Assembly: GCA_037447655.1 (NCBI GenBank)
Contig: JBBHKE010000140.1
Location: forward strand, 185,248-249,247
DNA: 64,000 nucleotides
Reading direction: 5' to 3'
Origin: Zygnema cylindricum
Lineage: Eukaryota > Streptophyta > Zygnematophyceae > Zygnematales > Zygnemataceae
The notes beneath the pieces are model-generated. The model had not been told where the DNA came from and did no database searches. It worked only from the letters and a program-made list of their open reading frames with translations. A program made the position numbers and the translations under genes. Of this stretch, positions 1 through 64,000 are shown one piece after another (within the stretch, counting starts at the first letter, position 1; every line of letters begins with the position of its first letter).

Positions 1-566
1 GACGCCGGTTCGTGGGGGGGAGTATTGATGACATCAAGTAGAGCCGAACTAACAACGAAGCTGACCGTATTCGGTGGTGTATAAGGAGTGGACATTCAAG
101 TGCGACTCAATCCTACCGCCGCTATGGCCCGAATGGCTTCAGACAAACGTTCGTTTTACCATTGAATACTACAGTACGGCGTACAGCAGCCTGTAAAATC
201 AACAAATATAAATCCGCAATTCTGCCCGTCGACGATGTGATTAAACATAAACCCATAATAACCCAAAGCGTACTGGCATGCTGCACATGGCATGCTGGAT
301 GTAAAAGTCACTAGAAATAATCAAATCCGCCGTCGGCGGAAATCGCGGAAAAATATACGTCGTACGGTAGGACCGCGGGTACGATCCAAATCGCTATCCC
401 GGAAATCACTGAAAATGTAGGTCGTACGGTACACGTCGTACGGTCATGCGAAACCCAATAATACCCAAATACAAATTAGTGTAGCAGCTGCCCGTCTTAA
501 CGCCTAAATATAAACAACTAAAATGTCCGACGACATGCGGCATGACATCATAAGTTACCATTTTGC
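1..566. other. No gene recognised
   Basis: I see no supported gene. The stretch precedes a Ty3 RNase H remnant and may hold decayed Ty3 sequence, but no motif shows it. Short repeats such as 'cgtacggta' recur near 360-440. Confidence 0.4.
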
Positions 567-1046
567 TTGCAAACAGACTTCGGTAAGCCCGGTATCGCCG
601 CCATCCTAACTCAGCGTGAACTTACAGGTGAGGAATATGTGGTGGCTTATGCCAGTCGAAGCAACAATCAAGCCGAGATGAACTACCTCATTTATGAGGG
701 GGGGTGCTTGGCCGCAGTTTGGGGAATTGTGCATTTCCGCCATTACCTTTATGGCAAGCCTTTTACTCTTCTTACTGACAATCAACCATTGCATTGGCTC
801 ATGACCAATGACAAACTATCCGGCAAGTTAGCCCGCTGGGCTCTTATTTTGCAGGAATACGATATGGAGATCATCCATCGACCCGAGTTCCTCAGTTTGA
901 ATGTTGACGGTCTTTCCCGAAACCCCTTACCCAATTCTGCCGATAATGGAGTGCGACAAGATTTTGATGACGAATCACTTGCATCGCTGTCTGCTGGAGC
1001 ACACCTGGTCTACATTTTTTTCAGGTCCCACAGTTCACAAAACTGA
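567..1046 (+). pseudogene. Ty3-type retrotransposon RNase H remnant
   Basis: This fragment matches the RNase H part of Ty3/gypsy polyproteins, which degrades the RNA strand during reverse transcription. Visible family motifs are YASRSNNQAEMNY, the core around LTDNQPLHWLM, a KLARWALILQEYDMEI stretch, and the closing VDGLSRNP. Reverse transcriptase should lie upstream in the same frame, but the sequence before 567 does not show it. The frame is lost after the DGLSRNP motif, and the continuation is picked up in another frame. It is a decayed fragment. The family assignment is firm; the subfamily is not resolved. Confidence 0.85.
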
Positions 1047-1079
1047 ACACGATCCATGGCGCGACAGCGCTCTGGTCCT

Positions 1080-1260
1080 ATTTTTATCCACTCAGTCCTT
1101 TCGAGCAGGCACCACACCAGGAGAGGAGGAGCGTGTTCGTAAAAGAGCTCAAAATTACTTATGGATGGGAGGTTCCCTTATCCGTCTCCTCACAGATGGA
1201 AGTCATCGGCATGTTCGTCGGCCGTGTCATGCCGCATCTCGTCGGACACTTTTCTTGTTT
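1080..1260 (+). pseudogene. Ty3 RNase H-integrase linker remnant, shifted frame
   Basis: A short run reading ERVRKRAQNYLWMGGSLIRL followed by LTDGSHR resembles the linker between RNase H and the integrase zinc finger of plant Ty3 elements. It lies just downstream of the RNase H fragment but in a different frame, so a frameshift separates them. The integrase HHCC finger and catalytic core are absent; the element is truncated here. Confidence 0.6.
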
Positions 1261-1275
1261 ATATTTAGGGTTTAG

Positions 1276-2660
1276 GACGGGCAGTCGCCACACTAATTGG
1301 TATTTATGTGTTATTTCGGTTTTGCAGGACCATACATATTTACATCGCCGTACGTGTCGACTGTACATATTTATTTTTCACGTAATTTTTGCCGACGAGG
1401 TTGACCGTACATACTTACATTTCACGTAATTCTCGCGACAACGTCCTTACTTTAATTTTCTATCGCAAATTTTGGCGTGACGCGACAAATGATTCTAAGC
1501 ACGTATTCCGCGACATATGATTTCGGAATGTCGGTGACGCGACGTACGATTTCGAACATTAATGATGCGACGTACAATTTCAAAAGTTTGTGACGTGACG
1601 TATGATTTTGAAACCTAGGCGACGCGACGTGCGATTTCAAAATGTTGGCGACGCACGCCGATTGGTTGTATTTTAAGTCGTGAACCCATGTAGTTTCACG
1701 CATTCACATGTAGTTAGGAAGGGTTTTAATCCGCCGACTGTGAATTTTGTAACGTAGGCATATGGTTCTGGGCGCTTATAAGTTAGGACCCAAACTAGGC
1801 GCATATTGAACAGTAAAATACTTTCACGCTATTGGTTAGTTAGAAATGTTAGAAATTAGTACTTTGGCTGTTTCTTTGGTACTTAGGCTATTGCTTTAGG
1901 TTTTATACTCTCATAATTTGAGAGGACAGGAATTGATCGAAGAGGACTTACATTTTCTTGTCTTTTTCACTTGTCTTTTTCCTTAGTCAAATTGTCAATG
2001 TTTTTATGCAAGGCTTTTTCTGCCTTAGTTAGTTAAGCGCATAGTCTTTCTCTTTTCTCTATTATACTTTCCTTGTAAGCCCTACAATTTAATTCACTCG
2101 GTTTCAGCCGGAGGTCGCACGGTTTCCCTTCAACAACCTTTTTTAGTGTGGATTTTGTCGACTTTCTCAGGCTATCTCTGGACCTTTGTGTATGCATTTT
2201 GTGAATTGGAAGTTGGACTTGTTGTTGTCTAATTTCTGGTGCCTTGATTGGAGTTTGCGTGTGTTTGGTAGGATCCGGTTATTTCGGATTCTCAACAGCT
2301 TTTTATTGCTTGTTTTTATTATCATTTTTCTGCGATTGGTTATTAGTGTATTGGAATCCGGTTATCTCGGATTCGGTGCAGATTTTTAACGTTGTTTCTT
2401 GTATTTTTCTCGTGCCAGTTTTACTTATTGGTTCTCTTATTATTTGTTATTTTTTGGCTTACTGTTATAATTGTCAGTTTTGTTCGAATTTGGTTATTTC
2501 GAATTCTTTACAGTTTGCTATAATAAATAGATCTCTCTCTCGGGCCCACTCACCTTTCACCTTTCATCCTTTCCACCTGTTATCTCATTTTTACATTGTC
2601 ATATTCATTTTACCTTTGTATTATAATTCTTTTTGCTTCGGGATGTGCTTTGCTGTTGTC
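1276..2660. other. Non-coding, possible Ty3 LTR region
   Basis: No gene is supported. Three diverged copies of a motif like 'ggttattTCGgattc' occur near 2277, 2357 and 2491. The stretch could be LTR or untranslated sequence of the Ty3 element, but I cannot find its partner LTR. A tandem array lies inside (separate entry). Confidence 0.4.
1482..1652. repeat. 28-29 bp tandem repeat, six copies
   Basis: Six head-to-tail units start at about 1482, 1510, 1539, 1567, 1595 and 1624. Each begins GCGAC (or GTGAC), followed by a TATGATTTC-like core, and most end in GGCGAC or TGAC. Units are 28 or 29 bp and diverged by several substitutions, so this is an old minisatellite. There are no unique spacers. 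Confidence 0.85.
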
Positions 2661-2673
2661 TATTCCACGTTTT

Positions 2674-3815
2674 CTACTCGCCAGCTGGTTGGGTTGCATG
2701 TTTTTTTGGTTCGATTGGACAGATGCACGACACCCTCTTGCTATTTAACCAGCAAGCCCCATCTCCAAAATGCAACACATAACCAGATGCTAACCCTTTT
2801 ACAGGTACACCTTCATAGATGACATCACGCCCATTAGTGATGTCAAAACCATTACCCCCGAAATTTATCTTTAAATCAAGAGTCCCCACTAAGTCCCTAT
2901 TAAAATCACATCTTCCGAACTTATATTTCTATCAATGATAATTATCCCACTTTCTGAACTTTCCTCACTCTCTCTCATGGAATTATTTCCACTATCACTT
3001 TCTATTTTGACTCCCAATAAATATATCTCCTCCCTTAAACTTTTAATCAAATATTCCGTTTCTCCCCTATCCTTTAGAGCCCCCTCTAGACTTACCTCTC
3101 CCCTTACTTCAAAATCTGTTGAAATCTCTTTTTCCGACCAGTTTTTGTTTTCAAAATATCTATAAAATTATCCTCATTATTTTTTACTCCCTCAAGTACC
3201 TCTCTTCCCTTTATTTCCCTTATACCTCCAAAATCACATTGTTGCTTTCTTGGAATTTTTGTGTACTTTTCTCTCTTCTCCATTCTAACGGTGTGTACAA
3301 GCTCCAAAATATCTTCATCCTCTTTCTCCTCTTCCCCTTCTTCCTCCTCATTCACATACCAACTTCTAAGTTCTTCCAAACAAGGACACTCCTCCATATA
3401 GTGACCCCGTTTCCTACAAGCGAAGCAAACCCATTTTTTCAAAGCTCCCTTTTTTTTTCCTCTCCCTCTTTTTCCAACGAAGTTCTGATAAGGTTTACCT
3501 TTGTCTTTTATCCTCTCATCACGTTGTCGCTCGTCACCGCCATTCCTCTTTTCATGCTTGCGCCAATCACCACTAGCTGTATATGCATTCACCTTGTAAC
3601 TTCCCCTTCGAAGTTCCAAAGTGCTTTCCCTCACAAGAATCATCCCCATGGTAATGCTCCAAGTTCACGAGGAGCAATCCATTGCCTGCATACGGTAAAT
3701 GATTTCTTCGTACTCATCTAGAAGTTTCATGATTAGTGTGTTAATCTTTCTCACCTCAAATTCTACATAACCTGCACTAGCAAGCTCAATATATAATGTA
3801 GCAATATCATTGCAA
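2674..3815 (-). pseudogene. Copia gag fragment of the element-C type
   Basis: On the minus strand this segment is collinear with the downstream two thirds of the 624-codon ORF of element C. It has the glutamate-rich tract and a zinc knuckle CFACRKRGHYMEEC (CX2CX4HX4C, which binds nucleic acid). It also has the odd C-terminal block with GGNGFDIT and EGVPVKGLASG, a remnant of RNase H. It begins abruptly at about 3815, where it joins a reverse transcriptase/RNase H fragment of element B. The upstream Gag third is missing and the reading frame is broken. It was joined by deletion or recombination rather than by a clean insertion. Confidence 0.8.
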
Positions 3816-4978
3816 GTATCACTCTAAGTAGTGATGTCACTATTCTCCCCACCCAAATGAAACCATAGATCCCTAGTTCATAACAAACATCTAGAGAATG
3901 TCTTAGCTGCCTCCCAATCTCTCTTAGTGGGCGCATTTAGACTTCTACTCAACACTCCTACAACTGCAGCTAAATTCGGCCGGGTACAATTCATAAAATA
4001 GATTAGACTTCCCACTACTTGCATGTAAGGAATAGTCTGCATGAACTTCTGTTCTTCAAGATCTAATTCCTCATCTAAGATTATGACTCCTTCTTCTACA
4101 CTCACCTCACTTATGTCTTTAACTCCATTGGAGTAGAACAACTATTAGCCTTATCCATCAGAATCTTTTCCAACATGTTCCCTATTGCTTCTTTCTGAGT
4201 TAGTCTTATAATCTTTCTTTCTCTATCTCTTTCTACTTTAATTCCCAAAATATATCTTGCCTCAACCATATCCTTCATCTCAAATCTCCCCTTAAGATCG
4301 GTTTTCAGTTTATTAATTTTGTCCATTAATTTACTTAAAACAAGCAAATCATCAACATAAATTGCAATAAAAATAACAACTTCCTCATCTTAAAAAACAT
4401 AGATTGAGTGATTTAAGCCGATCCGGATATATCCCAGACCGGTAAAAAACTCATCAAGCTTTTTATTCCATTGTCGGGGCACCTGCATCAAACCATAAAG
4501 AGATGTAATCAGTCAGCATACTTTATTGTCCTCTCCTTGCTCCACAAATCCTTCAGGTTGTCGGATAAAGATCCCCTCTTCCAATTCTCCATGCAAAAAA
4601 TATGTTTTGATGTCCATCTGGTGCACATCCATGTCTTGCGCTGATGCGGGAATGAGTATGCGAATGGAGGGAAATCTGATGACCGAGGCAAAGATTCCCT
4701 CGTAGTCAATTCCCTCTTTGTGTGTAAAACCTTTGGCCACTATCTAGGCCTTTTATCGCTCAATAGAGTTATCTGCGTTCACTTTTAATTCGAACACCCA
4801 CCTACACCCGATTGGTTTTCAATTAGGTGGAAATCCACCAACTCCCAACTATCAGATGCCATAATTGAGGCCATCTCCTCATTAATGGTTCTCTTCCACC
4901 GGTTCCTTTCAGGACAATTCATCGCCTCTCCATAAGTTTGAGGTTCATCAGGATGAGAGAGTTTTGTTACCTTGTTAT
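3816..4978 (-). pseudogene. Element B: copia reverse transcriptase-RNase H fragment
   Basis: Minus-strand copia polymerase sequence split over several frames. Recognisable parts are the RT start (TYGEAMNCPERNRWK, then INEEMASIMASDSWELVD), a KTYFLHGELEEGIF block, a tract collinear with KGRFEMKDMGEAKYILGI of element A, and the RNase H approach (VVGSLIYFMNCTRPNLAAVVG). Several stops and shifts make it non-functional. It is cut at 4978 by insertion of element A and resumes at 11412: the residues on either side (EKQ..NN and KVTKLSH) join in the order seen in the uninterrupted copy in element A. The distal RNase H and 3' LTR are lost at about 3815. Confidence 0.85.
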
Positions 4979-6033
4979 TGTAGAAATTAATGGTCCATTT
5001 AAAGTATTTTTTAGGTCGAAATAGAAATATAGAAAGAAGCCGAGGCAGTCTACCTCTAACTTCTCTCTCCAACTCTCAAACTTGTGGCAGTCACTGAGAA
5101 ATTGGAGAGGGAGCTAGAGCCATGGCTACGTAGGCTATCCAAAAGTTTACGGGGATTATATATTAGTTAGGGGTATATTTACTAAAAGGAAAGTGTCGGC
5201 TACAGGATTTGATCCTGGTACGTACCGATCGGCAAACAGCTGGCAGCCGGTAGCCTTAGCCGTTAAGTCTTTATCGAGTGTTACATAATGTAGGGTTTGA
5301 TATTTAATTAAATATTATCAAGTAGGAAAATTCATTTAACTATAACTGTGTACGGGAGACATAGATCCATAATTGTAAAATTACGGATTGCAGTACGGAT
5401 AAAAAACCAATACCACGCGTTTGTTTCTTTAAAGAAAAGAATACCGCACATGTATTTATTACGGCTACGACTAAATATGAATTTAATCGGACGGCCGGAA
5501 TTAACGTCAAGATCGCGGAAGAGGATTTCGGCAGTTTGTGGTCATCGCCACACCGGATCACACGTGGCGGAATTACATTGGATCGCGGCATCTCCGAGGA
5601 TTACGAGAGCGAATCTGGACATACCACGTGTAGACATTTAGGCCATGTCGTACAATGTTGGTACTGAAAGTACACCGGCAGCTGTACTTATGTGTACAGA
5701 ACTGCATTGTGATTGGCTTCGTACATCAGTAGATAGAGTCGGTGAGATAGATAGGACTTAGAAAAATTAGGAGATAGGACCCTCCCTCCCAAAGAGCTTC
5801 TGTATAAAAGGTCAACTTTGACCCTCCATAACTTACTGCTCAGGGGAGCAAATTCAGAGATTCTTTTTGCTATCGACTCAAGGGAGTCTTTCCTTCACAA
5901 AGGTGAAGTTGGTCAGAGTTATTGTCTGCCAGGGTGGTAGTTGTTTTTGGTGAAACACAAAGGGGTTAGGGTTATCCTAGAGGCTTCTTAGAAGCTGTCC
6001 ACTCTGAGGACTTATGGAGGTCTTAGAGTTTCA
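4979..6033 (+). repeat. 5' LTR of element A
   Basis: 1055 bp, starting TGTAGAAATTAATGG and ending GAGTTTCA. A TATA box (tataaaag) lies at 5803-5810, a plausible promoter for the genomic RNA. The last 20 bp include the ATG of gag at 6014. A hairpin-forming block shared with other LTRs here lies at about 5193-5240. Confidence 0.95.
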
Positions 6034-7165
6034 GGTTATGGGCCCACCCTCTAGAGTACCAATCTTTAATGGAACTGGCTTCATATACTGGGAAAGTATG
6101 ATGATAAGAGCTCTATGCGAAAAAAGGTTTTGGGGGATAGTGAGTGGACAGTTGGGGTGTCCATCAAGTCTTGGAATTCCTCCAGGGTTTGGAGGAAGCA
6201 GATTCACCAAGAAAGAGAATCAACCTTCAACGGAGGAAACAAAAGAAGGAGAGGTGGTGGACAAAGGAAAGGAGAAAGAGGCGACCACACCAATAGAAAC
6301 TGGTTCGGCATTCATGTCACCTATTCCGAGGAACGAGGAGAATGATACTGAAACCTGGGACTTCAACAATATGGCGACAAAGCACTTCATCCTACGCCAT
6401 CTCACTCAAGGACTTGCATGTCCTCATTTGCAGGTAGAAAGGGCATCCGATCTTTGGATGGCTCTCATAGAGATGTACCAAAGTGGTACGATTCAGCAAC
6501 ATCAGTTGACTGATCAGAAAGTTAAGGAGTATGTATACAAAAGGGGGAAGATGTTGGATTTTTCCATTGAGTTTGCTACACTCTTCATGGAGCTAGAGAG
6601 TGCGGGAAAAGATTTTAGTGAAAAAGAAAAGGTTAACTGTTTACTAATGAAGTTACCCGATGAGTTCGAGAACATAGTCAACCGTGTGCAGGACTTGCCG
6701 GACTCAAGGTGGATATGGAACTCAGTGGTAGGGATGATTCTCGTTCGAGAGAATACGATTGAGATGCGAAGGGGAGGAAAGAGTGGCCAAGCCTTGGCAA
6801 CTGCGACCGATTGGAGGAACAAGGATTCCCGAAAACCGGTCGGAAACTATGGGGGGAGGGAGCAGAAAAATCAGACCGACGAGTTCGGACTAAGGGCTCC
6901 CAAAGGTTTACGTCATTTTTGCAAGAAACCAGGGCACTATATGGCAGAGTGCACTAAGCTAACCGAGCTTCGGTTAAACGAGGGGCAGACTGGTGGTACC
7001 CCGAGAGGAAAGAAAAAGGCCCTTGTGACACAGGTACATGAGGCGGAATCCGATGACGAGGACGATGAGCTCCTTTTGGATGAGGAGTTGGAGGCGAAAA
7101 ACGAGGTCGAAATTCCACGAAGGCAGAAATGTGCTTACGGTGGATTGAAATGTGAAGCAGGCTAG
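6014..7165 (+). pseudogene. Element A gag (383 codons, ends at a nonsense codon)
   Basis: Copia Gag, the structural protein that forms the virus-like particle and binds RNA. The ORF begins inside the 5' LTR (MEVLEFQ) and runs straight through the primer-binding site, which encodes VMGPPS. Gag motifs include FNGTGFIYWESMM, the VKEYVYKRGKMLDF block, and MKLPDEFENIVNRVQDLP. The zinc knuckle should be CHFCKKPGHYMAEC but its first Cys is Arg here (RHFCKKPGHYMAEC). The ORF stops at 7163-7165, where element D has Trp just before the protease DSGAS motif, so the stop is a TGG to TAG change and not a natural gag end. Confidence 0.9.
6034..6048 (+). other. Primer-binding site for an initiator tRNA-Met half molecule
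   Basis: GGTTATGGGCCCACC follows the LTR end directly. It is the exact complement of GGTGGGCCCATAACC, the anticodon stem-loop of plant initiator tRNA-Met as I recall that sequence, and not of any tRNA 3' CCA end. Drosophila copia is known to prime from such an internal tRNA fragment. The same site lies at the same place in elements C (15 of 15), B and D (14 of 15). Confidence 0.8.
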
Positions 7166-8395
7166 ATTGTAGATGCAGGTGCCTCCATGGACATGTGTAA
7201 GGATAGGCACCTGTTCACTAAGATAAGAAAGATTCCCACCGTAGAGATAGAGTATGGGGATGGGAGGATAGTCACCACTACTCTTATAGGATCGGTAGAT
7301 TTGAATGTGTTAGTAGAAGGAAAGACATACATAGTAACATTCTCCGATGTACTGTTTATTCCGAAGCTGAACAAAAACCTCATCTCTACATTTGTAATAG
7401 ATGATAAGGGTTTTTTTACAAGCACTAGGGAAGGAGTCATCACAGCTAGTTTTGAGGAGGATGTCTATTTCATTGCTGACAAAGGTAGCCATGGGATGTT
7501 TAGGTTGGTTTTAAGTAACGAAACGAAGAAGCTTTATTATGTTGGTGTTCATGATATTATGATGTGGCATAAGAGGCTTGGGCATGTGAATCTAGACAAG
7601 TTAAGAGAGATGAAAAAGATGGGAGTGGTGGAAGGGATTAAGTTCAGTTAAAGTGATAATATAAGTGATTGTAGTGGATGTACTCAAGGTAAAACACAGA
7701 GATTACCCTTTCCTAAAATAGCCACCTATAAGGGAGAAAAAATTCTAGATCTAGTACATACAGATATTTGGGGACCGGCTAAAGTGCGCTCACCGGGGGG
7801 GAAGAGATTTATGATGACTATCACTGATGATTGGTCTCGGTATTCCCGAGTGTATTTTATTGAAAAACAAGTCCGAAGCTCAGGATTGTTTTAGACAATA
7901 TAAAGCATGGAGCGAAAAACTCCATGAAACTCCAATCAAGAGAATAAGGAGTGACAATGGTGGAGAGTATACTTCTAACCAGTTTGAGGATTTTCTGAGG
8001 GAAGATGGGGTTTAACACCAAAAGACGGTTCCATAAAACCCTGAACAGAATAGGGTAGGTGCTAGATGTATGTTGTCAGATAAAAAGATAGGAAAAAGGT
8101 TTTGGGCAGAAGCAATGAACTGTGCCAATTACCTCAAAAATAGAGTTCTTACTTCAGCAATAAAATATCAAACACCTTATAAGAGATGGAGAGGTCGGAA
8201 ACCAGACATATCTCACTTAAAGGTTTTCGCCAGTCAAGTATTCACTCTAGATACAGATCGGTCTAATTGGAAGCTAGATATTAAAGGAAAACTGGGATAC
8301 TTATTTGGATATGATGAGGATGTTAAAGGATATAGAGTTTATGATCTAAAAAACGGAAGATATAATCTTAGTAAAGCATCTAGTAGTTATGGATG
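7166..8395 (+). pseudogene. Element A protease and integrase, broken
   Basis: The aspartic protease motif reads IVDAGASMDM where the family has IVDSGASMHM, so the catalytic DSG is DAG. It is followed by CKDRHLFTKIRKIP and YGDGRIVTTT. The integrase begins with the HHCC finger region (MWHKRLGHVNLDKLREMKKM, then CSGCTQGK). The catalytic core follows in pieces: VHTDIWGPAKV, TDDWSRYSRVYF and SDNGGEYTSNQFEDFL. Stops or shifts occur near 7651, 7863 and 8015, so no functional integrase can be made. The downstream part carries HLKVFASQVF and GYDEDVKGYRVYDL. Confidence 0.9.
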
Positions 8396-10308
8396 AAGGA
8401 AAGTTTGTGGATCCCTTCAAATATACAAAGTCAGTAAAAATCAGATTTGAGTCAGAAAATTTCGACGATTTTGAGCTTCTTAACTATCCAAGTTTTAGAG
8501 AAGATGACATTCTTGCAGGTAAAAATCAGACCGAAAAAGACTCGGCTGTGGAAACTCCAGTGACAACTCTACCCGCAGCGGAAGACGTGGTGAAAATTGA
8601 TTCGAAATCAAGAGATAGGGGAGAAGCCGCGTTTGTTCGAAAGAATTCACGAGAACCATCTATTCCGGCCTCAGATTTTGAGGGGGGAAGGAGAAGTAGC
8701 AAAAGACTGCAAGAAAAACAGGTTAATAATAAGGTAACTAAATTATCTCATCAAGATGAACCTCAAACTTATGGAGAGGCGATGACTTGTCCAGAAAGAA
8801 ATCAGTGGAAGACAGCCATCAATGAGGAGATGGCCTCAATTATGGCAGCCGATACTTGGGAGCTGGTGGATTGTCCACCTAACCGAAAACCAATAGGTTG
8901 TAAGTGGGTTTTCAAATTAAAACTGAACTTAGATAACACAATCGAGGGCTACAAGGCCCAATTAGTGGCAAAGGGATTTACACAAAAGGAGGGATTTAAC
9001 TACGAGGAAACCTTTGCCCCGGTGGTCAGATTTCCCTCCGTCCGCATACTTCTCAGCCTGGCAGCAGCGGAAGACATGGAAGTGCACCAGAAGGACATCA
9101 AGCCAGCCTTTTTGCATGGAGAATTGGAAGAAGAGATCTTCATGCGATAACCCGAAGGGTTTGTGGAGGACGGAGAGGAGAGTAAGGTATGCCGGCTGAT
9201 TAAATCTCATTATGGTTTGAAACAGGCGCCTCGACAGTGGAATAAGAAGCTTGATAAGTTTCTTACCGGTAAGGGATATATCCGGATCAGCTCGCATCAC
9301 TCATTCTATGTTTTCGAAGATGAGGAAGGTTTTATATTTATTGCAATTTATGTTGATGATTTGCTTTTTTTAAGTAAATCAATGGAAAAAATTAATAAAC
9401 TGAAAACCGATCTTAAGGGGAGATTTGAAATGAAGGATATGGGGGAAGCAAAATATATTTTGGGAATTCAAGTAGAGAGAGACCGAAAAATAAAAATTAT
9501 AAGATTGACTCCAAAGGAAGCAATAGGGAACATGCTTGAAAAATTTCAAATGGATAAAGCTAATAGTTGTACAACTCCAATGGAGTTGAAGAAGGGAAGT
9601 GAGGGGAGTGAGGAAGAAGGAGTCATAGTCTTAGACGAGAAATTATCTCCTGAAGGAAAGAAGTTCATGCAGACTATTCCTTACAGGCAAGTAGTGGGAA
9701 GTCTAATCTATTTTATGAATTGTACCTGGCCGGATTTAGTTGCAGCTGTAGGAGTGCTGAGTAAAAGTCTAAATGCTCCCACTAAGAGGGATTGGGAGGC
9801 AGCTAAGAGAGTCCTTAGATATTTGATAGGAACTAGGGATCTATGGTTGCATTTAGGTGGGGAGAATACTGACATCACTACTTGGAGTGATGCCAGTTAT
9901 GGTGATGCTCCGATGAGGAGATGCACTTCTGGATATGTATTATATGCGGGTGATGGGGCTTGTTGTTGGAGTAGCAAACAACAAAAATTTATTGCTCAGT
10001 CCACCATGGAGGCTGAGTATATGGCCTCTTGCTCTGCTGTAAAAGAATTGATGTGGGTCAAGTCTTTACTTGGTGAGCTTGGTCACCTTAAGAGTGGTGT
10101 GCATAATTTTTTTTGTGATAATCAGGCAGCAATCGCTATTTTTGCCAATCCTAAACATCATTTTAAAGCCAAACAAATGGACATCAGACTCAGCATTGTT
10201 AGAGAGAAAGTAGAAAATAAAATAATCAGTTTAGAGTACCGACCAGATAGTGAGATGGTAGCAGATATGATGACCAAACCTGTGCTTTCCCCTAAGCTAA
10301 TTTTATGA
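8389..10308 (+). pseudogene. Element A reverse transcriptase and RNase H
   Basis: Nearly complete copia RT-RNase H in one frame apart from a nonsense codon at about 9148 (CAA to TAA; the same codon is Gln in element D). RT motifs in order: SIMAADTWELVD, NRKPIGCKWVFKLKL, YEETFAPVVRFPSVR, the AFLHGELEEEIF block, GLKQAPRQWNKKL and the catalytic YVDDLL. RNase H follows with TTWSDASYGDAP, TSGYVL, STMEAEYMA and DNQAAIAIFANPKHH. The ORF ends at 10308 a few tens of bases before the polypurine tract. The active-site residues that can be seen are intact; the single stop is what breaks this half. Confidence 0.92.
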
Positions 10309-10342
10309 AAAAAGAAGTGTGGTCTGAAATTAAAGATTAACT

Positions 10343-10357
10343 AGAAAATAAGGGGAG
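10343..10357 (+). other. Element A polypurine tract
   Basis: GAAAATAAGGGGAG lies directly against the 3' LTR start and would prime plus-strand synthesis. The same tract (read on the minus strand) borders the LTR of element C at 15958-15972. Confidence 0.8.
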
Positions 10358-11411
10358 TGTAGAAATTAATGGTCCATTTAAAGTATTTTCTAGGTCTAAA
10401 TAGAAATATAGAAAGAAGCCTAGGCAGTCTACCTCTAACTTCTCTCTCCAACTCTTAAACTTGTCGCAGTCACTGAGAAATTGGAGAGGGAGCTAGAGCC
10501 ATGGCTACCTAGGCTATCAGAAGTTTACGGGGATTATATATTAGTTAGGGGTATATTTACTAAAAGGAAAGTGTCGCCTACAGGATTTGATCCTGGTACC
10601 TACCGGTCGGCAGACAGCCGGCAGCCGGTAGCCTTAGCCGTTAAGTCTTTATCGAGTGTTACGTAATGTATGGTTTGATATTTAATTAAATATAATCAAG
10701 TAGGAAAATTCATTTAACTATAACTGTTTACGGGAGACATAGATCCGTAATTGTAAAAGTACGGATTGCGCAACGGATAAAAAACCAATACCGCGCATTT
10801 GTTTCTTTAAAGAAAAAAATACCGCACATGTATTTATTACGGCTACGATTAAATATGAATTTAATCGAACGGCCGAAATTAACGCCGAGATCCCGGAAGA
10901 GGATTTTGGCGGTTTGTGGTCATCGCCACATCGGATGACACGTGGCCGAATTACATTGGATCGCGGCATCTTCGAGGATTACAAGAGCGGATCCGCACAT
11001 ACCACGTGTCGACATTTAGGCCATGTCGTACAATGTTTGTACAGAAAGTACACCGGCAGCTGTACTTTTTTGTACGGAACTGCATTCTGATTGGCTCCGT
11101 ACATCAGTAGATAGAGTCTGTGAGAGAGATATGACTAAGAAAAATTAGGAGATGGGACCCTCTCTCCCAGAGAGCTTTGGTACAAAAGGTCAACTTTGAC
11201 CCTCCATAACTTACTGCTTAGGGGAGCAAATTCAGAGATTCTTTTTGCTATCGACTCAAAAGAGTCTTTCCTTCACAAAGGTGAAGTTGGTCAGAGTTAT
11301 TGTCTGCCACGGTGGTAGTTGTTTTTGCTGAAACACAAAGGGGTCAGGGTTATCCAAGAGGCTTCTTGGAAGCTGTCCACTCTGAGGACTTATGGAGGTC
11401 TCAGAGTTTCA
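10358..11411 (+). repeat. 3' LTR of element A
   Basis: 1054 bp, same ends as the 5' LTR. The TATA box at the equivalent place is degraded (tacaaaag). It is followed by GTTAT, the second copy of the target-site duplication. Confidence 0.95.
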
Positions 11412-12469
11412 GTTATTAGGCTGTTTTTCTTGCAACCTTTTGCTACATCTCCTTCCCCGCTCAAAATTTGCGACCGAAATAGATGGTTCTCGTGGGTTTC
11501 TTTGAACAATCTCGGTTTCTCCTATGTCCTTTGATTTCGATCAATTTTCACCACGTCTTCTGCTTCGCGTAGAGTTGTCATTGGAGTTTCCTCGGCCGAG
11601 TTTTTCTCGTTCTGATTTGAACCAGCAAGAATGTCATCTTCTCTGAAACTTGGATAGTTAGGAAGCTCAACATCATCAGAATTTTTTGACTCAAATCTGA
11701 ATTTTAGTGACTTTGTATACTTGAAGGGATCCATAGACTTTCCTTCATCCATAACTACTAGATGCTATAGTAAGATTATATCTTGCCTTTTTAGATCATA
11801 AACTATGTATCTTTTTACATCATCATCATATCCTAACAGGTACCCCAGTTTTTCTTTAAGATTTAGCATCCAGTTAGACCGATCTGTATCTAGACTAAAC
11901 ACTTGACTGCCGAAATCCTTTAGGTGAGATATGTCTGGTTTCGGGCTTGTCCATCTCTCATACGGTATTTGGCCTTTACCGTTGAAGTAATAACCCTATT
12001 TTAAGGTAATTAGCATAGTTTATTGTTTCGGCCCCAAACTTTTTTCCTATTTTCTTATCCAACAACATACTTCTAACACTATTACTTGGTGTCCTATTTA
12101 ATCTTTCAGCTACCCCATTCTATTTCGAGTTCTCTGTAACTGTCTTTTGAAAGTTCGACTCCATCTTCTCTTAGAAAATCCTCAAATTGGTTAGAGGTAT
12201 ACTCTCCATTATTGTCACTCTTTACTCTCTCGATTGGGGTTTCATAGAGAGTTTCACTCCATGCTTTATATCGTCTAGAATATTCCTTAGCCTCTAACTT
12301 ACTTTTCAAAAAATACACACTAAAATACTGAGACTAATCATTGTTGATAGTCATTATAAATCTTTCCCCCCCAGGTGAGGGCACTTTGGCCGGTCCCCAA
12401 ATATATGTGTGTACTAAATCTAAAATCTTTTCTCCCTTATACGTGGCAGCTTTTTGGAAGGGTAACGTG
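11412..12469 (-). pseudogene. Element B: integrase C-terminal half and linker to RT
   Basis: Minus-strand continuation of element B past element A. It encodes, in broken frames, the integrase end (SDNNGEYTSNQFEDFLREDG) and the GKSMDPFKYTKSLKFRFES linker with ELPNYPSFREDDIL. These match the same parts of A and D. At 12469 it is cut by solo LTR H. Frameshifts are frequent. Confidence 0.85.
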
Positions 12470-13632
12470 TGTAATTCCATGGGGTCCATTCCCCCCATAG
12501 AATTCGCTGGACCAAAGAAGCTTATCTAGTTAGTGCCGACTCCAAGTTAATAAAAACCCAAATGTTTGACCCCTTGACAATCAAAACCCCAATATCGCTT
12601 CACCCGTGTGAAATAAGACTTTTCTGTGTGCTTTGTTCCACCACAGAATGCAAAGTTTGAATATGAGTTTTGGACACATTCACCCACTTTGACTTTCCCT
12701 TAGAAATACAGCCACCGTGGCAAGAAAAAACTCTGACCGACTACACCCTAGTGTAGCCTGGACTCGCGTGAGTCGGCAGCAAAAACAATCATTGAAAATG
12801 GTCAAGTAAATTTATTGTTATGGCTGGCCAAAGTTTATCTTTTATTCAAGATGCTCTCTAGGAGAGGCGACTACCTACTAGAAATATTCTAAGTCCTAAA
12901 ACCCTTCTGTAAGCCCCCTAGTACTAAGGTACTAACCAATTATATCACTGCACCATAGAATAAAGTACAGGTGCTAGAGTACTTTCTGTACGGTACTTGT
13001 AAGGCATCGCCATAATATGACATTTGACACATCCAGACTTGTCATCTCGCATTCCGAAGATAACGTAATCCTCCAGGATATTGCCATGTGTCATTCGGAG
13101 TGGCGCCGCCCGCAAACGCGAAGGTGGCCATTCCAGAATCTCGGCTCGCACCACGGCCGTTCGATGAAGACCGACTTTTAATATTGGTCGTCTAAATATA
13201 ATGTTGTTTCGTTAATTCCGTGCGTTCCACAATTCGTGCGGTCTAATCCATTTCCATTTACAGTCCGTCCCGTAAGCAATTAAATGAAACACATTAGGTT
13301 GTTAAGGTTTATATAATTATCATACCATATATACTTAAGCACTAATTTAGACTATAGGATATAGCTACCGGCTATCAGATATTTGACGGACGGCAAGTAC
13401 CATGTTCAAATCCTGGGTCTGTTAAATCCTTTTGGTAAACCTACCAAAAACTATAGCTTGTCTCTCTCTCTGAGCACCATGGGCAACCATGGCTCTGGCT
13501 CCCTCTCTAACCTTCAGTGATTGCGATAAGTGTGGGGGTTTAGAGAGTGGAGCGAGAGGCAGGCTGCCTTTGCTAACTTCCTCTTATTACTTTTTCTTTT
13601 ATTCAAACCTAGAAAATACATACATTTGAACA
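12470..13632 (-). mobile_element. Solo LTR 'H', copia, minus orientation
   Basis: 1163 bp related to the LTRs of elements C and F (shared end block CCCATAGAATT and shared internal blocks). On the plus strand it starts TGTAATTCC and ends TTTGAACA. The flanks are acgtg (12465-12469) and acctc (13633-13637), an imperfect 5-bp duplication (3 of 5). Element B coding sequence resumes directly on the other side (GKAQRL joining LPF-like sequence), so this is an insertion whose internal part was lost by LTR-LTR recombination. Confidence 0.8.
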
Positions 13633-14138
13633 ACCTCTGTGCTTTACCTTGAACACATCCACTACAATCAATTAGATTCTCACTCTCACCGAACTGAATC
13701 CCTTCCACTACTCCCATCTTTTTCATCTCTCTTAACTGATGTAGATTCATATGCCCAAGCCTCTATTGCCACAACATTATATTATGGAAACCAACATAGT
13801 AAAGATTCTTCTTTTCATTCCTTTAAATCAGCCTGAACATCCCTTGGCTACCTTTTTCAGCAGTGAAATAAACTTCCTCCTCAAAACTAGCAGTAAAGAC
13901 TCCTTTCCTAGTGCCAGTATTGAAACCCTTATCATCTAATACAAATGTGGAGATGAGGTTTTTGTTTTGCTCCCGAATAAACAAAACATCAGAGAATGTA
14001 ACAATGGATGTCTTCCTTCTAGTAACACTTTTAGATCTACCGATCCTACGAGAGTAGTAGCGACTATCCTCCCATCCCCGTACTCTATCTCTACGGTGAG
14101 AATCTTCCTTATCTTAGTGAACAGGTGTTTATCCTTGT
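13633..14138 (-). pseudogene. Element B: protease C-terminal part and integrase finger
   Basis: Minus-strand copia sequence with NKDKHLFTKIRKILTVEIEY and GDGRIVATT (protease region) and the integrase finger region LREMKKMGVVEG with CSGCVQGKAQR. The frame is lost several times. It is cut at 14138 by solo LTR F inside the codons for MCKDKHLF; the upstream half of that block resumes at 19864. Confidence 0.85.
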
Positions 14139-14654
14139 TGAAATTTATGTATTTTTTAGGTCTGTATTGGAAAAATAAATAGAGTAAGTTAGCAAAGGCA
14201 ACCTGCTTCTCGCTCAACTCTCTCCGGTCCCCATACTTGTTGCAATCACTGAAGACCAGAGAGAGAGCTAGAGCCATGGTTGTCTAAAGAGGATAGGCTA
14301 ATTCGTAGTTTGTACCAAAATGGATATGCAGGATCCAGATTTGATCCTGGTACCTATCTCCTGTAACAGACGTTAGCTTTAGCCTATAGCTTAGAGTCAA
14401 AGATGGCATACGTAAGGTACAACAGGTATTTATAAATGTACAAGAAGAGAATACTAACTAACTAACAAATAACCAAAATATGCCCTTTACCAGATTTGAA
14501 CCATGGTCTATGGTTATATATGTGGAGGTGTGCCTTATCCAACAAGGCGTTCACGAAACGATACACGTTACGGGTTTCAAAGAGATATAAACGTTAACGC
14601 AACAGCTAATTAACGGCAGACTAACGAAAGAGATCAATTCATGCATGTACGCGA

Positions 14655-15957
14655 TGAAATTCTATGGGCTCCATTGCCACACAGAATTCGCAGGTCCAAA
14701 GGAAGCTAATCTAGTGCCGACTCCAACTTGATATAAACCCAAATGATTGACCCCTTGACAATCAGAACCCCATTACAGCTTCACCCCTGTGAAATAAGAC
14801 TTTCTGTGTGCTCAGTTCCACCACAGAATGCAAAGTTAGAATATGAGATTTGGACACATTCACCCACTTTGACTTTCCCTTAGAAATGCAGCCACCCAGG
14901 CAGGCAAAAACTCTGACCGACTACACCCCTGTGTAGCCTGGACTCCCCTGAGTCCGCAGCAACAAGAATCACTGAATTTGGTCAACTGAGTTGATAGTTA
15001 TGGCTGGCCAAAGTTTGCCATTTATACAAGGTGCTCTCTGGGAGAGTCAGCTACCTACCCGAAATATTCTAAGTCCTAAACCCCTCTCTAAACCCTCTAG
15101 TACTGAGGTACGGACCAATCACATTACTGTATAGTACATAAAGGTACAGATGCCGGTGTACCTTTTGTACGGTCATCGTACGACATGACTAAAAAGTCAA
15201 CAAATGTCCTATCCGGATTTGCTCTTATATTCTTCGGAATTCCTGCCTCCAAATCTTATCTCTCCACGTGGCGCCATGTCATGCCGCGTCAAAAAACGGT
15301 ACCGTACAAGAAAGTACAAGTGCCGGAGTACTTTCTGTACGTACATTGTACGATGTCGCCATAGTGCGACATTTGTCACTCCCGGATTTGTTTTCTGCCG
15401 TTTCGGAAATTCCGTAATCCCGTACGATGTTGCCACGTGTCATCCGGAGTGGCGGCGTCTGCAAACTTCCAAATTTTCCTTTCCGCGATGTCGGCGCTTA
15501 CCACGACCGTCCGATTTACATCGTAACTAAAACGGACCGTCGAAATAAATGTCCGTACTATTTATTTCGTCCGGTGCTACAAGTACAACTGTTTCTATGC
15601 CCTGAATACCGTAATCCAGTTTAATGGAATTCCCTACCTGTAACTATATAAATATCTATCAAACCGTATATGTTCTAGCACTAGTCCTAGAATAAATGGA
15701 CAAAGCTAACGGCTACGGGATGTTTGACGGCCGGTAGGTACCAGGATCAATTCCTGGGTCCGTCAAATGCCTTTTTAGTAAACATATCTATTGTCTACTC
15801 CTGTCTCTCTAAAGAGCTTAGGCAGCCATGGCTCTAGCTCCCTCTCTAGCCTTCAGTGACTACGACAAGTGTGGGGGCTTGGAGAAGGGAGTCAGGGGCA
15901 GACTGCCTCTACTCTTTTCTATCTAATAAAGACCTAGAAAATACCCAAATATCAACA
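14655..15957 (-). repeat. 3' LTR of element C
   Basis: 1303 bp; on the plus strand it starts TGAAATTCTATGGG and ends CAAATATCAACA. It lacks the 4-bp ATAG present at the matching place in the other LTR. Confidence 0.95.
15723..15767. other. Hairpin block conserved in copia LTRs
   Basis: Outer arms TTTGACGG (15723-15730) and CCGTCAAA (15760-15767) enclose inner arms CCAGG and CCTGG with the loop ATCAATT. The same two-stem layout with different arm sequences occurs in other LTRs here. Examples are 13382-13426 (arms kept by G-U pairs), 14329-14363 (CAGGA with TCCTG), 10571-10617, 18907-18951 and 34816-34862. The inner loop matches the Pol III B-box pattern GWTCRANNC in several copies. The function is unknown. 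Confidence 0.6.
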
Positions 15958-15985
15958 CTCCCCTTATTTTCTAGTCTACTTCCTT

Positions 15986-17860
15986 TCAAAAAAATAAACA
16001 AAAACACTTCCTCCCCTTTTTCCTTTTTCTTTTCTTTTTCCTTTTATATAACTTAAGAAATATGCTCTCGTATTTAAAACAATGCATTAGATGAAATGAA
16101 ATAATAATTGCATCACACATTTCATTTAGCATCCCACTTATTATAAATCCGAGCAAAGATTTTATCCACCTCATCTCTTTTCCATCCACACTAAATCCGA
16201 TTTCCCTCTTGCAATTCAAACAGCCAGCCCCATCTCCAATCTGCAACACACACCCTGAGGCTAACCCTTTTACAGGCACACCTTCATAAATGTCATCACT
16301 CCCTTTAGTGATGTCAAACCCATCACCCCCAAAACATGAACTTTCCTCACTCTCTTCCATGGAGATCTTTCCACTCTTACTTTCTAAATTTATTGCCAAT
16401 AAATATTTTTCCTCCCCTAAACCTTTCATTAAATATTCCTCTTCTCCCCTATCTTTTAAAACCCCTTCTAGTTTCACTTCTCCCCTTTCCTCGGAATCCG
16501 TTGAAGTCTCCCTTTCCGACCAGTTTTCTAATTCCAAAATACCTATAAAATTATCCTCATTAATTTTATTTTTCCCGTTTTCACTTATGGATCCTAGTTC
16601 TGACTTTCTCATTTCTAAGTCATACACTTTACACTCCTCGACATCCTCAAGTACCTCCTCTCTCTTTACTTCCTTTATACCTCCAAAAGCACACTGTTGC
16701 CTTCGTGGAATTTCTGTGTACTTTTCTCTCTTCTCCATTCTACCTATGTGAAGAAGCTCCAAGATTTTTTCATCCTCTTTCTCCTCTTCCCCTTCTTCCT
16801 CCTCATTCACACTCCAACTTCTAAGTTCTTCCAAACGAGGACACTCTTCCATATAGTGACCCGGTTTCCTACAAGCGAAGCAAATCCCCTTTTTCAAAGT
16901 TCCCCTTTCTTTTCCTCTCCCTCTCTTTCCACCAAAGTTCCGATAAGGTTTACCTTTGTCTTTCTTCCTCTCATCACGCTTCGGCTCGTCACCGCCATTC
17001 CTCACATCACGCTTCCGCCAGTCACCACCAGCTGTAAATGCAGTCACCCTCTCACTTCCCCTACGAAGCTCCAAGGTGCTTTCCCTCACAAGAATTATCC
17101 CCATGGTAATGCTCCAAGTCCATGAGGAGACATCCATTCCCTGCATACGGTAAATGATGTCTTCGTACTCATATGGGAGTTTCATGATTAGTGTATTAAT
17201 CTTTCTCTCCTCAGATTCTACGTATCCCGCACTAGCAAGCTCAACATATAACACAGCAATATCATTGCAAAACTCTATCATGCTACCGCCTTTATAAACA
17301 TAGGCCTCTATTTCCTGTTTTACTAACTGCTGCCTCTGTATAGTCTCACTCTTATAAATCTGAATTAGTGTGTCCCAAATTTCCGACGATTTGGTTAGAC
17401 TTAAAAGAGTGATCGCTATAGACTTAGACACATATCTAAGTATGAGATGTTTTGCTATAGTGTTTTTATATTCCCAAATTTTTCTATCATTTTCTTCAGT
17501 TTTTGGTTCAGTTATAACCCCCACAAGTGGAACCGTAGCCGAGAGCCTAGCTCCCCTCACCATAGGTGTCCCTTTATCCTTCTCCCATATTTCCCCTTCC
17601 ACGGTCATGATCTTTCCTTCACCTTCCGTTGCATCCGAACTCCGGTTGGTTTTCTGGGCAGCCCCAGATAATTCTCCATAGTGATCTCCTCCAAAGCCCG
17701 GTGGCGGACACCTCACTTGTCCCGAAACAATTCCCCACAAGTGCTTCTCGAAAAGCAATCCCTCCATCGTGAACTCCCAATAAGTGAAGTCTGTTCCATC
17801 GAACATAGGCACCCTAGATGGTGGGCCCATAACCTGAAATTCTATGGGCTCCATTGCCAC
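15986..17860 (-). CDS. Element C Gag-like protein with RNase H remnant (624 aa)
   Basis: The only intact retrotransposon ORF in the window. It starts inside the 5' LTR (MAMEPIEFQ) and its next codons, VMGPPS, are the primer-binding site. The N-terminal 300 residues are copia Gag (FDGTDFTYWEF, AYVYKGGSMIEF, LIMKLPYEYEDII). A zinc knuckle CFACRKPGHYMEEC lies at about residues 327-340, followed by glutamate-rich sequence. Residues of about 540-600 (GFDITKGSDDIY, LASGCVLQIGDGA, RWIKSLLG) align with the start of RNase H (DITTWSDASY, TSGYVLYAGDGA, WVKSLLG), but the segment with the catalytic MEAEYMA is deleted. The tail is lysine/arginine-rich. It probably forms particles and packages RNA; an enzymatic role is unlikely. 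Confidence 0.88.
   Translation of the reverse strand: MAMEPIEFQVMGPPSRVPMFDGTDFTYWEFTMEGLLFEKHLWGIVSGQVRCPPPGFGGDHYGELSGAAQKTNRSSDATEGEGKIMTVEGEIWEKDKGTPMVRGARLSATVPLVGVITEPKTEENDRKIWEYKNTIAKHLILRYVSKSIAITLLSLTKSSEIWDTLIQIYKSETIQRQQLVKQEIEAYVYKGGSMIEFCNDIAVLYVELASAGYVESEERKINTLIMKLPYEYEDIIYRMQGMDVSSWTWSITMGIILVRESTLELRRGSERVTAFTAGGDWRKRDVRNGGDEPKRDERKKDKGKPYRNFGGKRGRGKERGTLKKGICFACRKPGHYMEECPRLEELRSWSVNEEEEGEEEKEDEKILELLHIGRMEKREKYTEIPRRQQCAFGGIKEVKREEVLEDVEECKVYDLEMRKSELGSISENGKNKINEDNFIGILELENWSERETSTDSEERGEVKLEGVLKDRGEEEYLMKGLGEEKYLLAINLESKSGKISMEESEESSCFGGDGFDITKGSDDIYEGVPVKGLASGCVLQIGDGAGCLNCKREIGFSVDGKEMRWIKSLLGFIISGMLNEMCDAIIISFHLMHCFKYESIFLKLYKRKKKRKRKKGRKCFCLFF
17820..17834 (-). other. 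Element C primer-binding site
   Basis: On the plus strand it reads GGTGGGCCCATAACC, identical to the anticodon stem-loop segment of initiator tRNA-Met. Its minus-strand complement abuts the LTR end, giving a 15 of 15 match. Confidence 0.8.
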
Positions 17861-19141
17861 ACAGAATTCGCAGGTCCAAAGGAAGCTAATCTAGATAGTG
17901 CCGACTCCAACTTGATATAAACCCAAATGATTGACCCCTTGACAATCAGAACCCCATTACAGCTTCACCCCTGTGAAATAAGACTTTCTGTGTGCTCAGT
18001 TCCACCACAGAATGCAAAGTTAGAATATGAGATTTGGACACATTCACCCACTTTGACTTTCCCTTAGAAATGCAGCCACCCAGGCAGGCAAAAACTCTGA
18101 CCGACTACACCCCTGTGTAGCCTGGACTCCCCTGAGTCCGCAGCAACAAGAATCACTGAATTTGGTCAACTGAGTTGATAGTTATGGCTGGCCAAAGTTT
18201 GCCATTTATACAAGGTGCTCTCTGGGAGAGTCAGCTACCTACCCGAAATATTCTAAGTCCTAAACCCCTCTCTAAACCCTCTAGTACTGAGGTACGGACC
18301 AATCACATTACTGTATAGTACATAAAGGTACAGATGCCGGTGTACCTTTTGTACGGTCATCGTACGACATGACTAAAAAGTCAACAAATGTCCTATCCGG
18401 ATTTGCTCTTATATTCTTCGGAATTCCTGCCTCCAAATCTTATCTCTCCACGTGGCGCCATGTCATGCCGCGTCAAAAAACGGTACCGTACAAGAAAGTA
18501 CAAGTGCCGGAGTACTTTCTGTACGTACATTGTACGATGTCGCCATAGTGCGACATTTGTCACTCCCGGATTTGTTTTCTGCCGTTTCGGAAATTCCGTA
18601 ATCCCGTACGATGTTGCCACGTGTCATCCGGAGTGGCGGCGTCTGCAAACTTCCAAATTTTCCTTTCCGCGATGTCGGCGCTTACCACGACCGTCCGATT
18701 TACATCGTAACTAAAACGGACCGTCGAAATAAATGTCCGTACTATTTATTTCGTCCGGTGCTACAAGTACAACTGTTTCTATGCCCTGAATACCGTAATC
18801 CAGTTAAATGGAATTCCCTACCTGTAACTATATAAATATCTATCAAACCGTATATGTCCTAGCACTAGTCCTAGACTAAATGGACAAAGCTAACGGCTAC
18901 GGGATGTTTGACGGCCGGTAGGTACCAGGATCAATTCCTGGGTCCGTCAAATGCCTTTTTAGTAAACATATCTATTGTCTACTCCTGTCTCTCTAAAGAG
19001 CTTAGGCAGCCATGGCTCTAGCTCCCTCTCTAGCCTTCAGTGACTACGACAAGTGTGGGGGCTTGGAGAAGGGAGTCAGGGGCAGACTGCCTCTACTCTT
19101 TTCTATCTAATAAAGACCTAGAAAATACCCAAATATCAACA
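17835..19141 (-). repeat. 5' LTR of element C
   Basis: 1307 bp. A TATA-like box is visible on the minus strand (plus-strand atttata at 18204-18210). The final 26 bp carry the first codons of the ORF. Confidence 0.95.
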
Positions 19142-19863
19142 CGCGAATCTGAACCGTGTAAAATATGTTTTGATCGGACGCCCGCCATTGTAGCCGCCAC
19201 GCGAAGTGAGCTTTTGGCGGCATTTAGAGATAGCGTCACGCGGTGCCACATGGCGCCACATTATTTGATACTGGAGAAGATGGGAGGAGGAACCATGGCT
19301 CCCGATTTCACAGGTGTCACCTTGAAGACCATGTGGTACAATGGCCGTACAATAAGTACATTTCCTATTGTACCTTCTTGTACTATATAGTGTCCTTATT
19401 GGACTAGGGTTTAGTAGTAGGTAGTCGTGAGTAGGCAGACCAAGACTTAGTGATATTTAGGTACCTATCTCTAAGAGAGCTTGTAACTATAAAGGTTATC
19501 TTTGACCAGCCATAACTTAATGCTCGGGTGAGCAAATTCAGTGATTCTTTTTGCTACGGACTCAGGGGAGTCTAGGCTACACAGGGAAGTAGTCGGTCAG
19601 AGGTTTTTGCGTGTCAGGGTGGCACTTATTCAGTGGGAAAGTCAAAGTGGGGAATATTGCCCAAAACACATATTCAAGCTTTGCATTTTGTGGTGGAACT
19701 AGGCACACACAAGGTCTTATCTTCACAGGGGTGAAGGTGTATTGGGGTTTTGATTATCAAGGGATCATTCATTTAGGTTAATATCAACTTGGAGTCGGCA
19801 CTATCTAGATTAGTTTCTTTTGGATCTGCGAATTCTGTGGGCAATGGAGCCCATAGAATTTCA

Positions 19864-21055
19864 ATCCTTACACATGTGCATGGAAGCACCCGAATCTACA
19901 ATCCAGCCTGCTTCACCTTTCAATCCACGGAAAGCACATTTTTGCTTTCGTGGAATTTCAACCTCGGTTTTTGCCTCCAAATCCTCATCTAATAGGATCT
20001 CATCGTCCTCGTCATCGAATTCCACCTCATGTACTTGTGTCACAAGGGCCTTTTTCTTTCCTCTCGGAGGTCCACCGGTCTGCCCCTCCTTTAACCGAAG
20101 TTCGGTTAACTTAGAACACTCTGCCATAATGTGTCATGGTTTCTTGCAAAATTGACACAACCCCTTAGAGGCCCTCGGTCTTGATTCATCAGACTGAGTA
20201 TTATGTCCTCCTCCTCCATATTTTCCTACTCATTTTCAAGAGCCTTGCTCCTCGAATCAGTTCTTGTTGCCAAAGCTTGTCCACCTTTCCCTCCCCTTTG
20301 GATCTCAATTGTATTCTCTCAAACGAGAATCATCCCTACCACAAAATTCCAGATCCACCTAGAATCTGGCAAATCTTGCACACGTTTGACTATGTTTTCA
20401 TACTCATCAAGTAACTTCATGAGCAGACAGTTAACCTTCATCTTTTCTATTTCTACTTGCCCACCACTCTCTAGTTCCATGAAAAGGGTTGCAAGCTCAT
20501 TACAAAAATCTAGCATTTTCCCCCTTTTGTATACATATGCATCTATCTTTTGATCAGCAAATTGTTGTTGCTGAATAGTACCACTCCGGTACATCTCTAT
20601 GAGGGCAATCCACAGATCGGATGCCCTTTCCTCCTACAAATGAGGAGATGCAAGTCCTTGAGTGAGATGGCAAAAAATGAAGTGTATTGCCGCCATATTG
20701 TTGCAGTCGGAAGTGTCAACATCATGCTCCTCATCCTTGCAAGAGGTGATATGAACCGTAAACCAGTTGCAATAGGTGTTGTTATTGGTGTAACTATCTC
20801 CTTATCTTTCCCTTTTCCCATCAGAATGCTCTCCCCGTCCTCCAAATCCTTTGGTGGAATTGGATCTTCTTTTGTGGTGAACCTGCCTACCCCATACCTT
20901 GGAGGAATGGCTGAACAAGATGGACGCCTCACTCGTTCACTTATTATCCCCCAAAACCTCTTTTCATATTGAGACCCTATCATCATGCTTTCCCAATGTA
21001 TGAAGCATGCTCCATTAAATATGGGTACCCTAAAGGGTGGGCCCATAACGTGCAA
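19864..21055 (-). pseudogene. Element B: gag and protease start
   Basis: Minus-strand gag in at least three frames. The start reads VMGPPFRVPIFNG with CFIHWESMMIG, then the block IQQQQFADQKIDAYVYKRGK and MKLLDEYENIVKRVQDLP. The first two Cys of the zinc knuckle lie out of frame; the distal half reads MAECSKLTEL. A long acidic tract leads to GWIVDSGASMHMCKD, where the intact protease motif DSGA is visible. The segment is cut at 19864 by solo LTR F. Its priming site (21036-21050) matches the tRNA segment at 14 of 15 positions. Confidence 0.85.
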
Positions 21056-22070
21056 CTTTGAGACCTCTATAGGTCCTTAGAAAAGACAGCTCACACGAAG
21101 CCTCTAGGATAACCCTGACCCCTTTGTGTTTCACCAAGAATAAATGCCACCCTGGCAAAAAAAAACTCTGACCACCTTCAAACCTATGAAAGTAAGACTC
21201 CCTTGATTCGATAGCAAAAAGAATCTCTGACTTTGCTCACTTGAGTAGTAAGTTATGAAGGGTCACAGTTGACTTTTTGTACAACATCTTTGTGGGAGAG
21301 AGGGGTCTACCTACCAAAATTTCTAAGTCCTAAATCCCTCTCTAAACCCTATACTACTAGAGTACGGTACCAATAAGAATATTTTGTCGTAAATAAAAGT
21401 ACAGGTGCCGATGTACTTTATGTACGGCCATCGTTCGTCATGGCTGAAATGTTGACGCCTGCCATATGTGGATTAGCTCCCCTATTTTCCGGAGATGCCT
21501 TAAACGAATGACGTCGTGTCACGTGGCGCTTGACGTGGCGCTGACTAAAAAACGCCAAAACGCTTATTCCGCAATCCCGGCGCCTATTGCGGCTGTCCGA
21601 TTAAGACCGACATTCGATTTTAGCCGTCGAAAATTAATGCACGGTACTTATTTCGTGAAGTACCGTACGTCGTACATATGTTTTAATAGTGTCTATATTA
21701 CATAATTGTTCGCGCCGTTAAATGATTTTATATAGTTGTATAGTTTTATATATTTATCAAACCCTATACATCCCAGCACGGATCCTAGATTATAAGATAA
21801 AGCTACCATCTACTTGATTTGACAAACGGTAGGTACCAGGATCAAATCCTGGGTCCGTCAAGTAATTTTGGTAAATCTACCAAAATCTACCACCTGTCTT
21901 TCTATCTCTAAATAGCATAGGCAGTTATGGCACTACCTCCCTTTTCAACCTTCAGTGACTAGGACAAGTGTGGGAGCATAAGAGAGGAGTTAGAGGCAGA
22001 CTGCCTCGTCTTCTTTTCGGTATTTTATTTTAGACTTAGAAAATACTAGAAATAACCATTCATTTCTACA
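21051..22070 (-). repeat. 5' LTR of element B
   Basis: 1020 bp in minus orientation; on the plus strand it begins TGCAACTTTGAGACC after the priming site and ends CATTTCTACA. It is related to the LTRs of A and D. A copy of the hairpin block lies near 21826-21866. The partner LTR was lost with the left end of the element. Confidence 0.85.
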
Positions 22071-22945
22071 TCCACCGGTTCCTCCCATGACAGATCATCA
22101 CTTTACCATAAGTCTAGGGTTCATCAGGGTGAGACTGTTTGATTACCTTATTGTTAGCTTGTTTCAATTGTAGTCTTTTGTTACTTTTTCTTCCTCCCTC
22201 AAAATATGTTGCCGGAATATATGGATGCCCTTGATTCTTCCGAATAGTTTCTACTTCTCTTGTATCCCTTAATTGCGAGTCTATTTCCACAACGTCTTCC
22301 CCTTCGGTTAGAGTTGGCACAGGGAGTTCCACGGTAAAGTCTTTCTCGATCTGATTTGTACATGTAAGATCATCATCAACTTGAAAACCTGGATAGTTAG
22401 AGAGCTCAAAGTCATCAAGTTTCCTGACTCTATTCTGATTTTGACTCTCTTTGTATGCTTAAAGGGATCTATATATTTCCCTTCGTCCATAACCAATAGA
22501 TGCTTGACTACCATTATATCTTCTCTTTTAAGATCATAGACTCTTTATCTTTTTACATCTTCATCATATCCTAGCACATATCCTGGTTTTCCTTTCGAAT
22601 CTAACTTTTATTTTTATCGATCTATGTCTAGACCAAACGCTTGACTAACGAAAACCTTTAGGTGTTTTACATCTGGTTTTCGGTTGGTCCATCTCTCATA
22701 AAGAGTTTGGCTTTTTACTGTCGAGGTAAGAACTCTATTCTTAAGATAATTAGCACAGTTCATTGTTTCTGCCCAAAATCTCTCTCCTATCTTCTTTTTC
22801 CGACAACATACTCCTAGCACTATCTCTTAGTGTCCTGTTTAACATCTCGGCTACACCATTTTTCTCAAGATTTTCAGGGACTATCTTTAGATGTTGCACT
22901 CCATCTTTTCTTAGAAAAAATACTCAAACTGATTGGAGGTATATT
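22071..22945 (-). pseudogene. Element G: copia integrase-linker fragment
   Basis: A third minus-strand copia lies between the LTR of B and the LTR of D. It reads, in broken frames, the integrase end (LLNRTLRDSARSML-like; FWAETMNCANYLKNRVLTS), HLKVFVSQAFGLD, GKYIDPFKHTKRVKIR and the linker SNKRLQLKQANNKV, up to the start of RT. The join at 22070 is exactly the LTR border of B, and the join at 22945 is exactly the LTR border of D, so G was probably the older host of both. Confidence 0.8.
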
Positions 22946-23996
22946 TGTAGAAATAGATGGTTCTTTTAGTATTTTCTAGGTCTAAAATAAAGTGCAAAAA
23001 GAGAAACCGAGGCAGTCTGACTCCAACTTCTCTCTCCAACTCTCACACTTGTTGCAGTCACTGAGAAGTTGGAGAAGAAGCTACTGTCATGGCTGCCTAT
23101 GCTATCCAGATATTTACGGGGTAGTAAAGTAGTTAATTTACTAAAAGGTAGTTGTCGCCTAGAGGATTTGATCCTGGTACCTACGGATGGGAAATGCCGC
23201 CGGTAGCCGGTAACCTCATCCATTTAGTCTAGGATTAGTGGTAAGTGATATAGAGTGTATTACGTATTTAAACGTTAACATGTAGACTAATTCATTTAAC
23301 AACAAACTATATACGCGATACATAAATTCATTTATAAAAGTACGGATTACGAGTACGAAGAATAAATAAGTACCGCGCATTTGTTTCGATAGTGAAACAA
23401 ATACCTCACAACTATTTATAACGGCTACGATTGAAATCGGCATTCAATCGGACGGCCAAAAAGCATGCCGAGATCGCAGAAGAAGATTTCGGCGGTTTAT
23501 GGTCGCCAACACATCAGATGACACGTGGCACCACGACATTGAATTTCGGCATCTCCAGGGATTACGGAAACGAATCCAGAAAAGACACGTGTCGACATTT
23601 TTGTCATGTCGTACAATGTTCGTACATAAAGTACACCGGCAGCTGTACCTTTCTGAACGGTACACCAATATGATTGGTGCCGTACGTGAGTAGATAGATT
23701 TTTAGAGAGAGATAGGACTTATAAAAAATTGGTAGATAGGACCCTCTCTCCCAGAGAGCTTCGGTACAAAATTTCAAACTTTGACCCTCCATGACTTACT
23801 GCTCAAGGGAGAAACTTCAGAGATTCTTTTTGCTATAGACTCACGAGAGTCTTGCCTTCATAGGGGTGAAGGTGGTCAGATTTTTTGTTTGCCATGGTGG
23901 CGGTTATTCGTGCTGAAAGACAAAGGGGTCAAGGTTATCCTACAGGCTTCGTGTGAGCTGCTTACTCTAAGGTCCTATGGAGGTCTCAGAGTTGCA
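22946..23996 (+). repeat. 5' LTR of element D
   Basis: Begins TGTAGAAATAGATGG and ends GAGTTGCA. The priming site AGTTATGGGCCCACC follows at 23997-24011, one mismatch from that of element A. Confidence 0.92.
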
Positions 23997-25128
23997 AGTT
24001 ATGGGCCCACCATCTCGGGTGCCCATATTCAATGGAGCAAGCTTCATATACTGGGAAAGTATGATGACAGAGCTCTATGTGAGAAACGGTTTTGGGTAAT
24101 AGTGAGTGGACGGGTGAGGCGCCATCCAATCTTGGGATACCTCCAGGGTTTACAAGAGGCAGATTCACTAGAGATGCAGATCCATCTTCAACGGAGGAGA
24201 CAAAGGAAGGAGAGGTGGTGGACAAAAGAAAAGAGAAGGAGATGACAACACCAATAGCAATTGGTTCGGCATTCATGTCACCTATTCCGAGGAACGAGGA
24301 GAATGACACTGATACCTAGGACTTCAACAATATGGCGGCAAAGCACTTCATCCTCCACCATCTTACTCAAGGACTTGCATGTCCTCATTCGCAAGTAGAA
24401 AGGGCATCCCATCTTTGGATGGTTCTCATACAGATGTAAAGAAGTGGTACGAGCAACAACAGTTAGCTGATCAAAAAGTTAAGGAGTATTTATACAAAGG
24501 AAGGAAGATGTTAGATTTTTGCAATGAGCTTGCTACACTTTTCATAGAGCTAGAGAGTGCTGGAAAAGATTTTAGTGAAAAACTAAAGGTTAACTGTCTA
24601 CTGATGAAGCTACCCGATGAGTTCGAGAACATAGTCAATCGTGTGTAGGACTTGCCGGACTCAAGGTGGATATCGAACTCAGTGGTAGGAATGATTCTCG
24701 TTCGGGAGAATACAATTGAGATCCGAAGGGGAGGAAAGAGTGGGCAAGCCTTGGTAGCTGGGACCGACTGGAGGAACAAGGATTCTCGGAGACCGATCAA
24801 AAATTACAGAGGCGGGGAGTAGAAAAATCAGACCGACGAGTTCGGACCAAGGGCTCCCAATGGTTTATGTCATTTTTGTAAGAAACCAGGGCACTATATG
24901 GCAGAGTGCACTAAGCTATCCGAGCTTGGGTTAAAGGAGGGGCAGACCGGTGGAAACACGAGAGGAAAGAAAAAGGCCCTTGTGACACAGGTACATGAGG
25001 TGGAATCCAAAGACGAGGACGATGAGCTCCTATTGGATGAGGAGTTCGAAGCGACAAACGAGGTAGAAATTTCACGAAAGCAGAAATGTGTTTTAAGTGG
25101 ATTGAAAGGTGAAGCTGGCTGGATTGTA
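23979..25128 (+). pseudogene. Element D gag
   Basis: Collinear with the gag of A but interrupted by frameshifts and stops near 24320, 24440, 24648 and 24822. Unlike A, its zinc knuckle is complete (CHFCKKPGHYMAEC near 24870-24911). The acidic spacer and the GWIVDSGAS junction to protease are open, showing that Gag and protease are one continuous ORF in this family. Confidence 0.88.
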
Positions 25129-26330
25129 GATTCAGGTGCCTCCATGCACATGTGTAAGGATAAACACCTGTTCACTAAGATAAGAAAGATTCCCACTGTA
25201 GAGATAGAGTACGGGGATGGGAGGATAGTCACTACTACTGTTGTAGGATCGGTAGATCTGAAAGTATTGGTAGAAGGAAAGACATCCATAGTTACATTCT
25301 CCGATGTATTGTTTATTCCAGAGCTGAACAAAAACCTCATCTCTATGTCTGTATTAGATGATAAGGGTTTTGATACTAGCACTAAGAAAGGAGTCTCTAC
25401 GCTAGTTTTGAGGAGGAAGTTTATTTCACCGCTGAAAAAGGTAGCCAAGGGATGTTTAGGCTAATTTTAAGCAATGAAAAGAAGAAACTTTATTATGGTG
25501 GTGTTCATGATATAATGATGTGGCATAAGAGGCTTGGGCATGTGAATCTAGATAAGCTAAGAGAGATGAAAAAGATGGGAGTGGTGGAAGGAATTCAATT
25601 AAGTGAGAGTGAGTATCTAAATGATTGTAGTGGATGTGCTCAAGGTAAAGCACACAAATTGCCCTTTCCCAAAACAGCCACCTATAGGGGAGAAAAAATT
25701 CTAGATCTAGTACACACAGATATTAGGGGACCAGCCAAAGTGCCCTCACCGGGGGGGAAGAGATTTATGATGACTATCAGTGATGATTGGTCTCGGTATT
25801 CCAGGGTGTATTTTTTGAAAAACAAGTCAGAAGCTCATGATTGTTTTAGACAATAAAAAGCATGGAGCCAAAAACTCCATGAAACTCTAATCAAGAGAGT
25901 AAAGAGTGACAATGGTGGAGAGTATACTTCTAACCAGTTTGAGGATTTTCTAAGGGAAGATGGAGTTCAACACCAAAAGACAGTTCTAGAAAACTTGGAA
26001 TAGAATGGGGTAGCTGAACGATTAAATATGACACTGAGTGATAGTGCTAGAAGTATGTTGTCGGATAAGAAGATAGGAAAAAGGTTTTGGGTAAAAGCAA
26101 TGAACTGCGCTAATTACCTCAAAAATAGAGTTGTTACCTCAGCTATAAAAGATCAAACACCTTATAAGAAATGGTTTGGCCGAAAACATGACATACCTCA
26201 CTTAAAGGTTTTCGGTAGTCAAGTATTCAGTCTAGATAGAGATCGATCTAATTGGAAGCTAGATCCTAAAGGAAAACCGGGATACTTATTGGGATATGAT
26301 GAGGATGTTAAAGGATATAGAGTTTAGGAT
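25110..26330 (+). pseudogene. Element D protease and integrase
   Basis: Protease with the catalytic DSGAS and CKDKHLFTKIRKIP, then DVLFIPELNKNLISMSVLDD. After a frameshift near 25440 the integrase follows: finger region MWHKRLGHVNLDKL with CSGCAQGKAHKLPF, and core blocks DLVHTDIRGPAKV and SDDWSRYSRVYFLKN. A stop at about 25854 and another near 26001 break it. The distal part has FWVKAMNCANYLKNR and LKVFGSQVFSLD. Protease active-site residues are intact. Confidence 0.88.
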
Positions 26331-26390
26331 CTCAAAAGGGAAGATATAATCTTAGTAAAACATCTAGTAGTTATAGATGTAGGAAAGTCC

Positions 26391-28324
26391 GTGGATCATT
26401 TCAAGTATACAAAGTTAATAAGAATCAGATTTGAGTCAGAAAATTCCGATGACTTTGAGCTTCCTAACTATCCAGGTTTTAGAGAAGATGACATTTTTAC
26501 AGGTACAAATCAGACCGAAAAGGACTCGGCTGCGGAAACTCTAGTGACAACTCTACCCGAAGAGGAACACGTGATGGAAATTGCTTCGGAATCAAGGGAT
26601 AGGGGAGAAGCCGAGATTGTTCGAAAGAATCACGAGAACCATCTATTCCGACCATAGATTTTGAGGGGGGAAGGAGAAGTAGCAAAAGATTACAAGAAAA
26701 ACAGGTTAATAACAAGGTAACAATACTATCTCATCAAGATGAACCTCAAACTTATGGAGAGGCGATGACTTTTCCATAAACGAACTAGTGGAAGACAGCC
26801 ATCAATGAGGAGATGGCCTCAATTATGGCAGCCAATACTTGGGAGCTCGTGGACTATCCACCTAACCAAAAAATAATCGGTTGTAATTGGGTTATCAAAT
26901 TAAAACTGAACCCGGATAACACCATTGAGCGTTACAAAGCCCGGATAGTGGCAAAAGGATTTACACAGAAAGATGGAATCAACTACAAGGAAACCTTTGC
27001 CCCGATGGTCAGATTTCCCTCCGTCCGCATACTTCTCAGTCTAGCAGCAACGCAAGACATGGAGGTGCACCAGATAGACATTAAGACAGCCTTTTTGCAT
27101 GGAGAATTGGAAGTGGAGATCTTTATGCGACAACCCGAAAGATTTGTGGAGGAAGGAGAGGAGAGTAAGGTATGCCGCCTGATTAAATCCCTTTAAGGTT
27201 TGAAACAGGTTCCTCGACATTGGAATAAGAAACTTAATGAGTTTCTTACCAGTCTGGGATATATATGGATCAGCTGAGATCACTCAATCTATGTTTTTGA
27301 AGATGAGGAAGGTATTATATTTATTGCAATTTATGTTGATGATTTGCTTGTTTTAAGTAAATCAATGAAAAAATTTAATAAACTAAAAACCAATCTTAAG
27401 AGGAGATTTGAAATGAAGGATATGGGGGAAGCAAAATATATTTTGGGAATTCAAGTAGAAAGAGACCGAGAAAAATAGATTGTAAGATTGACTCAAAAGG
27501 AAGCAATAGGGAACAAGCTGGAAAAATTTCAGATGGATAAAGCTAATAGTTGTACAACTCCAATGGAGTTAAAGAAGGGAAATGAGGGGAGTGAGGAAGA
27601 AGGAGTCATAGTCTTAGACGACGAATTAAGTCCTGAAGAACAGAAGTTCATGCAGATTATTCCTTACAAGCAAGTAATGGGAAGCCTAATATATTTTATA
27701 AATTGTACCCGGCCAAATTTAGTTGCAGCTGTAGGAGTGTTGAGTAGAAGTCTAAATGCTCCCACTAAGAAGGATTGGGAGGCAGCTAAGAGAGTCCTTT
27801 GATATTTGATAGGAACTAGGGATCTATGGTTACATTTGTGTGGGGAGAATACTGACATCACTACTTGGAGTGATGCCAGTTATGGTGATGCTCCAAGGAG
27901 ATGTACATCTGGATATGTATTACATGTGGGTGATAGGGCTTGCTGTTGGAGTAGCAAACAGCAAAAGGTTATTGCTCAGTCCACCATGGAGGCTGAGTAT
28001 ATGGCCTCTAGCTTTGCTCCAAAAGAATTGATAAGGGTAAAGTCTTTGCTTGGTGAGCTAAGTCACCTTAAGAGTGGTGTGCAAATTATTTTTTGTGATA
28101 ATCAGGCAGCGATCATTATTTTTGCCAATCCTAAACATCATTTTAAAGCCAAACACATGGACATTAGGCTCACCTTTGTTAGAGAGAAAGTAGAAAACAA
28201 AATAATCAGTCTGAAGTACCGACCAGATAGCGAGATGGTGGCAGATATGATGATCGAACCTATGCCTTCCCCTAAGCTATTTTTCTGTAGGGAGAAGTGT
28301 GGTCTGAAATTAAAGAGTGATTAG
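26391..28324 (+). pseudogene. Element D reverse transcriptase and RNase H
   Basis: The same domain order as in A: linker, RT with SIMAANTWELVDYPP, NYKETFAPMVRFPSVR, AFLHGELEVEIF, YVDDLLVLSKS near 27335, then RNase H with STMEAEYMAS and DNQAAIIIFANPKHH. Stops or shifts occur near 26657, 26779, 27196, 27277, 27478 and 27802. At the codon where A has TAA, D keeps CAA (Gln), confirming that the A stop is secondary. It ends at 28324 before the polypurine tract. Confidence 0.9.
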
Positions 28325-28337
28325 AAAATAAGGAGAG

Positions 28338-29386
28338 TGTAGAAATTGATGGTTCTTTTAGTATTTTCTAGGTCTTAAATAAAGTGCAGAAAAAGAAGCC
28401 GAGGCAGTCTGACTCTAACTTCTCTTTCCAACTCTCACACTTGTTGCAGTCACCAAGAAGTTGGAAAAGAAGCTAGTGTCAAGGCTGCGTATGCTATCCA
28501 GAGATTTACGGGGTAGTAAAGTAGTTAATTTACTAAAAGGAAGTTGTTGCCTAGAGGATTTGATCGTGGTACCTACGGATAGGTAATGCTGCCGGTAGCC
28601 GGTAACCTCATCCATTTAGTCTAAGATTAGTGGTAAATGATATAGAGTGTATTACATATATAAACGTTAACATGTAGGCTAATTCATTTAACAACAACTA
28701 TATACGGGATATATAGAGTCAATTATAAAAGTACGGAATACGAGTACGAAAAATAAATAAGTACCGCGCATTTGTTTCGATATCGAAACAAATACATCGC
28801 AACTATTTATGACAGCTACGATTGAAATCGACATTCAATCGGACGGTCGGAAAGCATGCCGAGATCGCGGAAGAAGATTTCGGCGGTTTATGGTGGCCGC
28901 CACATCGGATGACACGTGGCACCACGACATTGGATTTCGGCATCTCTAGGGATTACGGAAACGAATCCAAAAAAGACACGTGACAACATTTTTGTCATGT
29001 CGTACAATGTTCGTACATAAAGTACACCAGCAGCTGTACCTTTTTGTACGGTACAGCAATACGATTGGTGCCGTAAATCACCAGATAGAGTTTTAGAGAG
29101 AGATAGGACTTAGAAAAAATTGGTAGATAGGACCCTCTCTCCCAGAGAGCTTCTGAACAAAAGGTCAACTTTGACCCTCCATAACTTACGGCTCAGGGGA
29201 GCAAATTCAGAGATTCTTTTTGCTATAGACTCAGGAGAGTCTTACCTTCACATGGGCGATAGTGGTCAGAGTTTTTGTTTGTCAAGGTGGCGGTTATTCG
29301 TGCTGAAAGACAAAGGGGTCAGGGTTATCTTAGAGGCTTCGTGTGAGCTGCTTACTCTGAGGTCCTATGGAGGTCTCAGAGTTGCA
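28338..29386 (+). repeat. 3' LTR of element D
   Basis: 1049 bp, starting TGTAGAAATTGATGG directly after the polypurine tract AAAATAAGGAGAG and ending GAGTTGCA. Confidence 0.92.
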
Positions 29387-30538
29387 ACATTGTTATTAAG
29401 CTTTAAGCCTTATTTGAATGGGCATTGTGGCTGATATTTGGTTTTATGATTGTGTTTAAAAAATCGTATATGGGCATCGATGTTACAAAAAACTGAACAT
29501 TAAGCACACGAAATCATACTTTATCGTCGAAACATAAGGGAAAAAGGTTCGTTGTTATCAATATACTCAACGGAAAGGTTTTTATTCAAAATAGAGATTC
29601 ACCATCTCAAATACATTCTTCTTAATATAGGTTTAAAATTATATTTCTAACACTTTATGTAAATATTGAGTGGAATGACTTACCTTGCGGTTAACCTCCC
29701 ACTACCTATATTAACTAATATTCGACACTTTGATACCAAAGTCAGTGACAAATGCCTAAAACCTCCTTTCCCTTTAACGTGACCGTGCGTTGGACCAAAT
29801 TCCGTATTAGAATACTACGTACTACTAGATTATATTGTTAATGATTAAGCACCTTTTACCACGCATGAAAAAACAAACGCAACAATAACCAGATCAAACG
29901 AAAAGCAACGAAAATTGAACCACGACACATAGAAAAGCTTTTATGTACTGATAGGTATTGAACCGCGATACATAAAACTAGACAAGGTACGCATATTGCG
30001 AGTCAACTTTTGAAATCGAATCGCACCACGCTTATCGAAGCATTGTCAAATACGTCGATAGCCGATTCACGGTGAACCTAACATCGTGAACTTAACAACT
30101 TTGACTCTTGGCCACGCGTGCATTCAGATGATATACGCGAATTTCACCTTTATTAGGACATAGTATTAGAATTTGGGCGGAGGACGCATGTTTTGTTTTT
30201 GTATATAGGGTATAGGGTAGTTGTATACGCTACCGTAGTCATATTGTTTCCTTTTGTAATTTTGCTTGTCTACTATTATGTTTAACGTACGTAGGGGTTT
30301 TCACCTCTAACGTTTAATGGTCGTCAACAATGTTGCATTCCAATCATGCTTCGTACATAAATAGTTCAACCATTGCTTTTTTCGGAAATAAAATCTCCTC
30401 CTCACTGTTGACAGTTATCAAATTATCAACATTTATAGGCTCAAGCGATATATATGGAAAAGGTTGCGAAATCGATGAAGGTATAATTAAAGATTTGTTG
30501 ATCCCGAATTCTTCCCATTTGCAATACGAGATTTTTCC
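29387..30538. other. AT-rich intergenic DNA
   Basis: No gene, repeat or terminal-inverted element recognised. Open frames are short and in no family I know. Confidence 0.5.
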
Positions 30539-31219
30539 TAGTGTTGTGTATCGACGGGGTTTTACCGATAATCGATATGTATTTTTTGTTGGCTTGCTGA
30601 TAATCGATATATTGGCACAATATATCGACACCGATGTTATCGCCTTTAAGAAACCGATAATATGGGTTTAACACGGGTATCGATAACTATCGGCGATAAC
30701 TGTACGATTTGTACGGTCCAATTATACGGTTTATTTCGTCATAGTGAAACTGCCATTATTCCGTTCCATAGAGTACGGAACATATTCCAACATGTGGCAT
30801 GCCACGCTATAAACAGTGAAAAATATAATACAATATATTTTAAATTACTATTTCATGGCGTACTATATTTTGTCCAATTATCGCGATAAGGAATTTGTTG
30901 GTCTCGGAGCGATATATCGGGACCCCTTACCGTTCAATAACTGATAACTACATCGTGTACCGCTATTAACGTTAATATTTTTTCCGCCACTTAAAACATA
31001 TTTTTAGTGTACACACTTGTTCAATTTTCACTTGGAGACCGCCGATCGGAAGCTAAGAATCTTACCTTTCAATGGCAATCGTGAGATCCATAATCCGACA
31101 TGTGTGTACGCAAAAAAAAATGTTTTAAGTGGCGAAAAATATATTAGCACTATTAGCGATACCACGGTGTAGCGGTGTCGGTGCTATCACAATTAATTTA
31201 TTATCGATACATAACACTA
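30539..31219. mobile_element. hAT-like MITE with nested MITE
   Basis: The ends TAGTGTTGTGTATCGA and TCGATACATAACACTA are inverted repeats shared with the clean hAT copy at 35499-36383. The interior is rich in GATAAYCGATAT motifs. A separate small inverted-repeat element (about 30976-31139) sits inside. The right end overlaps the TA start of the next MITE at 31218, so the original 8-bp duplication cannot be checked simply. Confidence 0.65.
30976..31139. mobile_element. Small nested MITE
   Basis: About 160 bp with long inverted ends: CGCCACTTAAAACATATTTT near the left and its diverged complement (AATGTTTTAAGTGGCG) near the right, both continuing into GTACACAC-type sequence. The exact target duplication is unclear. 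Confidence 0.6.
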
Positions 31220-31742
31220 CACCGCGAATCGCAATTAGAGTAAAGAAATAATAAGAGTAAAAAAATGAAAAAAATAATTAGAGTTATTAACTCTAATTTG
31301 TGTAATCAATTTTTTTAAAAAACAAATTTTACTTTAATTTATCAATAACTCTAATTTGGGTTTCTTTTCGTACTAATTATCCGCTCTGATATCTTTACTG
31401 TAAATTAGGTAAACGTACAGAATATGACAAAACATATAGTTTCACGTCATTAAGACGATTTCACTACGCACTTTGTGAAGACGCAGTTACATGATAACGT
31501 CCTGTATTAAATTATTTTTTGTACTTTTTTAGTTAATAAAGTACAATTTTGCACGGTCAGATACAGACCGTACACCACAATATTTAAAACGACACTGTAT
31601 TAGAGTTGTTAACGCTGATTCAAAAAGTACCTTAACTAATGTAAATAATAATATAGAATTATGTACTCTATTTAAGGTGACAGAGTCAAAATTTGGGGCG
31701 ACAGAATTAGCGTACATAACACTATTTACGACTCGCGATGTA
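31218..31742. mobile_element. TA-duplicating MITE, CACCG family
   Basis: Ends TACACCGCGAATCGCAATTA and its degenerate inverse TTTACGACTCGCGATGTA. The interior, read in reverse, resembles the copy at 37363-37867 (a GTACTTT/AAAGTAC block and a GTACACCACAATATTTAAAAC-like block). Confidence 0.6.
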
Positions 31743-31930
31743 CTTGAGTTTTTCCATAATGGTCGTTGCCAATTCTCCTACTTTGAACCAGCCGTGTATG
31801 ATACGGTTGAAATGCTGTTATTTTTGCTCGCCACAGAAGAGGTGTCGAGGTAGATCTGGTGAAGGATCTCCGCTGATCAGTCTTCGCGGCTGCCGCAAAT
31901 TATCTACTGCCACTCACAATCTCTTGTGTT

Positions 31931-32686
31931 GGGTAGAATTCCATTAGGCGGTCCCAGTAAATGTACGGACAAGACTACTGGCAGTCTTTACTGGAAGACT
32001 GTTCCATTTTGTCGGGCCGGAAACAAACCTTTCTCAATTATGATTGGTGCCACATAAGTTAGAGTCCAGATTTTGAAAATCTTATAAAAATCTACAGACG
32101 GAAGAGTCAGAACAAAATATATGTACGAGCGGAAGTAGTTTATGATTCGTACGTAAAGTTTGCGGCCAGATTTTGATTGAAAATGGAAATATAAATTTCG
32201 AAACGGAATGGCAAAAAGACGCGGCAAACTTTGAAGGTCGCGGCAAATTTTGAATGTCGGTGGATATTAGACGGAGCGTGCGAAAATATTTTCGGCTCAC
32301 TTGCATCTAGCGTGGCTGGCGGCACATGGTCTGTACGACGTAGGCACATGGCATGTACGACGTGTAGACCTGTGATCGCTTGTTCAAAGCGGATTTTTTT
32401 TTCATTTTCACGTGTACCAATGGTACACGACCAGTATCGAGCAGCTCTCCTCGCGAGGAGAGAATCTTCACACTAGACGATGTGCACTATTGTTTCGCGG
32501 ATCTGAAAAAGTGGAACATCCAACGGCCATAAATTGCGCCTACATCATTGGAGCTTCCCGACCGCTTTCCAGTAACGATGTTTCGTCTGACAAAAAAAAA
32601 TTTGAGGTACGGCCTGGTACGGCGCTTTACAAAAACGTACGGCGTCCAGTAACGAACCACACTTTTCGTTTAATGGAATTCTACCC
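31931..32686. mobile_element. Harbinger-like MITE
   Basis: 756 bp with inverted ends GGGTAGAATTCCATTA and TAATGGAATTCTACCC. The right side resembles the right side of the MITE at 33364-34101. The right flank is TAA; the left 3 bp (gtt) do not match, so the duplication has decayed or the left end was altered. It has no transposase. Confidence 0.65.
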
Positions 32687-33343
32687 TAAGATTATATTGC
32701 CAAAAACGCGATGGTAAGACCATCAACGTACAAAACGAACACACAAAGAACTCACATTCGCACCATTCCACACGTGTCCTAGTTTGCAGCCGGGGACATA
32801 CACCGTGAATCGTTATTAGCGTGTAGGACGCTAATTGAGGTACCCTGTTTTTTTAGGCAAATTCTCAAATAGAATTAAACATTCTAAATGTTTCTACACG
32901 TTATTTGAGGTAGCCCATTAAATAGGATTCATGACTCCAATAAAGTGCCATTATGAATAGTGTGGTGTACGGTATGTCAAAGACGTACTTTTTTTGTACT
33001 TTTTCAAGCAGAAAAGTACAGAAAAGATATTCACGCTGTCCCGTAGTCGCGCTAACATGTAATTGCGTAAATATTTTCCGGCATTCACAGATGTCAAAAA
33101 AACGCGACGGCGTACGATTTGAACAATTTCGTACATGCACATATTGTAGTGTGGAGATTTTCTGCACCGAAAATTTTTACAAAGCAGTTTCTAATTTTAC
33201 AAAGCAGTTTACAAATTAGAATGTACGAAAAATTAGAATAAAAATTATTTCGAAAAAAAACGACATTCCCAATTAGCGTAAATAACACTAATTGTTTCAT
33301 TACGCTATCTATTTCATTACGCTAATAGCGATTCACGGTGTAC
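32488..33343. repeat. Segmental duplication, copy 1
   Basis: Nearly identical to 34908-36634 once the hAT MITE in that copy is removed. The left border lies inside the Harbinger-like MITE, and the right border is the end of a TA MITE. Copy 1 has an extra duplication of about 20 bp near 33187-33207. Confidence 0.85.
32799..33343. mobile_element. TA-duplicating MITE, CACCG family
   Basis: 545 bp. Ends TA-CACCGTGAATCGTTATTAGCG and CGCTAATAGCGATTCACGGTG-TA; the sub-end motif CGCTAATAGCG is nearly a palindrome. The TA at each end is the likely target duplication. No coding capacity. Confidence 0.75.
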
Positions 33344-33363
33344 TACTACATAATTGAACTTAA

Positions 33364-34101
33364 GGGTGGCGTTCCATCAGGATTTTCTGTAATTGTACGG
33401 CCAACATTACAGGATGCTATATTTTGAACGATGTTTTATCGCGTAGAGTCAGTAATCCACGTGCTCGGGAATGAGTGGTACCACGTAATGTAAGATCATA
33501 TATTGAAAATCGGCAAATATTTTTTACACGGACCAACTTCAACCCAAAATCGTCATTTGCCTAACATATACGCGCGGACCAGGGCATCGCACCACACAAA
33601 ATTTGTACTTTTTGCAAACACTGGTTAGATGCCAGCTCATTTATTTAGGGTTTATGCTTTTTCGCGTGACCAATGAGCGTTGCCACAAATAGTGTTACGA
33701 ATGGCTGGTAACAAAAATAGCACGACGAAAGCTCGTTACGAAATTACTTTTGTGATTTCGGTTGGATTTTTGAATGAATGTGTCATGTTCAAAATTTTTC
33801 AAATTCTGTTGGTTGTACTCCTAAAACGTATGTTCATTATCCAACGTGTAGTCGCATAATTTTTTCTGTAAATGGTGATGTACCTCGAGGAGGTACATCA
33901 CCATTTACAAAAACTTTGGAAGCGAATGCTTCGCGAAAAAACATCCAACGACCATTATTACCTCCTAGACATTTGGAGAATATTGGCAAGATTATCTGTA
34001 ATGTTGTTCGCGTATAAAAACAATATAAGAAGTACGGCGTAGTACGAAGAGGTCCGAATTTCTGTAAACAACCTCACTTTTCGTATGATGGAACGCCACC
34101 C
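33364..34101. mobile_element. PIF/Harbinger-like MITE
   Basis: 738 bp with ends GGGTGGCGTTCCATCA and TGATGGAACGCCACCC flanked by TAA on both sides (33361-33363 and 34102-34104). A TWA duplication is typical of PIF/Harbinger. A perfect hairpin lies inside (33868-33908). Confidence 0.8.
33868..33908. other. Perfect 19-bp-arm hairpin
   Basis: Arms 33868-33886 and 33890-33908 (GTAAATGGTGATGTACCTC and its exact complement) are separated by GAG. The pairing continues outward with a one-base shift. Confidence 0.9.
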
Positions 34102-34614
34102 TAACTCAAATTTATTTCACGTAAAAATAGGTATTGTTTAATTATTGTTAATTAGGGTACGACCCCAGGTACTTGTTACTTAGCGAACTTATTTTGTTTT
34201 TTAGCGCTGGTTCGGCGGACCCGGAATTCTGGTGTCTCTATGTGTTTACTCGAAATTGTTACTTAACTTTGTGACGATTGTATACGTCGACAATGCCCGT
34301 GACAGCTACACACGTGTACAATATGTCTAGCCGCACCGTATTTTTTTTAAAAATTTTGAAGCGTCGAAAGACGCAACGTAATTTTGAAGCGATTTGGTTT
34401 GTTGCATGTCATTGCGTGACATTGAAGATGTACAACCTTGCAGCCGTGATTGTACAACATGCCTGTTGAAAAATAATAATTAATATTCACTTCTTAATTT
34501 AGACTGTAGAGTGAAGAGAGAGGGAGAGAGTCACCATGGCTGCCGCCATATTTAGAAAGAAACAGGCAGACAGGCAGACACATTGATAGATTGCCAAAAT
34601 GTTGCCTTAAACAA
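34102..34614. other. Non-coding; holds a dispersed repeat
   Basis: No gene. About 34196-34310 is a diverged inverted copy of 45090-45205, which lies inside the Harbinger-like MITE at 44469-45246, so this may be the remnant of a related MITE. The end (34505-34614) contains a GAGAGA-rich stretch. Confidence 0.5.
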
Positions 34615-34907
34615 TGTTGAAATATATAGATTTCTAGAGTATTTTCTAGGTTTAAATATGTTTTTATAAAAGGAAAAAGGGAAAGGACGGACAGCCTGCC
34701 TCCACCTCCGCTCTCTAGCTCCCATACTTGTTGTAGTCACTGAAGGTAAGAGAGAGAGGTTGATCCATGGCTGCCTTAGTCCAACAGACAGCTATTTTTA
34801 GTAGGTTACTAAAAATATACTTGACGGACCAGAGATTTGATCCCGGTACCTGCGGTTCGTCAAGTTGACCGGTAGCGGTCAGCTTTATCCTAATAGACTA
34901 GGACCAA
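34615..34907 (+). repeat. Truncated copia LTR (5' part)
   Basis: Starts TGTTGAAATATATAG and runs through the block TATTTTCTAGGT, the CCATGGCTGCC block and a copy of the hairpin block (outer arms CTTGACG and CGTCAAG). It is cut at 34907 by the border of the segmental duplication. Confidence 0.75.
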
Positions 34908-35218
34908 TATTGTTTCGCGGATCTGAAAAAGTGGAACATCCAACGGCCATAAATTGCGCCTACATCATTGGAGCTTCCCGACCGCTTTCCAGTAACGATG
35001 TTTCGTCTGACAAAAAAAAATTTGAGGTACGGCCTGGTACGGCGCTTTACAAAAACGTACGGCGTCCAGTAACGAACCACACTTTTCGTTTAATGGAATT
35101 CTACCCTAAGATTATATTGCCAAAAACGCGATGGTAAGACCATCAACGTACAAAACGAACACACAAAGAACTCACATTCGCACCATTCCACACGTGTCCT
35201 AGTTTGCAGCCGGGGACA

Positions 35219-36634
35219 TACACCGTGAATCGTTATTAGCGTGTAGGACGCTAATTGAGGTACCCTGTTTTTTTAGGCAAATTCTCAAATAGAATTAAAC
35301 ATTCTAAATGTTTCTACACGTTATTTGAGGTAGCCCATTAAATAGGATTCATGACTCCAATAAAGTGCCATTATAAATAGTGTGGTGTACGGTATGTCAG
35401 ATACGTACTTTTTTGTACTTTTTCAAGTAGAAAAGTACAGATAAGATATTCACGCTGTCCCGTAGTCGCGCTAACATGTAATTGCGTAAATATTTTCCTA
35501 GTGTTGTGTATCGGTTAGGATTTGCCGATAACCGATATGGGCCTTTTTTCGGGGACCCGATAATCGATATATTGGTACGATATATCGCTATTGGTCTTAT
35601 TGTCGATAAGTAGCCGATAATATCGGCTACTTATCGGCGATAATGCTGATAACGATAACTATCGGCGATAACTGTACGAGCCGTACAGATAAATGTACGT
35701 CATGTACACTCAACTATACGTCTTATTCCCCCGACGCGCCCTACTCACAACCCCTGAGGTACCCACCAATCAGATCATTTGTACAAGCCGAAAGTACAGT
35801 AGCCGGTATAAGATGTGTACGGCTTTAGTACGGCTCCAGTTAAAACGATGTACCTTTCACATCCGACGCCGTGGCTTTGTCCCTTTATTTTTTGGGATCC
35901 ACTGGAAACTTGCCACGTGTCAATCTGTCGGCTTTTTTGGCAAAAGACCTAAAAAAGCCATTTCGAGATGCCGGCGCTCACGCAGACCGTCCGCTCGTAT
36001 TTTCTCATTGAATGTCGTCCGTTCGATTTTGGCGGCGCGCATAATGTTCTTTTGCATCCGTTGTACTTTGTGTCCGCCGTCTTTTGACCGTTCCATGATA
36101 ATCAGTTTATCGGTACAATTCCGTAAGTTCCCGTAAAATTTATGTCCAGTTAACCGCCCTAAAAGTACTACAAAGTGCAACGTATTTTTTCGTCAAATTC
36201 CGTACATTTCCCGTAAACAACCGTACATTTCTCGTAAATTTACCGTTCAGTTTACCGGACAGAAAGCACTCTGGACAGAAAGTACAGAAAGTACAAATAT
36301 ATCGGGACCGCTGACCGTTCGATAACCGATAACTATCGGTATCGGTGTTATCGTGATAAGTTTTTTACCGATACACAACACTATATTTTCCGGCATTCAT
36401 TGATGTCAAAAAAACGCGACGGCGTACGATTTGAACAATTTCGTACATGTACATATTGTAGTGTGGAGATATTCTGCACCGAAAATTTTTACAAAGCAGT
36501 TTACAAATTAGAATGTACGAAAAATTAGAATAAAAATTATTTCGAAAAAAAACGACATTCCCAATTAGCGTAAATAACGCTAATTGTTTCATTACGCTAT
36601 CGATTTCATTACGCTAATAGCGATTCACGGTGTA
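35219..36634. mobile_element. TA-duplicating MITE, CACCG family, split by hAT MITE
   Basis: Copy of the MITE at 32799-33343 with the same TA-CACCG ends. The hAT MITE 35499-36383 lies inside; removing it with one copy of its duplication restores the uninterrupted sequence. Confidence 0.8.
35499..36383. mobile_element. hAT MITE with perfect 8-bp duplication
   Basis: 885 bp, ends TAGTGTTGTGTATCGG and CCGATACACAACACTA, flanked by TATTTTCC at 35491-35498 and 36384-36391. The empty site is preserved at about 33070 in the other duplication copy. The ends, length and 8-bp duplication fit a non-autonomous hAT element. The termini hold many GATAAYCGATAT and TATCGGCGATAA motifs. Confidence 0.92.
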
Positions 36635-37362
36635 ACGAATGTTCCAAGCTATGTACGGTAACAATTCCTGGGTACGAAAACTCCCTAAAAAATAGACAAA
36701 GTACCGGCTTGAAATGTTTATAACGTGGCCCCAAAATTACGACGCCAGGAGTTGTTACGTCGTAATGAGCTTTTTTTGAAAACTTGTCGAACACGTCTTT
36801 GTGTCAGGACAGGGTTGGAAAAAAACGGTTCAGCCGGACATCCGGCAGCGCGTCATCATATCCCATGCCTGCCTTTCTGGTGGGATGGGGATCCTCTGGA
36901 CGCGGACGGAGATTCGCTTCGCCTTGCTTCACTTTCCGGAAAGGTCAAGCGTCAATGTTTGGTGCGCTTCGATCATGAATCGGACGTTCTAGATTTAATG
37001 CGGACGTCCAGCGGATCGAGATGCGATTGTTCGGAGGAGGGATTGCTCAATCCCGTACGAAAGAATCTCCAAAGAGCAAATTGAAAAGATTTAGGGCCAG
37101 AAAATTGTGACGAGTTGCTCAAAACTGCCAGAATATCTTATTTTCGTCCTGTTTGTTCAAAGACTGGTGAAAAACGACTACTCCAAAAAATCCAGAAGGC
37201 AATCTCTTTTCCTGCACAAAAAAGAAATGCCAGCTGGCGAAATTCTGAGCTGGCTCGGGAAAAGAGCTCCGGAATTCCAAGTTGCAAATTGCAAGAATCC
37301 AGAAGACAAAGCGGGTCCAGTTGAGCAGGCTGCATCATTACCCTTTGCAAGCAGTACGACAC
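36635..37362. other. Intergenic; no gene recognised
   Basis: Open frames of 60-120 codons occur on both strands, somewhat GC-richer than the neighbours, but none resembles a family I recognise. I leave them unannotated. Confidence 0.4.
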
Positions 37363-37867
37363 TACACCGCGAATCGTAATTAGAGTAAATTACTCTAATT
37401 CAGTCGCTCGATATTTCGACTCTATCACATGAAATAGAGTAAACGATTCTAATTTTTTCATTATTATATTAAAGGTAAAGTTTAATTAGCGTTTTTAATT
37501 ATAATATAGGTACGTTTTAAATAGTGTGGAGTATGGAGGGTGTCAGACCGTGCAAAATTGTACTTTATTAAGTAAAAAAGTACAAATAATGATTTATTAC
37601 AGGCCGTTATCATGTAACTGCGTTTTAACAAACCGCGTAGTGAAAACGTCATAGTGACGATAAATTGTACGTTTTGCCAAATTCTGTATGATTACCTTAT
37701 TTACAGTAGAGGATATTAGCGTGCCAAATTAGAGTACTTAAATAAATTAGAGTAAACTTCGTAGTTGAAAAAGCTCTATCACATAGATTAGCGTTAATTA
37801 CTCTATTTTTTTTTTATAGTTTTTGTACTCTAATTTTTTCATTACTCTAATTAAGATTTGCGGTGTA
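37363..37867. mobile_element. TA-duplicating MITE, CACCG family
   Basis: 505 bp with ends TACACCGCGAATCGTAATTA and TAATTAAGATTTGCGGTGTA. The interior repeats short AATTAGAGTAAA and ATTACTCTAATT motifs and an AAAGTAC/GTACTTT block. Confidence 0.75.
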
Positions 37868-38588
37868 CCGTACAGCACGGCACTGTAGTGGAATTGAGGC
37901 CGGTTCACACGCTTTCAAATATTCGTTGTCACGCGTGCGATTTTATCGCAAGAGACAACCCTCCGTACAGACTCTATCAGCCGTTGAAAAGCCGGGATAT
38001 TCGTTTACATATTTTGAGCAAGAATCTGTCCCCTCGCCTAGCTTTCCGTTTGTCCTGGCGGTCCAATAGGATCCGAGCCGCCATCACTCCCAGAAATTCA
38101 GCCCGATTCCTTCGATCCACTCTGGCGTCCAGCCCGCCCCACTGACCGCACCACGTGTGTGGCGCCGCGTGGCATACTGCGCAATGCAGCGCGGTCGTGC
38201 TGGTGGAGCGAATTTCAACTCGGTGTGTGCGCTGCAATGCATGACGTTTGCCACGTCATGTATTTTGAACGTGTGAAACCGCCCTCGGGAAATCTTTGTT
38301 CTAAAGCGGTATACTGCTTCGCGAGGAGAATCCGCGGCCGGTACAGGTCGAAACGAGGAGACTCGCGGAGGCGCGAGGAGAGTAACGACGGCCGTAGGAT
38401 AACCCCGCGGAGACTACCGCGGAGGCCGGTTACGCACATTTGGAATCGGCCCAAGGAGACGTCACCGGGCCACATATACCTATATTAGCTGGCGCGGTAC
38501 GACGTCTCGCGGGAGGAAGCACAAGGAAATATACGCGCTTTCGCTGCGGCCGATGTCAATGCGAAAAAAAAAAAAAAAAAAAAAAAAA
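37868..38588. other. GC-rich block ending in a 25-base poly(A) run
   Basis: A GC-rich stretch of about 700 bp in AT-rich surroundings, ending with an uninterrupted A run at 38564-38588. It could be a retroposed transcript or SINE-like sequence, but I find no duplication around it and no recognisable protein. Open frames on both strands (for example 38159-38488) look like by-products of high GC. Confidence 0.45.
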
Positions 38589-38650
38589 GCAAACTCACGA
38601 AGGATTCCCAAAATAATAAAAAAATAAAAAAATATAACAAACGTCGCGGC

Positions 38651-38856
38651 TAGACCGCGAATCGCTATTAGCGTAAACAACGCTAATTCGGCGCCCCCCT
38701 AAATTTGACCCTTAGAAACCTTAAATAGAATGAATTATGCTATTTAAAGACGTGGGCCAAAATCTGCCACGTCTCCTGGCACTAAATTAGAATGATTGAC
38801 GCTAATTTTTTCTTTACTCTAATAATTTCTTTTCGCTAACAGCGATTCGCGGTGTA
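38651..38856. mobile_element. Short TA-duplicating MITE, CACCG family
   Basis: 206 bp; left end TAGACCGCGAATCGCTATTA (first C changed to G) and right end CAGCGATTCGCGGTGTA. It is an internally deleted family member. Confidence 0.75.
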
Positions 38857-40111
38857 CGTTTCAATTACTGCTACATCGGCATATCGCGTTTATATCGTCT
38901 ATTTTATTGATACGATGTTACTCAAAATAGAGTAGTTAATCACTCAATTTGTTGTTGGTTGGTTTGGTCCTTAGCGGCCACAAGAGTGTTTTAATTAACA
39001 TATTTTTCATACGTTAAGAATATTTCTAACCTATTAAGTTTTACAAATAGAACGACGACTACGTTTTAAATCGGCTATAATAGAAAAAATACATTTGGTT
39101 TGTGTTAAGTTTTAGTTTTTTTATATAAACCAAAAACATTAACTAAAACTTTTTAATCTAACATAATTGTTGATAAAAAAAATGAAAGTGGATCATATCC
39201 ATATAAAATTGGTGTGTGTGTACACGATATCAAACTTAATCATGAAGAAAACACATTGTGCGACAATTTTTTTTTATTTTTTTGTGAGTAATAATTAAAA
39301 TGAACATTTTGTGAAATACGAAACAAAAAACATTAACCTCGACAATAATAAAGGTTACGTGTATTCTTCTAACAAAAAAAAAATAGGTTATGCGATTATG
39401 TTAATGCCTATCAAATAAATAAACAAAACAAAAACATAAAAATATTAAACAAAAGCCATTTATAAAAACAAAATGTAAATAAAATTTGATAATAGTTAAT
39501 CGTTGCTTTTATTTTCGTTAATATTATCACAAAACGAAAAATTCAACAAAGTTTGACAAAAACAACGACTGCATTTTTAATCGACCACGATAGAGAAACT
39601 ATATTCCGTTTGTGTTAGGTTATATCTTATTATATAAACCAAAAACTATAACTAAAATTTTTAAATCTTACGTAATTGTCGATAAAAATAATCAAACAGA
39701 ATCGTATACACATAGAATCAATGTGTGTGTGTAAACGATATCCAACTTCATCATAAAAACACATCAGGGGACAAATATTAAAGAATTCTTTTTGTGAGAA
39801 ATAATTAAAATGAATATTAAAAAAAAAAAACAAAAAACATTAACTTTGGCAATATTAAAAGTTACGTGTTTTCTTCTAACAAATCACAAAACAAGTTATG
39901 AATTTAAATATACTTACTAAGTAAATAAAAGAACAAATAAACAAAAACACATAATAGGTCGAAACTAACAAAATTATAAACAAAATCATAACGGTGTTTG
40001 AATTTCTAAAACTTCCAACTTAAACAAACAATACATGTTTTTACAAACTTTCAAAAAGCTATAGAAAACACCTTGATAACAAGTGCCAAAAACGTACGAT
40101 AAGCTACCATT
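38857..40111. repeat. AT-rich stretch with two 510-bp tandem copies
   Basis: Units of about 39000-39510 and 39511-40020 are diverged direct copies; shared blocks include AACGACGACTACGTTTTAAATC/AACGACTGCATTTTTAATC-like sequence, TATATAAACCAAAAAC, and GTGTGTGTGT with CGATATC. No coding region is seen. It lies downstream of the Crypton C-terminal exon. Confidence 0.7.
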
Positions 40112-40963
40112 TTATTTTTTTTTGTTTTCAGTCGCTAACTTCCTTGATAAATCTCGAAGAGTCCATTTGTTCATTGATTGGCGATCTTGCAACCTGTCCA
40201 ATGCCGTACTCAATGTTACAGCATTCACTTTTGCTATTCTTTCGACTTCTTCCCAGATGACTCTCCAATTATAAAACTTTCGATATTCTCCTCTCCTCCA
40301 ATCACGTCGACAATCACCTGATTCCAAATCCACAATAGAAGGGAGTCCACCTATACCATCGTGGTATGCTCTCCACACATCTTTTGCGGTGTGTAACCGG
40401 GCTCCAATTTGAGTCATTAAAGAAACTTGATTCGACATGTTTTGTCCAAATGTTTCAGTTTTACTCACCGTTTCTACATGAGTTTCATGTCGCCCGTCTT
40501 CACTTCGAGGAAGATTCCGTTCCGGAGTCCCGATTCCCATAGCTGATTCACTTTCTGATGGTCTATATGGAGTATGTGGAGTTCGAGAAGGCTGTCCTTC
40601 CTGAAACGACTCTCCGTGACTGTCCATTTTCCTAATAATATGATCCAATTTTTTATCCATATTTTCCATCTTCTCTTTCACATAGGATAATGTCTCTTTC
40701 ATGCTACATATTTCTTCTCCCATAATGTCAGTATTTCTCCCACATGTTTGACTCCATATCAACAAAGAGTCAACTGATTTGCCAACTTATGAAATAGTAA
40801 TAGGAACATTTACTTCAGCATCAACGATTGAAGCCCACATGTCCGTTGTTTTTATACATGTATTTTTCACCTCGTATTTAAATGACGACCACAAAGGAGA
40901 TAAGAACAATTTATGAGTAAAGATAGGAAGATTAGGAAATTGATCTTAGAAAATAACATGGTC
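40112..40963 (-). pseudogene. Crypton exon: LLQD-like spacer and GCR1_C domain
   Basis: Begins after a canonical acceptor (TTTTTTTACAG). First comes a DHVIF, DQFPNLPIFTHKLF block resembling the 'LLQDA..FP.HP.F' spacer of fungal Cryptons, then a coiled-coil-like stretch (SMKETLSYVKEKMENMDKKL). The C-terminal GCR1_C-like domain follows: TAKDVWRAYHDGIGGLPSIV, DLES, WRRGEYRKFYNWRVIWEEVE. This domain binds DNA in yeast Gcr1 and in Cryptons. In-frame TAA codons at 40946-40948 and 40787-40789 interrupt it. From 40765 to 40112 the frame is open for 217 codons. Confidence 0.78.
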
Positions 40964-41571
40964 CTGTAAAAAAACTTTTTTTAACCATAACATAGTTTGC
41001 AAAAAAAATTGAGCACTTAAATCTCTTTCAGATTTGGAAGCTCGAGAATTTTTTTTGCAAAAAAAATACATTTGTATTTATTTAATAAAAATCACTTGAG
41101 TATTAAAACACGAAAGGAAAAAAAAGTTAGAAAAATAAATGAGATGGAAATAGAAAAAAAAACAATGATAATAAAAAGAAAATTGAAAAGCTATAAAAAT
41201 TAACGATTAGTTAGAAAACAAACAGAAAAAAAAAGAAAACGTAAAATTATAACAACATAAAATACATACAAACAAAACAAAAATCACAAAGTCAACAAAA
41301 AAAAAAATACGGAGTTTAATGAAAAACAACATGTAAATAACAAAAAAACAAAACAAAATCCCAAAATAAATAAATAAACCATACTAAAATATATAATAAT
41401 AACGGAAAAAAGAAAAAAAAAACAATAAAAAAATAAGAAAGATATCAGAAAATAAATGATAGAAAAGAAAAATAGTAAATTAAAAAAACTCAATATTCAC
41501 AAAATAAATATACAAGCTAGTTAGAAAAAAGAAATCACACTAAATTCAAAAATGAATCGAACTAATATGTT

Positions 41572-41813
41572 ATTGAATATACAATAAGAAATATAAAATA
41601 TTATAGAGAAACTGTGATAAAACACAAAAGACTAAAATTACTTATCATAACAAAATAAAGATATAAATGGTGAATGTTATTTAAAACATACCATTGAATA
41701 TACAATAAGAAATATAAAATATTATAGAGAAACTGTGATAAAACACAAAAGACTAAAATTACTTATCATAACAAAATAAAGATATAAATGGTGAATGTTA
41801 TTTAAAACATACC
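41572..41813. repeat. Perfect 2 x 121-bp tandem duplication in intron
   Basis: Copies 41572-41692 and 41693-41813 appear identical. The unit includes the splice donor region of the Tyr-block exon, so a second copy of the donor (acatac on the plus strand) lies inside the intron. Confidence 0.9.
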
Positions 41814-42050
41814 ACAGGAAGCTCTGCATATGCCGTTTCGACCCACGGCCAAAACATGGCACAAAGAGTAGAAGGGGGTTCCACTCTCGAACGAGGTAAG
41901 AAATATTTCCTTGAATTGTTTTGGTGGCCAGAAGCTTGAAGTAAAATGTCGGTTGGTAAATCAGTAACATAAGAATAGGAAAAATGGTCGGATGTCCAAC
42001 GTCCCATCACTTTGATGGCTTCTCGATCAGCACCAAAACATTTACCAAAA
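41813..42050 (-). pseudogene. Crypton exon: catalytic Tyr block
   Basis: Reads ADREAIKVMGRWTSDHFSYS then YVTDLPTDILLQASGH, followed by SRKYFLPRSRVEPPSTLC and FWPWVE. The Tyr in the GRW...YVTDLP context is the expected nucleophile, and the RxYFLPRxRVxPP segment is characteristic of the region after the recombinase domain in GCR1_C-bearing Cryptons. It ends at the donor GTATGT (plus-strand acatac, about 41807-41812). Confidence 0.8.
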
Positions 42051-42110
42051 AAAAAGTCAAAATATAACTTTGGAAATAATTATCATAAAACACACCACAA
42101 AAAAAGTCAA

Positions 42111-42314
42111 AATATAACTTTAGAAAAAAATATTATAAAACACAGACAATAAAAATAGACTATATCAAATAAATTCATAATTAAAAACAATTGATGAATT
42201 TAAAAAAAAACCAATATAACTTTAGAAAAAAATATTATAAAACACAGACAATAAAAATAGACTATATCAAATAAATTCATAATTAAAAACAATTGATGAA
42301 TTTAAAAAAAAACC
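42111..42314. repeat. Perfect 2 x 102-bp tandem duplication in intron
   Basis: Copies 42111-42212 and 42213-42314 appear identical. A shorter diverged relative (aatataactttggaaataatta) precedes them at 42061. Confidence 0.9.
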
Positions 42315-42402
42315 TACTCCCTCGTTGCCAACATCATTGCTCCTTGTCCACGACCGGCATGCGTTTTGTGGGATAACGAAATGTTTTTGAGTTTGAAAGT
42401 TT
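42315..42402 (-). pseudogene. Crypton exon: HxxR box
   Basis: Reads ISLSHKTHAGRGQGAMMLAT. The HAGR at 42350-42361 is the catalytic HxxR motif, in the 'KxTHAGRGxGA' context typical of Cryptons. A donor-like GTAGGT follows at the left end. Confidence 0.78.
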
Positions 42403-42531
42403 TTTTTTATGTATTGGAGCTGCGTGTTATAGCAAAGAGGTTGCATAAAAGTTGTTTATTTTCCTTCTCTATCTTTGGCTAAAACTCTTTCTTCTGTAAA
42501 GGGTTCACTGTACCAAGCTTCTTTCGACGAA

Positions 42532-42641
42532 AACTTTGGAATTATATTTTTATTGGTTGCTAGCTCCCACCTCCAAAAAAATTGTAAACTTTGGAATTAT
42601 GTTTTTATTGGTTGCTAGCTCCCACCTCCAAAAAAATTGTT
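42532..42641. repeat. 2 x 55-bp tandem duplication in intron
   Basis: Units 42532-42586 and 42587-42641 differ at about one base (atatttt versus atgtttt). Confidence 0.9.
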
Positions 42642-42818
42642 GGGCCACAGCACCTACAAGGCAAATAAGAAAATCCAAATGGCGCATGCATCCGATAAAT
42701 TTTGCACGACTATTCCGCGGATAAAAAATACCATAAAAAATAGTAAAAAAAAAAATTGTATTTTTTATCCAGTTATGATTTTTAAAAAAATGTAACAAAA
42801 CACAATTTTATGAAAGAG

Positions 42819-42874
42819 GGAGAGGGAGAGGGAGAGGGAGATGGAAAAAGAGGGGGAGAAGGAGAGGAGAAGAG
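42819..42874. repeat. GAGGGA purine microsatellite
   Basis: Imperfect (GAGGGA)n tract in the Crypton intron. Confidence 0.85.
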
Positions 42875-42892
42875 AAAAAAATTGTAGTTTTA

Positions 42893-43058
42893 TAGATAAC
42901 TTATTGTATTAGTTTTCCTATTTCTTGTAACCATCGCCAGAACAAGACCTTTGTCCGGCCCAAGATAAGGAAGATCATATGAGAAAACAACTGCTAATTG
43001 GGCATTTCTGGAATCATCGCCGCGACTGAGACATGCATGATTCATGATAAATTGACTC
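42893..43058 (-). pseudogene. Crypton exon: catalytic Arg box
   Basis: Begins after a canonical acceptor (T-rich tract, then TTTGTAG) and reads SQFIMNHACLSRGDDSRNAQ, LAVVFSYDL, then VLAMVTRNRKTN. This is the Crypton pattern 'LLGH..L.RGE..R...L.DLF ... GKTN', which carries the first catalytic Arg and the Lys of the tyrosine recombinase fold. The 3' donor is less clear. Confidence 0.75.
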
Positions 43059-43421
43059 CTACAAAAAAAACAAAACAAAATATTAAAAAGATAAAAAATG
43101 ACAATATGATTTCTACGTTTTAAACATTTTTTTGAATTAACTTTAAAAAACTTAAAAAAACCCTAAAAAACTTAAAAAAACCATGAAAATTTATAAAAAA
43201 ACCACAAAAAAGTAAAAAAAAACGAATACAAAAAAATAGATAATTGAAATAAACTAAAAAAAAACCAAAGAGAAAGCAAAAAAATGAAACCCTATCGCAA
43301 AAAAAATAAGAATAATCAAAAATTGAAAAGAAAGGCACACGATAAAATACAGTTTAAAGTGGGAAACGAACATAAATAGATTAAAAGCAAATACAAAATT
43401 TAGTATTTTATGAATACATAC

Positions 43422-43590
43422 CTCACTTGAACACAGGTGTATGGCTCCATCCCCAATTTTTTTTCCTTGTGCTTTCTTTCGGCCAACTTTAACCAAAATA
43501 TTGAAAACCCTTTGAAATCTTCGAGAGAATACGCTTCTCTTATACCTTCTTGGCGATCTTCATGGTTATTCTTTTTAAAATTTGAAGTAT
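43422..43590 (-). pseudogene. Crypton exon: region before catalytic Arg
   Basis: Reads EDRQEGIREAYSLEDFKGF then IFWLKLAERKHKEK, matching the YTPxDF...FW segment that precedes the first catalytic Arg box in Cryptons. It ends at a strong donor: exon ...GTGAG followed by GTATGT (plus-strand acatac at 43417-43422). Confidence 0.65.
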
Positions 43591-43675
43591 TTTTTTTTTA
43601 TTATTGTAAAAGTTTTTGAATGATATTGTTTCCTAAAAGGTTTTCACCCCCCCCTCTTTTTATAGCTAACTGAGT

Positions 43676-43995
43676 TTAATATTCGTCTTCGAGTCTTTTC
43701 ACCCATTGTATGAGTGTGTTGTAGCTCTTATCTTTGTTATTCTCTAATAGTCCAATAACCCCATCAGGTGTAATAGCTACATTTGGGTGTCCTTGTCCAC
43801 TCCAAAAAAATTCATACTGATTTAAACCGTTTCTATAGGCTGATGCAGTGTTCGGATTACGTTGTTTTAAAGTGTCTCTAATAATACGTTGTCTTTCTGA
43901 CTCGCTATACGGTGGTGGGATTTTTATTCCTACATTGCTATCATCATCATCTAAGTGAACTACCTTCTGACAGTTTCCAAATGTGAGCCCTAATA
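43676..43995 (-). pseudogene. Crypton exon: recombinase N-terminal core-binding domain
   Basis: Reads YSESERQRIIRDTLKQRNPN, TASAYRNGLNQYEFFW and a GVIGLLENN to LIQWVKRLEDEY stretch. This resembles the SAM-like DNA-binding domain that precedes the catalytic part of tyrosine recombinases (helices with an N-T-x-x-x-Y pattern). The minus-strand frame extends upstream to 44227 through low-complexity sequence that is probably intron or 5' sequence; an acceptor-like 'ctgtcag' lies near 43970. The frame closes with a stop at 43676. Confidence 0.7.
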
Positions 43996-44468
43996 CAATA
44001 CTATGTATAATTTGGAAAATTCGTTTACGCCAAGAAAACATTATAAAGACAAAGAAAATAATAATAAGAAAATCCTCTAAAAGATGTAATTCAAAAGAAA
44101 AAATGTTAAAAGAAAAACGGGTGAAAGAAGGAAAAAGTAAAAGATGGGAAAAAGAAAAAAAAAAACGCTTCGCGCGATAATTTCTGTCGTTATCAAGTAC
44201 TACGAGGGATTTGCATTGCCCGGGCAAAAACCTCCTCGAAGGTCTCCGCCGCCCGCCAAATAGACCCTCCCCCCATTTAGGATTAGCTGCAACAAATTAT
44301 ATCGTGCGACTGATTCTGTGTCAAGTGGAGATCCACTTAAATTAGGGTAAACCGTCCATTAGTTAGTGCGTATTGTCGCACATGAGAGGGCGATATAATT
44401 GGTACGCGATGCCGGTACGCAACACTATCGCCATTGTAGCAAAGAGAGCTTGTCACGTCGTAGAGTTA

Positions 44469-45246
44469 GGGTGCGTCTCTGTGTGTTTAAGTAAGGGTTT
44501 TTTTCTGTCGTTTTCCTGTAAAACTTAGAGCCGTACCGCGTAAATTTCATCCGTACAATAAAATAGAAAAAAAGAGAAGTACATTTTGCGTCATCATCGA
44601 AGTTAAAATGTACTACATCTTGTCGTCTTGTGTTCTTCGACCACTTCGACGACAAAAAACGTCATCTTCAACCTTATCTTTAAAATACAGGGCCGATGTG
44701 TTTTAAAATTAGGGATTTTCTATAAACAAATAGGAACACGTATTCGCACGTGTAATATATTGTTCAAAAAATTCAAACGATTTCAAGCGACGTGGAAGTG
44801 TGCACGATTCGCTATGTTTTGTCCGTTTTTGTTTAATACGACAAAGAGAAGTACACAGTTTGTTTTGTTTTGTCCGTTTCCATCCGGTACGGGATTTTTT
44901 TTTGCAGGGGTCTCAAGGTTCCGATGCCATTTCACGTCGAGCCGACAATAGACGCAAAGTCAAAACGCATCTTCTTCAACCGTGAAACGGCACAGGCTGG
45001 AGGGCGGTAGGTCTACAATGTCACGAAAAGTCACGTGAAGTCACAAGCAGTTACGAAAAATGACGTGGGTCATCACAGATTGTAGACGTTGACAGCCGTC
45101 ACGGGCATTGTCGACGTATACAATCGTCACACCCTAAGTGACAATTTCGTTTGGTACACATAGGGACACCCGAAATCCGGGTCCGCCGGATCTGCGCTAA
45201 AAAACAAAAAAAAATCTCTAAGTTTGAAGTACATAGAGACGCACCC
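44469..45246. mobile_element. PIF/Harbinger-like MITE
   Basis: 778 bp; ends GGGTGCGTCTCTGTGT and ACATAGAGACGCACCC flanked by TTA at 44466-44468 and 45247-45249. The TWA duplication suggests PIF/Harbinger. No transposase is seen. Its right third is a diverged inverted copy of 34196-34310. Confidence 0.82.
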
Positions 45247-46157
45247 TTAGTAATAAACCACAAAAACTGGTATTTGGAAAACAAATAGCAAACAACAAAC
45301 AAAAAATCAAAACAGCATTTTTCGAAACTATTTTGTTAACTCGCATTGCTGTACTTCAACGTCGCTCTCCCTTCTTCCGTATATTCCGGCAGCTTCCACC
45401 GCATTTCAAAAACGTGTCACATTGCCTCTGTCGTTATCCAGTCCACTTCGAAATCCCGTCAGCCGTCCCGAAAACGACAAAACTCCTGCTTGAAATTCCA
45501 CTCGAACAATCCCAGAAAACGACACCCGACTGACTGATCCTTTCCCACCCATGTTGACCTTCCCCAGATGTACCTTCCCCCTGTTGACCGTCCTTACCAG
45601 TCAAACGTGGCCCTCTCCAAACTCCCCCCCCCCTGGGCGCTTTTCTCCTCCGCCCCACCCGACCCGACCCGCGGCCCGCCCAGCCTCGCCCGTCCGCCGA
45701 ACGTCCAACGGAAGCGTCCCTCGGACGTCGCCTGCGCGTCCAGCGACCGACCGTTGGCGCGCCAGCAAACAAAATGAAATGTACCGATTCTAATTAACCG
45801 CCCAAACCACTCAATACTCGCGTATTTGCTAGTCTCTCCGCCAGCTTGCATATACTTCCGCGGATAAGATTCTCTCTCTGTCCCCCCTCTTGCACTTCCT
45901 GTCTCTCTCTGCTCCCCCCCTCGCGTTTCTTTTCTCTCCCTTCCAAGCCTCTGGCACCAAATCTAAGTGTGATGTACGGAATAGAAGAATCCCAAGTCGT
46001 ATCCGCCAATAAAAGTAGGCGAGAAAGCTCGACAGGGAGAGAAAAGAACAAGGACGGCAGGGAGAGGTATAAACCGGAGAGGGAGAGAGAGCGTTTTACG
46101 GATATCTTACCTCCTTACCTCTCCTTCTGTTTTTGGGAAATACTAGACTGGCTTCCG
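45247..46157. promoter_or_regulatory. GC-rich region upstream of the kinase, with TATA box
   Basis: A C- and CG-rich block (about 45590-45730) and CT-rich tracts precede the kinase. A TATA-like box tataaac lies at 46068-46074, about 85 bp before the chosen ATG, which is a plausible core promoter. Open frames on both strands here look like composition by-products. Confidence 0.5.
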
Positions 46158-47393
46158 ATGGGCCCCTGGAACCGAGTATTCCCTGACGCTCCCACGAATA
46201 TCGCGGAAAGATATTCGTTCGAAAAGGGAGAGGTGGGAAAGGGGTACTGCGGGACGGTTCGAATTTGCCGAGATTTGTCGACAGGGGAAAAATTCGCCGT
46301 AAAAACGATTTCTAAAAACTTTTTGGCCGAGGTCGAGGAGAGGGAGGAACTCAAAAGGGAAGTCCGAGCGCTGCAGATTATGAAGGGGACCAGAAATATC
46401 GTGGATTTAAAAGAGGTTTTCGAGGACTGTTTTTCGATTTATTTGGTGATGGAGCTCTGCGACCGCGGCGAATTATTCGACTACATTCTGAAAAGACGGA
46501 ACATTCCGGAAGACGAATGCCGGACTCTGTTCCGCCAAATCCTGGAAGCTGTCGACCGCTGTCACAGTCTGGGGTGGATGCACCGAGACATAAAACCGGA
46601 AAACATTCTTATAAAAGGAAGAACTGCCCAGGAAATACCTTCTCCTTCTCCTTCTTCTCCTGTACGGATGAAAAGGAAGGTTCCTCGACGGACAGGAGGA
46701 GGCAGTCAGCAATCCTCCCCAAAAAGTGTGCTGTTGGTCGGAAATCACGAGGAAGCTTCCTTAGGAGATTTTAAGCTTCCAGGGAGCAGCTTCTTGGAAA
46801 GTTCCGACGAGGAAGACGAAGTAGAAATAGAGGGAGAGAGGGAGGGAGAGGGAAAAGACACCAGTCTTCTTCGGGGAAGCTGCCAGGAAGCTTCCCTGGG
46901 GGAATACGAGCTTTTATCGGGAAACTGCAGCAGCGGCAATTACCGGGAAGCTTCCAGAGAAATGTCCGGAGTAGTTTCTGGGGAAGTTTCCGGGGGAGAT
47001 TTGTGTGTAAAGCTCGCCGACTTCGGATTGGCTCTCAACGTGGGCAGGGGACGGAGCGGCAGCGGCATCGCAGGGTCGCCACACTATATGGCGCCGGAGG
47101 TGATCTTCTGTACGGATTACGGAACGGAGGCCGACATGTGGTCGCTGGGAGTGGTCCTGTATGCGATGCTGTCGGGGGATTTGCCTTTCGTGGGAGATGA
47201 CGACGAGGCGGTTTATCGGGCGATAGAGAGTGGCTTTGTGGCGATGGAGGAGGAGGAGGGGAGTTTGTGGCATACTGTTTCAGATTCGGCCAAAAGTGTG
47301 GTTTTGTCTCTTCTGCAAATGGATCCCGGACGGCGGCCGACAGCTGGCGAGCTGCTGGAGCATCCGTGGGTGAAAGCGGAGGTGGGAATGTAG
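46158..47393 (+). CDS. Ser/Thr protein kinase, PEPKR2-like (411 aa), intronless
   Basis: A complete kinase of the CDPK/PEP-carboxylase-kinase-related group without EF hands, so probably calcium-independent. Seen: glycine loop GKGYCG at 27-32, catalytic Lys K49, the helix-C Glu in LKREV at 68, HRD at 142-144 with KPEN, DFG at 288-290, GSPHYMAPE to 314, and the WSLGVVLYAML and HPWVK regions near the C-terminus. Between HRDIKPENIL and DFG lies an insert of about 130 residues (154-283), rich in Ser and acidic residues with repeats of the type EASLGDFKL / EASLGEYEL. The open frame extends upstream to 45846, but the TATA box at 46068 and the pyrimidine-rich leader favour MGPWNRVF at 46158. PEPKR2 is my closest match from memory; other CDPK-related kinases are possible. 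Confidence 0.85.
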   Translation: MGPWNRVFPDAPTNIAERYSFEKGEVGKGYCGTVRICRDLSTGEKFAVKTISKNFLAEVEEREELKREVRALQIMKGTRNIVDLKEVFEDCFSIYLVMELCDRGELFDYILKRRNIPEDECRTLFRQILEAVDRCHSLGWMHRDIKPENILIKGRTAQEIPSPSPSSPVRMKRKVPRRTGGGSQQSSPKSVLLVGNHEEASLGDFKLPGSSFLESSDEEDEVEIEGEREGEGKDTSLLRGSCQEASLGEYELLSGNCSSGNYREASREMSGVVSGEVSGGDLCVKLADFGLALNVGRGRSGSGIAGSPHYMAPEVIFCTDYGTEADMWSLGVVLYAMLSGDLPFVGDDDEAVYRAIESGFVAMEEEEGSLWHTVSDSAKSVVLSLLQMDPGRRPTAGELLEHPWVKAEVGM

Positions 47394-48965
47394 AAAAGTC
47401 GACCGAGGTTGACTTTTTTGGTTAGCTTTCATTCCTTTTATTTTTTTGCGTTGCTTAACGAGAGAAAGCGAGGGAGAGAACAAAAGAGAGACTGCAAGAG
47501 GGGGGAAATGGGAGAGAGAGGGAAATAGAGTGGACTGAGGGAACGAGTTGGGAATTTTAGGAAGTTTTGCAAACGGCCAAACTGTACCTTTTTTTTTGTT
47601 TCTAGAAACTTGAGTTTTAAATTTTGTAAAAATGAGGGAATTAGTGGACTGCCACCTGGCAGAATAAGGATATCATGTCCACCAGTAGCCAGTAGGGGTA
47701 TCAACGGAAAAGGGGTATAAAGGGAATCTTAGGATTTTTTTGTAAAGAAACTGAAATTTCAGGACATTTGTAGGACAATTTATACAAATAATAGACTCCA
47801 GTCTCGTCCCCTCTCCCCCTCTTTCCTTATTTATTTTTCTTTTATTTTTGTTAATTTTCAACCGTAAAATACAATTCTTTCGTTTGTTTGACAGTTAGGT
47901 TTATCATTTTTTCAATTTTCTTTTTTACAAAATAATTTTTGTAGAAAAAGACATAGGAGATCTACATGTATGAGGTTCGGTTATAACGGAAAGCCGGATT
48001 TTAATGAGGGACACTTTTCAGATATTTCTGAATCGTGTGAAACGTCCGTTTGGATCAAAATTAGGAAGATTGATTTTTCTCGAGACCAAGTCCAAAGATG
48101 AGCTTTTTATATTTTAATATGTTTGGAATACTTTTCCAATTTAATGTTGTTTCAAGTGTTTAGTTTTCTGATTACAAATCTCTTGATTGGTTGGTTGGTT
48201 GTGTGCAATTTCGCAATTTTGTAATTTTTCAATGCCACCATTTTTGTCGTTTGCTGTTGTTTTTTGGGATTAAAGTTGGTTCTTCTGTTTGGTTCCATGT
48301 TTATTATTTTGTCCCCTTTTCTTTTGGATTCCATGATTTTTTTTGGGTTCAATTCCCCGTATGGTCCTGTCGCCGCTTCTTTTATGTCTTAACCTTTTAG
48401 GTTATTGTGACATCTGTCAACTCCTCTTCCTCTGACTTCTTTTTCTGCCCACATGGTCTTAAGTGCCGTCAGTCCCGTACAATAGTGTCTCCTTCTGTGT
48501 GCGCGAGGCAGAATATCACACGGTCACTTCCCAGTTGGCATTCCAGCTTCATAGCTCTCACACGTGTAACTCTCTATTTGTGTAGAGCAGCTGCATCTGG
48601 TTCTTTTCTACATCTGCTTCGGTGATAGAATCGTAAAAATTGTTTTGTACGGAAATCTGGACTTCGAGTAAAGTCCTGTACTTTTCGGCCTATGGCGTAC
48701 TCCTCTATTGTACTCATAGAAGTCCAATTCGTACGGATTTGGACTTTTTTTCGAAAAACTACGTAGAATTAGCTAATTTCGTAAAATTCGTACGTCTCAA
48801 ATTGTACGGACATTTAAAAAAAAAGAGACGTTTCTTCATTTTCGCGCGCGAATTTTCCTCCACTCCTTCATAAAGAAGCTGCCATTGGAGACGCCATAAA
48901 TTCCTCCATTTAATCTGTCATTGAAGCCACCCTTCAAGGTTCCAAGAACTTTGCCAGAGGCATCC
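47394..48965. other. Kinase 3' region and intergenic DNA
   Basis: No gene recognised. The first few hundred bases are probably the kinase 3' untranslated region. Near 48640-48760 a motif gtacggaaatctggactt / gtacggatttggactt recurs and may be terminal sequence of the hAT element downstream. Confidence 0.4.
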
Positions 48966-50908
48966 ATGCCTAGGCCACAAGGAATCGAGTGGGAGCATGT
49001 CAAGGCTCCAGACGGAGAGCTGCTTGGGAATAACAGAATATGTATCTGTCTATACTGCAATTTCGAATACAATGGTCAAGCAACTAGAATTAGAAACCAC
49101 CTGCTTGGAAATGTGCAAAATGGCGGCATTAGAGCTTGCATTCTATGTCCCGATGAGGTGAAGGCGGAGTTAAACACATCTGAAACCACAAAATCTTCTC
49201 ATGGCTCTCAGAAACGTGTCATATCCGATTTGGATGAACTCACTAAATGTCCGGGATCAAGCCAAAGTAGCAAGGTACAAGGTATTCAGTCGAAAATAAC
49301 AAATATATTTAATAGGCATAACAAGAAGGAGGTGGATACAGCATGGGCAAAGGCTTTATTTGCCAATGGCTTGCCGTTTCGACTATTAGAAGACCAATAT
49401 TTTAAGGCAGCGGTGAAGAAGACCGGGGAGATAGGGCCATCTTATAAGTTACCTCACCGAAATACCATGAGAAATCGACTTTTGTCTGAGACGAAAGCAA
49501 CGGTCACTGAAGATTTGGCAAGCTACCTAGAGACCATGAAAATTACCGGTGCCTCCATCACATCAGACGGTTGGACAGCCGTTGATGACACGCCTCTTCT
49601 GAACATTCTCGCAGTCACCCCCAAAGGAGATATGTTTCTCATGGCTGAAGACACTAGAGGGCAAACCAAGGATGCCGAATACGTTTGTCAGGTGTTAGAG
49701 AAAGGAGTTCTTGCGGTAGGGGTGGAGCATGTGGTGCAAGTTGTGACAGATTCTGCTCCTGTGAACAAGGTTGCTCATGGGAAAGTATCCTTCCATCACG
49801 TGGACGCCATGTTCTGCCCACGTATTAGACCCAATGTTAGAGGATTGGAGTAAGTTGTCATTTATTTCAACACCTGTCCGAGAAGCAAAGGAGGTGTTGA
49901 AATTTATTACGAATCATCATATGACTGCAGCTTTGTTCCACAAAATTTCAGAACTTAGGCTTTCGAAACCTGGAGAGACCAGGTTTGCAGCAAATTTTAT
50001 CATGCTACAGAGGTTTTTACAGATGAAGGATAGCTTGGAGACCTTGATGTTTCATGATGCTTACAAGCAGTGGTTAAGCAAATCTACATACAAGTCAGAG
50101 GGTGCTAAGATTAAAGGCCTCATCTTGAACCCGGAGTTTTGGACGAGAGTGACTGAGGCTGTGACAGTTTCAGAACTTGTGGTGCGGATGATGAGGGAGT
50201 GCGACAAAGGGAGCCCAAATGTGGGGAAGGTTTATCATGGTTTTTACAGTATTGGTGAGTTCTTGGTGAAGTTATCCAGCAATGGAGGAGCGCGAAATTA
50301 TGAAGGCCTGCAGATTTTGGAGGAGCTGAAGGTGTCTTTCATCGCCAGATGGGAGATGGCACACAACCCCATATATGCTGCCGGCTTTGTACTCGATTCT
50401 GAGTACCAAAGTGATGACTATGGTCAACTTTCAAATGTGAAAGTAATGGAAGGTTTTCAAATAATGCTTGATAAGATGTTACCAAATGTGGAGGACCAGG
50501 CTGCTGCCTACAATGAGTTGTCTAAGTATAAAGGTTCTGAGGGCATATTTGGGAGGGAGGTGACAAAGACGTGTGCTAAGTAGATGTCAGGCTGGAAGTG
50601 GTGGCAGCAGTTTGGGGCTGTCACCCCTGTCTTACAGAAAGCAACAATTAGGATCTTTGCCCAGTGCACAGGTTGCCAGCTCATGTGAGAGGAATTGGTC
50701 AACCTACGACCATATTCACTCTAAGAAAAGGAACAGATTGACAGCTAAAAGAGCAAATGATTTGGTGTGGGTCTTAAGCAATCTCAAATTATTACAAAGC
50801 ACCAGGGATGTTAGTTATGAAAAGGAAATGGTAGCATGGGAGGAAGAGGAAGGAGAGGTAGGAGAAGAAGAGTTTGATGAAGTCATGTTTGACATAGATT
50901 TGGAGTAA
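48966..50908 (+). pseudogene. hAT-superfamily transposase, broken
   Basis: The order of parts is that of plant hAT transposases of the DUF659 type. First comes a BED zinc finger (CICLYC, then IRNHLLG and ACILCPDEV). The DUF659/RNase-H-like core follows (ITSDGWTAVDDTPLLNILAV, VVQVVTDSAPV, YPSITWTPCSAHVLDPMLED, KPGETRFAANFIMLQ). The C-terminal dimerisation domain ends it (SSCERNWSTYDHIHSKKRNR, LTAKRANDLVWVLSNLKLL). The frame shifts at about 49780, a TAG interrupts at 50581-50583 before MSGWKWWQQFG, and another stop and shift lie at about 50680. The acidic tail ends at 50908. The ATG may be 48966 (MPRPQG) or 48921. It cannot make a full transposase as it stands. Confidence 0.88.
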
Positions 50909-51108
50909 AGAGGGATAGGGGTGATATATACATATTCACGGCCAGCTATGAGTTGACATGTTTTTAATATGAAAATTAGACTATATCCACTAGATTATTA
51001 CAAAGTTTGTTCTTTTTTTGTTTCAATGTGAACTTTGTCTTTTTTGATTGTGGACATGTTTTTTTTATTCTCGACATTTTTTAACAAGGACATGTTGTAC
51101 CAACGACG

Positions 51109-51238
51109 AGGCAGTCTGGTCGATGGTTTAGCAACCAGGCAGTCTGGTCGCTACAGGTAGTCAGACTGCCTAATTGCTATGCCTGGTTGCTAAACCAGGC
51201 AGTCTGGTCGCTGGTTCAGGGACGAGGCAGTCTGGTCG
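51109..51238. repeat. Direct and inverted repeats downstream of hAT gene
   Basis: AGGCAGTCTGGTCG occurs at 51109, 51137, 51197 and 51225 and inverted (CAGACTGCCT) near 51162. A perfect 17-bp inverted pair, GGTTTAGCAACCAGGCA at 51125-51141 and its complement at 51180-51196, can form a cruciform. hAT elements carry subterminal repeats that bind transposase; this could be such a cluster. Confidence 0.75.
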
Positions 51239-51648
51239 CTGGTACAGTGATGCTCGCTGGTTCAGCGACGAGGCTTCCTCGCCGCTAGTTCGTCGCACTT
51301 TCAGTTTTTTAAGGTATTGAATATTTCAAAAATTTGAAATTTGAACGTCAAAATAAAGTACGAAATTTAAAAATTCCGATATCGTTTGATGCGCACTTTA
51401 CGCAGTAATCGTTAGTTTAATCCGTGCGTGTTATGCGCATGGGACTTCTATGATTTTACGAAAGTGCTCCGAAGTACGGGTTGGAGTTTCGTAAGTACGG
51501 ACCGCAATGCTATTCGTGACACCACATACTATACTGAATCTTGCAACTTTTTGGCCAGTTTCTTATGTAGTACAATAAGAAAAAAGAAAGTACAATAGGA
51601 TATAATATATAGAACTATTGTAATCTTAAACTGCTATATAGTATATAC

Positions 51649-52590
51649 CAGAGGTCGCAAACGGTCAACCGAAAGCGTGACCGACAGTTGACCGACCTTC
51701 CGCGCCGGATCCGGAACGGATTTGGTTGCCAAATTTTGGGGGCCGGGCGGTTGCTGTCGGTTGATTCACCGGAAAAAAAAAACGGTCGGTGACGATCGGT
51801 CAACCAAAAACCAAAAAAAATGAAAATTTTGTACTGTCCATACAATCCAACATTGTTGTACTTTGTACTCCTTGGTATTGTGGAAGTACGTGACATCATG
51901 ATTAGCGTCGCAAATTTGACACAGTTGTAACACTATTTTTTTCGCAAATCTTAGGGAACGCGACAAAGCGTCGCAAATCTGACACGGTACTGTAGTAACT
52001 AGTGTTGGGTATCGGGTAATTTCATATCGCGATAATTTCGATATTCAATATATCGAATATCGATCGAGCAAAGTTCTCGATATATCGTACCGAGATCAAC
52101 ATAAATCATTGCGATATATATCGCGATATAGAGTATTTTATAAATTTAATATTTTTTATAATATGTTATTTCAGCGATAAAGACAAATTGTCTGATACGC
52201 GACGTACGACGTGATTTGCGTTCCGTGACTTAAAGGCAGACGCCGCAAAATGTAACCGACAAAAAAGTACTAATACTGTAATTCATATAGTTACTATGGG
52301 GTATGGTTGCATGGAGGTCTCTGTAATAGTACGGACAGCAAAAATTATGTATTACAGAGGCCTCGGTGACTCGGTGACATCGCGTATCGTCTTTAAACAA
52401 GTTTTTATATACGTGTTTTAATTTGAGTGGTTCGAGTTTCGGTTAACTTTTATTTTTGTAAACGCCGGTCGGTTAACGGTTAACAATTTTGGAGCGTGAC
52501 ATAACCCGGTCGGGTGTCGGTTACTCAGATTTTGAAAAAAAGAAAACGGTCGGTTTCGGTTATGTAAAATTTTGACTTTTGCGACCTCTG
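51649..52590. mobile_element. hAT MITE with CAGAGGTCGC ends
   Basis: 942 bp; ends CAGAGGTCGCAAA and TTTTGCGACCTCTG, flanked by GTATATAC at 51641-51648 and 52591-52598. The CAGRG end and 8-bp duplication are typical of hAT. Inside, a TAGTGTTGGGTATCGGG start of the other hAT family lies at 52000. A diverged relative of the left third lies at about 56655-56885. Confidence 0.9.
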
Positions 52591-52724
52591 GTATATACAA
52601 AGAAATATATCGGAGATAGCAATTTCCTCGTCCCGGAGCGATATATCGGGTGTCCTTGCCATTTGATTACCGATAACACCTGTCAGAATTATCGCGAAAG
52701 GAAATTTACCGATACACAACAATA
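52591..52724. mobile_element. hAT MITE right-end fragment
   Basis: Ends TTTACCGATACACAACAATA, a variant of the TAGTGTTG-family right end, with the typical GATATATCGG motif. The matching left end is uncertain (52000 lies inside another element). Confidence 0.5.
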
Positions 52725-53686
52725 CAGTAGAAATTTGGTTGTCTGAAAATCTATTGAACCCGGTGGCACCGGTTTGTACCCCATTTAATGAAAAAATAAG
52801 TGACGAGTGGAACCTTTGTTGAACCTATGCCAAAAGACGGAAAAGCCAAAACTTACTCCAAATTTCGAACATACCAATGCCAATGGTGAAGCAGCTATAA
52901 AGATATAACACTGTTCACATATATTCTTGTTGTTTTAATGCAAACTTTAAGAGAACAACAACAAAAGTTTCATTATTGAGTTTAATATTTATTGAGTATG
53001 ACAATATTTATAACTTGAAATCACAGCATGTGTATATGTAGCGTAACAATATCTGCAAGCGAGGATACCTTGAAGAGAGTTTTTACAACACCAATAATAT
53101 AAATTGTTGTGTGCAAAGATGCAGTTTACTTCACATGCGCAAAAATCGTACTACTAAGACTACTTTTTTTTAACTTTGCATTGACTTGTAGGTTGAAAGT
53201 TTACCAAGTAAAGTTAATGCTAAAACTTACATTTCCCTCAAAAGAATTTACTTAAACTACCACATCGAACTTCAATATGCACAGACAGATGTAAGAAAAC
53301 AGTATAGTTGAAAAACAGAAGGGAAAAGAAAAAGTGAAAGAAAAAGAAGACATGACCGATAAACTTGATTTCCGGATCAACAAATCCTGGTGTACAACTG
53401 ACAAAAATTAAAAAAAGGCTGTACAAATTTACCAACGAAACCGAGGGGAACCTCCTACTCTTCCTCCTTGAGCCTTCTACTTCTAAAATGATTGTAGACT
53501 TACCTTTTCGTAATACAAGTTATCATCACCAGAAACTTCCTCTTTCTTTCCACTACTACTACATTATTACCACATAGACTTAAACACTTTCAATTTGCAA
53601 ACACCAAAAAGAAAATAAAAATCTCTGACTCATAACAACCGAAACAAGGCAAAAAAAATCCGGGAATAGTGCACATAAACCCTAAA
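52725..53686. other. Intergenic, no gene recognised
   Basis: AT-rich sequence downstream of ALG13 on its strand. I see no coding region or repeat. Confidence 0.45.
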
Positions 53687-53758
53687 AACTGAGAAATTGG
53701 AGAGGAAGCTAGAGCCATGGCTACCTAGGCTATCCTGAGGTTTACGGGAAATTTATAT
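53687..53758 (+). repeat. 72-bp copia LTR fragment next to the ALG13 stop
   Basis: Closely matches the LTR of element A around CTGAGAAATTGGAGAGG and CCATGGCTACCTAGGCTATC. It lies 25 bp beyond the ALG13 stop codon, so it is probably part of that gene's 3' untranslated region. Confidence 0.85.
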
Positions 53759-53783
53759 TCATTGCAACTTTCAATTAAAAAGC

Positions 53784-55760
53784 CTATGGGTCTGGAAAAC
53801 CTAAAAATGAATCCAAAGCACGAGCAAAACGATCTGCTTCAGCAGGAGGATAGGGAACTAGTTTTGAAGGATCCAATGAATAAACAATTTTCGTTAAAGT
53901 TTTTGGACTTGCGCAGAGCAAATGCCCATTTTCTTCCAAAATATTGGCAAGTTCTCGTTGATGATTATCCATTAGAGCTTCGTTTACAACAACAACTAAT
54001 GGTTTTCCAGCTCGTAAAGTTTCAAATATGCTTCCAGAACCTGTTATATCAACCAGATAAAAGAGAGCCCAGATTCTATTTAAATTTGGGTCACGCATTT
54101 TTGGTTTTCCAAATAGAGGTCCAGTTCGGCAAAAGAAGGAGAGGCCAGGATAAACAAAGCATAAAAACTGAGCCGTGAAAACTATGAAAAGATAAAAAGC
54201 TCTAAAGGGGGCAGGGGGAGGGGAAGGGGAAGGGGGAGGGAGAGGGAGAAAGAGGTAGAGGGAGCAAATATAGTCGTACTGGGAGCTAATGTCTTCTTTT
54301 GACAAATAATTTTGCTTAATAAAATTCCTACAATTCCCTAAAATCTTCATGATAAAGTAACGGACTTAATTGAGAAGCAGTGGAGGAGAGTGGCGGTGGA
54401 GCACCTGCGTGGCTGATGACCAGCGAGGCTGATTGGACAAACGGCGCCAAAGAAGGCTTAAAGTCAAAAGACTCCACTTGTAAATCTCCAACATCTTCCC
54501 TGGATCGCTGAGTTAAAAGAAAAATACTAAAAAAAATTACTCCAAAAAAAAAACTAAAAGAAGAAAAAGAAAACAACTCAAAGCTTAAATATCACGTGTG
54601 AAGAGCCGCAAAAAATGAAGGATCACAACTGAGAAGGAAAAGAAGGAGAGGAGAAAGAGAGGGAGGGGGAGGGGAGGAGCGGGAGAGGGAGGGGGAAGGG
54701 AGGAGCGGGAGAGGGAGGGGGAGGGACGAGGGAGAGAGGACAGGGGAGGAGAAGACGGGAGAGGACGAGGGAGAGTGAGAGGAGGAAGATGGAGAGGGAA
54801 AAAAGGGAATAAGGACGAGGGAGAGAAGACAGAAAGTGGGATGAAAATAATGAGGGAGTGTATATTAGAACATAATACAGCAATTAATAGGGAAGAGGGG
54901 TTTGCTGCAATCATATTAACTTTAGTGATACGAGAAGATAAAAAAATTGAATAGAAGTTATTTGAGCACAAAGGTCTAAATTGTATCGGGAGGGATGTGA
55001 ATGTTGTACGATTTGGTAAATTGGGAGGAAGTTCATTTGCCGTCCAAACACAATCAAAGCGTTGGAATGAAGGCTGAATGAAGGGCTCAAATTAATCCGT
55101 TCACTGCATTAGAAATGGCGCTACGATAAAGAGGTTTTTGTGTACGGAACTCATATTTAGTCAAATGTGGTATTGAATTTCAAGAACGAAAACTGGAAAA
55201 TATTGCCTGAATTCCAAAACCATTCTTTAAAGTATGAAGGCTAAGACAATACAATGCTTAAATACAAGAAGATTCTCCTCTAACACACAAAAATTCCCCC
55301 CCCCCCCCCGCTTTCTTTCCCGTTCCTTCTCCTCACCTCAATTCCACTTCCCACTTTCCCCCTCCCCCGCTCCTCTCCTCTCCCCCCTCTCTCCCTCTCT
55401 CTCTCCCTCTCTCTCTCCCCCCCATCCCTCTCCCTCTTTGCTATAAAATCATTTTCACCATACCCTTAACCTTTTCCTGAACACGACCGACCTTAAACTC
55501 CTGCGTACCAGACCACCGAACCAAAAAAAGAAAAAAGACTAAACCGAACCTAAAACAAACAACATAAACGTGGACACAATTAGGGTTCAGATTTTTACCT
55601 TTTCCGGAACGTATTTCCCTTTCCCGATTTGAACCAGGAGCTTCTGAAATCCCTTGGAAATCAGCATTTCTTGGAAATCTTGCGAATCGACGGCCTGGAT
55701 CAGACCATCAAACAGTGTGGTGCCAACAGTCACAAAAACAGATCTTCCAGATTCCGCCAT
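53784..55760 (-). CDS. ALG13: ALG13, UDP-GlcNAc transferase catalytic subunit (173 aa, three exons)
   Basis: ALG13 pairs with membrane-bound ALG14 on the cytosolic ER face and adds the second GlcNAc to the dolichol-linked N-glycan precursor. Exon 1, 55599-55760: MAESGRSVFVTVGTTLFDGL, then LLVQIGKGKYVPEK (54 codons, donor GTAAAA). Exon 2, 54405-54507: RSREDVGDLQVESFDF, then SASLVISHA. Exon 3, 53784-54040: GSGSIFETLRAGKPLVVVVN, EALMDNHQRELA, then FLGFPDP and stop. Lengths 162+103+257 bp join in frame to 173 residues, the usual plant size. Splice sites are GT-AG. The glycosyltransferase-28 donor-binding segment (SHAGSGSIFETL...GKP...DNHQ) is intact, so the gene looks functional. Confidence 0.93.
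54041..54404 (-). other. ALG13 intron 2
   Basis: 364 bp. The plus strand carries an AGGGGAGGGGAAGGGG-type purine tract (54207-54265), so the transcript is CU-rich there. Confidence 0.8.
54508..55598 (-). repeat. ALG13 intron 1 with complementary purine and pyrimidine tracts
   Basis: A purine-only-like tract (plus strand, 54640-54840: GAGAGGGAGGGGGAGGGG and similar) and a pyrimidine tract (55296-55437: C13, then CTCTCCCTCTCTCTCTC) lie about 450 bp apart and are roughly complementary. In the transcript the GA-rich part comes first and could pair with the later CU-rich part. Confidence 0.8.
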
Positions 55761-56100
55761 CACTAAATTTGTCGGTTTATCTGCGTGTCACTCACGTAAC
55801 GTTATGAGAGTAAGTATTTCCGCTGACGTGTACGAGTTACACCACCTTGAAGGTGGACACGTGTTCAATAAAGGTACGGGACATTTTTCACGCCAAAGAG
55901 ATATCTGTTCTTATAGTACGACCTTCGTCGGCTCCACACCTGTGAGGCCCCATGGACGTGTTAAGGAGATGCGAAGGATAGGAGAGTATTCGTCATCAAT
56001 AAACAACACGTTTGTTACCTATTTGGGCATCCACAGTACAATGGTGTCCTACTAAAGTACATCACACTGTGTACAATATCTCTCTATTAGCGATAATTAC
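55761..56100. promoter_or_regulatory. ALG13 upstream region
   Basis: Sequence 5' of ALG13 on the minus strand. No clear TATA box is seen. An open frame on the opposite strand (55654-56055) crosses exon 1 and is not supported. Confidence 0.4.
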
Positions 56101-56152
56101 TGCTGTGTATCGAAGGCCCCTTGCCAATACTCGATATGCACCTAATATTGAG

Positions 56153-56371
56153 TACACCGCCAATCGCTATTAGCGTTGTGTACGCTAATCCCGTCCCGCT
56201 TTTTTTTTATTATTCTCAAATATAATTATCCACACTATTTAAAAAATACCCTAATTCCTAATTAGAGTAATCGATTTCTTCGAAAATTTCAAAATTCCCA
56301 ATTAGCGTAAACCACGCTAATTATTCGTATACGCTAAAGAAACTTCTACGCTAATAGCGATTGGCGGTGTA
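56153..56371. mobile_element. Short TA-duplicating MITE, CACCG family
   Basis: 219 bp; ends TACACCGCCAATCGCTATTA and TAATAGCGATTGGCGGTGTA are a near-perfect inverted pair. It sits inside a hAT-like MITE with a CTGTGTATCGAAGG start at about 56101. Confidence 0.85.
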
Positions 56372-56885
56372 ACTTATGATCGATATATCGTTCCAATATA
56401 TCGAGAAGCTTAATATCGCGACGCTGATTCGATATATTCTAATATCGATATCGAAGTGACGTTAGGAAGAGGTCGCATAAAGACAAACTTTCTAATACCG
56501 GAATCCGACATTTTTTAATTTATCAAAATCTCAACACCCGAAACATTGTCGCGTTATGTCACGTTATTAAATTATTAACTGGCATTGTTTACAAATTAAA
56601 AAGTTAATCAACACTCGATTTCTCGCGACTAAATTACCCATAACATAACTCGCAATCTAGTACCCGAGTCTGTACCCGACTGTTACCCGATCCCCCGCGA
56701 CGGATCCATTACGGATTTGGGTCCCAAATTTTGGGGGCCGGTCAGATTCACGCAGGTGATTAAAAATATATATATATAAAAAACGAGTACGATCAGGTAA
56801 GTAAAAAACGAAAATTTTGAAGGTTTTGTACCAATGTATACTATCCAATAATATTATACTTGGTAGTCTTGGTACAATGGAAGGT
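56372..56885. mobile_element. Mixed hAT MITE remnants
   Basis: Contains GATATATCG-rich sequence of the TAGTGTTG family, then (56655-56885) a diverged copy of the left part of the CAGAGGTCGC element (shared CAAATTTTGGGGGCCGG). Confidence 0.55.
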
Positions 56886-57341
56886 AGTGTCGTGTATCAA
56901 CAGTTAATTTATCGCGATAACATCGATATCGATAGTCATCAGTTATCGAACAATCAGGGGTCATGATATATCGCTGCGAGACCAACAAATTCATTATGGA
57001 AAGTGGAAATAATATAGTACGCTATACAATAGTACATTGTAATGGATTGTATAATTGTTTTCACTGTACATAGCGTGGCATGTCACGTATGAAAATATCT
57101 TCCTTACTCGGTATAGTGTAAAACATAAAAACCGAGATTCAGTAAAACGGTATAAATGATACAATTGTACGGTATGAACTGCATAATTATTGTCGATACT
57201 TATCAAGTCGGTGTTATCGGGGTGAAATTTTATCGCGATAACCCCTACAACGATATATTGTGTTAATACATCGATTATTGCCAGGCCATGAAAAAAGACA
57301 TATCGGTTATTCACAAATGGCTACCGATACATAGCACTTAT
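56886..57341. mobile_element. hAT MITE, TAGTG family
   Basis: Ends TAGTGTCGTGTATCAAC and TACCGATACATAGCACTTA are diverged inverted repeats; the interior has TTATCGCGATAA motifs. No clear 8-bp duplication. Confidence 0.55.
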
Positions 57342-57539
57342 TCTTTTCGACCATCAAACTCATTTTTTTTCCGTGCATACTTGTCCTACCACTATTCCGA
57401 CGGTTGCGATGGAAAGGTAGGATATTTCTATCGGCGGTATCGAAGTGAAAACCGAATATGCGGTCATGTGTGCATAAGAAACACTCGATTCAGCGGTAAT
57501 TACAAATTTTAACTACTGATAGTGATACTGCATAGGAAA

Positions 57540-57897
57540 GTGTTTTGAATCGAGGGCCCCTTGACGACATTCGATATGTATCTATTTTTTAGTGCCCGAT
57601 TATCGATAAATCTCTCCAATATATCAAGAAGCTCAATATCACGATATTATACAGATATCATCAAAACAATATGTTGAAATATTTATATCACAATATATCA
57701 TAGCGAAATTGGGTTGGAAATAATTCTTAGTACATTACATCCATACTATAGTTGTACGGACCCTCACTCCCCACCTATTATATGGCGATGATTATCATTA
57801 GTCCTAGAGCGATCTAGCGGGCCCTCATGCCTCTAGATATTTGTCATAGTGAATATCGATTTTATCGCGATAAGAACTTTCCCGACACACAACACTA
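57540..57897. mobile_element. hAT MITE, TAGTG family
   Basis: Left end TGTTTTGAATCGAGGGCCCC, right end CCCGACACACAACACTA; GATAA/TATCG motifs inside. Ends decayed. Confidence 0.5.
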
Positions 57898-57924
57898 TAG
57901 TACCGTAGTATATGATGTATATTA

Positions 57925-58377
57925 CAAGTCGTGTCGTGCCGATAACCGATATGGCCCCTTTTTTCGGCTCATTGATAATTTCTATATTGGCACAATATAT
58001 CGATACCGTTGTTATCGCGATAAAAAACAAATAATATCGGTTTTTTACCGCGATAACAACGGTTTGGTAACCATTGGCGATAATTGTACGACTCATACAG
58101 TATAGTTGTACGGTTTATTCCATTTTATTAAACTCACGTTATTGCGTTAAACCGAGTATGGAACAGATTGTCATAACGCTAAATAATATGAATAATTTAA
58201 TACAATATAATATAAAGTACTATTATGTACAGTAACGTACTTTATTTTTTTCCCCTTATCATCGATAAGGAAGTTGTTGGTCTAGGATCGATATATCGGA
58301 ACCCCTCACCGTTCGATAACATATAACTATCGGTGTCGGTTTTATTGCGATAAGTTTTTTAACGATACACAATACTA
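57925..58377. mobile_element. hAT MITE, TAGTG family
   Basis: Left end AAGTCGTGTCGTGCCGATAA, right end TTAACGATACACAATACTA. Same interior style as 35499-36383. Confidence 0.55.
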
Positions 58378-58516
58378 ATTATAAGACACAATAGTTGTCG
58401 AAAGTGAAGAAATTATTAGTGTGAGATTAATATAATGCTCTCAATTCTAGTTCAGTTTCGAATTACGTGGCTGATTTTGACTTGTTTAAAGAATTTGCGC
58501 TAAAAAAACCAATTTC

Positions 58517-58830
58517 TAGTGTTGGGTATCGGGTAGTTTCATATCACGATATCGAGGAAAGTCTTCAATATATCGTACCGCGACCAACATAAATTATCGC
58601 GTTATATATCGCGATATATTGTATTTTATAAAATAAATTTTTTATTTAATATGTTGTTTTAACGATAATGACAATTTTTCTGAAATGTAACGTACGCCGT
58701 GACTGTCGTTCCGTGACTTAAAACGTAACGCCGCAAAATGTAATCGACAAAAAAGTACTAATACCGTAATACTAATTCATATCGTTACTTATTTAGTATG
58801 TACTACGGTACAGAAATTCACATATGAAAA
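58517..58830 (+). mobile_element. hAT MITE left-end fragment (TAGTGTTGGG subtype)
   Basis: Collinear with 52000-52290, sharing TAGTGTTGGGTATCGGGTA, TTCCGTGACTTAAA and CGACAAAAAAGTACTAATAC. No right end found. Confidence 0.6.
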
Positions 58831-58935
58831 CTTGAAACCCACACTCATTTAGTCAAAGTATGATATGAAAAAAAAAATTGCAGACTGTTCGTTTCAGGCA
58901 TGAATTTTTATTATTATTTTTATTTATTAATTTTT

Positions 58936-59185
58936 GAAGTGTACAAAATGAGAATTCTTATTATTATTTTTAGTCAATATTTTATGAAGTGTATAAAATG
59001 TGATATTTTATTCTTATTCGTATTAATCATTTTATGAAGTGTACAAAATGTAAGTTTTAATTATTATTTTTATTTATTATTTTTTAAAGTGTATAAAATG
59101 TGAACTTTTGTTCTTATTATTATTAATTATTTTTTGAAGTGTACAAATTGTAAAATCTTATTCTTATTTGTATTAATTGGAGTAG
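58936..59185. repeat. 50-bp tandem repeat, five copies
   Basis: The core GAAGTGTACAAAATG recurs at 58936, 58986, 59036, 59086 (first base A) and 59136, exactly 50 bp apart, with AT-rich spacers. A related CAAGTGTAAAATATG occurs at about 59429. Confidence 0.9.
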
Positions 59186-59370
59186 CAGTAGCTAGTACTA
59201 CCCGCTGCAGTAGCACTGCCAACAGCTAGTACTACTGGCAGCAACAGTAGCTAGTACTAGCATCTGTAGTAACACTAGTTCTGGCTGCAACGGCACGTAG
59301 TTATAGCCGCTGGAGCTAATCAATTCTCAATTAATTAGGTTCTCAATTAATTAGGTTCTCAATTAATCCA
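59186..59370. repeat. AGTAGCTAGTACTA-rich repeats and a 17-bp triplet
   Basis: Several AGCTAGTACTAC-like units, then TTCTCAATTAATTAGG repeated about three times at 59323-59364. Confidence 0.75.
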
Positions 59371-59481
59371 TTTACAATTTCCGATTCGCAGTTTCCGTGG
59401 AAAAAAAAAAACATCCTCCACCACTTTTCAAGTGTAAAATATGTGAAATTTTTTATTATTTATTTTTATTATTAATTTTGA

Positions 59482-59491
59482 NNNNNNNNNN
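59482..59491. other. Assembly gap (10 N)
   Basis: Ten N bases beside repeat sequence; true gap size unknown. Confidence 0.99.
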
Positions 59492-60718
59492 GATTTATAA
59501 AATTCATGCTAGTGCGTTCTTATAACAAGAAATTAACGCATGAAATAAGACGGAAATACACGCGTAAAATGATAAAAGCACGCGTAAATGGTAAGCGCCG
59601 TTTCAGCGATTGGTGTCTAATAATTAGATTCCGCGTTCGAGTTCGGCATGTCGAGACACACGCAAATTATGCCTAGCTGTGCCGTCTTTGCGGCGTGTTT
59701 TCAAGCGATTCGCATCTTCCATCTTGTGTTTCGCAAACGTTAATTATCATACCTGGGCAAACAGGCGTAACTTTATCAACTTTGGATGTGTTGATAACGT
59801 TTGGCCAGCGTATGGAGAAAGCTTTCTTCGGTTGATGTCGGTGCACCTAAACTGTTATCGGTGCACTTGGTTAAGAATGCGGACAAACGGGTCCATACTA
59901 TTAATTGCAAACGCTTTGTGTTCTACCTTCTACGCTTAGCGAACTTTTGTGCGGCGTTTCTGCCGTGTCGATCCGTATTAAACGCACACAGAGCTGTACG
60001 GCTTGAGCTTGCGCCTTAGATTAATAATCTGTGGTTAGCGACTTTGCCGCGAATGGTAAATGCGCACGAAAATAGTAAAATGCGCACATAAAGGCAGAAT
60101 AAAGTACGCAATTAAAGAACAATATTCTTGCGTGATCGTACTTAAAATATTTAGGGTACGTTTTCTTATCTTGTACGAAAATTAGTTCGTTTCGTGCGAG
60201 TTAATTAATACATATGACGTCGTCCTTTAATTTATGTCTAAGTTAAACGTAACGCTTCGCGATTACAGTACAATTTGGCGGTAAGTTAAATATTAGTATG
60301 TGCTCTCACAGTGGAGCTCAAGTGAAGTGAGAAAGTACCTGCGCGCAACAATTTTATTTACACATGGTTGCCGTAGTTTTGTTACAGTAAACCTTGGCCG
60401 GCCGTGTGAATTGTTGTTTTTTTTATAACGGTCAACGTTCGCAAGTGAGGCATTTTTTAACCGGTCGTTACAATATTTCGCAAGTCAAAGTTGTTCGACG
60501 GATTGACTGTCAAGCATAAACTCAAAGGTATGTAACTTGTCCTAATTTGTACTTCAAGTGTACAATTTTTTGACAACGTGACACGATTACCTGCGCTCAA
60601 CAAAAATTGTCTCTGCAATTTGGAATTCCCTAACTTTATTGCAAACCTTGCTATGAAAAAACCACTTGGGTACAAAGGGGAAAACGAGGTCGTATATTAA
60701 AAAGGGCGACAAATAAGC
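59492..60718. other. Intergenic, no gene recognised
   Basis: Short open frames at about 59679-60019 do not match a family I know. 'ATGCGCAC' occurs twice near 60060-60090. Confidence 0.4.
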
Positions 60719-61253
60719 TACACCGCAAATTCGCTATTAGCGTTAAAAACGCTAATTCAGCGCCTCAAAAATTTGACCCTCGAACGTAAAATAAAATTAA
60801 TAACTTTATTTTTGTTTATGTTAGTATAGGCACTGTTTAATTGGCATTAATTACTATAATTTTGAGTGTTTTTAAATATTTTAATGTACCAAATGTGTCA
60901 ATTAGTGCTAAAACTGCTCGTTACTACGTACAAACGTACACAATAACCGTCAAACAATGGTGTCGAAACGTGAAATTGCGTGCATCGCCACAGAGAAACG
61001 ACCTCATATTTCATTCCTAGTTATAAATATAAAGGAAAATTGCGAAAACCTGCTCTCACATATTCAAGCGTCGAATATGTAAACACAAACTATTGTGGCT
61101 ACAATAAAGGAAGGTGTATCCGAATTAGTGTTACATGTATACATTGGCGTTATTTTTTTTGGCGTTAGGCCCTCAAACCCAAAAAGAGTTAATAACCATC
61201 GTAGTTTATTTACACTAATTATTCTTTAAACTCTAAAAGCGATCCACGGTGTA
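60719..61253. mobile_element. TA-duplicating MITE, CACCG family
   Basis: 535 bp; left end TACACCGCAAATTCGCTATT, right end AAAGCGATCCACGGTGTA. Old and diverged. Confidence 0.65.
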
Positions 61254-62430
61254 TTTCTCCAATTAAAACGGTTAGAAAACCCGTAATGCTAGTTAAATTT
61301 GGTACGTTCACGAGGTAGCGTGCAAAATCTTTTGATTAACACTGTTAATCTGGCGTACTCTTCAACTTGTCGACAATGTATTGTTGTGGGCTTGGGGTGA
61401 ATAGATTGACTAAAAGTTACAAATGAGATTTTTTTTAGGGGGGTGTTGTAACCGCTCGGGCATACTCTCTATAACCATACTTGAAACACCGTATTTTTGT
61501 TTTTTATTGATTTTTTCTATAGCTTTCTATCAGCGGAAAATTGAGGCAGTTTTTTGGACGTTGTAGTTTTGGTACAAATCCGTATTATTTTACTATATAT
61601 AGAACATGTTTGCTGGAGATCGCCAAGGTCTTAACATTGACAGTTAAATTTTTAAATTGTTCGCATTGGAAACAATACTGCTCAATCCATCAAGTTTGTA
61701 GCTAAGGGGAGAGTCTCCATAAAGGTAATTTGTACTGTTAGTGCACTTAAAAACGAAAGTTAATATCAAAGATGGACGAGCGATGACAACCTTACACTTG
61801 ACATAGGCCATATATGACAAGGTGGATTCAAATCAAACGAAAGCCACGAAAAATATTTGACGTAAGATATCATATAAAACTCCTTTTACCAACAATTAGC
61901 CGTTGTGGAAGAGGCAATATATTTTAAAACATTGCAACGCAGTTTTTACAATGATAAAATGTGCAAATACATATATTACAATTTAATGCGTCCCTACAAA
62001 TTTTAAATCTCGTATGTTAGTACAAAAAATATATTAAATCTTTGCCCTTGAATAATCTTTGATGATTTTCAACATTTGAACACAAAACTATGCGAAGCTT
62101 TCTACAACAAAGCACGTAATCAAGACGTACCTAGCTGACACGACTTGATATATTAATGGTCGAAACATTACTATTAGGAACGTGTCCGTAGGATTTTTGG
62201 CATCCCTTGATGTACAAGAGGCATTAAGCACTAAAACACCAAATTGTTACACACCATCCTATTTGTCCAAACATAATATAATTTTTTTTAGTACATATTT
62301 GTATTATCTATTACAAATATAGTTTATCTGATTTGAAATTTTCAAAACTAAAGTTAACAGTGTAATGTAAGCTTTATTCGTATTACGTTTGTTGAAAAGC
62401 AATTATAATGTTACTTGTTTTAATTATCTT
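61254..62430. other. AT-rich intergenic DNA
   Basis: No gene or structured repeat recognised. Confidence 0.4.
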
Positions 62431-63127
62431 TTAGCGTTTAGAGAAAGAGAGAGAGAGAGAATCAAACAAATACAAACCAAGGCTACCCCCTTGGTAGCCA
62501 AGGAGACTGACTGAGGCAGGAGAGAGAAAGAAAGTTGCCTCTAACAAAAATGATTGGACCGACCAGGAGTTTATCTCTGGCTTTACTGGTTCATAGTAGC
62601 CGTCGATCCTATCCGTTTTTTGTAGAGATGGCAATACCTGCATGGAGTGTTATGAGGTAATAAAAAGGACTAGCATGAAAATGGCGTCTAACAGATTACA
62701 TTAAACTAACGAACATAGAACCAAAACCAAATTACGGACGCACAAAATATGTTATGTGCCCCATAATTGAACGACTAAGTGACAAAGCGATATTTAATTC
62801 AACAGTTCACATCAGCGTCGAAAGCTCTGAATGACCCTTTTGGCGGATTACGCCAAAACCGTTAATAGATAAACACGTGGCAACATTTGAGAGGACGCTC
62901 GAGAAGAAATGAACAAATCCATGGCGTTCATCGTGGAAAGTATGACGTTTTTATTGGTGTCTAGAGATCGTACAAAAAACATGGTGGGGTGTGTACTTTT
63001 GTGTATATAGTTTTGTATGGTACAGTCCTCCTATTAGAATAGGGTTTTGTAGATAGAGTCATGAGTAGGTAGTTTAGGATTTAAGGAATTTTAGAGGTTT
63101 TTAGAAGTCCTCTCTCCTATAGTATTA
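62431..63127 (+). repeat. Degenerate copia LTR
   Basis: It has a GAGAGAGAGA stretch, a decayed hairpin-block region (GACCGACCAGGAG... near 62560) and a promoter-to-end region resembling 19270-19450 (shared GTACTTTTGTG-like, TAGGGTTTTGTAG, GAGTAGGTAG). The last part before gag is missing. Confidence 0.55.
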
Positions 63128-63773
63128 GGGGCGGTGATGTTTCCTCGACCTGGATTTGGAGGAGTTCGTTTTTCGAGATCCTCTGGACTCACCAAAGGAA
63201 AAACGAGAATGTCAGACGAGAGTGACGATGATGGAGAGACAGTTACGAGGGAGGGTGAGAAAGGAAAAGGGAAAGCAACACCGGTGGCGACAGGGGCCAC
63301 AACGACTCCAATAGAAAAAAAAATAGAAAAGAATAAAAATACAATTCGGACATATAAAAACAAAGTTGGTAAACATCTCATTCTCAAGAGTGTTACTAGA
63401 GCAATCGCACTTCCTCTCATCAATGTAACCAAATTTGCCGAGATTTGGGAATCCCTTACTAACACATAAGAGTGGAACAATTATGCAACAACAGTTAGTA
63501 GACCAGAAGATAAAAGCCTATGTGTACAAGGGAGGGAGTATGATAGAATTATGTAGTGAGCTTGCTAGACTATTCGTTGAACTTGAGAGTGCAAGCAAAC
63601 CAAAAACAGAAAAGCAGAAGGTTAATACAATAATAATAAACCTCCTAGATAAATATGAGAATATTGTAAACAGGGTGCAGGACTTACCAAACAGTCGGTG
63701 GAACTGGGACGCAACTGTGGGGATGATTCTGGATAGGGAAAACGCTATGGAGCTGTACTATTTTTTTCATACA
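63128..63773 (+). pseudogene. Truncated copia gag
   Basis: Gag of the element-C type in two frames: FPRPGFGGVRFSRSSG, TYKNKVGKHLILKSVTRAIA and KFAEIWESL, then after a shift at about 63465 AYVYKGGSMIELCSELARLF and LLDKYENIVNRVQDLPNSRW to GMILDRENAMEL. The VMGPPS start and the zinc knuckle are missing. At about 63755 it passes abruptly into unrelated sequence. Confidence 0.8.
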
Positions 63774-63902
63774 TACAACATCGAAATAAATAGCTATTCG
63801 GTTTTTGGGAATAAGTAAATGCCTTTTTTGCCAGCTCAATGCCACACAAAATGATAAGGTTTTCTCGGAAAATGGCATCAAAGTAATGTGTAATCTGTGG
63901 TG

Positions 63903-64000
63903 CTTTGTATCGGTAGGGTTTTGCCGATTATCGATATGTACCTTTTTTTGGCTTGCCGATAATTGATATATTGGCACGATACATCGAAACGGGTGTTATT
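63903..64000. mobile_element. hAT MITE left part, runs off the window
   Basis: TTTGTATCGGTAGGGTTTTG, CCGATTATCGATATG and TTGGCACGATACATCG are the left-side motifs seen at 30541 and 35501. Confidence 0.6.

Follow-up and report, generated by a model that had tools for sequence, protein, structure and literature searches.

A probable decayed CryptonF-type element in a Zygnema cylindricum contig, apparently an unexpected host

Cryptons are rare mobile elements whose termini carry short (4-6 bp) direct repeats, without TIRs or long repeats. On the minus strand of a Zygnema cylindricum window (the whole 64-kb stretch of DNA analyzed here), six coding blocks from ~44.0 to 40.1 kb specify a recombinase-like protein followed by a GCR1_C domain, and this raises the question of whether a Crypton resides in a plant-like genome and whether its gene could still work. 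A tyrosine recombinase joined to GCR1_C is the CryptonF architecture, and the sections of Kojima and Jurka (2011, PMC3212892) cited here describe it from fungi and oomycetes, in agreement with what a previous sequence-only reading of this DNA had stated. That reading had also placed the six minus-strand blocks where we find them and in the same order; its coordinates are about right, and the 5' frame extends further, to the ATG listed in Table 1.

ORFs of at least 50 aa around the block were tabulated; four were profiled against Pfam and the others were inspected by eye. The GCR1_C profile (PF12550) matched the unspliced ORF of exon 6 with E=1.2e-8 and 35.6 bits (Pfam curated cut-off 23), and NDC10_II (PF16787) matched that of exon 5 with E=8.9e-7 and 28.7 bits (cut-off 26.3). 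When these two ORFs were reversed letter for letter (the exactness of the reversal was verified), neither family appeared at E<=1, and the only matches were two sub-threshold ones to other families. These two domains, found above cut-offs on separate unspliced frames and absent from the reversed controls, are the basis of the CryptonF-type assignment, and the profile search that the sequence-only reading had asked for beforehand thus upholds its proposal that the gene is of Crypton type and includes GCR1_C. A hand-joined read-through yielded NDC10_II at 3.2e-24 (residues 193-410) and GCR1_C at 3.6e-8; since its frames were picked by eye, the unspliced-ORF matches are the unbiased test. The remaining two profiled ORFs were less informative: the one with the RGDDSRN box (42890-43162) matched no Pfam family at E<=1, whereas Phage_int_SAM_1 (0.029) and YphA (0.053), both under the Pfam cut-off, were all that the core-binding ORF (43676-44296) matched. 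Candidate catalytic residues R-H-R-Y were located in the SRGDDSR, HAGR and SYVTDLP codons by motif reading alone, without a structure or an alignment to a known recombinase. Neither a reverse transcriptase nor a DDE transposase was detected in the four profiled ORFs. An alignment-free predicted fold of the GCR1_C ORF (mean pLDDT 46.2, pTM 0.27) was left out of the interpretation.

Table 1. Blocks, lesions and repeats at the locus, with the neighboring kinase gene (a slash marks the exon-intron boundary).
Feature	Position	Strand	Acceptor	Donor	Details
Exon 1	43703..44041	-		TGG/GTGAAA, phase 0	Open frame from ATG at 44041; putative core-binding (SAM-like) segment; real start of the conserved frame uncertain
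Exon 2	43422..43570	-	AAAAAG/AAT, phase 0 (poor tract)	GAG/GTATGT, phase 2	
Exon 3	42901..43058	-	TTTTTTTTGTAG, phase 2	TAA/GTTATC, phase 1	SRGDDSRNAQL box; no Pfam match of its own; candidate first catalytic Arg 43022-43024 or 43007-43009
Exon 4	42318..42653	-	CCTTGTAG, phase 1	GGA/GTAGGT, phase 2	HAGR (His 42359-42361, second Arg 42350-42352); NDC10_II profile on read-through; contains 55-bp tandem duplication, TAA and frameshift
Exon 5	41813..42034	-	None phase-compatible with the exon 4 donor (splice scan)		GRW, SYVTDLP (candidate nucleophile Tyr 41969-41971), YFLPRSRVEPP; NDC10_II on unspliced ORF 41798-42079
Exon 6	40112..41040	-			End of NDC10_II-like region, linker, GCR1_C (unspliced ORF 40112-40786); terminal TAA 40112-40114
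In-frame TAA, exon 4	42456..42458	-			
In-frame TAAs, exon 6	40946-40948 and 40787-40789	-			
55-bp tandem duplication, exon 4	42531..42640	.			Two copies 98% alike; frame shifted
102-bp exact tandem duplication, exon 4-5 intron	42111..42314	.			
121-bp exact tandem duplication	41572..41814	.			Includes exon 5 donor
~400-bp direct repeat pair	39036..39947	.			76%; from composition and self-comparison
Kinase gene	45972-47393				2 kb from the block

The gene had been described as split by introns with good splice sites, and this is true in part. GT-AG pairs in matching phase are present at three of the five junctions, the first of them with a poor acceptor tract; the exon 5-6 junction offers only a weak phase-matched donor, and at the exon 4-5 junction phase-matched pairs exist only with donors that lie within the HAGR motif. 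Introns in a Crypton-like gene are plausible. The ~400-bp direct repeats lie immediately 3' of the gene within the same AT-rich block and possibly belong to the element. Neither the ends of the element nor terminal direct repeats were recognized at the locus, and Rfam (gathering thresholds) and tRNA scans of the whole window returned nothing.

The copy is decayed and, as assembled, no longer encodes the protein. Its lesions amount to three in-frame TAA codons, one frameshift, one 55-bp duplication in coding sequence and one junction with no splice pair that spares HAGR. The intact reading frame expected of an active copy is therefore missing, and the proposed Crypton-type gene is supported in its domains and unsupported as a working gene. 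Some frameshifts or tandem duplications could be assembly artefacts. All internal stops are TAA, and we considered, and rejected, the idea that stop codons are reassigned in this genome: the neighboring kinase frame is open over 531 codons under the standard code, and the lesions include a frameshift and a duplication besides the TAAs, both of which disfavor reassignment. We know of no TAA reassignment in streptophytes. Extra introns did not help either, as one that removes the TAA at 40787-40789 creates a new stop (judged by eye) and no room was seen for one around 42456-42458.

None of the homologue searches gave a related sequence. With the 672-aa read-through as query against 5.8 billion proteins there were 4200 candidates and none at E<=1e-3, and residues 267-364 (HAGR to past FLPR) drew 22 protein candidates with none at E<=10. 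The prefilter of this search demands shared exact 5-residue words, so the null result weighs against close relatives only. Solved structures gave no match at E<=1. A 329-aa query that ran from exon 2 into the first part of exon 6 and so lacked GCR1_C produced two pattern matches in viral contigs and 13 in prokaryote genomes, none of them confirmed, and no match in PHROGs.

Our preferred reading, to which we give a probability of 0.78, is that the locus is an inactivated DNA transposon of CryptonF type and that its host, in whose nuclear genome it resides, is a streptophyte alga, probably a zygnematophyte-like one. The C-terminal GCR1_C domain that defines CryptonF is present, with PF12550 above its cut-off, and the R-H-R-Y tyrosine recombinase expected of a Crypton is recognizable from the motif reading together with NDC10_II on the read-through. 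An intact member would encode a single protein whose tyrosine recombinase domain would break and religate DNA by way of a covalent phosphotyrosine intermediate. By analogy with the family, the element would be excised as a circle and inserted into a short matching site, it would have short terminal direct repeats, and the C-terminal GCR1_C would serve in DNA binding. The multi-intron structure would also fit a Crypton-derived host gene, and GCR1_C and the recombinase region have been domesticated repeatedly according to the sections cited of PMC3212892; with three in-frame TAAs, a frameshift, 55 bp duplicated within coding sequence and a junction lacking a usable splice pair, however, domestication is very unlikely. 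It is highly improbable that the recombinase belongs to another kind of element that bears such enzymes, i.e., DIRS, Ngaro or a viral or polinton-like integrase, even though DIRS-type elements occur in Viridiplantae (PMC4157794, in the part cited): the significant matches are NDC10_II and GCR1_C, nothing of integrase type matched apart from the SAM-like profile, below threshold, PHROGs gives no integrase, and no reverse transcriptase was seen in the four profiled ORFs or, by eye, in the rest.

The inactivated CryptonF-type transposon could instead be a fungal or oomycete contaminant that the assembly incorporated in, or fused to, the contig of an alga. CryptonF was reported solely from fungi and oomycetes in the sections cited of PMC3212892, one wasp genome yielded a CryptonF-like match that was deemed probable contamination (PMC4157794, in the part cited), and the two 2-kb bins over the block have a GC of 0.30-0.31, AT-richer than their neighbors (0.36-0.48). 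The AT-richness, however, sits in introns (GC 0.17-0.32) and non-coding parts, and exon GC (0.38-0.45 for exons 1, 2, 3, 5 and part of 6) overlaps the range of 0.39-0.47 seen in the window's Copia and hAT frames. The same contig carries the kinase gene plus Copia, hAT and MITE-like repeats, and repeats flank the block on both sides. The protein database searched, which has nr and NCBI among its sources, yielded no close match from fungi or oomycetes, weak evidence in view of the word filter. Taken with the zygnematophyte-like kinase so close by, these observations make contamination unlikely. The named best matches of the kinase are from Closterium and Mesotaenium, and in a tree of this one gene, with hand-picked rows and a long kinase branch (1.22), it falls in a 16-row clade (support 97/96) whose other 15 rows include 12 from Closterium and one from Mesotaenium; the tree's eight land-plant rows lie outside this clade, as does the top-scoring match of the kinase, P0001. 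The land-plant host that had been suggested is thus not borne out by the kinase grouping (97/96; one gene), and the kinase points to a host that is probably a zygnematophyte-like streptophyte alga.

A tentative extension, which we hold to be possible rather than probable, is that streptophyte algae harbor their own long-resident lineage of multi-intron GCR1_C Cryptons, too diverged for word-based searches, and that CryptonF predates, or crossed well beyond, the fungi and oomycetes. Transfer of GCR1_C Cryptons between these two groups has been proposed; in the same paper, Chlamydomonas reinhardtii is among the tree taxa in the legend of its Figure 2, but its Table 1 contains no plant Crypton (PMC3212892, in the sections cited). 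In the cited part of a plant transposable element atlas, one column gives 535 entries for the row labeled 'Crypton' (PMC8729191), which shows that plant repeats are sometimes annotated under this name. If the finding is true, a member in the green lineage adjoining land plants would widen the host range of GCR1_C Cryptons, provide a third point for asking whether they spread horizontally or are old, and give reason to seek Crypton-derived DNA-binding proteins in plants, as found in yeasts and animals.

Among known systems, the Zygnema copy shares with CryptonF the order of tyrosine recombinase then GCR1_C and motifs that fit R-H-R-Y. It differs from the fungal and oomycete elements in its apparent streptophyte alga host, its several AT-rich introns and its decay; in the profiled ORFs we noticed no C48 peptidase or mariner fusion, and neither the element's ends nor the terminal 6-bp direct repeats of CryptonF were found here. 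CryptonS, which occurs in oomycetes and a diatom, is likewise a DNA transposon with a tyrosine recombinase, but lacks GCR1_C (PMC3212892, in the sections cited), whereas the Zygnema copy has it. The yeast proteins Cbf2/Ndc10, Gcr1, Msn1 and Hot1 have NDC10_II and/or GCR1_C in common with it and include the namesakes of these Pfam profiles; they are Crypton-derived host genes, while here the tetrad motifs are kept and the gene is broken. We concluded that the locus probably represents a known element type in an unexpected host, a lineage apparently undescribed for it in the literature searched.

The sequence-only reading had placed on the minus strand a series of blocks in Crypton order, and we observed this order along the gene (~44.04 to 40.11 kb): a putative core-binding segment, SRGDDSRNAQL, HAGR, GRW...SYVTDLP, YFLPRSRVEPP and GCR1_C. 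The profile check for recombinase and GCR1_C was carried out on the unspliced frames, a test independent of joining the blocks by eye; NDC10_II and GCR1_C both pass their cut-offs, which confirms the observation, and the same two frames, when reversed, match neither family. The ORF with the RGDDSRN box (42890-43162) gave no profile match at E<=1, and ORF 43676-44296 gave only matches below cut-off (Phage_int_SAM_1, 0.029; YphA, 0.053). After joining the six blocks by eye (read-through, 672 aa), NDC10_II is matched at 3.2e-24 across residues 193-410 and GCR1_C at 3.6e-8. The candidate R-H-R-Y codons were set by motif, not via alignment with a known recombinase. The Crypton reading of the gene is supported.

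Features of the Crypton gene and another gene in the window (positions in the window)
Feature	Position	Strand	Basis
Unspliced ORF	40112-40786	minus	GCR1_C 1.2e-8, 35.6 bits, cut-off 23
Unspliced ORF	41798-42079	minus	NDC10_II 8.9e-7, 28.7 bits, cut-off 26.3
Candidate first R of R-H-R-Y	43022-43024 or 43007-43009	minus	motif
Candidate H	42359-42361	minus	motif
Candidate second R	42350-42352	minus	motif
Candidate Y	41969-41971	minus	motif
In-frame TAA	42456-42458	minus	splice scan of Crypton gene
In-frame TAA	40946-40948	minus	splice scan of Crypton gene
In-frame TAA	40787-40789	minus	splice scan of Crypton gene
Last exon of presumed ALG13-like gene	53784-54080	minus	Glyco_tran_28_C 1e-8

In the splice scan, GT donors and AG acceptors were required to match in phase. 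Pairs were found at the exon 1-2 junction (phase 0, with a poor acceptor tract), the exon 2-3 junction (phase 2, with a GTATGT donor and a T-rich acceptor) and the exon 3-4 junction (phase 1). Between exons 4 and 5 the good donor GGA|GTAGGT (phase 2) has no phase-2 partner among the three acceptors in open frame, and phase-1 pairs occur only with donors within HAGR, so that the motif would be lost. At the exon 5-6 junction the acceptors (phase 1 or 2) do not match the strong donor (phase 0), which leaves a weak phase-1 donor as the sole fit. A working Crypton gene is not supported, and this copy looks dead, since it contains three in-frame TAAs, a frameshift shortly upstream of HAGR and a 55-bp tandem duplication within exon 4 that shifts the frame. 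Three tandem duplications (121 bp, 100%; 102 bp, 100%; 55 bp, 98%) are clustered inside the gene over a stretch of 1.1 kb (41572-42640), and the tandem repeat scan found no further array in the window with a period >50 bases that reaches 98%. These duplications are possibly real recent events or assembly artefacts.

The Crypton block is joined to host DNA by the assembly only. GC content is 17-32% in the introns and 38-45% in the five exons measured (exon 4 left out, exon 6 in part). The exons overlap in GC with the window's Copia and hAT frames; it is the introns and the non-coding DNA at the flanks that make the block GC-poor. Just 3' of the gene, in the same AT-rich block, lie two direct repeats of ~400 bp (39036-39442 and 39549-39947; 76% alike), which may be part of the Crypton element. 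On the other side there is a MITE-like element (44468-45247). Its inverted ends read AGGGTGCGTCTCT[A/G]TGT, TTA may be duplicated at its two edges, and we take it to be PIF/Harbinger-like; 34145-34326 matches one of its ends (79%). Copia-type LTR retrotransposons with apparent LTR pairs are found at 4978-11422 (LTRs 93.5% identical), 14655-19142 (99.5%) and 22945-29402 (91.5%), surrounded by many other rearranged copies. The transposase with DUF659 at 48900-50583, presumably hAT, no longer has a continuous frame: it is split over two ORFs that overlap.

The gene closest to the Crypton is a kinase with an uninterrupted frame (45972-47393), and its kinase domain carries a long insert. The best named matches of this kinase in the protein search are in Closterium, a zygnematophyte, and Mesotaenium (we take the label Mesen1 to mean this genus). 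A 39-row tree, made of the window kinase plus 38 rows hand-picked from the 120 matches listed, places it in a 16-row clade with support 97/96, together with 12 Closterium, one Mesotaenium and two unnamed rows; the top match, P0001, which is unnamed, is placed away from this clade. All eight land-plant rows lie outside it, and a land-plant host is not supported. On this one kinase gene, the host is probably a streptophyte alga, zygnematophyte-like. The claim is kept above genus level because the window kinase sits on a long branch (1.22) and no other row of the tree alignment is more than 45% identical to it; in local matches, spanning roughly a quarter of the kinase, identity is as high as 52%.

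Neither the whole read-through nor a conserved stretch of 98 residues from it found a relative among 5.8 billion proteins; the prefilter needs shared exact 5-residue words, so this result counts against close kin, not distant Cryptons. A 329-aa query (exons 2 to early 6) found no relative in viral contigs or in prokaryotes (one genome per species, 84,980 species), nor did the protein among solved structures. On horizontal transfer of this element the results speak neither for nor against. Kojima and Jurka (PMC3212892) propose that Cryptons excise as an extrachromosomal circle and then integrate elsewhere, that short terminal direct repeats are the likely recombination substrates and that the conserved tyrosine binds DNA directly; GCR1_C is labelled a DNA-binding domain. 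By analogy with this family, an intact element would be excised as a circle and reintegrated elsewhere via short terminal direct repeats and the tyrosine. Among the papers listed in searches of the literature available here (few subscription papers, Repbase outside scope) we came across none that describes a streptophyte Crypton with GCR1_C, and within this literature the host lineage would be new if the join to the host and the host identity hold. A plant TE atlas carries a 'Crypton' label (PMC8729191). Kojima and Jurka (PMC3212892) report CryptonF, with recombinase and GCR1_C, from fungi and oomycetes, with transfer proposed between the two, and describe CryptonS without GCR1_C. The window gene has the GCR1_C that is missing in CryptonS and shares both domains with CryptonF; by domain content, therefore, CryptonF-type appears to be the right file for this element.
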